64,000 bases of DNA, from contig JACTAT010000200.1 in assembly GCA_014526335.1 (NCBI GenBank), positions 251,777-315,776 on the forward strand. The letters run 5' to 3'. Shown here in pieces: positions 1 through 64,000 of this stretch. Source of the stretch: Chrysaora quinquecirrha (lineage: Eukaryota; Cnidaria; Scyphozoa; Semaeostomeae; Pelagiidae). A program made the translations under genes and the position numbers. Each line of letters starts with the position of its first letter. Positions within the stretch are counted from its first letter, which is position 1. The notes under the pieces are model-generated. The model saw only the letters and a program-made list of their open reading frames with translations. It made no database searches and was not told the DNA's origin.

Positions 1-555
1 TTAAGATTAAGACTAAGTTTTATATCAAGATTAATTATAAGACCAAGTTTAGGTCTAGGAGTTATATTAAGTTTTTAAGATTAAGATAAAGATTATGATC
101 AAGATTTAGATTAAGATGAATTTTTATTTTCAGTTGAAGACTGACACCAACGCTAAGACTAAGATTAAGATTAAGTTCAAGTTGAAGAGCAAACCTAAGT
201 CTAATATTAACATCAATTCAAGTTTAAGTTTAGTACTTGCAGTAAGTTTAAATTTAAGACAAAGATCAAGATTAAGATTAAAATTAACACTGAGGAATAT
301 TTTACATTGAGGCGTTTACAAGTTTGGAAACAGTTGTGTTTTTATGGTTATAATTAACATGAGATATGGATATAATTAACAAGTTAAGGATTGATATTAA
401 AATTAAGATTAACATAAAGATTAACGATTAACATTAACTTCAAGACTAAGACTAAGATTAAGATTAATTTTAAGCTTAAGATCAAGACTAAGTTTAATAC
501 AAACATTAATAAGGTTACTTTTAGGTCTACAACTAGACTAGCATAATGATTAAGA
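1..555. repeat. Degenerate TTAAGA-like simple repeat
   Basis: The stretch is built from diverged runs of AAGATTAAG, AAGACTAAG and AAGTTTAAG with a roughly 6-bp period. It has strong purine bias on the plus strand and almost no other content. Short open frames through it are lysine/leucine-rich by-products of the period and are not taken as genes. It begins before the window, so its full size is unknown. Confidence 0.7.
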
Positions 556-1031
556 TTAATATGTACATAACAATTTAGAGCCAGAAGAGCCACTTGAATG
601 CACAATCCCCTAGAAGTAAGGGTCCTTATGAAAGAGTGCTTGGAAGGTGGTGGCCCTTGTGAGGCAGTGGTGAAAGATGGACAAGGGCTAGTATCTTTTA
701 CTAATTTCCTTTTTTGCAAATTAGGTTGCCCCATTGTTGTGGCTCATTGTTCAATTAGACAAGAAAAGCTTTCTCCTTGGCTGACTACAAATGCGCATTT
801 TTTGTTGGAAACCCATCCTGCCTGGGTGATGCAATATCTGTTTTGTTTTCAAATCTTTTCGTCCTTTATGTTGGTTAAAAATTGAATTTTTTCTTTGTAT
901 GGAAAAGTTTTCATTTCAGTTTTGGACGCTTTTGTTATTGTGAGCTGATTTTTTAGTCTTTCTGCTGGTCGTGGACTACAATCTTGGCCAAAATTATAGA
1001 CACACTTTGAATCTTTTAAAGCAGCTCCGCT
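556..1031. other. Unassigned sequence left of the MULE insertion
   Basis: I recognise no gene or repeat family here. A 95-codon open frame at 598-885 resembles nothing I know. The last bases run directly into the 9-bp target duplication of the MULE and would rejoin with the sequence at 8979 if that element were removed. Confidence 0.4.
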
Positions 1032-1040
1032 TTGTCGAAG
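1032..1040. repeat. Target site duplication, left copy (MULE)
   Basis: TTGTCGAAG is repeated exactly at 8970-8978. Each copy directly abuts the GGGAYGG end of an inverted repeat. Nine bases is the usual duplication length for Mutator-like elements. Confidence 0.85.
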
Positions 1041-1202
1041 GGGATGGTATAATTTAAGATTCAAGATCCAAGATTCAAGATCCAAGATCCGAGATATTAA
1101 GATCCCAGATATTAAGATCCCAGATATTAAGATCCCAGATATTAAGATCCCAGATATTAAGATCCCAGATATTAAGATCCCAGATATTAAGATCCCAGAT
1201 AT
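1041..1202 (+). repeat. Left terminal inverted repeat made of a 15-bp minisatellite
   Basis: After about 50 bp of unique end sequence there are about 7.5 copies of the unit AGATATTAAGATCCC. The same arrangement occurs inverted at 8665-8969, with about 18 copies. The repeat is a multiple of three bases and has no stops, so it produces spurious IWDLN-repeat open frames on the minus strand. Confidence 0.85.
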
Positions 1203-1878
1203 CGTTGTACTTTTTCATTGTACTTAAATGTAGAAGGAACGTCGCCACTCCATGTTGAACCTTCGAAACGTACAACATATAACAATTATATAACTTTGAG
1301 GGTAAATGCAAAGAAAAACAAAGAAATAAACACAACATCATTTGCTCATATTCTGCATGTCTGCAAACAAAACCAAACAAAAGACAACACATACCTTTGA
1401 AAAGTTCAGTAAAAACTGCATCATAAGTGAACTTACAACTAACGTTATCTATCATTAAAACAGTCTCAGGACATTTTTTTTCATTTAATGAAAGAGGGTT
1501 TATCTATTACACTACACCAATTGCTGTAAGCAACCTTGAACAATAAAATTCGCTGGGTTTCTCACTTCAAAAAAATGGCGTACGGGATTTATAGGATCTC
1601 TAAATCTCTTTGCCTTTTCTGATCAAATTTATGGGGTTCATAGAGATTTATAAAGATTTATTTAGGGATATCTTCAATTTTTCTAGATGTTTCTAAACTT
1701 GTCTTGCAAAAATTGCTTTTATAATGTTTCATAACTTGCTTTCAATGCAATGAAAGTAAAAATGACTGGATTTTGAAAGTAAAACTTTAGCTTTACTTCT
1801 AATTATATCTTTAAAGAACAAACACACTTTTCTTTCAATCGTTGTATTGTATATTATTTCAGTCATTTTTCTAATGCC
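1203..1878. other. MULE 3-prime non-coding region
   Basis: This lies between the left terminal repeat and the end of the minus-strand transposase frames. I see no protein homology or repeat, and it presumably holds the 3-prime untranslated region of the element's gene. Confidence 0.4.
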
Positions 1879-2088
1879 CTACCTTGTCACAGGCCCAAAT
1901 ACTTGATTTTTAACAAATCTTGCACGAAATTTTGAATCAGAGTGTAATTGACAAAGAGGTATTGCCCTCCCCTCTTTACTGGAATCATAAGTGATTATTG
2001 GAAATTCGCTCCTCATCCCTTGATCCATTTCACCAAATCGAATGAGTCTGAAACTAAATGTCAATGGGTAAAACTTGTAAAATATCAA
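1879..2088 (-). pseudogene. Possible C-terminal exon of the MULE transposase
   Basis: This 69-codon frame follows the transposase tail. Just upstream in the coding direction, a GTAAGT donor (about 2103) and a TTTCAG acceptor (about 2050) could define an intron of about 55 bases, but the resulting phase does not keep this frame open. I recognise no domain. It could be a decayed last exon or chance. Confidence 0.25.
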
Positions 2089-2609
2089 TAAAGATAACTT
2101 ACAAAATGTCCAAATATAGATTTCATAGCTTCTTTGTGCTCATCTGTTAGTCTTTGCAATATTCTGTCATAACTTAGAGCTTCAGCAGAAAAGGCTCTGT
2201 TTAATCCATCGTTCCCATTTTGCACACAAGCAATGTTGGTGTGGTAGTACCACTTGCTTATTTTGTTGAAGACTTGCAGCACTCCAGCAGCATTCCTCTT
2301 CGATCCATGCTCAGGATGGCTGATAATCAAATCATCTGGTGGTGGATATGGTTTACCACTAGGCATTCTGGCAAACTTAACACAACTGCCTGCACAAACA
2401 TTTACTTGAGGGTGGTCCTCGAGTAACTCCAAGTTGTACTCCTTTTCTTGGCTGGAAAACGCAATATGAGTGCAATTTCTATGCACTATTTTTACCTCCA
2501 AAAGGGCTTGGCTTTGGAATCTATCAGAAGCTTTTGTTATTGTCTCCACAGGTAGCACTGCTCTTCTTTTCCTCATCTCAGACGGCTTCTTTCCTGCACC
2601 AGAGGGCAT
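2085..2609 (-). pseudogene. MULE transposase C-terminal tail
   Basis: The frame follows the SWIM-containing segment with a one-base frame change near 2610-2640. It starts with a basic stretch (GAGKKPSEMRKRR), a position where SWIM-containing MULE proteins often have a basic linker. The rest is hydrophilic without a recognised domain. It belongs to the same decayed polypeptide as 2630-6340. Whether the frame change is a mutation or a missed intron is undecided. Confidence 0.55.
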
Positions 2610-2629
2610 TCCATACTTGGCTAAATTAT

Positions 2630-3574
2630 CTAGATTGGGTTGCTTAAGACAACCAACTGGTCAAAATCGCAAGTGACCTTTGAGGCAGCAACAACATGTG
2701 AACAAATCTTTGATTTCTTATAGGCTATGCATCCGTTTCTTGGGTCATCCGGATCACACTTGTATTCACCTGCCTTTATGCGCTTTACAAAATGGGGCTT
2801 CTCTTCTGCACTTCCACTTGCTACGTGATAAGATCCTTTGCTGAATGACGGAATAATTAAACCCTTGTCAATGATGCTAGCTGCCTTTTGCAACAAGTTA
2901 AAGGAGTGCTTGGGATCAAGACCACAAATTTGAGGACTTTTAGTACCTTGAAGTACAAGTGCTTTTGGGAGCATAGCCTTTGGCTTTGCGATCTCTGCAG
3001 ATAATTTTGCATAAAACTTTTGTTCGTGCTTCATACGTTGGTCAGCTGAGAGCCTGTAGTACGACTCACCAATTTCAAATTCCTTGAAAGCTTCTGATAG
3101 AATATGATCACTATCCCCTACAAAGGATGAACAGACTGTCTCGTCTTGGTTTTCATAGAGTTCTTTCATCGTATAGACAAATTCTTGTAACTCCAAAGCC
3201 TTGTAATTTGTTTTCCGCTTCAAAGCTGCATTTATGCTTTCACTGCTGTTGGTCGTGAAAATTGAATCTATGCCATTGCGGGCTCTAACATCTTTCAGCA
3301 TACTAGTCCTCATATAGGATGTGACATTATTCTTGAACCAATCGTGAAAATATGGCACACTGCATGATGTACCACGATACGGTGTTTCCCTTTCAATCCA
3401 ATTTTCCCGCAGTGAGTTTTCAGCTGCCTCAAATGTATCTCCATCCTCAAGATCACATAGGCCTTCTTCGTAACGTGTACCCATTTTCTCTCCAAAAATT
3501 TCTTTGATCAAACTGCATTTGGGAGGTAAGAACAAAGGTGACTTTTGCAATTCTTCTTGCTGTGAAGGAAACAT
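2630..3574 (-). pseudogene. MULE transposase C-terminal half with SWIM zinc finger
   Basis: The segment FTTNSSESINAALKRK corresponds to the MULE region holding the third acidic catalytic residue (Glu of SES). Later a SWIM-type pattern (YKCDPDDPRNGC then ICSHVVAAS, CxnCxH) gives a zinc-binding DNA-contact domain. It is read after the 3508-4275 segment through a frame change at about 3510-3560, where LRCFLHSKKN in one frame should continue into LIKEIFGEKMG in the next. The later frame change near 2630 leads to 2609. Family membership rests on conserved spacing and motifs, not on a database search. Confidence 0.75.
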
Positions 3575-4317
3575 CTCAAAGAATCAGCAAAAGGCCAGGT
3601 CTTTTTGCAAGCTTGGATGAGATTCTCTTCGCCATCTGTTCCATAACATCTTAAAGAATGTAATCTTGGATCTATGCTTACCATGGATGTGGTAAAATAG
3701 TGGTAGCTACTGAATTTCTTACGGTAGTGGATCAGAGCAGGACCCATGAAAACAGCACTTTTACCGGTTGCTCTTTTTAGAATGGCTTGTGATCTGAATG
3801 ACGTGGGAGTGAAGGCAAACTCTCCCAAGTCAAATGTGGGATCGATGCATAGTACAAAGTGCTCTCCCTGAGGACCAGTGCAACATGAACGAATAAGCTC
3901 AGAAAAAGATTTCTCTGTGCCTATTATACACATAGGCTCGGGAGCAGCCTCAACTTTCCATATGAAGGCCTTTGAGTGGTTGTTTATTGTCCTTTTGCAT
4001 TGCTCCATCAAGTCTGCAAGTACACTCTTTGTGCTATGGCAGCCTTGGTCTGATATGACCTTGTTGCCTGCCTTGAGATTAACTGCTTGTCTGTAATTCC
4101 TTGGCAAAGATGCTGAAGACTTTGCGGACAAATATCCGCCAGCAGAGTTAGAAACATTAAAAAGAGCTTCTTTTGGGCTACAGAATGACAAGGCTTCAAC
4201 AAGGTTTTCCCGCACGCTTTTGGCTGTCTGCTTATAGCATGCATTTCGTCGCCTGGAATTTCTGTGAGGTAACACTTCAAATGGATGTTCTTCTCCATCG
4301 AAGATGTACTGAATGAT
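3508..4317 (-). pseudogene. MULE transposase DDE core
   Basis: The core contains CIDPTFDLGEF (first catalytic Asp), KSAVFMGPALIHYRK, and CYGTDGEENL (second Asp), followed by the cysteine/histidine-rich RCFLHSKKN. All are typical of the MULE RNase H-like fold. The frame is contiguous and in register with the kinase-bearing frame at 4321-5745, separated only by a single TGA at 4318-4320, so kinase and transposase were one polypeptide. The segment IFDGEEHPFEVLPHR lies just after that stop. The third acidic residue lies in the next segment (2630-3574). Confidence 0.8.
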
Positions 4318-5745
4318 TCAGTATTGGAAGAATTTCTCACTACCACTACTTGGCTGTAACTTAACTATGCATCTATGGAAATCCTTCGCAGACTCATAGG
4401 TGCTATTGTATTTTGTTAGAACAAAATAATCCTCATCTTCCTTCTTGTCAACTATGTCAATCTGAATTTTCAAGGATTCAATCGCTGTTTCACTTGTTTT
4501 GCAATACACGTGCGACTTTCTGCCCTGGCCACCTCTTGTTGCTCCGTTGTCATCTGCTGTGATATCAAGGTTATTGTCGAGTGCATGCAAATTGACAATG
4601 AACATCAAGTTTCGTTGCACTTGGCATGGAACTGACTGGCAAATTAACTTCAGATTGATTACTGGATTTAGCAAAACTCTTGCTGCATCGTAAGCTGTGA
4701 TTCGCTTCTTCAAACCTGATTGTAGAACAGGATAATCATCAAAGAAGACAACGGAATTAAGATCAGAATTGATGGAGGCTCCTTTCCATATATCTGGTGT
4801 CTCAGTTTTGGAATTATTAACATTTGTTTCCGAATGAAGTGTAACATTTCCACTGTCAATTCTGTGTTCTTTCAAGGAACTTGGCATTGTAACAAATGAA
4901 CTCATAATCTTGCAATCGCTGTCGTCTATCTCTGTATCAAGTTCTTTACTTTCTTCAGTCACAACCGTTTCTTTCTGAGCATAGCCACACTTACTGCTGT
5001 TGAGCAGTGATCCCTTTTCTTCAATGGCGACTGGGGACACTTCTTGAATTGACAGATTGTCCAAAACTTCAAAAACGTCTCGTTGATTCAGAGCTTTAAT
5101 TTCACTTACAACTGAATAAGCCCTTCCCTCGTGTGAAACATTGCTTGATGACACTGCAACCATGGATTCTGACTCATTACGACAAGATTTCAGTGAATGT
5201 TCGAGTTGATCTGTCTGATCCAATTCTAGACCTGGACGCGCTTTACTGTCTGTGAAGTTGCTCCCTTGGGCCAACTCGGTACCAGGTTCTAGTTGCTCCC
5301 CTTCTTTACTTCTGAAAAACCGCCCAATAGCTCTGACATCAGCTCTGTCTTCTGGGTGGAAGCAAAGACACATATCCTGTGCCTCCCTTATAGGTCTCCA
5401 GATGGAATCTCGTAGATTTATGTATCTTTGGCTGGCTGTTGGCTGCAATTTACTCTTTATCTTGTTTTTCACAATATCATGCCACAGTTCAGGGGCAGCA
5501 CCAGCAAGATCATTTTCGTAAGGAAGTGATAAATCGGGTGAAACCAGAATGAAAAATATAAGACCCAAGATCCAAATATCAGCTCGAAGCAAGTGTTCTT
5601 GGCAACACTTTTGCATGGTACCCCGGTCCAGTAGTTCTGGTGCCATATATACCAAAGTTCCTCTATCTAAATTCTGCGTGTGCGAATTTAAAATTGTGTT
5701 AGTCTGTAGAATCAGACCTACTAGACCTACTTTCCCCAAAATCAA
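4318..5745 (-). pseudogene. Kinase C-lobe, acidic linker and transposase N-terminus
   Basis: This 475-codon frame starts inside the kinase activation segment. It shows RGTLVYMAPELL (the APE region), LLRADIWILGLIFFIL (the DxWxxG helix) and a CFHPEDRADVRAI subdomain XI stretch. About 230 acidic, serine-rich residues follow. The last ~130 residues (DDNGATRGGQGR, then DYFVLTKYNSTYESAKDFHRC) look like the N-terminal region of a MULE transposase. The frame ends at a TGA after KFFQY, and the transposase continues in the same register. This is the direct evidence for a fused kinase-transposase. The kinase C-lobe looks complete but has decayed with the rest. Confidence 0.75.
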
Positions 5746-6340
5746 TTAGCTTGCAAACCACAGAACATTTCCCCTACTGCATTTCGATTTTTTTGCCATC
5801 CTTCAGGGAACTGTAATGCTTATTGGAAAAAGTGACATTAAGCGTTTTTAAATCCCTATGTGCAATACACAAGTTATGTAAGTACTCCAATGCTGTAGTA
5901 ATTTGACAAGCTGCTGTTAGGGGCAGCGTATGAAACCCTTCAAAACTAAAGTCTTCATGTAGACTTGTCATGAGACCCTTAAGTGAAGTCACTTGTTTGT
6001 CATTTCCAAATACGGTAAAATCAAAGAACTCGTACTCAAGCATCATACTCATTGGATTTGATGACAGTCCTAGAAATTTCACAGTAAAGTCACTTTGAAG
6101 ATTGTGCAGAAATCTAGCTTCCTTTACAAATCGCTTTCTTTCATGATCATTTTCACCGAGAAGTTTCTTAACAACGATTACTTCACTGTTATACTCTGCT
6201 GTGAATACTACCCCAAAACTACCCTGTCCAATGATATCTTTATTCTTTAAATCCTTCCAATTGAAAGTTGGTAGGTCTGGAGCAAAGACCCATTGGTTAC
6301 TTGCTCTTGCAGGTAACAGTGTTGGGACTTTAAAGGCCAT
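5746..6340 (-). pseudogene. Protein kinase N-lobe and catalytic loop (N-terminus of fusion)
   Basis: In order are the glycine loop IGQGSFGVVF, the beta-3 lysine in VIVVKKLL, the helix C glutamate in FVKEARFL, and the catalytic loop AHRDLKTLN. After an in-frame TAG near 5771, the same frame continues with CKLIDFGESRS, so the DFG motif is present. A frame change around 5700-5730 then leads into the APE segment at 4318-5745. All core catalytic residues can be seen, so an active kinase is likely to have been captured. The ATG at 6340 has a good context (ggaATGG), and a possible splice acceptor (tttttcacag) lies just upstream, so 5-prime exons may be missing. RIPK-like or other Ser/Thr type cannot be settled by eye. 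Confidence 0.75.
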
Positions 6341-8664
6341 TCCTCATGTCAATTTCTGTGAAAAATGATAGAATTATGAATATTCTTATCAGCCTATGAA
6401 TTGCTTTTGTACCCCTGCTATCAGAAGCTTGTTTCTCAATTTCACATTATTTCCAATTCAATAATTTTGATAACTATGACGTCATACATTTTGATGACCT
6501 CATAAATGTAAAGAAAACAGTTAAAATTTCGAAAATTTGTATTAAATTGAACATTTGTAGAAAAGACAACAGGGAGCACGAATAATGGATAATGGTATAT
6601 CAATTGCTTGCTTGACAAGAATAATGCGCTTTGATCTCCAGTATACTTAGTGTTTTATGACAAAAACGTAATTATATGGCAGAATTTGGCAAAATGTGTA
6701 GAAAATTATAAAATATTGCTTAAATGTTGTTACCCTATGATATCAAGACCTTCTGAGCTACTCAAGAGTTAGATAACTACATAAATACTGCATAAATACT
6801 ACATAAACCAACATAAAACAAAAACCTGTTGCCTAGCAATGTGTCATTCGGAAATCAAAATATAAAGCTATATTTTGAATCTCTGCGAGGTCTTGGTACT
6901 TTATACCAAGTTTTGGTTACTATAGCTGTAACATCTATTGAGAAAATTAAGGGGGCCAAAAGTGCCCCATGTGAAGGCAACTAAAAAATATGCCATGTGA
7001 AATAGGGTTAAGTATGCCTGAAAATGTTTCTGCTGTTCATCGCAATTATGAACATCACAAAACTGAGCCAGCAGCCACTGAAACAGCGCACATGCTTTTC
7101 AGGACACTCTGTTGATTCCAAATATTTGATCTCCTTTTGCAAACTATTCAACACCTTGAGACCCAAAGAAATTAAAACTGTGAAAACCATATGTTACTGG
7201 GTGGGCTGAAGAATGTCTCATTGCCATTGCTGTGACAATGCCTGTTAAGGATGCCACAGCATAATATTCAGCACATATACACGTTTTTTTATAAGGAACC
7301 TTTACTCTGAGTTGAGGCTAGAGTTCCTTAATTTTTCAACAAAATGAGGCTGAATTTTCTTATGCTGTTCCTTTTTGTGAGATACTAATACTAATGAGAA
7401 TACTAATTTTTACAGCAAATTCATATAAACTTGCTTCATTTTCTAATTCTAAAAAATACAAATGGAGTTTTTTTTGGAAGAACCATGGGAAATACATTGT
7501 TATTCTGCTATTTTTTGCACAAATCGTTTTGTTCTTAAAAAAATCATTCTTACTAGTTTTTCATCCGAGCCTCGGCAGTTCCTTAAAAGTCCTTAATCTT
7601 TTGGGGATTTTTAGCCTCAAGTTCCTTATAAAGGTGCTCCTTATAAAAAAAGGTGCAGTCTTATTTTTGCCTTGTTCCTGCTTGAGTCCATTAATTTTTT
7701 GTAATAACTAGAATCCTTCAATTCAGCATGCAGTCTATTATCACACACAATCCTGTGGTACTTCACTATTGTAGATCCTTGGGGCAAAACCATGGAACTC
7801 CCAGCCTTGAGAGTTGAAAAGGATAAATACCCTTAAAGGATACCTTGAGACATTAAAGAAATATACGCTAGGCTCATACAAAAACTATCTGTAACAGAAA
7901 CTAATTCCTTTCCTTCCCTTGAAATGAAAGAGACTTAGTAGCTTAACTGATATGATTCATAAATCAAACTCAAATCAAATCACAAATATCAGAAATTCAT
8001 CCACATCTACTGATAATATCTTTTCTAATGTCAGATATAATGAAACTGTAAATAGCAGTCAAATAACAGATCATTCAACTTATTTTGTAACTGTCAAGCA
8101 TGCAGGTATCACCTACAAGTCTGTCATTTACCCAACAGTTTAGAGGCCTAGGCCTAGCAGTTTATGTAACCTCAATGAAGAAAATCTTTCAGAAGACTTT
8201 CCTAATGCTAGCAATTTCTACAGCCATTAAAAAATAACAGCAAAGCACGAAACTGTTAATGCTGAAGAATTAAATCCGTTATTAGGAAATCACGCAGTGT
8301 ATAGATCCAACATTTAGACAGAATTGCTCTAAAGTTTTGGCAATCTGAGTAAGAAGTGAAATGACATAACTATAATTTTAGTCTCAAAGTCGATAAAAAC
8401 AAGCCAGTGAACAAAAATGTTCTTACTCGAAAAACAAACACGTCCCCAAACAATACTTCTTTATTGTAAAGCAATGGAACGAGTAATTTGATAATAACGA
8501 ACCAACTTACTTTTTCTTCCCTTTCCATGACCATGCCGTCCATCTGCTGTCTGCGGTCAGTCAGAGGCAAAAAGCGTGGGAAACTTAAAGCCTCCTTTTG
8601 GTGCACTTCAAATCCCATTGACGTTATGTGTAATGTTTTGATGTTCAGAGATAAAAAACGTATT
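6341..8664. other. MULE 5-prime non-coding region
   Basis: The sequence between the kinase start and the right terminal repeat is about 2.3 kb of AT-rich DNA with only short frames I do not recognise. It may hold the promoter and 5-prime exons. A small inverted-repeat element is embedded at 7279-7656. Confidence 0.4.
7279..7656. mobile_element. Candidate MITE with TTTTTTTATAAGGA ends
   Basis: The left end reads ACACGTTTTTTTATAAGG and the reversed right end GCACCTTTTTTTATAAGG. No coding content and no clear target duplication are visible. Similar ends (ACACTTTTTT then ATATAAGRAACCG) occur at 12840-13035, so the two may be one family. Confidence 0.4.
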
Positions 8665-8969
8665 GGATCTTAATATCTGGGATCTTAATATCTGGGATCT
8701 TAATATCTGGGATCTTAAAATCTGGGATCTTAAAATCTGGGATCTTAATATCTGGGATCTTAATATCTGGGATCTTAATATCTGGGATCTTAAAATCTGG
8801 GATCTTAAAATCTGGGATCTTAATATCTCGGATCTTAATATCTGGGATCTTAAAATCTTGGATCTTAAAATCTGGGATCTTAATATCTGGGATCTTAATA
8901 TCTGGGATCTTAATATCTCGGATCTTGGATCTTGAATCTTGGATCTTGAATCTTAAATTATACCGTCCC
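8665..8969 (-). repeat. Right terminal inverted repeat, minisatellite-expanded
   Basis: It holds about 18 copies of GGATCTTAATATCTG, the reverse complement of the left unit, with AATATC/AAAATC variants. The unique outer end (8920-8969) matches the left end nearly base for base. The array is more than twice as long as the left one, so the two ends have expanded independently. Confidence 0.85.
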
Positions 8970-8978
8970 TTGTCGAAG
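8970..8978. repeat. Target site duplication, right copy (MULE)
   Basis: TTGTCGAAG is an exact direct repeat of 1032-1040. Confidence 0.85.
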
Positions 8979-9889
8979 GCCGCTCTCCCCCATATCAAAT
9001 GTTGGAGATGAAATCTTATTCCTAAGCGACAGCTAATTCCATTGTCTTCAAACAGAGGCAACATTGATACAGGGGGAGGGATGGTGCGTCCTATTTTTAA
9101 TGATTTGTAACAAGTCTTGTGTTGCACAGAGAAAGAGTTTTGGCCAGGATTGTGGAAAACGAAACAGACACCAGAAAAGTCAAACTATGAAAGGATGCAT
9201 ATATGTAGCAACGACGTCTATCACATGTATACTCAGCAAATGAGCTTTACTAACCATGAATTTTGCCTACTTGCACAGTTATATGTTGCAGCAAACCAAG
9301 GAAGAACATATTTATGATATAGGACAAATTTGTACAACATTTAATGACACCAAAGATTGCCTACTATTAGATCATTCATCAGATTTAATTGCTTCTAAAT
9401 TTTTGTTTGAAGAGGCCTAGGGAAAAATGATTAACACCCTAAATTACCCCCTTACAGTACATCTTACAAAGCTTACCCAGAAAAAGAAGGATTAAGAATT
9501 TGTAGGAGTCAAACCCCTTAAAATAAATCTCAATCTTAACCTTAATGTTCATATTAATTAGATTTATTCCATGAGTTACTCTCTTCGCAAAAAGCAAAAG
9601 CAGCAACAAAAACCTAACAGCTGTTCGCTCAAAGAGGGACTCATCACTTTATAGCTAAAAAACTGGCCCCATTTAGGCTATCTGCCATAACTTTTTGTGG
9701 CACCAATCAGAATGCTCTATTTGCGTCACATGATAAATTACTTTAAAATGATTGGATAATTTTCAAAATTATCACAGAAAGGCTTGGATATTGTATTTTA
9801 CGGACCAGAGATTATAGAACAATACAATATCTTTTGGCGCCATCTTCAAACAAACTACAACAACAACAGATAGCTTCGAATTTTCGAAA
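8979..9889. other. Unassigned sequence upstream of helicase-like fragment
   Basis: I recognise no gene. A 66-codon frame at 9117-9317 has no known motif. The last part may be the upstream region of the frame that starts at 9890. Confidence 0.35.
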
Positions 9890-10214
9890 ATGGCAACCTT
9901 CCAAAACAACAAGAGTTTAATCGCAAAAATTGAAGACGAGTTTGGGACCAAACTTCTTGAATTCCAAAAGGAAGTTTGCTTTGTTTGTGCTCCAACAGGC
10001 TGTGGAAAGACATTCTGCTTCGCATTTTTATCAGCATTATTGTCATACAAAGCCAAGACTTCGGCATCTGTTGTTGTAATATATGAAAATCGATGCAGCA
10101 TTTGTTGCGGACCCATCAGTTAAGCAAAAAGTCATGGCTGGGCTTGTAGATGTTCTTTTTATAACGCCTGAAGCCACAATTCAATTTACCTGGAGAAGCG
10201 TTCTTTCTGCTTTA
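9890..10214 (+). pseudogene. RecQ/DEAD-like helicase N-terminal fragment
   Basis: The ATG at 9890 sits in a good context (gaaaATGG). The frame runs through CAPTGCGKTFCF, a Walker A motif as in superfamily 2 helicases, with an upstream LEFQKE stretch like the Q/0 region. A frame change near 10080 moves into DAAFVADPSVKQKV and then VDVLFITPEA, which resembles the RecQ segment before motif II. A GTTAGG at 10215 could be a splice donor, and no following exon is found. It looks like the first exon of a helicase gene or of an element-borne helicase, now broken. Confidence 0.5.
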
Positions 10215-11129
10215 GGTTAGGTAACAAAATAATTCAAGTATTTTTGAGGAACCTGAAACTTGAACATCAATATTGGAAAGATCATATACTAGCTAAGACT
10301 AAGTTTTCTAGATGGGAGACTTGTATTTATTTATTTTATTTAAAAACTGATTCCTACTTGAGTAGAATTACTAGAATCTGGATAAATAAAAAAGCGCGAA
10401 AGCACTTACAACAATAAACTCAAGAAAATTTAAATATTAATTCACCAGAGATAAAAATAATTACCCTATAGAGATAAATATAACTAAATAGGTAGCCTAC
10501 ATCTAGCCTTAATTTAATGATTTGATTAATTATAGTGAAGTGGTCCCAAATGAGCAAAATAATCTTAATGAAAGGCCTACAATATAAAATTTAAAATCTA
10601 AGGTAATTTTCAACTAATAAATACTAAATAAAGCTAAGAATTGATTTATGATTTCATCTGGAGCAGCTTTGCCCAAAATAAAATGAAATAAAAGAACATG
10701 GAGTAAGGCTCAACTAATTTTAACTAGTTTTTGGATATTTGCCTGGCATTCTCCCAGTTCCAGTATGCAGATACTTTGTTAAACAATTTCAGCTTTAAAC
10801 AAAACTTTATTTCAGTTATAGCCACATTGAGTTTGATCAGTGGTATCAAAAAGCATCTGACTTGTTAAACATTTGATATGATATGCTCCAGGTAGAATTT
10901 GATATGCCAAAATGGTCAAAATGCACTTTAGACAAGTAACAAAAATAGTATCGAGCCTAGGCCTGGTGCTGGCAAATATCCAGAACAAATTATGATAAGG
11001 TAATTTACATCTTTTTTATCAATGTGTCAATTTTCTGTTGCTTTATCATTTTTTTGATCGTTCTTTCCAGCCATTCATCTAGTCTTTCCAAATTGATATT
11101 AGGAGAAGCTGCTATTTTTGGTAGTACTT
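10215..11129. other. AT-rich non-coding stretch
   Basis: No open frame with recognisable content lies in this stretch. It may contain intron sequence of the helicase-like fragment, but no acceptor and exon could be tied to it. Confidence 0.35.
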
Positions 11130-11505
11130 ATGGCAATTATTTTTTGAAAAGGTCTTCTTTGCTGAGCTCTTTGGCCATCAGTGAGACATCTGCTTCAAAG
11201 TATTGCTCCTTATGACAACCAATTGCAGTAAAGTTATTAATCTGTCTGTTCAATGTCGTTGCAACCTTTTAAGGACTTCCCAATTATACTAATTGTCTCA
11301 TCTGTTAGGTTTTTACACTTATGCCTTAAATCAGGCTTGACTTCTCAATTCAATTATTCAACTGCATAGTCCATCGGAATGTTCCTTCCTTCTCCACCAT
11401 GTATATTTACTGTACGATTGTGAAGTAGCTGAGCCGCTTTTGGTTCACTTAAAAGCAATTGAACTTGGGCAACAAACTGAAATGCTCACTCTGCATACAC
11501 TTTAT
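11130..11505 (-). pseudogene. DUF6589-like fragment
   Basis: The minus strand reads, with stops and frame changes, VYAEXAFQFVAQVQLLL, then LLHNRTVNIHGGEGRNIPMD, then AIGCHKEQYFEADVSLMAKEL. This order (an NRxVN..GGxGRNIxxD stretch followed by GxHK and a xxVKEL-like end) resembles the DUF6589 family, which is common in invertebrate mobile-element genes. It directly abuts the MULE fragment at 11502. The assignment is from memory of the motif pattern only. Confidence 0.45.
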
Positions 11506-12256
11506 ACTTGTCGATCATGCATCTTCCTCATGTATGACATCACTTCCAGTGTGCTCACTTCTCCAAAAGACTGATTATGTTTTTCCACAAAGTTAAGTGA
11601 TTCAATGTCATTCTGGTAGTACAAGCCAACAGTGTCGGTGCCAGTACGTGCAGACTGAATTACACTTTCCAGGAACTTTGCCTTTCTTTTCATACAAACC
11701 AGTCATGAAAACCAGGACACAGTTTTCCCCACTTTTCTTTCAATGAGCTCAATTTGACATTGAAATCTTCATTATCAAAGGAGTCAGCCAAACCATACTC
11801 ATACACATTCCCTTTTCTTTCACCATAAATGTCTTTTATTATTTCACTTTTGGCATGATTTCGTTGAGCTTGGTTGATCTTTAAGACCTGGAGAAGTTTC
11901 AATAGCTTTTCTTCATCTCTGGAACTCAAATAACAAACACAAAGCAAACACTTAAATCAGGAATATGATGCTTGAACGACCTTTTTGAGATTTCGAATTC
12001 CAGGATCAGCAGCAATTAGGTCAAGTGCAAGACAGGAAAAAGAGTCAGGTCCTTTTGTAAAGTGAAACATTGCTGGTGCCAGAAAAACTGGATGCTTTCC
12101 ACTTGATGAATGCACAATGCGTTTGTTTCTGTAGCAAGTATCAGTTACCCAAAGATCGCATATGTTGAATGTAGTATCTACTCCAAGAACAGATACTGCC
12201 TCCACTTCATCACAACAGAATTGCTTAATATCATCTATTTGCTTCGGAGAATACAC
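11502..12256 (-). pseudogene. Second MULE transposase fragment
   Basis: VLGVDTTFNICDLWVTD matches the first-Asp region of the transposase at 3508-4317, and SGKHPVFLAPAMFHF matches GKSAVFMGPALIHY. After a break, IIKDIYGERKGNVYEYGLAD parallels IKEIFGEKMGTRYEEGLCD, and GLYYQNDIESLNFVEKHN supplies the third acidic residue region. The second-Asp segment (GTDGE in the first copy) is missing between about 11947 and 11990. No kinase segment or terminal repeat is seen, so this is a truncated, diverged relative. Confidence 0.65.
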
Positions 12257-12839
12257 GAAAAAGAAGTATGCAGACCTAGTTGCTACAATGGTTTAAATGA
12301 AATCACAGGTTTTTTTGCTCATGGATTATTTGTAACATTTCATCAGATGCAACTGACACTCTTTGATCAACACTTTCTTTCTTCTTTTTCAACTGTTACT
12401 GACCTGGATATTGCTCTTCATATTGTTCAGGATTGAGCAAAAGCACATAAAGAAGCTGTTCTGCTTTTTGATTTTCAAATGTAAAGTTTTCAAACCTGAA
12501 ACACAAGAAGCAAAAAATTTTCAGGTGTATCCAAAGAATAGGAGATCAACTAAATAATGACAGGGAGATCCAATCATCAACCTCAAGCTTCAAAAGTTTT
12601 TTTTCACCGAGTTTAAGAGTGGATACAGTAGAGTTCCTTCCCCCAGGGTGTATTCCTTGTCAATTACGCCAGACATGTGGTAATTGAATAAAACAATGGG
12701 TCACATGCTTTTTCTATTGTTCTTTGGTGTACTCCGTGTAAATGTCTGACGTGGCCTTTACATGGAATGCAACTTGGCACAAAGAAAACTGTTTATAAGA
12801 GACTGAGATGCTCAATTTTTGAGAAAACAATGGATATAA
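12257..12839. other. Unassigned sequence
   Basis: No recognisable coding or repeat content. It probably includes diverged upstream sequence of the MULE fragment. Confidence 0.3.
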
Positions 12840-13035
12840 ACACTTTTTTATTATATAAGAACCGAGCTCTTTTAGTTCCTTATTTTGGGACCTCTTGATC
12901 ATTTTGTAGTACTAAAAGTTCCTTTAAATCCTCATTAACTGTCCAAGAATAAGTAGATGCCAAAAAAGGAAATAAATTTACGACGTTCTACATGTAGGTT
13001 CTTTATAATCCGGTTCCTTATATAAAAAAAAGTGT
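12840..13035. mobile_element. Small MITE-like inverted repeat element
   Basis: The left end, ACACTTTTTTATTATATAAG, and the reversed right end, ACACTTTTTTTTATATAAGG, enclose about 195 bp without coding content. The internal AGTTCC/GGAACC motifs resemble those of the 7279-7656 element. No target duplication is obvious. Confidence 0.4.
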
Positions 13036-13682
13036 AAGACAATATGTTATTGTTTCAAAAAACAATGTTATTGTTTAAAAAAACAATATGTTATTGTTTC
13101 AAAGCAATACTTTATGGACTAGGCCTTATGCCTTAATAATATATTAATAATTATTTTATTATTTATTAGTGATAGACCTTATTCTCTGCAGTTGAGGGAT
13201 TTTAATGAATAAATTATACAGCTATTGTACTTATCATCTAGGCTTTAAATTTCTTCTTTCTTTAGATTTATAGATTTTGCTTGATTATAATGCAAATAAT
13301 AACATGAACAATGATTTTAAAATTTTTTAGGTGAATAAAACATTTTTACGTTTTTTATTTAGGTTTTTAAGCAATTAATGTAATTTAATTTTGACTGCCA
13401 CTGTTAATTACACCAACCTTTGACAAAATTTGGAGTCATCTGTTTTCTCCAATGTTTCTTCATCCAATACTTGAATAAGGTCGAAATGGCAATGTGCTCT
13501 TCTGAGCAAAATCTCATAGGAATACTTCTCACCAATTTTGTATTCCAACTTGCGCATGCATCCGCTATCTTGTTGCTAGACAACCGCAGCTGTAGTGAAA
13601 ACAAACCAGCGTGGCGGCCTCTTCAAAACAATGAAACTCGCAACTGCGGACTTGTTATCTACTTTTTCGGCTTTTCTGCGGG
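13036..13682. other. AT-rich stretch before the THAP exon
   Basis: It contains three nearby copies of a (AA)ACAATATGTTATTGTTT-like motif at 13040-13105. No gene is visible. Confidence 0.3.
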
Positions 13683-13878
13683 AAAAATGCCTGTGCTGCC
13701 TATGGATGCCATAGCCATAATAAAATGGAGAGTAAGCCTTCTTTTCATCTTTTTCCAAATAATAATCCAGAACGCAGACAAAAGTGAATCGCTGCTTGCA
13801 AAAGAGTAAACGAAGATGGGTCTTCTTGGAATCCAACTGGCAAGAATGTGTTTCTTTGTGGAAAACATTTTGTAACAG
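13683..13878 (+). pseudogene. THAP zinc finger exon of ISL2EU-type transposase (copy 1)
   Basis: The frame reads CAAYGCHSHNKM (CxxxxC), then a body with FHLFP, then FLCGKHFVTG (CxxH), which is the C2CH pattern of a THAP DNA-binding domain. A TGA after RRQK sits where THAP domains carry the conserved tryptophan, consistent with a TGG to TGA mutation. A GTATGT donor follows at 13879. The start codon is not clear. The exon lies just upstream of the PIF/ISL2EU catalytic fragment on the same strand, so it is taken as that gene's N-terminus. Confidence 0.65.
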
Positions 13879-13933
13879 GTATGTTTTAAGATCTGTACCC
13901 ACATTAGTTTTGTAAACTTTGAAGTTATTTCAG

Positions 13934-14531
13934 TACTTTCCCTCAACCTTGTGTGCTAGCGGAGGGAGCTATTCCTATTTCACAGACCAAAGAAAACAAA
14001 CTAAAAACATTACATACACCCCGACACACATTATTTCCTAAACAAATATTGAATGCATTGAAATTCCTGGTGGCATGCACCCCTCAAGGAGCTATATCTT
14101 ACTGGTCAAAAGCTTGGGGTGGCAGAATCTCTGATGTTGAATTAGTAAAAAGATGTGGTTTCATCAGACGTTCATATCATCGTCAAGGAGATCAGATCTT
14201 GGCTGACAGAGGGTTTACCCTTCAAGATGAATTTGCTGCCGGAGCTGGTGTTGAGTTGATAATACCTGCATTCACGAAAGGAAAGAAACAACTAAGTGCA
14301 AAAGAGGTAGAAACCACACGACAGATTGCGTCGATACGCATTCACATTGAGCGGGTCATTGGATTGCTGAAAAACAGGTTCAACATCCTATCTAGAGGGC
14401 CTCTTCCACTGACAATGATAAAATCTCTTTCAGATGAAACTCTAGAAAATGGGACAACATCAATAGATAAGATCCTTACAGTTTGTGCGATAATGGTGAA
14501 TCTTGGTGAAGAAATTGTTTATAATGAGTGA
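13934..14531 (+). pseudogene. ISL2EU (PIF/Harbinger-type) transposase, internally deleted
   Basis: The 192-codon frame includes LVACTPQGAISYWSKAWGG, ISDVELVKRCGF, ILADRGFTLQDEF (second catalytic Asp) and IRIHIERVIGLLKNRF (catalytic Glu). It then runs to a normal-looking C-terminus. The first Asp region (IxDCTE in the other copies) is absent: an N-terminal TPRHTLFPK stretch joins directly to LKFLVACTPQG, indicating an internal deletion of roughly 200 codons. The protein cannot be catalytic. It is tail-to-tail with a YqaJ/PHD gene (14639-15478), the same layout as at 31.5-34.3 kb. Confidence 0.75.
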
Positions 14532-14638
14532 TCACTGTAACAAATAACAAAGAGAATAATTACATTAAGTTCAATGTTCTTTTAGTGTCTCATTCAATGT
14601 CACTTTACTATATATATAATCATTTCCTAAGGAAATAG

Positions 14639-15478
14639 GAGATAAATGTTACTTTTGGTTTCTTTTCTTTGCCCTGCACTCTTTGCAGTACCAATTCCCA
14701 CTAGGTGGTCTTTTGATCTTTGCACATTTTTGGTGGAACCATTCAAGTTTACATCCAACAGCATCGCATCCAATCCAGTCTTGTTCCCCATCATCAGCTG
14801 ACTGACAAAAGCAGTAAAGTTTAACATTTTTTGCCACAATGGTGGTGCCAGGTTGGGACTCTAATTCATTCTCAATTTTTCTAGTGAGCAGTTCTGGGAT
14901 AACATGTTCCAGATAGAAATTTTTGAATGTACTTAGCATGGACTCTATAAACTATTCATCTCTTGTCACATCAACAACCATTATCCACTCTGGAGCCCAC
15001 GCAACCAAATGACAGATGTCAAAAGCAAGGAAATGCAGCTGCAACTGGATTTTTGAATAATACTTGTAACCCTTTCTCAATTCATCATTTGCATCAATGA
15101 AGAATTTCGAACGGTCAACTTCTTCAATACCTAATGTCTCTCTTAAGCTATAGGGACATTTGACCTCAATCAGGCTATTAATATCATGACATTAACATGA
15201 GAATATGCCATCTGGTGTTGCACCAATAAATGATGCATCACTCCAAAGTAAGAGCCCATACTCTTTTATTTCAAAATTGTCATGCTCTTGACTCATCCAT
15301 AAAGAATAATCTTTAATGCCATTCTTTTCATTTTCTTTTCCCCATCTTAGTGATGGTGCGTTCACTTCAGAATCCTTGGGATTGCAGATTCTCATGAGGA
15401 GTGATCTGGAAGGATTCTCTTTATTCGTATGTAGAATCTCGTGAGCAACAGAAGCAGTGAGTTTCCCAACTGATAAAA
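14639..15478 (-). pseudogene. YqaJ exonuclease-like plus PHD companion protein (copy 1)
   Basis: The coding sequence starts after a good acceptor (ttttatcag) near 15479. It reads GKLTASVAHEIL, then SFIGATPDGIF and LIEVKCPYS, which carry the YqaJ nuclease acidic/ExK residues. KYYSKIQLQLHFLAF follows, as in YqaJ C-terminal parts. After one or two stops a PHD finger follows (CFCQSADDGEQDWIGCD, then WFHQKC and NWYCKEC). ISL2EU elements are known to carry a YqaJ-type second protein. A 5-prime SWIM part, seen in the other copy, would lie beyond the exon start and is not visible here, where the Copia element begins. Confidence 0.65.
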
Positions 15479-15775
15479 TTAAGTGGTAAGAAAACAAGAT
15501 CTGAGACAAGAAACACATCAAGCATTAAACAACAAGATCTCAGAACAACTGAAAACAGAACAGAATAAATCTTACACGAAAAACGTGCTCACAGCGTGAG
15601 TCTCAGCGGAAGTAATTAATGTGTTAATTATGCAACAAACTAAACTAAATGTCAATCAATGAAATATGAGTCATAATCATAATAATAATAATTGATATTA
15701 TTTTTCCTGACACTACCACTTGACGAATGTTCCATTGATAAGTCCAAATCAATAACAAATTAAAAAATATTTCAA

Positions 15776-16434
15776 AAGTCAACTCCTATCTTGGAACGCA
15801 ATTCTTCAAATTTTGGTTTTGCAAGTCCTTTTGTCAATATGTCAGCAATTTGAATATCAGTAGAACAATAATCAAGTTTAACATCTTTCTTCTCAATCGC
15901 TTCTCTGATATAATGGTATTTTATATCGATGTGCTTGGTTTGCTAGTGACATTTAGGGTTTTTAGAAAGTGCTATTGCACCTTGATTGTCCTCATATACC
16001 ATTGTTGGCTCTGATTGATGAAAACCAATACTCTGAAGTAATCGCCTCAACCAAACTGCTTCTTGAACTGCCGAGCACAAAGCTACATACTCAGCCTCAG
16101 TTGATGAAAGTGCAACAACAGATTGCATTTTGGTTCTCCAAGACACTATACCACCAGCTATTTTGAATAAATAACCAGATGTAGACTTCCTTGTTGTAAC
16201 ATTACTTCCCCAATCAGCATCACTGTAGCCATAAAGATCAAGATTGTCATCATTTGAGGATTGATACTTTAAGCCATAGTTTACAGTGCCTTTAATATAT
16301 CATAATACACGTTTGATGCCTTCCCAGTGTTCTTTACTAGGGTTTGACATGAATTGCCATAAAATTCCTACGGCTGCAGCAAGATCAGGTCGAGTTGCAG
16401 TAGTCGCATAAGTAAGAAATCCTATTGCCATTTG
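15776..16434 (-). pseudogene. Copia RNase H
   Basis: SWRTKMQSVVALSSTEAEYV and YEDNQGAIALSKNP are Copia RNase H hallmarks. A TAG interrupts just after NPKCH near 15943, and the frame then continues through DIQIADILTKGLAKPKF to a natural-looking end at 15776. Upstream, 16150-16260 reads a GYSDADWG-type segment. Confidence 0.75.
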
Positions 16435-17236
16435 CTACTGCTGGATGTTAAAAGGCTCTTCATTTTCTGGTAGCTTGACATACCTTTTCCCAGCCTCTAA
16501 CGGTGTAGATACAAGCTTGCAATTCTCCATGTGAAATCTTTTCAAGATTCCTTCCAAGAACTTTGTTTGTTTGATGGGCAGTGTTTTGGTTTCTCTGTCT
16601 CTTTGAATAGACATACCCAAAATATAATGAAGCTCTCCTTGATCAACGATTTCAAATCTTTGATTTAATGACTTCTTTTCATCATTCATCATGTTCATGT
16701 TGTTGGAAACAAAAGAATATCATCTACATACAATGCCAAAATAACAAAGTTGATTTGACCATTGCTTGTTTTCACTGACTTGATATAAAGAAATTTATCA
16801 GCATTGCTACATTTGTAACCATTTGATTTAGAAAGGAATCAATAGCAGCATTCCAGCAGCGTGCTGCCTGCTTCAGACCATAAATGCCTTTATTCAATTT
16901 ACAAACATGATTTGGTCACTCAATATCAACATAGCCACTAGGTTGTTTCATATAGATTTCAGTGTCCAAATCACCTTGTGAAAATGCGGTTTTTACGTCC
17001 ATTTGATGAACTTCCAAATTACAACTGTTAGCCAAAGCAAGCAAATAACGAGTTGAGTTATACCTGATAACTGGAGAAAATACTTCTTGATAGTCGATAC
17101 CTTCAGCTTGCGAGTATCCTTGTGCTACCAAGCGTGATTTAAAATGATCAAGAGATCCATCACCATTTCTCTTTACTTTAAAAACCCATTTACAGCCAAC
17201 AATGTTTCCCCTTTCGGTAAAGGAACCAAGTCCCAA
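16435..17236 (-). pseudogene. Copia reverse transcriptase
   Basis: The first part is GCKWVFKVKRNGDGS, RLVAQGYSQAEGIDY and VHQMDVKTAFSQGDL. A broken middle follows (16699-16915), containing the YVDD catalytic motif near 16725, and then VDQGELHYILGMSIQRD. These are standard Copia RT blocks. At least two frame changes and a stop separate the pieces. Confidence 0.75.
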
Positions 17237-17565
17237 GTTTTGTTTGCAATGAAAGAAGCATATTCTGCGTCAGTAGCTTCTTTCCATTGAAGAGAATGCT
17301 CTCCATTCCATGCTTGATCTATATTCTTGGGTTCATCTATTTCAGCAGTAAGAATATCAGCAGTAAAACAATTTTCTTCTTCTCCATTTCGCTCAATCAG
17401 TCTTGCTGGAGGTCGTCTAACTTTAGCACCTTGCAAGTTGTCAACTTCTCTCATGAAGTTTTCTTTGTATGTTGCTCCCACTGTCAAAAATTTCTCTTCA
17501 ACTTCACCACCAAGTTGATTCTCATTTTCTCCATTGTGGTTATTTTCATGAACTTCTTCATTCAC
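17173..17565 (-). pseudogene. Copia integrase-RT connecting region
   Basis: This 130-codon frame has an acidic, Asn/Glu-rich start, then KVRRPPARLIER and AWNGEHSLQWKEATDAEYAS with TWDLVPLP, the usual lead-in to Copia RT. It should join the integrase frame through a frame change and a stop near 17565-17690. Confidence 0.65.
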
Positions 17566-18650
17566 ATCAGTTTCAGAATCATCACTGGATTAAAAATGAA
17601 CAGGAAAGAGATCCAATTGTGAGGATATCTTTTTACCAAAGCTATAAAAACTTTTGTCAGCAAAAATAACATCGCGGCTGCGAAATATTGCATTGTTTCA
17701 ATGTCATACAGTTTATACCTTTTGTTTCCATCTGGATACCCAACAAATATTGCTTGTTTTGATTTTGCATCAAATTTCTTACCATCTGCAATATGTACAT
17801 TACCCAAACATCCAAATACTTTTAGAGCTGAAACATCAGGTTTGGATTTAAACCAGGACTCATAAGGTGTCATACCATTCACTGCAACAGTTGGACTGCG
17901 ATTTTGCAAGTATACCGCAGTGTTCACAGCTTCTGCCAAAAATGATGATGGCAATTTTGCATGATGTAACATGGAGCGAGCTGTTTCAACCACAGTTCTG
18001 TTCATTCGCTCAGAAACCCCATTTTGTTCTGGAGTATACGGAACAGTTTTCTGGTGCAAAATTCCCTTATCCTTTAAATATTCTGAAAAGGCTTTTGAGC
18101 AATATTCTCCTCCATTATCGGTGCATAATATTTTCACCATTTTCCCAGTAATATTACTTACAGCATTCACAAACTCTTTGAATTTCTCCAGCACTTCATT
18201 CTTTTGCTTCATGAAGTAAACATGAGTATAACAAGACAAATCATCAATGAACGTCACAAAGTACCTTGATTTTCCATGTGATTCCACATTGATTGGTCCA
18301 CAAACATCAATGTGCACTACTTCAAGAATCTCTCCTTCTCTTGTAGCTACTCCTTTTGGAAATGAATTGCAACCCTGCTTACCCATCAGACATCCTTGAC
18401 ACATTTGCTCTTCTTCTTTGGACAAACTACAACTGAAACCATCAACCATGTCATGTTTTGCTAATTTCTGCAAATTAACGGCCCCAAGATGACCATACCG
18501 ACAATGCCACATTGATAATGAATTATCTTTTTCACCAGACGTTCCAAAATAGGATGTGTGAATAGGTACACCAAACCATGAAATATCTGATCTCTTCCTT
18601 ACCACCCTATCTTTTTCACTAATTGACAGAACAACCTGCAACCAAGAACA
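17562..18650 (-). pseudogene. Copia integrase with GAG-pre-integrase domain
   Basis: WHCRYGHLGAVNLQKLAKH and CQGCLMGKQ form the zinc-binding GAG-pre-integrase region. The integrase core follows with HIDVCGPI (Asp), CTDNGGEYCSKAF (Asp) and PEQNGVSERMNRT (Glu), so the DDE triad is present. The frame ends aberrantly after the FGCLGNVHI and YKLYDIETMQYF region. About 70 codons upstream of WHCRYG in this frame (beyond 18650) are not Copia-like and overlap the LINE. Confidence 0.75.
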
Positions 18651-18654
18651 AACA

Positions 18655-19494
18655 ACCTCAAGTGAAATTTCCTTATCTGGAAAGAAATGGAAAGAATAAG
18701 AAAGGTAATGGAAAAAATGAAAAGATCTATGAATAGAAAAAAAAACCCAATCTAACACCAATTGACCACCTACACAAAGAACTCTCCATCCAATATCAAA
18801 GAAATGAGAAATTGCAAAAAGAAAATGAATCCTTGACAAATGAAATAAAACTTTAAAAGATGAAATAAACAAAAAGAATACTTCATCGTCACAATGGAAA
18901 CCTGAAACAAGACCAAGACCTCAACCCCAAGCATACACACAGCCCAACTTCAACCATCCAAATTATTGTCAAGTATTCAGTAATCCTGCCCCAAATTTCT
19001 ACACTTATCAGTATCAACCTAAACAACAAATTGCAACGGAAATATCACCAATCACAGTCACTAAACAACCTCAACTAATTCACAGTCACATAATAATCAG
19101 AGAATAACATCTAACAAATTTGCAGCATCAAATACCAATAATCCTCTACTAATCAGACAAAACACAGCCCCAAACACCATACAAACTGAAACTCCTTCAC
19201 AAAACAGCAACAATCAACATGCCATCTTACTGGGAGACGCAATGATTAAAGATATCAAAGGCTTCAAATTAACAAAAAAGAAAAAAGGTGAAAACAGTCA
19301 AGATCTCAGGAGCCACTAGTGAAGACCTGAAGGATTATGTCAAACCACTTGTCAAAAAGAAGCCATCGGAAATCATTATGGACTGTGGAACCAATGATTT
19401 AAATGCAAAATTAGAAAAAATGGATAATATTCAAGAATTTTATCGATTTGTTCACCAAACAAGCCCAACAAAAAAATTAATTCAAGTTCCTTGA
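18655..19494 (+). pseudogene. LINE 1 ORF1: coiled coil and esterase-like domain
   Basis: An initial heptad-like stretch (HKELSIQYQRNEKLQKENE) changes frame into a Gln/Pro/Tyr-rich region with PRPQPQAYTQPNF, typical of CR1-type ORF1. From about 19220, ILLGDAMIKDIKG, ISGATSEDLKDYVKP and IIMDCGTNDLNAKL match the SGNH-hydrolase-like domain of CR1/Crack ORF1 proteins. The GDS serine is replaced by Ala. Stops and shifts make it a pseudogene. Confidence 0.6.
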
Positions 19495-19696
19495 TATACA
19501 GAGCTGACAATCAAACACTGAATAATAAGATAAATGATATCAATATAGCTATGTCCAACTTCTGTAGATTAAATGACTTAAAATTTATAGATAACAGCAA
19601 TATAACCACATCTTAGCTCAACAGAAGTATGCTGCACCTTAATAAGCAGGGCACTACCTTGCTTGCTAAAAACCTTATCCAGCACATTTGTGAGCA

Positions 19697-20310
19697 ATGA
19701 CTGGCAATAACTCAAACATTGTAGATATCTCAAATGCAAATAGTGATGAATCCCGTATTAGTGACAATGATGAGTCCCCAACAATTAAGCTAAAAATTCT
19801 TAAATTGAAGAACATGTTATTAGGTCATGTCAACATTAACTCACTTCCCAACAAATTTGATGCTCTGATTGAATATCATAGATTCAAACTTAGATATTTT
19901 TCTCATATCTGAGACGAAAATAGAATGATTCCTTTCCAGATGCATAATGCCTCTGTAAAGGGTACTCAAAACCCTCCCGTAAAGATAGGAAATCAGATGG
20001 TGGGGCTTAATTCTGTACATCAATGATGACATTCCTTATGCGAACTTGCTACTAGCTCTCTCCCTGCTGATATTGAAATAATCTCTGTGGAGCTAAATCT
20101 AAGAAAGCAAAAGTGTCTCTGCATTGACATATATCATCCTCCTAATCAAGACAACAAATATTTCTTGCATGAACTTGAAAAAACATTAGATTTCTTCTTG
20201 GCAAACTACGAGAATATTTTTATCATGGGAGACAATCTGGAACCTACAAATCAATTCCTTGACAAATTTATACAAACATATGGTCTTTACAGCTTAGTGA
20301 TCTAATGCTA
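19697..20310 (+). pseudogene. LINE 1 ORF2 endonuclease
   Basis: LLGHVNINSLPNKFDALIEY begins the AP endonuclease fold. A broken middle follows with a SETKI-like segment read in another frame. Then IISVELNLRKQKCLCIDIYHPP and NIFIMGDNLEPTNQF (normally GDFN) match the C-terminal half. Several frame changes lie between 19890 and 20090. Confidence 0.6.
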
Positions 20311-20443
20311 ACAACTAAAAAAACATTCATTTCAAAATACAAGATTTTGACAAATTGACAGCTTCAAATCTCAAAACCCTATACGTCAAAGCAGAACCAA
20401 CTAAAATTAAGTATCGGGACTTCGTCATAATTTTTATTTAGAT

Positions 20444-21112
20444 TTGTTCAATGCAGATTTAAACAGCAAGCTCTATTATCCTAATGTAGAGGACTACAAT
20501 AATTTTTCGGAAAGCATGACTTCTATTCTACAAACACATGCTCCTTCAAAGCTCAAGATGGTACCAGCAAATAATGCACCTTTCATGAACAAATGTTTAA
20601 AGAAACATAATTGCGAGATCAAAAGCAAAAAATAAATATCATAAAGAAAGGACTAATATTAACTGGGAAAATTAAAAAAAACTGAGAAATAAATGCGTCA
20701 AACTTACTCCCAAACGAAGAAAAAATATTTTAGGAACTTAGACATAAAATTTGTAACCGATAATAAAATATTTCTGGACCACTATAAACCGCATTTTATT
20801 AACAATACTCTGAAAAAAAATAAAATTATCCTGGTTGAAGTTGATAAAATCATCTCAAATAGCAGGGACATTGCTCAGGTAATGAATAATTACTTCATTA
20901 ATATAACAGACTCCCTTAATCTACTGAAAAATGAGCCATTAAAAATGACAGCTGGTAATAATGATGAGAGTAATAGTCAAAGCGATGTTAACGTATTAAC
21001 AATAATCAAGAAATATGAAAACCATTCCAGTATTAAAACTATCAAAGAACAACTCGGTGATAAAACTCTTCGAATGAACTTTAAAAATAGCTACAACAAT
21101 TTAATAATTTAA
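20444..21112 (+). pseudogene. LINE 1 ORF2 linker between endonuclease and RT
   Basis: Two frames (20444-20635 and 20693-21112) read DYNNFSESMTSILQTHAPSK, then YSQTKKKYFRNLDIKFVTDN, IILVEVDKIISNSRDIAQVM and NNYFINITDSLNL. This is the usual CR1 region before RT. It ends at the unclassified insertion at about 21118. Confidence 0.6.
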
Positions 21113-21117
21113 GGATT

Positions 21118-22128
21118 GTTAACCAGAGGGGCAAACTTGTGAAAAGGGGCCCAAAAATTTTGGCATTCAAAAGAATTGTTTAAACAATGCATAGAATCTG
21201 ATTAACAATAAATTAAAGTACAGGCATCAAGTTTGAATTTAAAATTTTTTATAACAAAGTCCTGTTCCTTTTATAGCTTCAGGGCTGCCCCGACAGAAGT
21301 TTTCCAGGGGGATTGGGGGTGACCGACTCGATTCGCCAACTAAAGTCAAACTAAAATATCTTTCTGATTCATCAAATGCCGGTAGGAGGGTACTTAAATT
21401 TTGATGGGCCTGAGTAAAAAAAGGCAATGCAGTAGAGCGTGCGCTGAAGGTGCACCTGTTTGGGGAGGTCCGAGGGAACGTCATGGTCCCCGAAAAATTT
21501 TGAGGAACACTGAAGCTAGAATCACTCTAATGGCACTTTCGGAATTCTTAAAATGCTATTTTCTTTGAACCTAATCGTTTGTGCAGAATTTTTATGGTCT
21601 TTCAATGCTACAAAACTTCAAAATGATAATAAAAAGCCAAACATCTGGGAACATCTGAATTCGAATCCAAAATAGTGACTAACGCTATTGCTTGCTAAAG
21701 AGTCTAATTGATACTGCATTGCATTCAATGAATAGATCTCATGATTTGTTTTCTCTGGGGATTCGTGGCTTGGCTGGAGAAACATCTGACCTTGTCAGAA
21801 AATTAAGAAAATATGGCACATTCCCATATTCCTGAAAATTTTGATTGTATAACTTCGATCTGTACCATCGAAATCAATTGTTTTATACTTCGTAAATACT
21901 TCTTATTCTTCACATATAGAGCTAGTTAAGCGACCAAGCAACAAGAAAGCAAAATTGTCATGACTCATTCAACGCCCAGTTATCACATGGTCCACAAAGA
22001 GTTATTCTTTGGTGTTTAAGATTATTTCAGTCCAAAAAGGGGCCCATGTTTTGGGGCAAATAGGCTGTTTTTTCTTCACTACTGGGGCACGAAGAGGGGC
22101 CTACTGGGGCAATTGCCCCAAAAAACCC
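21118..22128. mobile_element. Unclassified ~1-kb insertion in LINE 1
   Basis: LINE homology stops after NSYNNLI and resumes at KNELINLDIKKATDD near 22140. The intervening DNA has no coding content. Each end carries an AAGGGGCCC motif in direct orientation (21154 and 22037), with GGGGCAA motifs nearby. A TTAA is present near each edge, but the ends do not match as inverted repeats. The class is unknown. Confidence 0.4.
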
Positions 22129-22129
22129 C

Positions 22130-22980
22130 CTTAAAAAATGCCCTGTTAATAAAGAATGAATTAATAAATCTTGACATCAAGAAGGCAACAGATGACATAA
22201 CATCAAAAATCTTAAAATGGTTGGCTGAATGTATAGCTCCACATATCAACAGACTATTTAACAAAACTATATATAGCTCTCTTTTTCCTAACGATCTAAA
22301 ATGTGATGATGTTTCACCCGTACACAAGAAAGACAGTACAACATCGAAAACGAATTACCGACCTGTTAGTGTTCTTTCTTCAACATCTTAAGGTTTTGAA
22401 AGAATAATGACAGATCAGATCAATTGATACACGGAGGATAAACTTTCCCCACTACTCTGCGGTTTTAGGAAAGAGTACGGAACGCAACATGCTTTAATCA
22501 GACTTATTGAAAATATTAAGAAAAATTTGGACCAAAAGTTCAAAAATGGCATGGTTCTCATGGACTTGTCTAAAGGCTTTGATTGTTTCCTTCACGAACT
22601 TCTCATAGCCAAACTTGATGCTTACGGCTTCAGCATTAAGGCAATTAACCAAAAGCTATCTTCAAGAAAGAACTCAAAGGGTAAAAATAAACTCGAATTA
22701 TAGTGACTGGATTCAAATAAAACAAGGGGTACCTTAATGATCCATTCTTCGTCCACTATTCTTCAACATTTTATCAATGATTTATTCTTCATTATCAAAA
22801 CTAGCGAACTATGTAACTATGTAACTATGCTGATGACAATACAATTTGGATTAAAGACAAGGACATTGATGAAATAACAACTAAACTAAATGAAGAAATG
22901 AATTTATCAATAAATGGTTCAAAGATAACTCAATAATCTTGAATGGTGAAAAACGTAAATTTATGATCCTAGAAACTTAA
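22130..22980 (+). pseudogene. LINE 1 reverse transcriptase, N-terminal part
   Basis: The conserved CR1 blocks are INLDIKKATDDITSKILKWL, VSPVHKKDSTTSKTNYRPVS, then in changed frames CGFRKEYGTQHALIRLIEN and MDLSKGFDCFLHELLIAKLD. Later pieces resemble KQGVP and a YADDNTIW-like motif near 22830. At least four frame changes are present. The MITE at 22981 splits RT from its C-terminal part. Confidence 0.65.
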
Positions 22981-23807
22981 CCCTATCTGGACCGGGCTTT
23001 TTTGAGCATCCTCAGACCGAGGGGGGGGGGGGCTAAATTAGCCCCTCCTTATAGCTCGTATCTGGGAAGAGCGAGAAAGATGAAATTTGGCCAAAATATC
23101 AATGAAATCATATTATTTGGATCTGTAAGGTTTTGTTGATATCCAATGCATTATAACGTCATAATGACGTAATAATCACTTTTCCACTTTTGACATTTCT
23201 ACCTTTACATGTATGACTGATAATCACTACTAAACTATTGGAAAACACATTTTGACTGTTATAATCATACATAAACACATTTTGCAACATTTTTGAAAAA
23301 TTTCTTACTTTTCTGTAGAAATGCTGCGCATGCACAGTAGAAAACTGACATTATTTTTGTTCATATGGGTTTCTTGAAGTAGCTTCTGATGGAAAAGTAG
23401 AACTGAGATACCAATACACTGATATTTGCGAGGAGAAATTTAATTAGCATCGTTAGAGCGTCAGAAATGATATATAATGCTGATGTCAGCAATATTCTAA
23501 AAATAGAATCCAATTGCATTTCACGAAAACAGGGTTCATTATCTGGTGTCATCTGATATAAGATTGCCATTGCCCAAGTTTCATGAAGATATCAATTTCA
23601 TCAAAGAAATTAGACCGAATTTCGTTGGTCCTAAAGTGAAAATTTTCAACATGGTTGCTATGGTAACGGTTCATTAGTAACCATGGAAACTACCACATCA
23701 CAAGGTCCGCAGATAATTTTTAGGAAAAGTCAAAAATTCACCCAACTTTGTTTCGTGCATTTTGAGTTTTGTAAAGAAATGTAGGAGGGGGGCTATTTTA
23801 GATAGGG
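22981..23807. mobile_element. piggyBac-type MITE (827 bp)
   Basis: TTAA (22977-22980) is followed by CCCTATCT, and the far end is AGATAGGG followed by TTAA (23808-23811). A TTAA target site and CCC-start inverted ends are hallmarks of piggyBac-type elements. The inside is non-coding, with a run of twelve or more G near 23025. The LINE frame resumes after it (KIIDKIK, then TINNNPLQEVKEAKLLG). Confidence 0.65.
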
Positions 23808-24252
23808 TTAAAATAATCGACAAAATAAAGCAGTAATGACGATAAATAACAATCCTCTCCAAGAGGTAAAGGAAGCCAAACTCCTAGGTGTCACTCTTGA
23901 TAGCCAACTGTCATTTGAGAAGCACGTAAAGAACATTTGCAGAAGCGCTGGGAAAAATCTTAGTGCTCTCGCAAGATTAGCGCCATACTTAGATGAAGCA
24001 AAAAGGAGACTTCTCATGAAAACATTCATCCTATCCTATTTTTACTATTGTCCCCTTGTCTGGATGTACTGTAGCAAGAAAAGTAACCATCTAATCAAAT
24101 CCATTCATAAAAGGGTTTTACGAATAGCTTATAATAATAGCGAATCCCTTAGTTTTTCAGACCTATGGAGGAAAGATAATTCGGTAACAAGCCACGAGTT
24201 AAACATTCAGCTTTTGATTAAAATTTTAAAACCATTTTTTTTTTATCAATGA
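23808..24252 (+). pseudogene. LINE 1 RT C-terminal region
   Basis: VKEAKLLGVTLDSQLSFEKH, KNICRSAGKNLSALARLAPY and FYYCPLVWMYCSKKSNHLIK match the segment after the RT catalytic core in CR1 elements, up to HELNIQLLIKIL. There it breaks into an AT-rich insertion. A further C-terminal piece (YGMNPDFMKALF, then YNLRTSHFEVNKP) is found at about 24485-24630. Confidence 0.7.
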
Positions 24253-24859
24253 AATTTAAAAACAGAAGAATATAATACAATATTATGTGCCGCCCATAGC
24301 AGAAATAGACATGACGTCATCTGGTTCTGGCTATGGACGATACTTAACAATTTCTTTAGCAATCTCAGAAGTAGAAAAAAAAATACATTTAACAACAACA
24401 AAAACGGACAAAAAACACAAAACAATACAATAGGTCACTGATTGTTCGGTCGCTAATAGCTATTAGCTATGTATTATTATTTGTATTAGCTATTTAAAAC
24501 CATGTATGGCATGAATCCAGATTTTATGAAAGCCCTGTTTCTTACACACCTGTCCTGATATAACCTGCGGACATCTCACTTTGAAGTCAATAAACCGGCC
24601 ACAAATAGGTATAGTCTTGATACATTGACTTTCTTAACTCTAATTTCTATTTTATTTTAACTGGTTTGTATTAGTATCTTGTAGACTTAGCTATTTTGTC
24701 ACCAACTTAAAAGAAAGTGATTAAAAAAATGATCTTGTGGAATTCGGAGCACTGTTTGCTTTGTTTCACGGGGCATTGAATAGCAGCCATCATGAAAATA
24801 TTGGAGATTGATGTTTTCGCGATCGAGGAAGCAACGTTTCGTAGATCTCCACTGGTCTG

Positions 24860-25735
24860 GTGATGAATCATTATAGCCAAAAGATATCTACAGATCAAAT
24901 GGGGGCTATGCAACTGATAAATGAACCTACAAGAGAAACTGAGAGTACTTCATCTCTGATTGATATCCTTATTACAACAAAGGAGGAGTTCATCAGAGAA
25001 AGTGGAGTAATCAAGACATCAATAAGTGATCATTATATGGTGTATGCAATTAGGAAAGGAAAGAAAGTAAAACTGCCCCCTATGATTTTGGAGTCAAGAA
25101 CTTTTAAGAATTTTAACCCTGAGAAATTTACCAAAGATTTAGCATCCCTAGACTGGTCAGAAATATACCATCAATCTGAGGTGAATAAGTTTGCTGAAAT
25201 ATTTACTGGAAACATCTTACAGGCTGCTGATAAACATGTACCAAAGAGAACCATTAGAGTGAAAGGGATAGTCCATAATATGTTCTCTAATGAACTGATT
25301 ACTCTTATGAAGGAAAGAGACAAAGCAAGGCTTATAGCAAATAGATCAAAAAAAGATGAAGATTGGTCAGTTTTCAAAAAGCTTAGAAATAAAGTAAACA
25401 ACACCAAAAACAAAGAAAAGAAGGCGTATTTTAAAGATCAAATAGAAAATGCAAAGGATAGTAAAGAGATGTGGAAGAAACTGAAGGAACTGGTTCCTAA
25501 TAGGAGTAAAAAGACGCTTGAAGTGAAAAGAGTTATGAATGAAGAAAAAGAAGAAACAGATCCCAAGAAAATTGCTAATTAATTTAATAATTTTTTTGCG
25601 GGTATTGCGGGCAAGCTTGCAGAGAAATTTAAAAAGAATGACAAAGTTGAGACTCTTAAAAAAAGGACCATCGAATCTTTCAAATTTGAAGCAACAACAC
25701 ATAAAAAGTTTAGCGAGATAATAATGAGGCTAAAA
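24860..25735 (+). pseudogene. LINE 2 endonuclease end and RT lead-in
   Basis: LINEPTRETESTSSLIDILI and SGVIKTSISDHYMVYAI are the last endonuclease blocks (the SDH motif is intact). The linker follows, with WSVFKKLRNKVNNTKNKEKK. A TAA after DPKKIAN (25580) interrupts the frame, and the same frame continues as FNNFFAGIAGKLAEKF. A frame change at about 25720-25740 leads into RT. Confidence 0.65.
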
Positions 25736-25752
25736 ATGGCAAATCTACAGGA

Positions 25753-27176
25753 GTGGATGGAGTGAGTGTTAGACTACTTAACGCTGGGGCAGCAGTACTT
25801 AGTCTTCACCTATCATACATTCTAAATCTTTCGCTTGAAGCTGGTGAGGTTCCGGAATGCTGGAAGTGCAAACGCATTGTTCCAATTTATAAAGGTGCAG
25901 GATCAGAAATGAACTGCGGTAACTATAGACCCATATCAATACAACCAATACCACTCAAGGTTTTGGAGCAACTTGTAAACGAGCAGTTACAGAAATATTT
26001 AACGAGGTTGAATCTCCTCAGCATGTACCAATCTGGCTTTCGGAAGTCTCACTCGACTTCCACAGCTGTAATAGATGTATCTGATTATATCCACGAAAAG
26101 ATTGGCCAAGGCTATTATGTAGGAGCTATCTTTGTGGACCTGGCGAAAGCCTTTGATTGCGTCGACCATGGCATTCTCCTTCATGAACTTAGCTGCTACG
26201 GAATTTGTGGGACTGAAAATAGATGGTTTGAGTCATTTTTAAACAAACGAAAACAGTTCACTAAGTTGAATAATGTGAAATCAGATCTCTTAGATGAAGA
26301 TCCTTATGGTGTACCTCAAGGGTCTGTGTTAGGTCCTCTATTGTTTTTGATACACGTAAATGACATTACCGGTGCCATAAATTGTAAAAGCCATCTTTAT
26401 GCAGATGATACAGTTATGACCATAGCAGAGAGGAGTGCTGAAAATCTTGAAAACATGCTAAATATCGAACTTAGTAAAGCACAAATTTGGCTTTCTAACA
26501 ACAAGCTAACACTTAACATCGAGAAAACAATGTACATGATCTTCAGAAACAAGAGAAAATTGAACAAGCTAAAAGAACACATCTACATTGAACAGAGAAG
26601 ATCAAAAGAGCAGAAATCTACAAATACTTAGGAGTTCATTTCGACAGTCAACTTACCTGGAAAGAACATGTCAAAAGAACAAGTGCAAAAGTTAGCGTCA
26701 AACTGAGAAGGATAGAGAGAGCTCTGCCCCATCTAACATCTCACACAAAGAAGCTCCTTATCAACAGCCTCGTAATACCGTATTTCAGCTACTGCAGTGA
26801 AGTTTGGTCTTCTGCTAGCAAGACATGTTTAAAAAGACTTGCAAAGCAATTTAATAAATTTCAAGACCTGCAAGGAAAAAATTGCGATCAAAGAGAGAAA
26901 AGCCTACTTGAGAAAATACAGAAAAATATAGCAATAATGACATTTAAAAGTTTGAACGATCTCACTCCAGTGTACCTAAAGCAAGGTTTCCAGTATTCAA
27001 CTGATGTCCATAAGTACAATACAAGATCAGCAACATGTAAAAAGTTACATGTTTCTCAGAAAAGAAACACCTGGGAAATTAGAACATTCCGAGCAAGGGC
27101 TATTCAAATATGGAACAGTTTACCTGCATCTACAACGAAGTTAAATAGCTTGCTTCAATTCAAAACTGCACTCTGA
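25753..27176 (+). pseudogene. LINE 2 reverse transcriptase and C-terminus
   Basis: The 292-codon frame shows WKCKRIVPIYKGAG, NYRPISIQPIPLKVLE, FVDLAKAFDCVDH (Asp block), YGVPQGSVLGPLLF and LYADDTVMTIA (catalytic YADD), so the RT core looks complete. A frame change at about 26600 leads into KYLGVHFDSQLTWKEHV and IPYFSYCSEVWSSAS. The last block is TFRARAIQIWNSLPAST, ending at 27176. It was recently functional apart from one or two frame errors. Confidence 0.75.
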
Positions 27177-27366
27177 ACTAGACTTTTATATTCATATATG
27201 ACTTTTATGACTTTGTATATTTATTGTAAATAGTGACCTACAGTTCATTTTTTTTCATTGTAACACCCAATTTTTATTTACAGTGGGCCCTGTTGTAAAA
27301 AATTGAACTTTAGCTCGATTAGTACAGGCTAACCACTTAAAACATTAACTATTATTATTATTATTA

Positions 27367-28254
27367 TATCAGACATTTACTTCAAGAGTCTGGACACATC
27401 TTTCACCCTATGACCTATTAATGCTCCACCAATACAACCTCTACCAGTATCAGCTTTGTCATTTGAGGAAGGTCAAGATTAGAGACCAATAGATGTTATT
27501 GAGATCGATAGGTAGACTTTGTGTTTCATCATTTGACAGTCACTTACGAACTGACTCATGTCATGGCATTTACTTTTTATGTTTTCACAACTAGCCACGA
27601 AACTGTTTATTTGCTTTGACAGACGTCAACAGTGTGCCATTATGTGCATTTTCCTTGGAATTAAGGGTCTTTTCCAAGGGCTTTCCAGGGTAAGACAGAG
27701 TTCCCTGGCCCCTCGTGTAGTGACAAACATCTTGATAATCTGGGTGCATGCTTCTGAAGATGGCTCACAGTATCCCAGTACCGAGGAAGAACTTAGGGCC
27801 TTCTGGTGCTAATGCTCCACCACTTAGGACAATGCAATCCTGTATGACAACTTGCAGAAAGATGATTGTTTATTTGTCTGATGCTTTCTGAGCCCAACAC
27901 CAAACAGTTTTATTTTCACGATTTCCAAATTACCATCAATAACGGTTAAATATCACTATTTAATCATTAACAGCAATACACCAGATAATGACTCAAGCAA
28001 AAGCAATCCTCCCAATATGTCCAATGAGGACCCAAATATTCCCGTGTTCAGATCCAAAAGCTGCCCTTGTAACACCAATGAGATAGCAGCACTTCTCCTG
28101 AAAAAGCAGTTTAGTGCAAGACAGTTGGAAACAACGAATGCACTTAATATTCAGAGGAATGCTTCATTTATTATCAACTGGCATTGTCTTGATCATTGGC
28201 GTGACTGTCTGGCTGATATGCTTGGAGACTGGATGATTCCAGGACAAAACTAAT
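27367..28254. other. Unassigned sequence between LINE 2 and the LINE hosting the ISL2EU element
   Basis: Two short open frames (27558-27812 and 28017-28253) resemble no family I know. No repeats are obvious. Confidence 0.3.
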
Positions 28255-28378
28255 TTTCATGAAGCTCGAAGGAAACAGGGAAGACTTCATACCGAAAGAA
28301 GATTTCAAGCAGCTAGTCTTTAAATGCTTAAACGGTTTGTGCCACTGGATTTTTCTGAATACTTTAAGAGTGTAAAGC
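28255..28378 (+). pseudogene. LINE C-terminal fragment, left of ISL2EU insertion
   Basis: The frames read KEDFKQLVFKCLNG, then after a shift LDFSEYFKSVK, a typical late LINE segment. It continues at 39936-40120 beyond the 11.6-kb insertion. Confidence 0.5.
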
Positions 28379-29018
28379 ATAAGCCTTTTTTCAGTTTCTA
28401 GCGCCATTATTGAATAGGTACAAAATTATCCATAATGGCAGATCAGAGCCACAACAAAAAAATTCACAATTTTCAGGCTCGATTTACGGGACTAAATAAC
28501 GATAAGGAAATAAATAGAATATAAATAATAATACACTAGTTATTGTTTTATGTAAATGAAATCCAAAAAGTTGTGAAAATCTGTGTTTTCCTACCGTGAG
28601 ATCTCCAAACTGCTAGGTACCGGATTTAGGCCCATTTCTACTGCCCCTGCAAGAATCACGATTTCTTTCTCCAGGTCGACCAAAACAACGAAGAAACGAC
28701 GTTTTCTGAACCATCTTGAACTGAACTCGCTCTCAAACATGAATTCTTTCAAAATGAGAACATTTCGTGCATGTATTATTAGCGCAAAGTCATCCCCTTT
28801 CTGGGTGGTACGTCACAGGCGTTGAGTCACAAGAAAACCGTGTGCAGAAAGAGGATGACCTCGCGGAAAGCATCTAGAAATCATTTTATTGGTTAGAGAG
28901 ATGGTGAATGCCACTTAAAAGTAATTTTGATTGGTCAATGGAGTCAAGCCCATCCTGTTTGCCTAAAATCTTTTTAACTCTTTTGTTAATGACTCAGAAT
29001 TTCCCTACTTTTCAACCA
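28379..29018 (+). repeat. ISL2EU left terminal inverted repeat
   Basis: It matches the reverse complement of 39313-39935 over its whole length with scattered differences and a small insertion near 28500. It contains a CCAAT-type ATTGGTCAATGG motif. An 80-codon frame (28583-28825) occurs in both copies, but I take it as non-coding. Confidence 0.75.
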
Positions 29019-29225
29019 TAAATAATAATAAATAAATAATACGAATATTTTAACAGGATTAAAGCTTCAACAAAAAAAAATAAATATCGCTGTTTTCAAT
29101 GCCTGTCCTGCTTAAAAAGAAAAGAAAAGAAATATTAAAACCTAATTTACAATTGTTTAACTATGAATAAATATCACGATAAAAGTCCATAATGATTTTT
29201 AAAAAGCTTAATTTATTTTATAAAG

Positions 29226-30995
29226 TTATTTCGGTTTTAAAAATAAGTCCAGTCCCTCCTTAAAATCTCGTTTGTTTTCGGCAATTCTTAAATCTTTAGG
29301 CAAATCGTTGTACAACTTTGCACCCATGTAATAAAATCCCTTTCGCGCATATTCAGTTCTGATGTTTGGCAAAGTGGCTAGGCATTTATTGTTTCTTGTG
29401 GTCTTGATATGTGCATGTGTTAAGAAGTGACTCTTCAAGGCATCACACACATCTTTATTCAAGATGTTATGCACCAGGATACATGCTCGTTTCACATTCG
29501 ATTTTTCAGGTGACAGGACACTGCATTCCTTAGATTTCACGCCAATTATTCTTAAAGCACGGTCATGGAGAGCAGATAACTTTCTCGACTGGCCAGTTGT
29601 CAGTTTCAGATTTAAGATTCCACAATATGTCACAATAGGTATAATCATAGAGCGATAAAGTGTACAAGCCGTTGTGCTGTCTAAGAAACATCTTAGCTTC
29701 GATAGCAGGCGTAATCTGCCAGAAGCTCGTTTATAACATAGCTCAAAGTTGGTGTTTAGATTTAAAGATGAATCGATTTCCACTCCCAAATATCTGTACG
29801 AAGTAGTATTATTGATTTTCGTCCCTTTGTAGCGAACACATATTTCATCACTCTGTCGCTTCAGACGCTGGGCAGTCCCAAAAACTAGCACCTCTGTTTT
29901 TCCTTTCTTCGTATTTAGAATGAGTTCATTATCGTTCAACCATTTTTCAAGCTTTGTCATTTCATTTGTGAGGCTTATGCTCAGATTTGTGACATCCTTA
30001 TCCGCAAAGTAGATAACCGTATCATCAGCATATTTGATAATGTTTGTCTCAATTACGTCGGTTATGTCGTTGAAGAATAAAACGAAGAGTAGCGGTCCAA
30101 GGATTGAGCCCTGAGGGACACCCGAATTTAAATGTTGAGCTTCGGATAGTACGTCATTGTAGCTCACTTGTGCTGACCGATTAAACAAGTAATCTTCAAA
30201 CCAGGTAAGTTCTTTGCCGTTAATGCCATATGATGGAAGCTTGGTCAACAATTTGGAATGGCTGATGGTGTCAAAGGCCTTGCTAAGATCAACAAACACA
30301 GCGCCTACTAGTTGCCCTTTGTCCACGCTTTTCCTGATATCATCTAGCAACAACGTAGCTGCTAGTTCTGTCGACATTTTTGCTCTGAAGCCAAACTGCC
30401 TTGTAGAAAGTAGTTTATTTTCATCTAAAAATTTCATCAACTGTTTCTGTACAATCTTCCCTATTACTTTTGATACTATAGGTAGAACGGATATTGGTCT
30501 ATAGTTATCAAAGTTCGTTGTAGATCCTGACTTATGCACAGGGATGATTTTGGCCGCTTTCCATTCCTGTGGAAATCGGCCAGTGTCAAGAGACAAATTT
30601 ATCATATGAGAAAGAGGCACTGAAAGTACGTCTGCAGCATCTTTTACGAGACCTGGTGGGAGATCATCAATTCCAGTTGCTTTTGATCGCTTTATGGATT
30701 TAATGATCTTTTCTACTTCTATATTTGTTACAAATTGAAATTTAAACACACTGGTTGTTCTCTTTGTGATGGGAGCAGGAAACTGCCATGCAAAGTCTTT
30801 CAGCAAAATTGATTTTTGCTTCAAAGATGCAACAACGTTCATAAAAAATGAACAGAAACCATTTGAAATATCGGTTTGGTCGCTTGATTCTTTTCCATCA
30901 ATTTCAAATATTTGGCTGTAGCTTGGACTCTTTGCTTTTCCTGGATATATCGATTTTACAGTCTTCCAAAATTTGCTTGGGTCGCCGGTTGATGC
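29226..30995 (-). CDS. LINE 3 reverse transcriptase
   Basis: The frame is open for at least 538 codons, and upstream it extends in register to KFWKTVKSIYPGKAKSPS near 30985. The RT blocks are complete: KIIPVHKSGSTTNFDNYRPI, FVDLSKAFDTISHSKLL, SGVPQGSILGPLLF and IKYADDTVIYFADK (catalytic YADD). The thumb region YRYLGVEIDSSLNLNTNFEL and the C-terminal RKGFYYMGAKLYNDLP follow. It has no stops, so it is among the youngest coding sequences here. The endonuclease before it is partly deleted, so retrotransposition competence is unlikely. Confidence 0.8.
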   Translation of the reverse strand, partial: ASTGDPSKFWKTVKSIYPGKAKSPSYSQIFEIDGKESSDQTDISNGFCSFFMNVVASLKQKSILLKDFAWQFPAPITKRTTSVFKFQFVTNIEVEKIIKSIKRSKATGIDDLPPGLVKDAADVLSVPLSHMINLSLDTGRFPQEWKAAKIIPVHKSGSTTNFDNYRPISVLPIVSKVIGKIVQKQLMKFLDENKLLSTRQFGFRAKMSTELAATLLLDDIRKSVDKGQLVGAVFVDLSKAFDTISHSKLLTKLPSYGINGKELTWFEDYLFNRSAQVSYNDVLSEAQHLNSGVPQGSILGPLLFVLFFNDITDVIETNIIKYADDTVIYFADKDVTNLSISLTNEMTKLEKWLNDNELILNTKKGKTEVLVFGTAQRLKRQSDEICVRYKGTKINNTTSYRYLGVEIDSSLNLNTNFELCYKRASGRLRLLSKLRCFLDSTTACTLYRSMIIPIVTYCGILNLKLTTGQSRKLSALHDRALRIIGVKSKECSVLSPEKSNVKRACILVHNILNKDVCDALKSHFLTHAHIKTTRNNKCLATLPNIRTEYARKGFYYMGAKLYNDLPKDLRIAENKRDFKEGLDLFLKPK

Positions 30996-31032
30996 ATTCT
31001 ATGTCGTCATATTCAATATCAAACCGCCTATT

Positions 31033-31446
31033 TTAAGTCATTTTGTTCGAGATGTACGCTGCTACTCCTCCCCCTTTCCCTGACTTCCTCGGTTTGTTTA
31101 CAACTGAATATCCAGGTATAGAATACAGTGTCTCAGGGACCTCGTCCGTCTTTCCATATTGTAGGTGTGTCTCGCTCAATGTTAATACATCCATATTCGG
31201 GAAACTTTTCAACATCTCAACAATATGGTCAAAATTTGATGACAGGCCACTCACATTATGGTGAAATATCTTGACTCCTTTTTTGGAAGTAAGCTTTTCC
31301 AGTTCCGGGTTAAATCTCGTATTTTGACTTGGTCCCGGGCAGGGCTCAACGTCTCCACACAACAACAACAATAGGCCTAAAAAGGTCGAGTTTGAACCAC
31401 CCATGATCTTACAGCAAAATTGAATCTGCCACCTCTTGACTGCCAT
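31033..31446 (-). pseudogene. LINE 3 ORF2 N-terminus: 2A-like motif and partial endonuclease
   Basis: After a leucine-rich LLLLL stretch comes CGDVEPCPGP (about 31330-31359). The AP endonuclease start follows as KIFHHNVSGLSSNFDHIVEM, VLTLSETHLQYGK and KGGGVAAYI. The frame ends at 31033 after about 100 endonuclease residues. The remaining half is missing before the RT lead-in at about 30995, so an internal deletion is likely. Confidence 0.65.
31330..31380 (-). other. 2A-like ribosome-skipping motif (N to C variant)
   Basis: The coded string LLCGDVEPCPGP matches the 2A consensus D(V/I)ExNPGP except that Cys replaces the Asn. 2A-like sequences are known at the N-terminus of ORF2 in some CR1/L2-type LINEs. 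With the Asn changed, skipping is probably lost in this copy. That is inferred, not shown. Confidence 0.6.
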
Positions 31447-31519
31447 AAGCTAGAGAAAATGTACGTCTCTCCGACCTTGCTTACGTCTTCGTCATAGTGA
31501 TTTAAATATAAGCTACCAC

Positions 31520-32420
31520 TGGAGACGAAAGCAGCCTCAAAACTCTCGCTCTTATGAGAATCTACTGAAAAAGTAGTCCATACAAGATCCACGAAAAGTT
31601 GGAGCCAAAGATTGGAGCAACGATGTTGTTGAGTGGCCTCTTTTCAACATTGGACAGGTATTTGCGTATATTTTAACAAAAACGCTTTTGATACGGAATA
31701 CATAGGACAATACAAGGCTAAGAAAGCGTTTTTGTATTTCAAGAGTGGTTTCGTCCATGAACTGTTTTCAAAAAAGCAAAATGATATGAAAATTATTCAA
31801 GGCAAGGTGACGCCCTCCCAGAAGTTGAGAGAAGCTCCACGTAGCGTTTGGATACTATGCTCGAATGATGGAGATCCTCTTTGTGCTTTTTGTTCGTGTA
31901 CTGCAGGTTTTGGGCAGTGCTGCAATCACGTAGTTGCAGTTCTCTACAAAATTGAATTTGCCAACAGAGTTGGCCTGGTTGATCCAGCATGCACAGAGAA
32001 AGCTTGCTCATGGAATAAGAGCACAGTTGAGGTTGAGCCGAGACCAATTTGTGAAGTCGAGATTGAGAAGCACGATAGACAAAAGGAAGAGAAGAAGAGA
32101 AAGGTGCAAAGTGACTTTAAAAGGTCATTTGACGTTGGACTGATGGACGTGCAAGGAGGGGAGAGTGCTCGCATTCAAACCTACTTTGAAAATGTGCATC
32201 AGAAAGAGCCGGATGTGGTATTTTTGATGGCATTGGACACTCCCAAAGATTTCGCTTGCCCTCCACCTTTGCCGATGCGCTATTAGAGGCAAATCAAAAT
32301 GCTGACAAACAAACGTTGCTTGGACTCTTCACGGAGAAGCTCGCCTTCAACAAGAGCCAGTTGGACGAGTTGGAAAAATTAACCAGGGGCCAGGCTATCT
32401 CACGTCAGTGAAGGTTACAG
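31520..32420 (+). pseudogene. SWIM zinc finger part of ISL2EU second protein
   Basis: A first piece reads KDWSNDVVEWPLFNIGQVFA, then the frame shifts to the 217-codon frame at 31633-32286. That frame has KKAFLYFKSGFVHELF, LREAPRSVWILCSNDG and the SWIM motif CAFCSCTAGFGQCCNHVVAV (CxCx..CxH). Another shift gives FADALLEANQNADKQTLLGL and LEKLTRGQAISRQ, which lead into YqaJ. Such SWIM-YqaJ proteins accompany ISL2EU transposases. The 5-prime end is cut or obscured by the LINE. Confidence 0.65.
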
Positions 32421-32423
32421 AGA

Positions 32424-32906
32424 ATGGGATGCATTACGGGTACGAAGATTAGGGATGTGTTCACTAGAGTCAAGTCACTTGGAAAGAGGTCAAAAATTAC
32501 TAAAGTTACACCTCTCCTCGCAAAACTATTCAAGGACAGTGATATTGGCGCACTACCGGCAGTAAAGTATGGCAGAGATCATGAAAAAGATGCGAGCCAA
32601 GCTTTTTCTGAGGCTGTGGTGAAGAAACATAAAAATGGAAAAATGCTCTCTTCAGGCCTCAGTGCCAGCTCTAGCTTTCCATACATAAGATCATCCCCGG
32701 ATAATCTGTTTGTGTGCTCATGCTGTAAAACAGGGCCTGTGCCGGTCGAGTACAAATGCGCATATAAAATTAGGGACAAAACAGCCCAAGAAGCATATGC
32801 TGAAATGGACTATCTGTCATTGGGAGAGGATGGACAGATTAAACTTAAAAACAGAACACAAATATTTTCGTCAGGTGACAGCACAAATAGCATTACTCAA
32901 GGCTAG
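32424..32906 (+). pseudogene. YqaJ-type exonuclease domain (copy 2)
   Basis: GTKIRDVFTRVKSL is followed by PAVKYGRDHEKDASQAF, PYIRSSPDNLFVCSCC and GPVPVEYKCAYKIRDKT. These supply the GR/E, SPD and ExK-type elements of the lambda-exonuclease/YqaJ fold. A frame shift near 32840 moves the KYFRQVTAQIALL block into the next frame. It is thought to process transposon or replication DNA ends, but the role of YqaJ proteins in ISL2EU is not established. Confidence 0.65.
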
Positions 32907-33198
32907 TTTTCGCTATTTTGTTGTGTGGACGCCCAAAGGTGACCCTTTTATAGAGAAGATACCCTGCTACAGCAACATTGGGAAGAAATGGAAAGAAATG
33001 CCGTTATCTTTTTTAAAACGTAAGTTGCACCAGTCCTGCTTGGAGGAGAATGAAATTGAAATTAGTGAGCAAAACAAAGAGAACAGCATTGAATGCAGTG
33101 CCTGCAATCTGTGGTTTCACTGGAGATGCATTGAAATCAGTGATGAAATCGAAGGAGACTGGTTTTGCGAAGGCTGCAAGGACACTAATGAAATATAG
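32835..33198 (+). pseudogene. YqaJ end and partial PHD finger
   Basis: The frame continues YqaJ with KYFRQVTAQIALLKASF and YFVVWTPKGDPFIEK. It ends in IECSACNLWFHWRCIEIS and DWFCEGCKD, the second half of a PHD zinc finger. The first cysteine pair expected before IEC is missing, unlike copy 1, where the finger is complete. It stops 237 bp before the convergent transposase end. Confidence 0.65.
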
Positions 33199-33434
33199 AA
33201 ACTGAAATTGAGTTTGAAACCACTGTGTCATATTAATGTTATAAAGTTATTAATTTGCTATTCAATATTCAATTTTCAATTCGTTTTTAAAAACATATTC
33301 ACTTTTTTGCATTACTTTTAACATGAAATTTTAAAACTGTGAAGTTTTCTGATGATTAAGATAAATAGACAATTACAGAAGAACATATGCTTGATAAGTT
33401 ACATTTTCATAAAGTCATCATTTACCTTTATCGT

Positions 33435-34293
33435 TCAAGCAAGGGTTTTTTTAAGTTTACTAACGCCGCATACAGTAACCATATCATCTGCATGCGGTAG
33501 GAGAAAAACTGGCATTTTCACTTGAAGGATTCTGAATTCCTTGATTCTTCGGATAGCTTTTTCAACAAAAATTCTCACGTTTGCAATCAGTGATGTCTTT
33601 TGAACATCATTCTGGCTGATTTGAGAGTTCCCCATTGTAGATGGCGGAATAGTTAAGTGGCATTGGTAATATGCAAGTAGCTCTGCTATCTTGAAACCCT
33701 GATCAGCCATCACTTGGTCACCAGGCAGCAGTTCTTTTGCAATTCCACAATCTTCCGTAATGAAAATGTCCGATGCTCTTCCACCATAACATTTGGACAA
33801 AAAACTGATGCCACCATTAGGAGTGATACCGACTTAAAATTTTAGCGTATGATGATGTTTGTATTGACTCCAACATTGCGCAGCAAGCTGAAGGCTAGAA
33901 GGGGTCTCAATAAATATCTCTGTACAATCAATGATGACTCTACATTTCGGATAAAATTTTCGAAAACTGTCAGGCAAGTTTTTCCGTACATTTTCTCTTG
34001 ATGACCAAATGATTAGCCCTCTTAACTCTTGAGACATAAGGCGAATGTAAGAAGTGAATACTCGAGTCACTGTTGACTGGGAAACTTTGAAACGGAAGGC
34101 AAGGTTGTCCACTAATGTTGCAGTCTTTAGCCATACCATAACCAGAAGAAATTCCTGCTCCAAAGTCAACTTTCGTTGTGGCCCTCGCCATTTCTTGCCA
34201 AGGCCTGCTTTAATGACTTCTTCTTCAAATTCTGTGCTGTCTTCACTTTGGCTAAATGCTTTAGTCTCTTTTCTCCTCTCCAGTACTTTATAC
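33435..34293 (-). pseudogene. ISL2EU transposase catalytic region (copy 2)
   Basis: KYWRGEKRLKHLAKVKTAQN is followed by TLEQEFLLVMVWLKTATLVD (helix-turn-helix lead-in with FKVSQSTVTRVFTSYI). VIIDCTEIFIE (first Asp), VMADQGFKIAELL (second Asp) and RIFVEKAIRRIKEF (Glu) come next. All DDE residues are present, though two frame changes break the sequence near 33830 and 34169. The N-terminal half lies beyond the P-like element at 38638-39219. Confidence 0.75.
34287..34293. repeat. Target duplication of P-like element, left
   Basis: TTTATAC is repeated at 38631-38637, each copy abutting the CATAGTCAC inverted end. P elements usually duplicate 8 bp, and seven are exact here. Confidence 0.7.
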
Positions 34294-34368
34294 CATAGTC
34301 ACAAGAAGGGATAGTCTGGAAACGGACAATAGGCTGTTGTTGTATCTTTTTTAAGAAATTAAGACTAG

Positions 34369-34394
34369 TACCCAGTTTCCTACGTGCACACAAT
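34369..34394 (+). repeat. P-like sub-terminal inverted repeat, left
   Basis: GTACCCAGTTTCCTACGTGC and the next six bases are repeated inverted at about 38520-38545 with one mismatch (GTACCAAG). These may be internal transposase binding sites by analogy with P elements. Confidence 0.6.
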
Positions 34395-34450
34395 TTTACG
34401 ATGGCCGCTGTCGAAGCTTCTTGTTAGTGTACTCGTGAATTATTCCTTTT

Positions 34451-37151
34451 GTGAAAATGCAAGGCGATAATTGCTCCATCTACGGCTGTCCAGTTTCAAG
34501 AAGATCTCTTTATAAAGGTATCTCGTTATTTAAAGTTCCTTCTGGTGAAGGAAAGTTTGAAACGAATTGGCGAAATAAGCTTGTTGACATAATCACGAAA
34601 GATAGAGTCATCGATGGTCCATTAAGATCGCGAATTAAGAACAAAAAATTGTTTATTTGTCAGAATCATTTTGCTGATGATCAGTATCATCGTCATGACA
34701 GTAAATGCACGTTGAATCCTGGTGCTATTCCAACACTGAATCATCCCATCAAAAGCATCCCCTCATCCCTTTCTGCAGTCAAACCTCGCCAATCAGCAGA
34801 TGCTATCCAAGAGAAGAAATCTTTGCATGCAAGTTTCGAGCCACAAATTGATGAACCAGTTGATTGCTACAAGTCATTTTATGAATTTTCAACTCGGGCA
34901 AAGAATCTCAAGTTAACTGGTTGGGATATATCTGATGATGTTAACAACATTCTTTCTTTCTCTTTTGGTGATCAAATTCATAAGGTACCAAAGTATGAAA
35001 TTCATGTTGAAGAAGATCTTTCCTTTACTGTTCGTATGCTGTTGTGGAGATTTCCAGCTACCCATGACTTCTATACCTCAAATCAACGTTCTGTGAAAAA
35101 TATTACAATTTCAAACTTGATCAAAGCTACAACATCTCTTCAAATTTGTCCTGGTTTACAAAACCAATTTATTGGAGGCTGCATTGAACATTCTGTGCCC
35201 AACTTCTTTTCAGTGAATGACAGTACTGCAGAGAATCCTCTTCATCAAAGCAAATGGTATCGCTCTTCTTCTTGCCTTCTTCTGATTCAAGAACCTCTTG
35301 CAAGATGTGCAGAATGCTTAACTGTCGAATCAAGGGAGAAACTGAGTTTGAAAAGGAAAAGGGACAATTCAAATGTTCCAGCCAAATTAAAAGCTCCCAT
35401 TTCCTTAACATCTTCAGAGCGTGTAAAACTCACACTTCAAAATTACCACCTTGAAAACAAGCAACTGAAAGATGAAGTCCTCAAAATGCGAGAAGAAATT
35501 TCTCAAAATTCTCTTCAAGTTGACTCCAACCTTGGCGATAATTTTATCTCCATCATGTCAGGTGCCAATGCAAGCAAAATTCCTCCTTTCATGAAACTTT
35601 TCTGGGAAGAACAACAAAAGTATCTCTCTTCTTCCAAGACTAATGTTCGTTACCATCCCATGATCATCCGATATTATTTGGGTTTAGCTGCTAAATCTCC
35701 TGCTGTCTATGATGAGATTCGTTTTGATGAAAATACAAACACTGGGTTTGTGGTATTGCCAAGTCGGAGACGTCTCAGGGATTACAAAAATTATATTCGC
35801 CCAAAGCAAGGTTTCAACCAAGATGGAATCAAAGAGTTGTGTGCTATTGTCTCTGAGTTTCAGGACATTGAAAAGTATGGAATCTTGCTACTGGATGAGA
35901 TTAAAATCAAGGAAGATCTTGTTTGGGACAAACATACAGGGGACCTGATTGGTTTTGTTGATTTGGGTGATCCAGAGCTTAATTATGCCACTCTGAAGAA
36001 GTCAAATGAATTAGCATCTCATGTCTTGGTTTTTCTTTTAAGAAGCATTGTCAATCCTCTTAAGTTTTCTTTGGCAAATTTTGCTACAACAAATGCAAGA
36101 TCAACTCAACTCTTCCCATTATTTTGGAAAGCAGTTGGAATTCTTGAAGACAAGTGTGGTGTCAAAGTTGTTCGTGTTACCAGTGATGGTGCATCTGCCA
36201 ACAGCAGTATGTATCGTATGCATTTACATATGACCCGTGTGGAAGACATTAATCATGTAGATGTTGTCTACCGCACACGTAATGTCATGGCTGAGGAAAA
36301 AAGATTTATCTACTATCTTTCTGATCCTCCTCACTTGCTGAAAACTGCACGCAACTGTCTTCGAAACTCTCTTGCAGGATCATGTACCAGAAGTATGTGG
36401 AATAACGGGGATTTTTTGACTTGGAATCACATCTCCAAATTATTTAATGATGATTTGGATTGTGGGTTACATCTTGTTCCTAAACTCACAAATGATCACA
36501 TAAATTTGTCAAGCTTTTCCGTTATGAATGTCAGACTTGCAGCTCAGGTCTTAAGCGAATCAGTGTCACAAGCCCTTCAAACGTTTGGCCCATCTGAAGC
36601 TAGTGCTACTGCTACATACTGCCAGATGTTTGACAAATTTTTCGACTGTCAGAAATACTGCTGAATGCATCCGAAAAGCAAAGCCATTTTTGAAGCCCTA
36701 TGAGTCAGAACATGATGAACGTTTCACATGGTTGACTGACACATTTTTGAAATATCTTTCTGATTGGAAAGATTCAGCTGATGCTCGACCTGGTCAGTAC
36801 TCCGATAACGACAGAGGAAATATGTTTATTTCATGGCAAACCTATGAAGGTATAAAGATCACTGTCCACTCTTCCATCGAACTTGTCCAGTATCTGCTAG
36901 GTCAAGGTGTTCCCTATGTTCTAACAGAAAGATTTTGTCAAGATCCACTGGAAAATTATTTTGGATACCAGAGGTCAAGGGGTCACCGTAAAGACAACCC
37001 ATCACTTTGTGATGTAGGTTACAATGACAACACAATCTGCACAACAAAACTGTTTCGACCAATTGCTAGAAATTGTCGCAATGAAGATCCTCAACTTGCG
37101 AAGATTGATGTGGAAACTGTCCCCTGTCGCCCAAGGAATAAAAAGAAATAA
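34451..37151 (+). pseudogene. THAP P-type transposase (one frameshift)
   Basis: A 737-codon frame and a second frame (36585-37151) join at about 36640, where a run of T suggests a one-base error. Residues 8-100 are a THAP domain (CSIYGC, then NWRNKL, IKNKKLFICQNHF, GAIPTLN). A coiled coil of about 25 residues follows near 335 (NYHLENKQLKDEVLKMREE). The RNase H-like core has GILLDEIKIKEDLVWDK (Asp), GFVDLGDPE, VVRVTSDGASANSSMYRM (Asp) and YLSDPPHLLKTARNCLRNS. The second frame has ERFCQDPLENYFGYQRSRG, holding the C-terminal acidic residues. Length and order match THAP9/P transposases. Only one lesion is visible. Confidence 0.85.
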
Positions 37152-37281
37152 AGTCAACTGCATATGTAAGAAACGGGCATTTTTAATTAGATCTATATTA
37201 TAATATTAATTAAATAACACACTGATCAGTCAGGAATACACCATTTCAGGGTTCGCAATGCCATATACCAAGTCAAATAAA

Positions 37282-38508
37282 TTATCCAATCAAAATATGC
37301 AAAGGCACTTTACAGTAGCATGTATTTAGTAGATTAAAATATATAGTATTCTTGTGTTTTAATGTCCTTGGTCTAGACTGCCTGTTGCTCTTTTTATTTC
37401 GGTCCGAAGTGATCTTGCCTTTTTTTTTTGATCGAATATTATGTATCTCACACTGATCTTTGACAAATGAGAATGTTCGCACACGGACATACAACATTAT
37501 CAGATGTTCAAGCAAATTGAGTGCCACTTCTTTGCTGACTTTTTCTGAAGCTTGATTGCGTACCCTTCTATAGTTTGACAAGACAGTTGGATTTTCCAGC
37601 AAGTCAGTTACCAACTTTTTACTGTCAATTTTGCTGCCTATTTGTTCTGTAAACTGCCGAAATTTTCTTTCGACAAGGGAAAAAATTTCAAAAACTTCAG
37701 AAGTAACCTTCCAAAGCCCTCCTCTATCCTTTGCATTTATGAAATTACTGCTTTCAGAGGAGCTGCTATCCAAAGAAGACTTTCCAGCAAGCAAAATACT
37801 TAAAATTTGAACTCCAAGCATACTCCTTGTGCAATTTGATCGTCTGATACGCCGATAAACAGTACCAAAAACATAGCCACTCAAATAATGAATGAGGTTA
37901 ACCTCTTTGGGTGAAAAGGAAACAGGATCATTGAAGACGACATTGCCTTCTTTGATAGTTGCACCAGTTAAATGTGCCAAAAGATGGTTTGCTATTTCAA
38001 ACCCCAAGAAGACTGAACCTCTCTGGGAAAGGTTCTTGAAAACTTTTTCCTCAGAGGACACACATTTATAAAATTCTGGGTAGAACTTCTCAGCATTCCC
38101 TTGGAAGCTACCAATCACATCTCTGACATGCTGATAAGAGGAGGTTGCATCATCTTCACGTAAGTCTACTTTATAGCAACTTGCTTCAATAAAATTCTTG
38201 AAAGTCAGAGGATGGAGTATTTGTTCTGGTGTTTTGCGTTTTGAAGCAGCAGGAACCTCAACGTCTTTCTGAACATGTGTTGCATTCTTGTGTCTAGTCA
38301 ATCCTCGTTTTGTTTTGCACACTTTGCCACACTGTTCGCACAAAAATCCTTCAGCAGGCAGAGCAGAATCAACTTCTTCCAATAAAACATTAATACCTGC
38401 ATCAAAATTATCGCTCTCCGCTGGTAAATCGGCATCAAGAAGCGCTAAAACTGAGTCCAGATCGTCATTAAAGAAAACGTCTCCCTCACTTGGATTAGCG
38501 GACGCCAT
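37282..38508 (-). CDS. C2H2 zinc finger protein of the P-like element
   Basis: This intact 408-codon frame starts about 120 bp inside the right end of the element and converges on the transposase gene. After an acidic N-terminus comes FLCEQCGKVCKTKRGLTRHK (C2H2 finger, about residues 56-78). A helical region follows with FYPEFYKCVSSEEKVFKNLS, FSPKEVNLIHYLSGYVFGTV and YRRIRRSNCTRSMLGVQ, then a basic tail (KKKGKITSDRNKKSNRQSR). I recognise no enzyme. Its place within the element's boundaries makes it a second element gene, possibly a transposition accessory or repressor; that role is only inferred. The classic fly P element has no second gene. Confidence 0.75.
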   Translation of the reverse strand: MASANPSEGDVFFNDDLDSVLALLDADLPAESDNFDAGINVLLEEVDSALPAEGFLCEQCGKVCKTKRGLTRHKNATHVQKDVEVPAASKRKTPEQILHPLTFKNFIEASCYKVDLREDDATSSYQHVRDVIGSFQGNAEKFYPEFYKCVSSEEKVFKNLSQRGSVFLGFEIANHLLAHLTGATIKEGNVVFNDPVSFSPKEVNLIHYLSGYVFGTVYRRIRRSNCTRSMLGVQILSILLAGKSSLDSSSSESSNFINAKDRGGLWKVTSEVFEIFSLVERKFRQFTEQIGSKIDSKKLVTDLLENPTVLSNYRRVRNQASEKVSKEVALNLLEHLIMLYVRVRTFSFVKDQCEIHNIRSKKKGKITSDRNKKSNRQSRPRTLKHKNTIYFNLLNTCYCKVPLHILIG

Positions 38509-38519
38509 GTTTTCGATTT

Positions 38520-38545
38520 TGTGTGCACGTAGGAAACTTGGTACG
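38520..38545 (-). repeat. P-like sub-terminal inverted repeat, right
   Basis: Inverted copy of 34369-34394. It lies just upstream of the C2H2 gene start at 38508. Confidence 0.6.
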
Positions 38546-38637
38546 AGCGCATATCAACATCAAAAAGCGAACAATAGCTGAGTACAATAGCCTCCTGTTC
38601 ATTTCCAGACTATCCCTTCTTGTGACTATGTTTATAC

Positions 38638-38923
38638 GATGCGCAACAGGTTCAAGGTGCTCGAAGGTTATCTTAAACATATCTGTGGTCTCGAATCCAG
38701 TGAACAGTCGGATATCGTATTCTCTCGTAATATGTGCGAATCAGAAACTTGGAAAGAAACTTTCTTGTTCCATGTTGGCAAAAGGTTGATCTACTTCCTC
38801 GGTTGCGGTTGATGATGTTGCCTGAGCATTGATATTCTTTCCATCATCCTTTGCTATCTTCTTTGTTGGAGCTGTAGCATTATCTTTTTTTGTATCTTCT
38901 ATGCTTCGCTTGGTCGATAGCAA
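38638..38923 (-). pseudogene. ISL2EU transposase linker region (copy 2, N-terminal side)
   Basis: RLLSTKRSIEDTKKDNATAP and the following basic/acidic linker end at a TGA (38741-38743). The same frame continues with ITREYDIRLFTGFETTDMFK and FEHLEPVAHR, then reaches the P-like insertion. After the element, KYWRGEKR follows in register at 34292 downward. Confidence 0.65.
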
Positions 38924-38964
38924 CCTTTTTCTTGGCGACTTTGAAAATGTATAATCACTCTCAG

Positions 38965-39219
38965 TCAGAAATAGTGTTGGGTACGGATGGTCATAAGTTG
39001 GCTACCATTGGCGAAATGATTTGAGCACACAGTTAAATAGGAATTGAATTTGAAGTCCTTTTGACCCTTAGAAACTTGTTTCGCCCATAATTCACGCTGC
39101 TTCTCGTCTTTTTGAAATATATGAAACTTTAACAAATCAACATGATTTCTTTTTACAATTTGTTCTGGCAACAAAGATTTATTATTACACGGACCAACGC
39201 AGCAACTTTGCCGAGGCAT
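38965..39219 (-). pseudogene. THAP domain of ISL2EU transposase (copy 2)
   Basis: MPRQSCCVGPCNNKSLL gives the first cysteines, and KFHIFQKDEKQRELWAKQVS the conserved Phe and Trp. YLTVCSNHFANGS gives the CxxH, and a frame change near 38990 leads to YPTLFL, equivalent to the AVPTxF end of THAP domains. The ATG at 39219 is the natural start, about 90 bp inside the right terminal repeat. Confidence 0.75.
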
Positions 39220-39312
39220 ATTTCACTAAGTTTTGTTAGTTCTAGTTGTAAACAAGGATTTCAGTCTGAACTAGAGACACGTAAGAAAAATTTGAAGTTG
39301 AAAAAGATAAAT

Positions 39313-39935
39313 TGGTTGAAAAGTAGGGAAAATTCTGAGTCATTAATAAAAGAGTTAAAAAGATTTTACGCAAACAGGATGGGCTTGACTCCATTGACCA
39401 ATCAAAATTACTTTTAAGTGGCATTCACCATCTCTCTAACCAATAAAATGCCTTCTAGACGCATTCCGCGAGGTCATCCTCCTTCTGCACACGGTTTTCT
39501 CGTGACTCAACGCCTGTGACGTACCACCCAGAAAGGGGATGACTTTGCATTAATAATATCTGCACGAAATGGTCTCATTTTGAAAGAATTCATGTTTGAG
39601 AGCGAGTTCAGTTCAAGATGGTTCAGAAAACGTCGTTTCTTTGTTGTTTTGGTCGACCTGGAGAAAGAAATCATGATTCTTGCAGGGGCAGTAGAAATGG
39701 GCCTAAATCCGGTACCTAGCAGTTTGGAGATCTCACGGTAGGAGAACACAGATTTTCACAACTTTTTGGATTTCATTTACATAAAACAATAACTAGTGTA
39801 TTATTATTTATATTCTATTTAGTCCCGTAAATCGAGCCTGAAAGTTGTGAATTTTTTTGTTGTGGCTCAGATCCGCCATTATGGATAATTTTGTACTTAT
39901 TCCATAATGGCGCTAGAAACCGGAAAAAGGCTTAT
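39313..39935 (-). repeat. ISL2EU right terminal inverted repeat
   Basis: Inverted partner of 28379-29018. It ends at 39935 next to the TGAAAAGC direct repeat. Confidence 0.75.
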
Positions 39936-40120
39936 TGAAAAGCAACACAAGGAAAGAACGCAGTTTATTGCTCCGAAAAGTCTGAAGCTGGACGAAACAC
40001 GTTTGCATTCCAGGGTGCAAAAGTATTTAATAAAGTTTCAAACAAACTTAAGAGTGAAACATCATTTTTGAAATTCAGGGGCTACAGGATTTTAACTTTG
40101 ACTTTTAACTCTTTTTCTTC
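39936..40120 (+). pseudogene. LINE C-terminal fragment, right of ISL2EU insertion
   Basis: QHKERTQFIAPK changes frame into GRNTFAFQGAKVFNKVS and NKLKSETSFLKFRGYRIL, the last block of many LINE ORF2 proteins. It rejoins FKSVK at 28378 when the element and one repeat copy are removed. Confidence 0.55.
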
Positions 40121-41330
40121 AAACCTTGACTTTTAACTTTTTAATTGTTATAAATAACTTCTTAAACTATACTGTAAATAATATATTTAGGTAAATTAGG
40201 TAGACAGGTCCTTGATTGATAGCAGCAAAGTCTTTTGCTGAACAAGTTGACGCCTTTAAAATTGACTCGGCAAAGAAAGGGAACAGTGAACAAGATTGTA
40301 GAGCCTGTAATAGGTTTACATAAAACAGATTGAAAATGGAATGCAGCAAGATGTTGTGCACAATACACCCAGGACATCCAAGCAATCAACCAAGCATAGG
40401 AGATCAGCGCCAGGCTATGGCTAAAGTAAAGTTGCAAGGGTGCCTTTGCCAGACCCTATACACCTAGTTCTTGCATTTTCACTTTGTTGAAATTTTGCTA
40501 TGACAAAATATCTATTTGCTATGGATGCCTTGAAACAAAGAGGCTCTATTCCTCAACCACATAGCGATCTTGTTATAGTATCAAAACAAAAATGAAAATT
40601 CATTGCCACAGACAGGACACGATGCCATCGGAAGCTCGGTAACGTCTACTTCCATTTCAATGTAGAGTGTGTCAACAAAAAAAACGAATATTTCAGGAAG
40701 GCATAAACAACCATCTTTCAGATGAAGATAAACAAATGCTGCCGAAGGCGAGAATAAGGTACTAAACAGTCTTGGTAAATGACTGGTGAGCATCAGATGA
40801 CTGTCAGATTTTTTAACCTTAGCATGTTGAAACGAAAGAGTACTATTAGGTCCTGAATAAACGGGGGGTTTGAATAAAAGGGTGCTCAAAAAATTTGGTG
40901 ATATATCAAAGTTTTAAGGTTTTGAATCTTCTGAAGAAATTATTGTTTTCCTTTTGAAAAAGCAAGAACATTTATAAACTAGGGATCCTAATAAGAGCGG
41001 GGGGTTGGAATTTTTTCTGAAAAATTTAAGTGGGACTGCTTATTTGGGGTATAAGGGTGTATTTAAAACAGTAAAACAAGTATAGTTCTGAGATATTGAA
41101 AGTACTTTTGAAACAAGTTTGAGATTTAATAAAGTGTTGTTGTAGTTTAATTTCCCCTTGGTTTTTATAGTACGATAATTGTTTGATAATGTATCTTTTT
41201 GGTGTGATATTGTCCTTCACACCAAACGTTCGCAGGGATAGGCGTCACAGAGAGAGGGAAATGTTTTTCCGCGTCGACTCTTCCAAGAAAGGTGGAGACC
41301 ATTTCTAAATGAACTTGAAACATTAAAGAC
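40121..41330. other. Unassigned AT-rich sequence
   Basis: No gene or repeat family is recognised. A few open frames of 60-100 codons have no motifs. Confidence 0.35.
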
Positions 41331-41452
41331 TGTTAGGAGCATACCCCCAAATTTGCTTGTACATAATTCCCTGTATTTGGTTTCCACCCTCGTTTGCTTG
41401 CTGTTGTCATAGAAACCAAAAGTCACTGTCTCTTTCTGATATTGTATCTAAA
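41331..41452 (+). repeat. Gypsy LTR fragment
   Basis: It starts TGTTAGGAGCATACCCCC and matches the LTR start at 60215 for about 120 bp (shared CTTGTACATAATTCCCTGTA and CAAAAGTCACTGTC). It is in the same orientation. The rest of the LTR is not visible after 41452. Confidence 0.6.
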
Positions 41453-41833
41453 ATTACTGCAAACAAATCTCCGAAATGGAATCAAAAAATGTTTTGACAG
41501 AAATGGTGATGTGAAAGTTTTTATAGCAAAAGTATGTATATGTTTGATTATAAGTAAGGTGACAATAAACATTTTCAATCAATTTAATAGAGCATTCTCA
41601 ACAATCATAGACCATCCATGGTAAACAAAACTAAATTAATATAAGATAAATAAAAACATGACGTACACAGAACGTTTCGATTCAAACTTGAATCATCCTC
41701 AGCCAAATAAATAAAAAAAGTCCAGCAATTTTTAGTTACAGACTAATTAGAATTACAATAATAAGTGAATTACATGAAAAATTTAATTAGAAATTTCACA
41801 AAAAAGACGACGATTTTTAAATTGCAATATTGC

Positions 41834-41918
41834 ATATTGCATAACCTAATAACACACGTGAGGTAAACAATTAAATCGGTAACTATAAAGGTAAATAAAA
41901 TGTACAATCGGGAATAAG
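41834..41918 (+). repeat. Penelope inverted repeat, left
   Basis: About 85 bp inverted with respect to 42896-42980 (shared TAATAACACACGTGAGG and GTACAATCGGGAATAAG). It lies just upstream of the coding frame. Confidence 0.7.
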
Positions 41919-41935
41919 TTTTATCTCCGGTTTTA

Positions 41936-42868
41936 TTTTACCGTCGCTATGTTGACGATACTTTTCGTTTGTTTAAAAATAAAGATGATGCCCTTAATTT
42001 CTTTAACTACATTAATCAACAACATCCTAATATAAAATTTACGATGGAACAGGAGAATAACAATAAGCTTCCCTTTTTAGACGTTTTAATCGATAAAGGT
42101 AATCAGCAGTCCCCAATAACCTCAGTTTACCGTAAAAATACTTACACTGGTTTGCTCACTAACTTTTTTAGTTTCACTTCATTTTCATACAAAATAGGCT
42201 TAATTAGTACTCTTGTCGATAGGGCTTATAAAATAAATAACAGCTGGCTTGGTTTTGATAACGACATTAAACAACTAACCTTGATTTTAAATAAAAATCT
42301 TTACCCTACTTATCTCATTAACAACGTTATCCGTAATTATTTAAACAAAGTCAGATCTCCACCCCATTTCGATAACCATAACGTAAATGAAAACGAAAAT
42401 AATCGTGTTTGTTATTGTAAACTTCCATACATTGGTAGATTCTCGGTTGGAACTCAGCGTAAAATTAAATACTTGACTAAAAAATATTGTAAAGATATAA
42501 ACATTAAACTTGTTTTTAATTCTTTTAAATTACGTTCTATGTTCGGGGTTAAAGATTCTGTGCCCAGGTGCTTTCGGGCCCGTGTTGTCTACTGTGGCGG
42601 ATGTTCTGCATCTTATGTCAGGGAAACCTCTCGACATCTTTCAACACGAATTCGAGAGCATTTGATCACGGACAAAAACTCTCATATTTTTAAACATTTA
42701 AACGAATCGCCTTCTTGTCGCCCTCTTTGCTCTGAGGATAGTTTTTCCATTCTGGACAGCGCTAACAGCTCTTTCACCCTTAAGATCAAGGAAGCGCTTC
42801 ACATCTCTTGGGACAAACCTATGCTTAACAAACAGCTTTTTCATTATAACTTGCATCTTTCTTTTTAA
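41936..42868 (+). CDS. Penelope RT C-terminus with GIY-YIG endonuclease (partial)
   Basis: It begins within RT: FYRRYVDDTFRLFKNK contains the YVDD catalytic motif. Then come KLPFLDVLIDKGN, TSVYRKNTYTGLLTNFFS and FSYKIGLISTLVDRAYKIN, classic Penelope RT/thumb blocks. The C-terminal part carries the GIY-YIG nuclease region, VYCGGCSASYVRETSRHLST and RIREHL. The usual YIGET is YVRET here, so the glycine is replaced by arginine and nuclease activity is doubtful. There are no stops, but the 5-prime RT half is missing. Confidence 0.75.
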   Translation, partial: FYRRYVDDTFRLFKNKDDALNFFNYINQQHPNIKFTMEQENNNKLPFLDVLIDKGNQQSPITSVYRKNTYTGLLTNFFSFTSFSYKIGLISTLVDRAYKINNSWLGFDNDIKQLTLILNKNLYPTYLINNVIRNYLNKVRSPPHFDNHNVNENENNRVCYCKLPYIGRFSVGTQRKIKYLTKKYCKDINIKLVFNSFKLRSMFGVKDSVPRCFRARVVYCGGCSASYVRETSRHLSTRIREHLITDKNSHIFKHLNESPSCRPLCSEDSFSILDSANSSFTLKIKEALHISWDKPMLNKQLFHYNLHLSF

Positions 42869-42895
42869 TTAACTTTATCTTTTCATTTCTATTTA

Positions 42896-42980
42896 CTTAT
42901 TCCCGATTGTACATTTTATTTACCTTTATAGTTACCGATTTAATTGTTTACCTCACGTGTGTTATTAGGTTATGCAATAT
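42896..42980 (-). repeat. Penelope inverted repeat, right
   Basis: Inverted partner of 41834-41918, directly after the stop codon of the coding frame. Confidence 0.7.
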
Positions 42981-43030
42981 ATTATAGCTTTATTTAGTTC
43001 TTGTATTTACTTAATTCGCTTCATTCATGA

Positions 43031-43073
43031 TGTAACTGAAGATGAACATAGTATGTTCGAAACATGTCTTGCA
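43031..43073 (+). ncRNA. Hammerhead-ribozyme-like motif of the Penelope element
   Basis: CTGAAGA (43036-43042) is followed by a 6-bp hairpin (GAACAT/ATGTTC), then GAAA (43059-43062), a very short stem ACATGT and a GTC triplet. TGTAA before and TTGCA after can pair as stem I. An extra T between the CTGAAGA core and stem II departs from the canonical hammerhead. The related minus-strand motif near 41670-41703 has the same extra T. Penelope elements are known to carry minimal hammerheads. Activity here is uncertain. Confidence 0.45.
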
Positions 43074-43180
43074 ATTTGAAAATCGTCGTCTTTTTTGTGA
43101 AATTTCCATCATGGTTATCGAATTCTCGAAGTTTTGGAAAAATTTAATTAGCAATACTACAGGGGAAATACTAAAAAAAG

Positions 43181-43318
43181 AGTTTTATTGTATTGAAACT
43201 ACTCCAGGTCATAAGTATGTATACATTCTTTGCTGCAAGGCATATTTTAACATACCACTGTGTGGGCCCTTTGCCCAATCTAGTAAATGACCTTGAGTTG
43301 TTTCAATACAATAAAACT
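43181..43318. mobile_element. Small MITE-like hairpin element (138 bp)
   Basis: The ends AGTTTTATTGTATTGAAAC and its inverse, plus a further GGTCAT/ATGACC, form about 30-bp inverted repeats around a non-coding centre. Confidence 0.45.
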
Positions 43319-43570
43319 TAAACTTGTTTTATTTACTACAAACTTGTATTGAAAACATAAAAAAGAAAAAGTCCGAAAAAAACACATGGAGTTGAAAAGT
43401 CATCTGACATCTCTCTCGTGCCCACGTGTTACTGGTTATTGAAAGATACCGTATTTAGTTTCCCTGTGTCTTAACAATGTGTTCATTTTGTTGGTTACAC
43501 GGTTTGTTGATAGCAACCAAAGCGTTGATGGCAACATGCAACAGCAAAAAGTTATTCTTTTCTTAACTCA
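43319..43570. other. Unassigned spacer before hAT-like fragment
   Basis: No coding content. It may be the upstream region of the frame starting at 43571. Confidence 0.3.
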
Positions 43571-43969
43571 TTGGTGATAAATATGGTGACAAATAATGAT
43601 CGAAAGAGGTGGCAACAAGAAAAGAGTGGCTGTGAGAAGCGAAAACAGAAGAAAATGCGAGAATTAAATGAGTCTGGAACGGCAAAAGGTAAAACATCAA
43701 GCTCTATCAAGCTTTTTTTTAACAGAAGACAACGACTAGAACCATCATTAGCAACGCAACTGTTCTTGTCGTGGGTGGAAAGGAAAATTGATAACAACAA
43801 AAGTGGTTCTAACCTTGAGCAAAATCATTGCATATCTGAAATAAATGAAAATCTTTCTTCTTCTGAAGATGATTTTATTCTTGAAGATAAGGATTTAGAG
43901 ACTGCAATTGATATTTCACAGAAATACCCTCCTTTATCAGCCGCAGAATCGTGTTAAAAAGAAGTTACG
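43571..43969 (+). pseudogene. hAT-like gene fragment, part 1 (before palindrome A)
   Basis: A 128-codon basic then acidic frame (DRKRWQQEKSGCEKRKQKKM, LATQLFLSWVERKIDN) ends at TAA after AAESC. The same frame continues KEVT and then, across the 7.76-kb insertion and one target copy, PKLPATATDDYELYKDQ at 51737. The joined protein looks like the N-terminal part of hAT-derived proteins of the C17orf113/KIAA1586 type. That identity is from memory and moderate. Confidence 0.45.
43964..43969. repeat. Target duplication of palindrome A, left
   Basis: GTTACG. The partner at 51731-51736 is GTTAGG (one mismatch). Six bases is the Polinton/Maverick duplication length. Confidence 0.55.
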
Positions 43970-44020
43970 AGTAGGATGCAAGCGCCATGCGGGACTCCAG
44001 GGATGCGGGTCTCAGGACAG

Positions 44021-44061
44021 TGACGTCATCAGTGACGTCATCAGGTCGCGCTATAGCGCGA
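44021..44061 (+). promoter_or_regulatory. Tandem CRE sites and 16-bp palindrome, left end of A
   Basis: TGACGTCA at 44021-44028 and 44033-44040 are perfect CREB/ATF sites 12 bp apart. The perfect palindrome TCGCGCTATAGCGCGA follows at 44046-44061. A second block with CRE and a degenerate palindrome follows at about 44140-44180. The arrangement is mirrored at 51510-51680. Confidence 0.6.
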
Positions 44062-44225
44062 CGGTTTTTATGGATGTTGGTTTCTCCAACCTCGTTTTCA
44101 AGAGTCCCAGATCCTAGCGCACGCGGCTCATACTACCAATAACGTCATCAGTGACGTCATCAGGTCACGCTATAGTACGACGGTTTTACAGAAACCGCTA
44201 GCCTCGTTTCCGATTTAACAATCTA

Positions 44226-44466
44226 GAAGTTTCCAGAATGTTCCAGAACATCTCTAAGAATCCTCTTATCTGATTGGTTAGAACTTTCCAGAAGTTTCCA
44301 GAAGTTTCCAGAATCTGATTGATTAATTATAATGGCATAATAATAATTCGAACGTGACGTTCGAATCGTTTATTAAATAAAATAACATAATAATCCTACA
44401 ATCTGGATAACTAGAACTTTCCAGAAGTTTCCAGAAGTTTCCAGAAAGTTCCACAAGATTCTAGAA
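44226..44466 (+). promoter_or_regulatory. Heat-shock-element arrays, left arm of A
   Basis: Three runs of alternating GAA and TTC at exact 5-bp spacing are present. 44226-44248 has five subsites, 44281-44313 has seven (GAACTTTCCAGAAGTTTCC and so on), and 44414-44466 has about ten with one or two imperfect. This is the HSF consensus nGAAnnTTCn in tandem. CCAAT-type ATTGG motifs lie next to the first and third runs. Confidence 0.6.
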
Positions 44467-45050
44467 ACGAAAATCCTGCAATCTGATTGGTTAATAATTT
44501 AAACATCACGTTCGATCGATCAATCTATAAAATCGAACACACGATCCCAATCGTCTTCCACAATCTAAAAGGAATAGCCTACTATCTCATTGGTTGAAGC
44601 TTATATTAGCATACTTTTATAGAACTATTAGCTGAGACTTGGGAATTGGTACATAGAACAAGTCCATAATGGAGATTCAAAATATATATCTACAATATAA
44701 ACAACCATCAACTGCGCATGCACAGTAGTTATATCAATAACGGTAAGAGCTAGAGGCCTGGGACCTAGCATGTAGAACAAAGAAGTAATAGAGATTTAAA
44801 TGATGTATGTCATATAAACATTTATTAAATAGCGCATGCGCAATAGCAATATCTCTAATAGCTTTTGGTTTAATCCATGGTTTATGAGTATTATCTAAGC
44901 TTATGCAATTCATTGTCCGTATATGGACAGTAGCCGTTGATTTACAACCTTATTTTCAAAGAATGACAACACATGAAAACGACACTATTTTCTAACAGTA
45001 CATTAATGAACAATAATGTAAAAAAATTTTTTAGGTATAGCTAGCTATTT

Positions 45051-45557
45051 CTAGTTATTTCCATAGTATGGGAATAATCGAGTACTAGCATATTGAACTT
45101 CATTCACAGCAGCATCCTCAGAATTACTAGCTTCCTCTTCTTCATCATTCTTTGCTTGACGTATGATGAGATATTTTCTTTTCTCAATAGCATAATCTAA
45201 GGCCTCTTGCATATCCATACCATCTTCCTTCTGTGCTTTTTGCATGGTTGCTATGACTGCAGTCACAACAGCATCATTTTCAAAACTTCTATTATATAAA
45301 AATTTACGCCTGAAGACTTGCAGTATGTTTTCATCTTTATCAACTTCCCTACGCATTGAAGGCCATACATTCCCTAAAGGAAGATCCTCCTCAGTGTTGA
45401 CAGTTTCATCATCATCATGGTCACTTTCAGCTTCTATCTCATCATCATCTGAGTCAGACTCTTCATTACTCTCCTCATGCATCTCTTCTTCATGTCGCTT
45501 AACATTACTTTTAAACTTGGAAGAGAATTCACAATGATCACATTTATACTGATTCAT
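45051..45557 (-). CDS. C2H2 acidic protein of element A (168 aa)
   Basis: The intact frame starts with a C2H2 finger (YKCDHCEFSSKFKSNVKRHE, then EEMH). An acidic Glu/Asp/Ser run of about 40 residues follows. The C-terminal domain has RREVDKDENILQVFRRKFL, AVVTAVIATMQKAQKEDG and EKRKYLIIRQAK, ending FPYYGNN. The function is unknown. A TATA box lies about 75 bp upstream of the ATG (45627-45634). Element B keeps only the last ~28 codons. The right arm of A has a copy with an in-frame 315-bp deletion. Confidence 0.7.
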   Translation of the reverse strand: MNQYKCDHCEFSSKFKSNVKRHEEEMHEESNEESDSDDDEIEAESDHDDDETVNTEEDLPLGNVWPSMRREVDKDENILQVFRRKFLYNRSFENDAVVTAVIATMQKAQKEDGMDMQEALDYAIEKRKYLIIRQAKNDEEEEASNSEDAAVNEVQYASTRLFPYYGNN

Positions 45558-45626
45558 GATTAGCTGTTTACTTATAATTGTCGACTACCTCTTAAATACC
45601 TGAGTCGTAGAGCATAAACTCGCTTG

Positions 45627-45634
45627 AATTTATA
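45627..45634 (-). promoter_or_regulatory. TATA box for element A C2H2 gene, left arm
   Basis: TATAAATT on the minus strand, about 70-77 bp before the ATG at 45557. It is identical in the right arm at 50380-50387. Confidence 0.5.
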
Positions 45635-45699
45635 GACTGGTTCCCCCATTCAATATGATGTGGGAAAGGAATTCCACACTTGCGCAGGAAGGATGTTTC

Positions 45700-47940
45700 C
45701 AATCAAACCATACCTTATCCTTAACTAATCATAATCCTAAGTTATCATTACTTAATCCTCAACAGTCATGAGCTAATCCTTACTGATCCTTAGCTAATCC
45801 TTGGTGATCCTTAGCTAATCCTTACAGATCCTATAGTGATCCTTACTGATCCCCACTCATCCTTACTGATCCTTACTGATCCCTAACTAATCCTTACTGA
45901 TTCTCACTAATCATTACTGATCCTTACTGATCCTTAGCTGATCCTTACTGATCCTTAGCTAATCCTTACTGATCCTTAGCTGATCCTTACTGATCCTTAG
46001 CTAATCCTTAGCTGATCCTTACTGATCCTTAGCTAATCCTTACTGATCCTTAGCTAATCCTTACTGATCATTACTGATCCTTACTGATCCTCACTAATCC
46101 TCACTGATCCTTAGCTGATCCCTAGCTAATCCTTATTGATCCTAACCTAATCCTTACTGATCCTTAACAAATCATTACCTGATCCTCACTAATCATTACT
46201 GATCCTTAACTAATGATTACATGATCCTCACTAATCATTACTGATCCTTGCTGATCCTTACTTATCCTTAACTAATCATTACCTGATCCTAACCTAATCC
46301 TTACTGATCCTTAGCTAATCGTTACTGATTCTTAGCTGATCCTTACTGATCCCTAGCTAATCCTTATTGATCCTAACCTAATCCTTACTGATCCTTAACA
46401 AATCATTACCTGATCCTCACTAATCATTACTGATCCTTAACTAATGATTACATGATCCTCACTAATCATTGCTGATCCTCACTAATCCTTAGCTGATCCT
46501 TACTGATCCTTAGCTGATCCTTAGCTGATCCTCACTGATCCTTACTGATCCTTAACTAATCATTACCTGATCCTCACTAATCCTTACTGATCATTACTGA
46601 TCCTCACTAATCCTCAGATAATCCTTACTGATCCTTGCTGATCATTACTGATCCTTGCTGATCCTTAGCTGATCCTTACTGATCCTTAACAAATCATTAC
46701 TGATCATTACCTGATCCTCACTAATCATCACTGATCCTTAACTAATCATTACCTGATCCTCACTAATCCTTAGCTGATCCTCACTAATCATTACCTGATC
46801 CTCACTAATCCTTAGCTGATCCTTACTGATCCTTACCGATCCTTAACTAATCATTACTGATCCTCACCCTGATCCTCACTAATCCTTACTGATCCTTACT
46901 GATCCTTAACTAATCATTACTGATCCTCACCCTGATCCTCACTAATCATTACTGATCCTTGCTGATCATTACTGATCCTCACTGATCCTTACTGATCCTT
47001 AACTAATCATTACCTGATCCTCACTTATCCTTACTGATCCTCACTAATCATTACCTGATCCTCACTAATCCTTAGCTGATCCTTACTGGTTCTTAACAAA
47101 TCATTACTGATCCTTAGCTGATCCTCACTGATCCTTACTGATCCTTACCGATCCTTAACTAATCATTACTGATCCTCACCCTGATCCTCACTAATCCTTA
47201 CTGATCTTTCACTAATCACTACTGATCCTAACCTAATCATTGCTTAATCATTACTGATCCTGAGCTAATCCTTAGCTAATCCTCACTAATCATTAGCTAA
47301 TCATTACTGATCCTCACCCTGATCCTCACTAATCATTACTGATCCTTACTGATCCTTAGCTAATCCTTACTGATCTTTACTGATCCTCACTAATCATTAG
47401 CTAATCCTTACTGATCCTCACTAATCCTTACTGATCCTTAACTAATCATTACTTGATCCTCACCCTGATCCTTAGCTGATCATTACTGATCCTTGGCTGA
47501 TCCTTGCTGATCATTAGTGATCCTTACTGATCCTTAGCTGATCCTTACTGATCCTTACTGATCCTTAGCTGATCCTTACTGATCATTACTGATCCTTACT
47601 GGTCCTTAGCTGATCATTACTGATCCTTAGCTGATCATTACTGATCCTTAGCTAATCCTTACTGATCTTTCACTAATCACTACTGATCCTAACCTAATCA
47701 TTGCTTAATAATTACTGATCCTCAGCTGATCCTTACTGATTCTTAGCTGATCCTTACTGATCCTTAACTAATCCTTACTGATCCTCAGCTGATCCTTACT
47801 GATCCTTAGCTGATCCTTACTGATCCTCACTCATCCTTACTGATCCTTAGCTTATCCTTACTGATCCTTAGCTGATCCTTACTAATCCTGAGCTGATCCT
47901 TAATGATCCTCACTAATCATTACTTAATCCTTATTGATCC
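45700..47940 (+). repeat. GATC-rich tandem array, left arm of A
   Basis: It consists of about 2.2 kb of degenerate 10-11 bp units of the forms TGATCCTTAC, TGATCCTTAGC, TAATCCTTAC and TAATCATTAC. Higher-order blocks of about 200-300 bp recur (for example 46100-46240 and 46340-46470). There is no coding potential. Confidence 0.85.
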
Positions 47941-48045
47941 TTTCTAACTATTTCACCCAATGAGCAATGTCTTGAATCAGAGATTCTAGAACATTGACAC
48001 TTCATTGGCTCAAATAGTTAGAAAGGATCAGTAAGGATTAAGTAA
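47935..48045. repeat. Centre of palindrome A
   Basis: CCTTTCTAACTATTT (47938 region) and its inverse AAATAGTTAGAAAGG (48018 region) enclose about 65 bp that is itself partly inverted. This is the only non-array DNA between the two arrays and marks the hairpin loop. Confidence 0.75.
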
Positions 48046-50290
48046 TGATCTTTACTGATCCTCACTAATCATTAGCTAATCCTTACTGATCCTCACTAAT
48101 CACAAGGATCAGTAATGATCAGTAAGGATCAGTAAGGATCAGTAAGGATCAGTAATGATCAGTAAGGATCAGCTAAGGATTAGCTAAGGATCAGTAAGGA
48201 TCAGCTGAGGATCAGTAATGATTAGTTAAGGATCAGTAAGGATCAGCTAAGGATCAGTAAGGATCAGCTGAGGATCAGTAATTATTAAGCAATGATTAGG
48301 TTAGGATCAGTAGTGATTAGTGAAAGATCAGTAAGGATTAGCTAAGGATCAGTAATGATCAGCTAAGGATCAGTAATGATCAGCTAAGGATCAGTAAGGA
48401 TCAGTAATGATCAGTAAGGATCAGCTAAGGATCAGTAAGGATCAGCTAAGGATCAGTAAGGATCAGCTAAGGATCAGTAAGGATCACTAATGATCAGCAA
48501 GGATCAGCCAAGGATCAGTAATGATCAGCTAAGGATCAGGGTGAGGATCAGGTAATGATTAGTTAAGGATCAGTAAGGATTAGTGAGGATCAGTAAGGAT
48601 TAGCTAATGATTAGTGAGGATCAGTAAAGATCAGTAAGGATTAGCTAAGGATCAGTAAGGATCAGTAATGATTAGTGAGGATCAGGGTGAGGATCAGTAA
48701 TGATTAGCTAATGATTAGTGAGGATTAGCTAAGGATTAGCTCAGGATCAGTAATGATTAAGCAATGATTAGGTTAGGATCAGTAGTAATTAGTGAAAGAT
48801 CAGTAAGGATTAGTGAGGATCAGGGTGAGGATCAGTAATGATTAGTTAAGGATCGGTAAGGATCAGTAAGGATCAGTGAGGATCAGCTAAGGATCAGTAA
48901 TGATTTGTTAAGGACCAGTAAGGATCAGCTAAGGATTAGTGAGGATCAGGTAATGATTAGTGAGGATCAGTAAGGATTAGTGAGGATCAGGTAATGATTA
49001 GTTAAGGATCAGTAAGGATCAGTGAGGATCAGTAATGATCAGCAAGGATCAGTAATGATTAGTGAGGATCAGGGTGAGGATCAGTAATGATTAGTTAAGG
49101 ATCGGTAAGGATCAGTAAGGATTAGTGAGGATCAGGGTATGGATCAGTAATGATTAGTTAAGGATCGGTAAGGATCAGTAAGGATCAGTAAGGATCAGCT
49201 AAGGATTAGTGAGGATCAGGTAATGATTAGTGAGGATCAGGTAATGATTAGTTAAGGATCAATGATGATTAGTGAGGATCAGGTAATGATCAGTAATGAT
49301 TTGTTAAGGATCAGTAAGGATCAGCTAAGGATCAGCAAGGATCAGTAATGATCAGGAAGGATAAGTAAGGATTAGCTGAGGATTAGTGAGGATCAGTAAT
49401 GATCAGTAAGGATTAGTGAGGATCAGGTAATGATTAGTTAAGGATCAGTAAGGATCAGTGAGGATCAGCTAAGGATCAGCTAAGGATCAGTAAGGATCAG
49501 CTAAGGATTAGTGAGGATCAGTAATGATTAGTGAGGATCATGTAATCATTAGTTAAGGATCAGTAATGATTAGTGAGGATCAGGTAATGATTTGTTAAGG
49601 ATCAGTAAGGATTAGGTTAGGATCAATAAGGATTAGCTAGGGATCAGTAAGGATCAGCTAAGGATCAGTAACGATTAGCTAAGGATCAGTAAGGATTAGG
49701 TTAGGATCAGGTAATGATTAGTTAAGGATCAGCAAGGATCAGTAATGATTAGTGATGATCATGTAATCATTAGTTAAGGATCAGTAATGATTAGTGAGGA
49801 TCAGGTAATGATTTGTTAAGGATCAGTAAGGATTAGGTTAGGATCAATAAGGATTAGCTAGGGATCAGCTAAGGATCAGTAAGGATCAGCTAAGGATCAG
49901 TGAGGATTAGTGAGGATCAGTAAGGATCAGTAATGATCAGTAAGGATTAGCTAAGGATCAGTAAGGATTAGCTAAGGATCAGTAAGGATCAGCTAAGGAT
50001 TAGCTAAGGATCGGTAAGGATCAGCTAAGGATCAGTAAGGATTAGCTAAGGATCAGTAAGGATCAGCTAAGGATCAGTAAGGATCAGTAATGATTAGTGA
50101 GGATGAGTGAGGATCAGTTAGGATTAGTTAGGGATCAGTAAGGATCAGTAAGGATGAGTGGGGATCAGTAAGGATCACTTTAGGATCTGTAAGGATTAGC
50201 TAAGGATCAGCAAGGATTAGCTAAGGATCAGTAAGGATTAGCTCATGATTGTTGAGGATTAAGTAATGATAACTTAGGATTATGATTAGT
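48046..50290 (-). repeat. GATC-rich tandem array, right arm of A
   Basis: It is made of units GGATCAGTAA, GGATCAGCTAA and GGATTAGTGA, the reverse complement of the left array, in a closely similar block order. Confidence 0.85.
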
Positions 50291-50379
50291 TAAGGATAAG
50301 GTATGGTTTGATTGGAAACATCCTTCCTGCGCAAGTGTGGAATTCCTTTCCCACATCATATTGAATGGGGGAACCAGTC

Positions 50380-50387
50380 TATAAATT
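50380..50387 (+). promoter_or_regulatory. TATA box for element A C2H2 gene, right arm
   Basis: TATAAATT, 70-77 bp before the ATG at 50457. Mirror of 45627-45634. Confidence 0.5.
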
Positions 50388-50456
50388 CAAGCGAGTTTAT
50401 GCTCTACGACTCAGGTATTTAAGAGGTAGTCGACAATTATAAGTAAACAGCTAATC

Positions 50457-50648
50457 ATGAATCAGTATAAATGTGATCATTGTGAATTCTCTTCCAAGTT
50501 TAAAAGTAATATTGAGAAAAGAAAATATCTCATCATACGTCAAGCAAAGAATGATGAAGAAGAGGAAGCTAGTAATTCTGAGGATGCTGCTGTGAATGAA
50601 GTTCAATATGCTAGTACTCGATTATTCCCATACTATGGAAATAACTAG
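50457..50648 (+). CDS. Deleted copy of the element A C2H2 protein (63 aa)
   Basis: The first 18 residues and last 45 residues match the left-arm protein, joined after FKSN directly to IEKRKYLII. The lost segment is exactly 315 bp, so the frame is kept. The deletion removes the two histidines of the finger, the acidic run and most of the C-terminal domain. It is expressible in principle from the same TATA box but probably non-functional. Confidence 0.6.
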   Translation: MNQYKCDHCEFSSKFKSNIEKRKYLIIRQAKNDEEEEASNSEDAAVNEVQYASTRLFPYYGNN

Positions 50649-51233
50649 AAATAGCTAGCTATACCTAAAAAATTTTTTTACATTATTGTTCATTAATGTA
50701 TTGTTAGAAAATAGTGTCGTTTTCATGTGTTGTCATTCTTTGAAAATAAGGTTGTAAATCAACGGCTACTGTCCATATACGGACAATGAATTGCATAAGC
50801 TTAGATAATACTCATAAACCATGGATTAAACCAAAAGCTATTAGAGATATTGCTATTGCGCATGCGCTATTTAATAAATGTTTATATGACATACATCATT
50901 TAAATCTCTATTACTTCTTTGTTCTACATGCTAGGTCCCAGGCCTCTAGCTTATACCGTTATTGATATAACTACTGCGCATGCGCAGTTGATGGTTGTTT
51001 ATATTGTAGATATATATTTTGAATCTCCATTATGGACTTGTTCTATGTACCAATTCCCAAGTCTCAGCTAATAGTTCTATAAAAGTATGCTAATATAAGC
51101 TTCAACCAATGAGATAGTAGGCTACTCCTTTTAGATTGTCGAAGACGATTGGGATCGTGTGTTCGATTTTATAGATTGATTGATCGAACGTGATGTTTAA
51201 ATTATTAACCAATCAGATTGCAGGATTTCTCGT

Positions 51234-51475
51234 TTCTAGAATCTTGTGGAACTTTCTGGAAACTTCTGGAAACTTCTGGAAAGTTCTAGTTATCCAGATT
51301 GTAGGATTATTATGTTATTTTATTTAATAAACGATTCGAACGTCGCGTTCGAATTATTATTACGCCATTATAATTAATCAATCAGATTCTGGAAACTTCT
51401 GGAAACTTCTGGAAAGTTCTAACCAATCAGATAAGAGGATTCTTAGAGATGTTCTGGAACATTCTGGAAACTTCT
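51234..51475 (-). promoter_or_regulatory. Heat-shock-element arrays, right arm of A
   Basis: Mirror of 44226-44466, in runs at 51234-51289, 51387-51420 and 51452-51475, with the 5-bp GAA/TTC phasing kept. Confidence 0.6.
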
Positions 51476-51643
51476 AGATTGTTAAATCGGAAACGAGGCT
51501 AGCGGTTTCTGTAAAACCGTCGTACTATAGCGTGACCTGATGACATCACTGATGACGTTATTGGTAGTATGAGCCGCGTGCGCTAGGATCTGGGACTCTT
51601 GAAAACGAGGTTGGAGAAACCAACATCCATAAAAACCGTCGCG

Positions 51644-51679
51644 CTATAGCGCGACCTGATGACGTCACTGATGACGTCA
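51644..51679 (-). promoter_or_regulatory. CRE sites and palindrome, right end of A
   Basis: TGACGTCA at 51660-51667 and 51672-51679, next to a CGCGCTATAGCGCG palindrome. Mirror of 44021-44061. Confidence 0.6.
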
Positions 51680-51736
51680 CTGTCCTGAGACCCGCATCCC
51701 TGGAGTCCTGCATGGCACTTGCATCCTACTGTTAGG

Positions 51737-52133
51737 CCTAAATTACCAGCCACTGCTACTGATGACTATGAATTGTACAAAGACCAGAAAATTAATCTTG
51801 AGTGGCTTCTTAAAGCACATAAATGTTTGTCAGCATTAAAAGAATAATAAGGCAATTGTTCTCGAACATTTGTATCATGTTTATTTTGTGCTGCATATGA
51901 ACAAGATGTTAAAAAGTTCCTTTAGCAAGCAGGGTTAGTTCTGGTGGAAGAGATCGTTTACTCAAAATTATAGATCATTTAGACTCTTCAATACACAAAG
52001 AGGCTGAGAGATTAGAGAGGCTTGCAAAATGCTGAAATAGCATGTCGGACTCTCATCCATGGGCAAGAATCTTGAACAAGGTGAATTCAGACATCAGGAA
52101 AAATCTAGTGCGGTTGGCAATTGATGTTTACAA
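51737..52133 (+). pseudogene. hAT-like gene fragment, part 2 (after palindrome A)
   Basis: PKLPATATDDYELYKDQKIN and LEWLLKAHKCLSALKE lead, after stops and shifts, to CSRTFVSCLFCAAYEQDVKK. Next come DHLDSSIHKEAERLERLAKC and SDSHPWARILNKV, ending in VRLAIDVYNDSLVL. The SxTFVSCLFC zinc-like motif and HK..A..... order resemble hAT-related proteins. It stops where a LINE fragment begins. Confidence 0.45.
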
Positions 52134-52790
52134 TGATTCTCTTGTTCTGTTAGATATTCCATTAGATATTATTTCTCGTTTTAGATGCTCTATATATGGA
52201 ATATCTAATGGAATATCTAATAGTGTAACCGGGCCTTTAAAGCTTCTTGAAATAAAGGATGAAACTAACTGTATGCAAGTTGTATCCTCTTGACTTAGCA
52301 GCCAAATGAATTTATTTCGTGTACATAAATGACAAACAGAGGGAAACAATTGTTCTACTTTGTCAAGAAACTCTCTTCTTTCAGTTGCAAAATGAGGGCA
52401 CAACATTAAAAAGTGAATCTCATCCCCTAGAATATTGTTTCCAAGTGTGGTGCAATGTTTACAATATCTTTCTGTCCTAGGGATTTTGTTTTTTCCAAAT
52501 CTGCTAGTTTCAATCTCTAGATTATGGGCACCCAATCTAAATTCGGATAAAGATTGCCTTCTTTTAAAATCTTTAATCAAATCAAGGTATCTTTCAAATT
52601 TGAAAACGGATTTGAATTTAGTATAAGTGCAGAGTTTTTTATTCTCTTTCAAATGGTCATTTAAATTACACATTATCAAATTGTCACCATCACACAATAT
52701 CCATGTCACCCTTGGCCCACCACTGAAAATTTCTATGAATAAGCGAAATTCGCTGAAAGGATACAAAAACGAAAAGGCTGCTCAAAATTT
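52134..52790 (-). pseudogene. LINE C-terminal fragment (zinc-knuckle region)
   Basis: The 212-codon minus frame shows KRRQSLSEFRLGAHNLEIET, then RYCKHC, DEIHFLMLCPHFATERREFL and LFPSVCHLCTRN. This matches the C-terminal CCHC-like region of APE-type LINE ORF2. No RT core is present. The first ~150 bp overlap a short ATATCTAATGGAATATC inverted repeat at 52150-52225. Confidence 0.5.
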
Positions 52791-52829
52791 GAATCAAATC
52801 AGCAAGCAAGATACACAATGTAACTGATA

Positions 52830-53487
52830 CACAGCCTCTCAACAACAACAGTGGTAACTCTAACTATGATTTGATAAAATCTCTACAAACTAAGCTAGAG
52901 GCATCCAAGCTGATAAACTCTTTGAAGGGAATGTAGAGATCAAAAAAGCGAAAAGATACTCTGCATCTCGTATAAAAGATGATGGCAAGATGAAATTTTA
53001 TACGGGCATTCCAACTGTTGCAATTTTTAATGTAATTTTCGCATTGATATCAAGGTTGTTGCCAAACTTTGTTTATTGGAGAGGGGCAAAGCGTATAGTG
53101 TCCTCCAAGGCAAAGAAACACCAAAGAGAGAGAGAAACATGTCAGAAACTATGTAAGAAGGATCAATTCTTTCTAGTTCTTATGAAACTCAGGTTGGGAC
53201 TACTAAATAATGATCTTGCTTGCTGATTTGACATTTCGCCTGCATCATGCTCTGTGATTTTTACAAGCTGGATAAAGCTTTTAGCCAAGGTGCTAGGTAC
53301 ACCTCTTGTTACCTGGTTACCTCGAGATGTCATCCAAACTAATCTACCAAAAGTATTTGAAGGGAGATATAGAGAGACCAGGTGCATAATCGATTGCACA
53401 GAGGTTAACATTGACAGACCAAAATCTCTTGAAAACCAAGCCAAGACATGGTCAGCTTACAAAAAACAAGCCAAGACATGGTCAGCT
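52830..53487 (+). pseudogene. ISL2EU transposase fragment (copy 3)
   Basis: RIKDDGKMKFYTGIPTVAIF, NFVYWRGAKRIVSSKAKK and FFLVLMKLRLGLLNNDLA are followed, after a stop at 53224, by FDISPASCSVIFTSWIKLLA and CIIDCTEVNIDRPK (first Asp). It breaks off in a tandemly repeated KQAKTWSA where Gypsy sequence starts. It is closely parallel to copy 2. Confidence 0.7.
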
Positions 53488-54278
53488 TCTGGTATACCCT
53501 TAAAAATATCCAAATGCGTTTTTGCAAGCCATAAAGTGGACTTTCTATGGTTTGAACTATCCAAAAAGGGCATTCAACCTCAAACACGCTTGACCGATGC
53601 AATTCATTCTTACGAAAGGTCATTAATAAAGAAACAATTAAAAAGGTTTCTGGGCCTTGCAGGATTTTAGCGTGCCTTTATTCAAGATTTTGCCACAATG
53701 AGCCCACCCTTGAACAGTCTTACAAGTGACACAGTTGAGTTTAAATGGTCTGATGACTGTGAAAATGCATTCAAGCGATTGAAAGATGAACTGTCATCAG
53801 AGCCTGTTTCACAATTCCCGAAACTCAACCAACCCTTTGTCATAGAAGTTGATGCCAGTGACCTTGCAGTTGGTGGTGTTCCGTCTCAAATGGGCCCTGA
53901 CGATAAGTCCCACCCTGTTGCTTATTTCTCTACAGCTCTACAGAAATCTCAACGAAATTAGTCGGCAAAAGACAAAGAAGCATATGCTCTGGTCACTGCA
54001 GTCAGGCATTGGCATGTATACCTTGCTGGAACACAATTTCTTTTGAACTCTGATCACAACCCCTTGACCCACCTTCAGAATAAAAAAATCCCCTTGGCAA
54101 AATTGGACGCTGGTTATCCGAATTAGAAGAGTGCGATTATGAAATAAAGTATATACAAGGCAAAGAAAATGTGAAAGCTGACGCTTTATTCTGAACCACC
54201 GGTGCCTCTGACGTTCAACCAAATACTGATTTCGAGCACAAAATCTAGGCAAAGTTCACAGACAATGATAATTTTCAG
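53488..54278 (+). pseudogene. Gypsy 1 pol: RT end and RNase H
   Basis: LKISKCVFASHKVDFLWFEL and LKRFLGLAGF end the RT. The RNase H domain follows with FVIEVDASDLAVGGVPSQ and KSHPVAYFSTALQKSQRN. After a TAG come KDKEAYALVTAVRHWHVYLA and FLLNSDHNPLTHLQNK. The tail (IKYIQGKENVKADAL) is in a shifted frame. Gypsy resumes at 58783 beyond element B. Confidence 0.7.
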
Positions 54279-54649
54279 ACGAAGTTGTTGTTAAATTATT
54301 TTCAAACATCTCTTGGGTATTCTAGAATTATTAATAATGTACTGATAGGCATCTTGAGTAGGTGGGAGGTAGATGTACGAGTCCAGTTGTAGGCTTACTA
54401 GCACACTGGTGTCCGAGCGCAGTGAGGTCATCAGGTTGTGCTTTAGTGTGACGGTTTTTATGGATCTAGCATGCTGGTTTCTGCAACCTCAAGAGTTCCT
54501 GACTCCAGTGACATCATCAATGGGTCTCCAAGCACAGTGACGTCATCAGCTCGCGCTATAGTGCGGTGGTTTTTAAGATCTTGTCTGAAACCAATGGCCT
54601 CGTTTCCGATTTAACAACATTTGCAATCGGTTTGACTCTACAAGTTTCC

Positions 54650-54760
54650 AGAATGTTGCAGAAGATCTAAGAAACGGGAAAAACCTGCAATCTGATTCGT
54701 TAGAACTTTCTATAAGTTTCCAGAATGCTCCAGAAGATTCTAGAAACAAGAAATCCTACA
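54650..54760 (+). promoter_or_regulatory. Heat-shock-like elements in B left arm
   Basis: AAGTTTCCAGAATGTTGCAG (near 54642) and GAACTTTCTATAAGTTTCC, followed by AGAATGCTCCAGAAGATTCTAGAA (given as motif blocks at 54710-54747), keep the GAA/TTC 5-bp phase with more mismatches than in A. They precede the coding frame at 54870. Confidence 0.45.
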
Positions 54761-54869
54761 ATCTGATTGGTTAATAATTCGAACGTAGGGTTTGAATCGT
54801 TTATGAAAATCGAAGCGGAATAAGTTAGAAATTAATCATGAAAGAGAAGTAGTCAAGAAGCGGGTTCTC

Positions 54870-55516
54870 AATCAACTTCATCAAAGAAGAGAACTCGATT
54901 TTCTTGCGATGTTTGTCAGAAACACCTCAGCACAAGAATCAAAATGAGATGCCACATGATGTCTATACATTCAACTCCATCAATTATATTAACTTCTCAA
55001 ATTATATGTTGTGGAAAGTATTTACAACTACCTACATACATCAAAAACAAGCAAGCCGTCATCAATATTGAAAACAGAGACGATAAATGCTTCATTTGGG
55101 TAATCCTATCCGCCCTACATCCACCAGCAACAAACCCACAAAGAGTTGCAAAGTATTATCCATACACGGATGAACTTAATTGTGAAGGATTATCATATCC
55201 AGTAAAAGCAGACGATGAAAAGATGATTGATACATTTGAAATAAACAACAACATTTCAATCAACATCCATACAGATGAAGATGGCGAAATTGAACCAGTA
55301 AGAATAACTAAAGTTCATCATGAAAAACAAGTGCATTTGCTATTGGTATTCAATGAGGATGGCGAGAGTCACTATTGTTGGATAAAGGACTTTAGTCGTC
55401 TTTTCGCAGGTCGTGATGGCCACAAGTATCATGGAAAGCGGTTTTATTGTCCTCTATGCTGTTCGGGATGTACAACTCAAGAAAGATTGGAAAAGCATAA
55501 AAAGTTATGTAAATAA
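54870..55516 (+). CDS. C2H2 / Polinton-polymerase-N-terminal-like protein, left arm of B
   Basis: The frame opens near 54850. FSCDVCQKHLSTRIKMRCHM with SIH forms a C2H2 finger. Then come NKQAVINIENRDDKCFIWVI, SALHPPATNPQRVAKYYPY and ELNCEGLSYPVKADDEKMID, followed by a C-terminal zinc cluster ending LEKHKKLC. This order resembles the N-terminal region of large Polinton/adintovirus-type polymerase proteins. Only this part is present. No ATG lies in register before the finger, and M residues within it (54944) are the first. The function of the region is unknown. Confidence 0.55.
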
Positions 55517-55519
55517 AAG

Positions 55520-55984
55520 ACACGTTTTAATTTCTCCGAAACATTTTAGTACTACTTGTTTGAATACCAACATTAGAATATCTTTAAATTGTTTTAAAGT
55601 TGTAAAAATTTAGATTGTTGTAAGTTCTATAGAAATTGTTAAAACTCAATTAATGAAAATGAAGTTGGGGATTTACAAGATTTTTATATCTATTTAAAAA
55701 CTATAAAAGAATATACCAACAGATTAACAATTAGTATAATAAAAGAAGCGCATTCCTAAGTTGGCCTTTGGGGGAAATACAGAGGACCTTAATCCATGGT
55801 TTATAATACCCTTATATCATTTATATGTAAATATTATCTAAACATTACAATATATTGCCTATATACTCTATAGATAATAGCAATTTATTTATGGCATCGT
55901 TTTCAAAGAATGTTCACACAGAAACAAGGTTTTATTTCTAACAGACACCTAATGAAGAATAATTTCTAAACATTTTTTAGGTAT
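55520..55984. other. B interior, shared with element A
   Basis: Non-coding. From about 55790 it matches the region outside the C2H2 gene of element A (44865-45050), including TAATCCATGGTTTAT and the TTTTTTAGGTATAGC block. Confidence 0.5.
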
Positions 55985-56083
55985 AGCTATTTCTAGTTAT
56001 TTCCATAGTATTGGAATAATTGAGTACTAACATATTCAACTTCTTTCACACCAGCATCCTCAGAATTACTAGCCTGCGTGCAG
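55985..56083 (-). pseudogene. Remnant of element A C2H2 acidic protein in B
   Basis: The minus strand reads ASNSEDAGVKEVEYVSTQLF and QYYGNN, the last 28 or so codons of the element A protein with several changes. Upstream codons are missing at a breakpoint at about 56084. Confidence 0.65.
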
Positions 56084-57535
56084 CCTCAACTGATCTAACT
56101 GGAAAAGTAGAGTCTGCGCAACAATGAACGAAAGCTTGTACGGGCCTCTTTTTCAAACGAACCCAAGCGGTAAATCTTTTGTATGTCTATTGTTTACTAA
56201 CCAATCAGCTCCGGTTGGCAAAAAACTGCCAACCAGAGCTTATTGGTCAAATGCTAATTTCATTGTTTTAATATAATCGCGCCACGTAGACACGGCTGGT
56301 TTGCGTCACTCGATCACTTTCTTTGCCAAAACAAAATGGCGAATGTGTGCTTGGTTGCTGCACGAAAATGTTTGTTGGAGTAAAGGTGGTTTACCAGAGA
56401 TCTACCTTACGAAAAGCACTATTTTGATCAATTGAAGCCATGGCAAGAATAGAAACAAGCACGACATGGATTTTCCAAAGCGAGTTGTTTATTTCTGGGC
56501 ATCTAGACTAGATAGTAGTCTAGCCTATACTCCTCTTACTTGGTTTATCAGAAGAGGGTGCACCCAGTGTCCCTGTGCACAACAAAGAACAAAAAATACA
56601 GATAGTAAGATTTAACTTGACTTGTCTTGTCTGGTAGATTACATGCATTTAACTTAATCAATATAAGTAATTACAATACCTCGTCAAATAAATTTTCCAT
56701 GTTAAAAAGTAGCCCTAACAGCTGTGATGTTAGTTATGTATAGGCAGTTTATGAAGGATTTACTACCAGTAAATGTTTGTGCCTTGTAGGCACACATTTT
56801 TGAAAGTTTATGCTGTTTTTATTTCCTTTGAATGTAAGTCTTTCTTCAGAAACTAGAATCATTCACTCAACCATTTAAATCTTTGCAATCAATCTAGGGC
56901 AGCAAAAATCCTAATATTTTTGTCACCTTCCCAAAGCTGTCTTGTTTCAATGTTTACAAACTGAAAACATGAAGTGTTGATACTAATAATGTGACATCCA
57001 TAATTATTGTCAGATTATTTTTCAGTGCTATTTAAGAGAAAAGAACACCAACTTCACCTTTTAAGATATGGTGAACAGTTTGCAAGCCATCCTTAACTTT
57101 GCACCTTATTTATCCGTGCCTTGGTTTAGTTTTATGGTTTAATTAAATGTACATTCACTCAGTATTTGGTCATTAAAATTAAATCTAAAAACTGAAACTG
57201 GTAGCAAATGACAAAGCTTGCTTGTGGATTAGGTGAAGGCAGTACTGGTATCAACCAAAAAGCAGAAAAATGTCTGTCAAATCAAATCTATGAGAAGACC
57301 CATAGCCTACAATATTGACAAACTTTTTTGAAGTTACTAACTATCAAAACACCAGAAAAATCCTTGTAATACACTGCAAAAATTCATGGCACTTTCATCA
57401 AAAAATTATAAACCAAAGACAAAAATCACAGTTAATTGAAGAATAACTGGGACTGAGATGGATGCATATTTTGAATCTAATGAATACTGTAAGTCAAGTA
57501 GGTACCAAAAAAAGTTCAAACTCTACATTTCAAGC
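56084..57535. other. Non-palindromic interior of B
   Basis: I recognise no gene. It contains the 56200-56247 hairpin. The sequence is unrelated to element A as far as I can see and may be a separate insertion or flanking DNA trapped between the arms. Confidence 0.35.
56200..56247. repeat. 21-bp hairpin
   Basis: ACCAATCAGCTCCGGTTGGC and its near-perfect inverse are separated by AAAAAC. The stem is long and G/C-richer than its surroundings. It could be a MITE end or an RNA hairpin. Confidence 0.45.
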
Positions 57536-57538
57536 CTT

Positions 57539-58200
57539 TTATTTACATAACTTTTTATGCTTTTCCAGTCTTTCTTGAGTTGTACATCCCGAACAGCACA
57601 GAGGACAGTAAAAACTAAAACGCTTTCCCTGATACTTGTGGCCATCACGACCTGCGAAAAGACGACTAAAGTCCTTTATCCAACAATCGTGACTCTCGCC
57701 ATCCTAATTGAATACCAATTGCAAATGCACATGTTTTTCACGATGAACTTTAGTTATTCTTACTGGTTCAATTTCGCCATCTTCATCCGTATGGATGTTG
57801 ATTGAAATGTTGTTGTTTATTTCAAATGTATCAATCATCTTTTCATCGTCTGCTTTTACTGGATATGATAATCCTTCACAATTAAGTTCATCCGAGTATG
57901 GGTAATACTTTGCAACTCTTTGTGGGTTTGTTGCTGGTGGATGTAGGGCGGATAGGATTACACAAATGAAGCATTTATCGTCTCTGTTTTCAATATTGAT
58001 GACGGCTTGCTTGTTTTTGATGTATGTAGGTAGTTGTAAATACTTTCCACAACGTATAATTTGAGAAGTTAACATAATTGATGGAGTTGAATGTATAGAC
58101 ATCATGTGGCATCTCATTTTTATTCTTGTGCTGATTGGTTTCTGACAAACATCGCAAGAAAATCGAGTTCTCTTCTTTGATGAAGTTAATTGAAAACCGG
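57539..58200 (-). pseudogene. C2H2 / Polinton-polymerase-N-terminal-like protein, right arm of B
   Basis: Inverted copy of 54870-55516. It has the same finger (CDVCQKPISTRIKMRCH) and the same NKQAVINIENRDD core. A TAG after LQLVFN (57704) interrupts it, then DGESHDCWIKDFSRLFAG and the C-terminal zinc cluster follow. It has fewer indels near the start than the left copy. Confidence 0.55.
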
Positions 58201-58782
58201 CTTCTTGACTACTTCTCTTTTCATGATTAATTTCTAACTAATTCCGCTTCGATTTTCATAAACGATTCGAACGCTACCTTCGAATTATTAACCAATCAGA
58301 TTGTAGGATTTCTCGTTTCTAGAATCTTCTGGAGCATTCTGGCAACTTCTAGAAAGTTCTAACTAAACAGATAGCAGGTTTTCTCGTTTCTAGGATCTTC
58401 TGGAACATTCTGGAAACTTGTCGAGTCAAAATGATTGCAAATGTTGTTAAATCGGAAACGAGGCTATCAGTTTCAGAGAAGATCTTAAAAACCACCGCAC
58501 TATAGCGCGAGCTGATGACGTCACTGTGCTTGGAGACCAATTGATGACGTCACTGGAGTCGGGGACTCTTGAGGTTGCAGAAACCAGCATGCTAGATCCA
58601 TAAAAACCGTCACACTATAGCACGACCTGATGACGTCACTGCGCTCGGACACCAGTGTGCTAGTAAGCCTGCAACTGGACTTGTACATCTCCCTCCCACC
58701 TACCCAAGATGCCTATCAGTACGTTATCAATAATTCTAGAATACCCAAGAGACGTTTGAAAATAATTTAACAACAACTTCGT

Positions 58783-60150
58783 ATCAAAAATGGGTTATTA
58801 AGTAAATCAAGGCCCCTGTGATCCCACCATCATTAAAGAAATTAATTCTGTGTGAGTACGATGATATCGCACATTTTGGAGCGGACAAGTTATATGCATT
58901 ATTGAAGGATCGATTTTATTGGCCAAATATGTTCAGCTAAATCAAGTCATTCGCATTGGCTTGTGATACATGTCAAAGGACAAAATGTGACACTTGGCCT
59001 CCTAAAGATCCCATTGTCAAAATGTACATCCCTAGTGCGCCTATGCAATTTATTTCCATAGATATTGCATATTTGCCATAAGACATTAGAGCTGATCAAT
59101 ATGTTTTACTTATTGGTGACATTTTCTCAAAGCTTATTTCCGCTGTTCCGTTAAAGGATCAGACAGCTCCAGTTATAGTCGAAGCAATATTGAACCATCG
59201 GATCTATATCCATGGCGCACCTTATCATCTACTATCCAACCAAGGCTCGAATGATGATGGGAAACTCATGCACGAGATCTGCAACACGTTAGGAATTGAA
59301 AAGAGATGCTTCAGCCTACCATAGCCAAGGTAACAGCAATGCGAACGCAATTTATATACTATCAAGGAAATGATTAGAGCTGTGTTACTCCATCGTCGTT
59401 TCCCACAGTCACAATGGAGAAAACTTTTACCGAATTTAGTGTTTGCACCAGCCCAAGCAAAACAATGAAATGCGTACCCTATGACGTAGTATTCGGAAGA
59501 TCAGCTACCTTGCCGCAGGATATTGTTTTTCAAGATGTGTCGAAAGACAAATTAGAACAACCTCTTTCTGCAGGTGATTACGAGCACACTATTTCGTCTT
59601 CTTTAAACAAAATTTTCAATCAAGTACTGGAAACGTTGGAATTGAACAAACTCACAATGCGAAAACACTACAATCGCAATACATTTGTTATGGATTACCA
59701 ATTAGGACAGAAAGTATGGCTAAAAACTAAGTATTATAAGACGGGTGAGAATAAAAAAATAGCACCTTGAAGGACTATTCTACAACAGTTACCGAATGGA
59801 GTAAACTTCAAGATTTGAAGTTGAATAACGAAAAGAAAGTGGTTCACCATGATCCGTTATTGCCCGTCATAGCTAATGATGATGAATCATCCGCAGAAGT
59901 TTCAGACAATTCTTTTGTTCCTCAAGATCTAGAAAACGACAATGCGATTTCGTCGGACACAAGCTCATTCTTGGAAAGTGATTTAAAAGGAGCCGAAGAT
60001 GACAGCGTTGATTCGGAACCCGAAATGATAGACATGCCTTTACGGAGATGTTACCCGAGACGAGATAGACAAGCATGTTACCCGAGACGAGATAGACAAG
60101 CAAGACATCTCCCTGGAGCTATCTATCCCTATGAACACTTTCGCTGATTA
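58783..60150 (+). pseudogene. Gypsy 1 integrase
   Basis: IAHFGADKLYALLKDRFYWP and CDTCQRTKCD form the H2C2 zinc region. The core has FISIDIAYLP (Asp), a shifted LLSNQGSNDDGK (normally SDQGS, second Asp changed to Asn), and IKEMIRAVLLHRRFPQSQW. The frame at 59414-59770 holds KCVPYDVVFGRSATLPQDIV. The last frame (59767-60147) is an acidic tail ending in a duplicated PRRDRQA block. Many stops are present. Confidence 0.7.
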
Positions 60151-60199
60151 ATAAACGGTACTTTTAATGATTTTTGCCTTTTATTGTATTCCTAGTTTG

Positions 60200-60360
60200 T
60201 TAGAGGGGGAGAAATGTTAGGAGCATACCCCCCGTTTTGCTTGTACATAATTCCCTGTATTTGGTTTCCGCCCTCATTTGCTTGCTGTTCCAATAGAAAC
60301 CAAAAGTCACTGTCTTTTTCTGATATTTTATCTAATAAGAGAATTGTTCAGTTGAAACCT
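60200..60360 (+). repeat. Gypsy 1 polypurine tract and 3-prime LTR start
   Basis: AGAGGGGGAGAAA directly precedes TGTTAGGAGCATACCCCC at 60215, the usual order of polypurine tract and LTR. About 120 bp match the fragment at 41331-41452. The LTR end is not determined. Confidence 0.6.
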
Positions 60361-60784
60361 TTTTCAGGAAAAGGTAAGCTTATTTGGCTTATTTGAAATT
60401 GGTCAAAAGTTTATTTTTATGAAATATTCCTTAGGGCAGAGATATTTATCTTTTTTCCTTAATAAATGTTTGATTGAATTTCCTGCAATTTTCTGTTACA
60501 ACAATTTGTGTTTAAATTACAATAAATTTGTTACATTAATAAATTTAGATGGATGCTGACCATGCCAGCCATTGTTGTTCATTCACGAAATGGTTATTAA
60601 TTTCATACACTGTTAAATATTTAATACTACAAACAAAACTGTTTTATGTTGGGAACTCTGTCTCTTGTTGATGTTACATATGTCTTCTATATACTTCTCG
60701 TTTGATAAAATTTGCTTCTAGAAAACATATCGTTACTAACCTATAATTCGTTAGGTATCTACAGTTGAATTGTCAGAGAACTTG
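60361..60784. other. Unassigned, probably LTR remainder and flank
   Basis: AT-rich, no coding content. Confidence 0.3.
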
Positions 60785-61132
60785 TTGAAATGGAAACTTC
60801 TAGGATGGTGTACAGGTCGGTTAATAAGGAAGCGCCCAGTTGCCTCACAACTCTGTTGAAACGATTGTCAAATAATAGCGTCAAAGAGCTTTGTAACACT
60901 AATACAGACCTCAAGCTTCCTCTCTTAAAAACTTCAACTGGTCAACAGTTCTTTTGACAAAAGACTCTTGTTATAAAAGAGTGTGGAACAATCTGAGCGC
61001 TGAAGTCAAGACAGCGCCCATATGAATCGTTTTTCAAGACATTTTTAATTCATTGTTAATTCACAGGGCAGTTAGGAAACCATTTATGCTTTACCCTGTT
61101 AAAAGAATGTAAAATGAAATGAAATGAATGAA
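60785..61132 (+). pseudogene. LINE 3-prime end with ATGAA microsatellite tail
   Basis: Frames give RMVYRSVNKEAPSCLTTLLK, RLSNNSVKELCNTNTDLKLP and LLKTSTGQQF, then in changed frame VWNNLSAEVKTAP, a LINE ORF2 C-terminus. A 3-prime untranslated region and AAATGAAATGAAATGAATG (about 61108-61132) follow as the tail. Confidence 0.55.
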
Positions 61133-61462
61133 TTAACGGTGTGAGGATGCTGCGAAGGAGAGTTTTGGAATGCAGACTCAAGCTGTTAAGAACAATTATG
61201 TTGTGAAGTTTTGTTGTGTTTCACGTAGGATAAAGTATAAGATTGTTGAGGTTTTTAGTGTTAAGATGTAGAAAAGCAGACTTGAAGTTTCTTTATTTGT
61301 AATCAAGCCTCACGACGCCACAAATTTGGAGGCACCACCCGGATAGAAGTTGGATTATTGCTTGAAAACCTGTAAATATCGCTGTAAATATCACATAAAC
61401 ATGGCCTAACTGCGCTTTGTTTTGAAGTTGTTGAAATTTTGTTGATAATTTTACCTTTTTAA
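61133..61462. other. Gypsy 2 leader, possible LTR end and primer binding site
   Basis: CACGACGCCACA followed by AATTTGGAGGCACCACCCGG (61311-61343) looks like an LTR end and a PBS-type sequence ahead of gag. The 5-prime LTR limit is not determined and no second LTR lies in the window. Confidence 0.35.
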
Positions 61463-62240
61463 ATGCAAGAAGGAAATCCTGAAGGAGCTGCTGCAGCTCC
61501 AGAAGAAACTCACGAGGACGTTAGATCACGTTTTGGTTTATTTTGAAGGCCTGAGAAGTTTAAAATCGGGGAAGAATTTGATTTTTTTTACAGAAAATTA
61601 ATTTGTATTTTGAAGCAGTCGAAGTTACAGATGAAAAAAAGAGACGGCTTGCTTTATTGTTTAATTTGAACGAAGATGCCTTTAGACTGGCAGAAGGAGT
61701 ACCATTCGCTGCTGAAGGGGAAAGGAAATATGAAAGATGGGTGAATGAGCTAAAGACTCTATTCGAAAGGAATCAAACCTTGACGGAGAAACGATATAAT
61801 TTTCATAAGAGAAATCAGGCTGTAGGAGAAACAGTTGATTCTTTCGCAATTGGATTACGAGAGTATGGAGCAAAATGTGGTTTCGCAGGAAATGAGTACA
61901 ACAATAGATAAGTGGATCAACTTATTTTAGGACTCCTGGATAAGCAAACGCAGACTCGGTTGCTACAGAAGCCTCCACAGACACTGGACAAAGCTTTAGT
62001 TGTTGCCAGAAGGTTTAAAGCTGCGCAAAGTACTATGCAGACTTTGAGACCAAACACTTATGCCATGAGACCCAGGGCAAGGGCTGTCCGTGCTGAAAAA
62101 GTATGTTTCAACTGCAATCATTCAGGGCACATAGCTAAATACTGCAGAAAAGGCCAGTTTAATCCCTATAATCCTATGGTAAGGGAAAAATCTGCTTTAA
62201 TTGTCAGCAGCCAGGGCATATTTCACCTTATTGCCCATTG
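61463..62240 (+). pseudogene. Gypsy 2 gag with zinc knuckles
   Basis: It starts at the ATG at 61463 (QEGNPEGAAAAPEETHEDVR) and has a TGA after RFGLF. A frame change in a run of T at about 61590 leads to the capsid-like part with YERWVNELKTLFERNQTLTE and QAVGETVDSFAIGLREYGA. A TAG follows at 61909. The second half ends with CFNCNHSGHIAKYC (CCHC), and a second CCHC (CFNCQQPGHISPYC) is read in a shifted frame at about 62195. It is a typical Metaviridae gag. Confidence 0.65.
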
Positions 62241-63326
62241 AAAAAGAGTAGCATAGACAAGAATACTTTTATGCAGGGACAGTCAGAACAAAAGGATGTA
62301 GTTTGTTATCGTTGTGGAGAAAAAGAACACATGGCAAGAAATTTTGAAGCAAACTTGCAGGGGAAGAGTGAAGCAGGTGAAACTCCTTCAGCAAGTGGTG
62401 TGAAATCCAATGTTGGTTCTAAAACAAAGATCAGGTTATCTAGTGCTTCTCCAGTTGATAATAAAAAGACACCTGTAGTTGAAACTAAGATCAATGGGAA
62501 TGAAATTATTTGTGTATTGGATACAGGAGCTTCAATCTCTTTGCTGTCTAAAGAGAAATGGGAATCTGATTTTTCTGATAAACAGCTTGTAGCTGCTGAA
62601 ATTGTAGCCGAGACTGCAATAAACACACCAATGGGAGTTCTTGGAAAAATTACCCTTGGAGTCCAAGTGGCGGATAAAGAAAAGGAGCATGAGTTTTATG
62701 TTGTTTAGGATTTGGGTTCAGAGGTAATTTTGGGTCTTGACTGGATGTCGGAAATGAAGGCGTCTGTCGATTTTAATGAACAGTTATTGAAGTTTACTGA
62801 TGGTACAACTGAGCCTATATTATTACAAGTCATGGGGCTGCAAAATAGGATGATAGTTGTTTTGCAAGAAGATGTTGAAGTACCAGGCAGACATGAGATT
62901 GTTAGGACAGCCTTTCTTAAAAATCCTTGTGTTTCAGAGTGCATTTTAGAGCCAAATTTTGACTTGATGGATAATGTTGTCATGGTAGCTAGGGCCTTGG
63001 TTAAGCCTATTCAGCAGACAGTTCCAGTTCAGAATATAAACCAAGGACAGCTCCCAATAAAGCTTCAGAAAGGTCAAACTGTAGGACAATTGCAAGGAAT
63101 AGAAATACACAGAGAAGACCCCGTGTTAATTTATGATGATGGTTCTGAAAAGTTTGATTTTGATTTAAGTCACTTGCCATCAGAACAGCAGGCAAAACTG
63201 AAGGAACTTTTCAAACAATATGAAAACATCTTTGCAAGGAATATCAGTGAACTGGGAACAACACTAAAAGCTGAGCATGTAATTGATACTGGAGGGAGCC
63301 ATCCGATTAAGCACCCAATGTGTTGA
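62238..63326 (+). pseudogene. Gypsy 2 protease and RT lead-in
   Basis: A third zinc knuckle, CYRCGEKEHMARNF, has Phe for the last Cys. The aspartic protease follows with ICVLDTGASISLLSKEKW (DTG). A TAG at 62706 interrupts in frame, then VILGLDWMSEMKASVDF (ILGxDW) and the linker to RT, ending ELGTTLKAEHVIDTGGSHPI. A frame change follows before RT. Confidence 0.7.
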
Positions 63327-63349
63327 GAAAGGAAGTTGACAAACAAGTA

Positions 63350-64000
63350 TGAGAAATGCTCCATAGTGGAGTCATTAGGCCAAGTAAATCTACTTGGGCT
63401 AGTCCGATTGTGTTGGTGAAGAAGAAAGACGGGACATGGAGATTTTGTGTCAATTTCAGAAAGGTGAATGATGTTAATGTGAAGGACTCATTTCCTTTAC
63501 TGCAGATTAATGATTTGCTCGACACTTTGGCTGGCCAGAAATATTTCACGACGCTTGACTTGGCAAGTGGGTACTGGCAGGTGCCCATGGAAGAATCCAG
63601 TATTGAAAAGACAGCCTTTGTGATTCCAGGAGGCGGGCAGTTTGAATTTATCAAAATGGCATTTGGTCTCACTAACGCTGTGCCCACCTTTCAGCATCTG
63701 ATGTCAAATGTGTTGGCAGGCTTATTGAATAACAAATGTCTTTTTTATATTTATGATGTGCTAGTGGTTGGGAAAGATTTTGAAGAACATTTTGAGAATT
63801 TAAAGGAGGTGTTTCATGCAATTTCAAGTACAGGGTTGAGGTTATGTTCTTTCTAAAGCCTTCAAAATGTTCTTTTGCCAAGAAAAGTGTTAAGTTTCTT
63901 GGATTTGAAATTTCAGATCAAGGCTTGTTACCTGATGAAGAAATAACTTGTGTGATTCGTGATTATGTACCGCCAACAGATGAAACAAGTTTGAGAAGAT
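63350..64000 (+). pseudogene. Gypsy 2 reverse transcriptase (runs off window)
   Basis: Conserved blocks are GVIRPSKSTWASPIVLVKKK, DGTWRFCVNFRKVND, YFTTLDLASGYWQVPMEE (first Asp) and KTAFVIPGGGQFEF. The catalytic box reads FYIYDVLVVGKD, where YIDD or YLDD is expected, so the first Asp of the pair is Tyr. A TAA and frame change follow at 63856, and the frame then continues to the window end with KCSFAKKSVKFLGFEIS. Confidence 0.7.

What the first reader, a model, noticed from the sequence alone, without database searches (positions are those of the whole stretch)
43970..51730. 7.8-kb almost perfect palindrome that behaves as a mobile element
The whole unit is one giant hairpin with AG termini, a 6-bp target repeat (GTTACG/GTTAGG), inserted in a gene fragment whose frame rejoins on removal. 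It has a gene with its own TATA box in each arm, but no transposase, polymerase or integrase. It is far larger than usual foldback elements. Polinton-like ends suggest it parasitises or derives from a Polinton-type replicon, perhaps by hairpin replication.
Basis: partly seen in the sequence, partly recalled or inferred. Interest (0 to 1): 0.88.

Follow-up and report, generated by a model that had tools for sequence, protein, structure and literature searches.

The report
Palindromic Polinton satellite transposon family
A 7.8-kb stretch of animal DNA that reads almost the same on both strands is one copy of a mobile family that seems to ride on virus-like transposons (Polintons), some of which, in the same genome, are themselves palindromes.

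Summary
The palindrome is real: 43970-51730, outer arms 98.9% identical, inner 10-bp-repeat arrays 98.5% identical, small asymmetric centre. It belongs to a mobile family. A 32-mer arm marker occurs 85 times in the 328-Mb genome; 68 lie in 34 convergent pairs, and no close pair is direct or divergent (one pair is a duplicated contig). Thirteen distinct pairs were aligned arm to arm. Of 15 elements with both ends in hand (12 of this family, 3 with PolB), 9 have exact 6-bp target duplications, 4 have 5/6 (window copy included), 2 have none. The end sequences match those of PolB elements in the same genome: an 18.3-kb Polinton (PolB, chromo-integrase, A32-type ATPase) with PolB in both long terminal repeats, a 13-kb palindrome and a 9.7-kb palindrome. 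The 9.7-kb one shows a fold-back junction. Best reading: a non-autonomous Polinton satellite with its own zinc-finger gene, formed by fold-back during strand-displacement replication and integrated by Polinton integrase in trans. The hairpin intermediate is inferred. Terminal repeats carry CRE sites and mostly heat-shock-element arrays. New variant of a known kind.

The parts
43964..43969 (+). left target duplication GTTACG
   Evidence: 5 of 6 match to right copy; 9 of 15 elements exact
43970..44540 (+). left Polinton-type terminal inverted repeat, AGTAGGATGC end; CRE sites at 44021, 44033, 44152
44226..44451 (+). heat-shock-element arrays (14 overlapping 3-unit GAA/TTC motifs in three clusters)
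   Evidence: 0 in 49,189 bp of window background
45051..45557 (-). C2H2 zinc-finger gene, 168 aa, left arm (with stop codon)
45628..45634 (-). TATA-like box TATAAAT upstream of the zinc-finger gene
   Evidence: sequence printed
45776..47942 (+). 10-bp tandem array (ATCCTTACTG), left arm
47943..48103 (.). asymmetric centre with small loop flanked by TTTCTAACTATTT/AAATAGTTAGAAA; loop also found in C257b, C739, C196 and partly C324b
48104..50238 (-). 10-bp tandem array, right arm, 98.5% identical to the left array over 2,092 aligned positions
50457..50648 (+). right-arm zinc-finger gene copy with 315-bp in-frame internal deletion
51160..51730 (-). right Polinton-type terminal inverted repeat
51731..51736 (+). 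right target duplication GTTAGG
54272..58789 (.). second, related inverted element (arms 54272-55519 and 57536-58789, 94.7%) with a PolB N-terminal-like gene piece in each arm, plus a piece like the zinc-finger element core (55900-56073, 84%)

Best explanation
The window element is a non-autonomous, fully palindromic satellite of Polinton/Maverick elements. SHOWN: its arms occur as 34 convergent pairs in the genome (33 if only the one duplicate found is removed), 13 of them aligned arm to arm; it has AGTAGG ends and (family-wide) 6-bp target duplications; its ends match those of PolB- and integrase-bearing elements in the same genome; a Polinton with PolB in both long TIRs, and PolB palindromes, exist there too. 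INFERRED: a Polinton-type PolB starts at the shared ends and replicates by strand displacement. A nascent or displaced strand folds back, or switches to the opposite strand, at a near-chance site and copies its own arm, giving a molecule with the same end twice. Both ends are then good integrase substrates, so the Polinton integrase inserts it with a 6-bp duplication. Because each displaced strand of a palindrome can fold into one long hairpin, the arms stay nearly identical by copying or mismatch repair. The zinc-finger gene is the satellite's own accessory gene, and the TIRs act as promoters with CRE and heat-shock-element arrays.
For: Family and pairing: (34 of 34 neighbour pairs within 15 kb are convergent; 17 of 85 markers unpaired). 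Duplications. TIR relationship to PolB elements: (the 13-kb PolB palindrome's TIR is 92.6% identical to that of the zinc-finger element C257a, and at most 83% to either end of the 18-kb Polinton in that alignment). Polinton genes in the 18.3-kb element. PolB in inverted pairs: (9 convergent, 4 direct, 1 divergent neighbour pairs within 25 kb among the 100 of 170 copies listed; 7 of the 9 are 11.2-11.5 kb apart). Fold-back junction: (colinear to L056:4784, then reversed from 4373; loop 411 nt; at most 2 nt microhomology). Within-element TIR identity 97.6-100% in 12 of 14, versus at most 93.8% to any other element apart from one 100% match between the 9.7-kb element and the left end of the 18-kb Polinton. 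Left and right TIR are identical (3), sisters with strong support (7) or sisters with weaker support (2) in 12 of 13 elements. Shared centre loop.
Against: No hairpin or extrachromosomal form was observed. The 18-kb Polinton that was read lacks the zinc-finger gene, so the source of that module is unknown. Two of 15 elements lack a duplication (C146, C91). In C105, C91 and C146 arm cores match arms of other elements as well as or better than each other, so arms are not re-copied at every cycle. The right arm of the 9.7-kb PolB palindrome is only 92.5% identical to the left over 3 kb, which fits a switch between two parent lineages better than pure self-fold-back. The 13-kb centre is not a simple fold-back: it jumps from L056:6808 to 7092. 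The tree's bootstrap had not settled, and C91 was not resolved. Host gene conversion could also keep arms alike. Capsid genes were not recognised, and the protease match is weak (E 0.011).
Confidence: 0.76

Rival explanations
1. An ordinary non-autonomous Polinton derivative that became palindromic once by chance. Arms are kept alike by host gene conversion after insertion, with no hairpin replication.
For: A centre loop is shared by several copies, so the palindrome need not re-form each cycle. Arm cores of C105, C91 and C146 match arms of other elements as well as or better than each other.
Against: Palindromes of different extent exist in PolB elements (13 kb and 9.7 kb; the second window element is a further inverted form), so formation recurs. 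TIRs are alike within an element even though they differ by 6% or more between nearly all elements.
Confidence: 0.3
2. A classical foldback transposon (FB, Galileo/P, MULE or similar) with tandem repeats in its arms, unrelated to Polintons.
For: Long inverted arms with 10-bp tandem arrays look like Drosophila FB elements (recalled).
Against: 6-bp duplications (FB 9 bp and Galileo 7 bp are recalled), AGTAGG ends, and end homology to PolB/integrase elements.
Confidence: 0.05
3. Assembly or library artefact (snap-back reads assembled as a palindrome).
For: Giant palindromes are a known artefact class (recalled), raw reads were not available, and the assembly does hold a duplicated locus (contigs C441 and C478 identical in the loci compared).
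Against: Distinct flanks with 6-bp duplications at many loci, arm differences such as the 315-bp deletion, and 34 paired places of which one duplicate is known.
Confidence: 0.03

Closest known systems
Polinton/Maverick elements
   Same: AG-type ends, 6-bp duplications, PolB, rve integrase with chromodomain, A32-type ATPase in the 18.3-kb relative. Vertebrate Mavericks have 6-bp duplications and (AG)3 or (AGT)2 end motifs (PMC8097293, passages read).
   Different: Intact vertebrate Maverick TIRs are 46-1,447 bp (same passages). Here the TIRs of the element read are about 4.5-4.9 kb with PolB in both, or the whole element is a palindrome. The window element has no PolB or integrase.
Defective palindromic genomes of adenovirus and hairpin/inverted-dimer forms of yeast linear plasmid pGKL1 (recalled, nothing read)
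   Same: Protein-primed linear replicons that produce inverted dimers of one end.
   Different: Those are extrachromosomal by-products. These are integrated with target duplications and have amplified as families.
Foldback (FB) and Galileo elements of Drosophila
   Same: Long inverted arms with internal repeats (start of a Galileo abstract, PMC3573991, seen in the listing; FB recalled).
   Different: Different superfamily, different duplication length (recalled), no Polinton-type ends.

Membership tests
Polinton/Maverick (tested on the relatives) | family-B DNA polymerase (PolB) | tested here: met
   PF03175 E 3.4e-22 in L054:2254-3894. The C235 frame (97.8% identical over 547 aa) and the 9.7-kb element's frame (91.2% over 543 aa) align to it, although hmmscan did not report PF03175 for either
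Polinton/Maverick (tested on the relatives) | retroviral-type integrase with chromodomain | tested here: met
   rve E 1.9e-6 (28.5 bits, below its 32.6 cut-off) plus Chromo 7e-9 in L056:8517-9269
Polinton/Maverick (tested on the relatives) | packaging ATPase | tested here: met
   Pox_A32 E 1.1e-6, above cut-off, L056:7306-8022
Polinton/Maverick (tested on the relatives) | adenovirus-like protease | tested here: inconclusive
   Peptidase_C5 E 0.011, below cut-off, L057:4322-4723
Polinton/Maverick (tested on the relatives) | major and minor capsid proteins | tested here: inconclusive
   no capsid family among the Pfam matches of the other centre frames; no structure search made
Polinton/Maverick (tested on the relatives) | 6-bp target duplication and AG-type ends | tested here: met
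   3 of 3 PolB elements exact with AGTAGG ends
Polinton/Maverick, window element itself | encodes PolB and integrase | tested here: not met
   the only stop-to-stop frame over 130 aa inside it is the zinc-finger gene; filed as a non-autonomous derivative, not as a Polinton
Non-autonomous Polinton derivative | ends and duplication of an autonomous-type partner in the same genome | tested here: met
Drosophila FB / Galileo foldback | 9-bp (FB) or 7-bp (Galileo) duplication (recalled) | tested here: not met
   match fraction 0.86 at 6 bp versus 0.24-0.38 at 4, 5, 7 and 8 bp; 9 bp not computed
Protein-primed snap-back palindromes | self-complementary single strands or terminal protein seen | not testable with these tools
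   needs DNA from the host

The most novel reading that the evidence does not exclude
In this genome a Polinton lineage has moved to a largely self-complementary life cycle: elements with PolB in both giant TIRs, whole palindromes, and gene-bearing palindromic satellites that parasitise them. Snap-back replication both creates new satellites and proofreads their arms, and heat-shock/CREB-type sites in the shared ends would tie the burst to host stress.
Probability: 0.4. Interest if true: 0.88.

Novelty: new variant of a known kind. Interest (0 to 1): 0.74.

Why it matters
In the passages I read I saw no direct demonstration of how Polintons replicate. A family whose members record fold-back events in their sequence would give datable evidence about that step. 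It would be a satellite of an endogenous virus-like element with its own gene, and a case where palindrome formation is productive, not a dead end. The stress-type sites in the ends make induction testable. No title or abstract start about palindromic Polintons appeared in the listings (15 of 44 papers listed; 15 of 128; 7 of 7; 10 of 31; 10 of 36), nor in the searches on protein-primed palindromes, (4 of 4; 8 of 47; 8 of 34). The lists are capped and the library holds open-licence papers only, so this is weak evidence of absence.

Tried and rejected
Viral contigs: three scans (zinc-finger protein, PolB piece, zinc-finger alignment) confirmed no relative. PHROGs gave nothing better than E 0.037. 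AlphaFold of the zinc-finger protein had pLDDT 51 and was not used for a fold search. A PDB sequence search with the frame L058:5079-8294 gave only weak zinc-finger and ribosomal hits. Selection on the zinc-finger gene inside the genome is weak evidence: 8 synonymous and 15 non-synonymous variants, pN/pS 0.41, P 0.04, from the 9 of 35 arms with a frame of 160 aa or more (the duplicate contig C441 is counted in both numbers, and the cut-short cores of C192_R and C439_L count as not intact). Fifteen of the 35 arms share a frameshift (frame ends at 96-97 aa) that could be real or a sequencing error. Relatives elsewhere keep the frame at 73-96% identity, which is better support. Loop 'flip' in the centre was considered and dropped: in a palindrome it only reflects insertion orientation. 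Array comparisons for C324a, C324b, C386 and C196 were not used, because the slices may run past unequal centres.

Rows dropped: in the duplication count, C441 (same locus as C478), C246 and C105 (ends truncated) and six loci with one end only (C124, C319, C257c, C739, C196, C146s); the other pairs were not fetched. In the tree the right TIR of C235 was left out. In the TIR table, C235 scored 61.7%; its left end holds an extra ~350 bp.

The census of the ATPase region, to count Polintons with one versus two PolB copies, never ran (server busy).
Full report
OBSERVATION. The window lies in a 328-Mb, 740-contig assembly; that it is a eukaryote, probably an invertebrate animal, is my inference from its size and its genes. 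Positions 43970-51730 form a near-perfect inverted repeat: outer arms 98.9% identical over 1,221 bp, inner 10-bp arrays 98.5% identical over 2,092 aligned positions, 57 mismatches over both arms, with a 315-bp and a 165-bp gap. Ends are AGTAGGATGC and flanks GTTACG/GTTAGG. The left arm holds a 168-aa C2H2 zinc-finger frame; the right copy is internally deleted in frame. The host frame on the left stops at 43955-43957, before the insertion, and continues in the same frame on the right.

A MOBILE FAMILY. AGTAGGATGC occurs 228 times in the genome against 108 for the reversed control. A BLAST search with the left arm found 66 matches (40 of 1,081 candidates scored), many of them paired. Fourteen pairs, 13 distinct, were aligned arm to arm: 95.7-99.8% identical. 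A 32-mer marker gave 85 places, all listed (control pattern 0). Of these, 68 form 34 convergent pairs spaced 1.0-10.3 kb (median 4.9 kb), 17 are unpaired, and no pair within 15 kb is direct or divergent. Contigs C441 and C478 are identical over the 4,525 and 4,425 bp compared, so at most 33 pairs are distinct insertions; other contigs were not checked for duplication. For 12 elements of this family and three PolB elements both ends were in hand: exact 6-bp duplications in 9 of 15, 5 of 6 bases in 4 of 15, none in 2 of 15. Cross-paired flanks reach 5 of 6 or better in 3 of 210. The match fraction is 0.86 at 6 bp and 0.24-0.38 at 4, 5, 7 and 8 bp. Of the 28 ends listed, 27 begin AGTAGG and one AGAAGG.

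THE PARTNERS. PF03175 hits in the genome (25 matches, 91 of 227 candidates scored) together with the end pattern led to C212:355704-368726, a 13.0-kb palindrome with arms 99.5% identical over 6.2 kb and PolB sequence in each arm. The end pattern also led to C235:1350509-1368769, an 18.3-kb element with inverted ends of about 4.5-4.9 kb, each with PolB; and to C105:12937-22636, a 9.7-kb PolB palindrome. These three were chosen because their ends pair in the list; they are not a random sample. All three have AGTAGGATGC ends and exact duplications. The 18.3-kb element encodes a chromodomain integrase and an A32-type ATPase, with a weak adenovirus-type protease match, so I call it a Polinton; capsid genes were not recognised. 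Its PolB frame is 97.8% identical to the C212 frame that matches PF03175. PolB relatives are very common in public proteins (7,924 of 8,000 candidates at E 1e-5 or better; best 74% identical). A PolB 32-mer occurs 170 times; among the 100 listed, neighbours within 25 kb are 9 convergent, 4 direct and 1 divergent, and 7 of the convergent pairs are 11.2-11.5 kb apart. Of those seven only one was read end to end; for three others only a PolB locus was in hand (L047, L048, L051). That the other six have PolB in both ends is inferred from spacing. The rest of the 100 listed copies have no listed convergent partner, so single-PolB or broken elements may be the majority.

LINK TO THE WINDOW ELEMENT. 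Pieces of 100 bp or more in the first ~570 bp of its arms match the ends of the PolB elements at 82-94%. The TIR of the 13-kb PolB palindrome is closer to that of the zinc-finger element C257a (92.6%) than to either end of the 18-kb Polinton, which suggests that the two kinds share and exchange ends. The zinc-finger gene was not found in the two pieces that span the 18-kb element.

HOW PALINDROMES FORM AND PERSIST. At the centre of the 9.7-kb element the sequence is colinear with PolB up to L056:4784, then turns to the opposite strand at 4373, leaving a 411-nt loop and at most 2 nt of microhomology. That is what fold-back or opposite-strand switching would leave. Its right arm is more diverged (92.5% to the left over 3 kb, against 98.1% in the outer 1.5 kb), which suggests two parents. 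The 13-kb centre needs an extra deletion or a switch between strands. In the zinc-finger family one centre loop was found in C192, C257b, C739, C196 and partly C324b; it was not seen in the centre slices of C91, C386, C257a, C324a and C246, some of which may miss the centre, and C91 has a different centre. In 12 of 14 elements the two TIRs are 97.6-100% alike, while the best match to another element is at most 93.8%, except that the 9.7-kb element and the left end of the 18-kb Polinton share identical TIRs over 560 bp. In the tree, left and right are sisters or identical in 12 of 13 (7 strongly supported, 3 identical, 2 weaker; the bootstrap had not settled). The core, by contrast, averages 98.6% between arms of different elements (35 arms, the duplicate contig included), so ends turn over faster than the core but are kept alike inside an element. 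Core arms of C105, C91 and C146 mix, so homogenisation is not complete at each cycle. Mismatch repair in a long hairpin, or host gene conversion, would both give this; I favour the former because palindromes arise repeatedly in this lineage.

THE GENE. Four close relatives (73-96% identical) keep the whole frame, and distant ones share a C2H2 finger, an acidic linker and a C-terminal region around EALDYAIEKRKYLI. In this genome 9 of 35 arms have a frame of 160 aa or more. A role is not shown.

STRESS-TYPE SITES. All 28 arms examined (14 elements) carry TGACGTCA 1-4 times in the first 560 bp; 25 of 28 carry 7-20 overlapping three-unit GAA/TTC heat-shock motifs there. The left end of the 18-kb Polinton and both ends of the 9.7-kb element have none there, but the Polinton's left end has 11 within L056:310-1290. 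The second window element has only 1 and 1. The rest of the window (49,189 bp) has 2 and 0; 2,000 Markov shuffles of the left TIR gave at most 1 and 2. Because the motif sits in short tandem repeats the overlapping counts are not independent. Motif meanings are recalled; no binding was tested.

LITERATURE. Intact vertebrate Mavericks have TIRs of 46-1,447 bp, 6-bp duplications and AG/AGT end motifs linked to jumping-back replication (PMC8097293, passages read). A review describes protein-primed PolB and a DDE integrase (PMC6431247, passages read). Passages of PMC2836005 and PMC10328495 were also read. Adenovirus and pGKL1 palindromes are recalled only.

VERDICT. The feature is best read as a palindromic Polinton satellite and one of several palindromic forms in a Polinton lineage with unusually long, PolB-bearing ends. 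The replication step remains inferred.

Noticed in passing
54272-58789: A second inverted element inside what looks by eye like a Gypsy-type retroelement. Each arm carries a PolB N-terminal-like gene piece, and the inverted repeat continues 86 bp beyond an internal AGTAGG.
   Followed up: partly
43970-44540 and 51160-51730, and TIRs of 13 other elements: CRE (TGACGTCA) sites in 28 of 28 arms and heat-shock-element arrays in 25 of 28 within the first 560 bp.
   Followed up: partly
G000:C129, C186, C235 (two), C290 (two), C320: Seven convergent PolB pairs 11.2-11.5 kb apart: probably Polintons with PolB in both long TIRs (one read end to end, six inferred).
   Followed up: partly
G000:C285:178981-224186: Five PolB copies in the same orientation, three neighbouring steps about 6.0-6.3 kb apart: possible tandem Polinton units.
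   Followed up: no
L033/L031, L032/L038, L016/L018: Arm cores of C105, C91 and C146 match arms of other elements as well as or better than each other, suggesting arm exchange.
   Followed up: partly
L030/L037 (C246): Left end truncated; the host flanks on both sides share a direct repeat of about 49 bp with one mismatch, seen by eye in the sequence printed.
   Followed up: no
28379-29018 and 39313-39935: Another inverted pair, 93.4% identical over 641 bp.
   Followed up: no
34439-37148: THAP domain plus TNP-like transposase domains in the first of two frames, probably a P-type DNA transposon.
   Followed up: no
1084-1202 and 8665-8926: 15-bp tandem arrays with similar units on opposite strands, open in several frames.
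   Followed up: no
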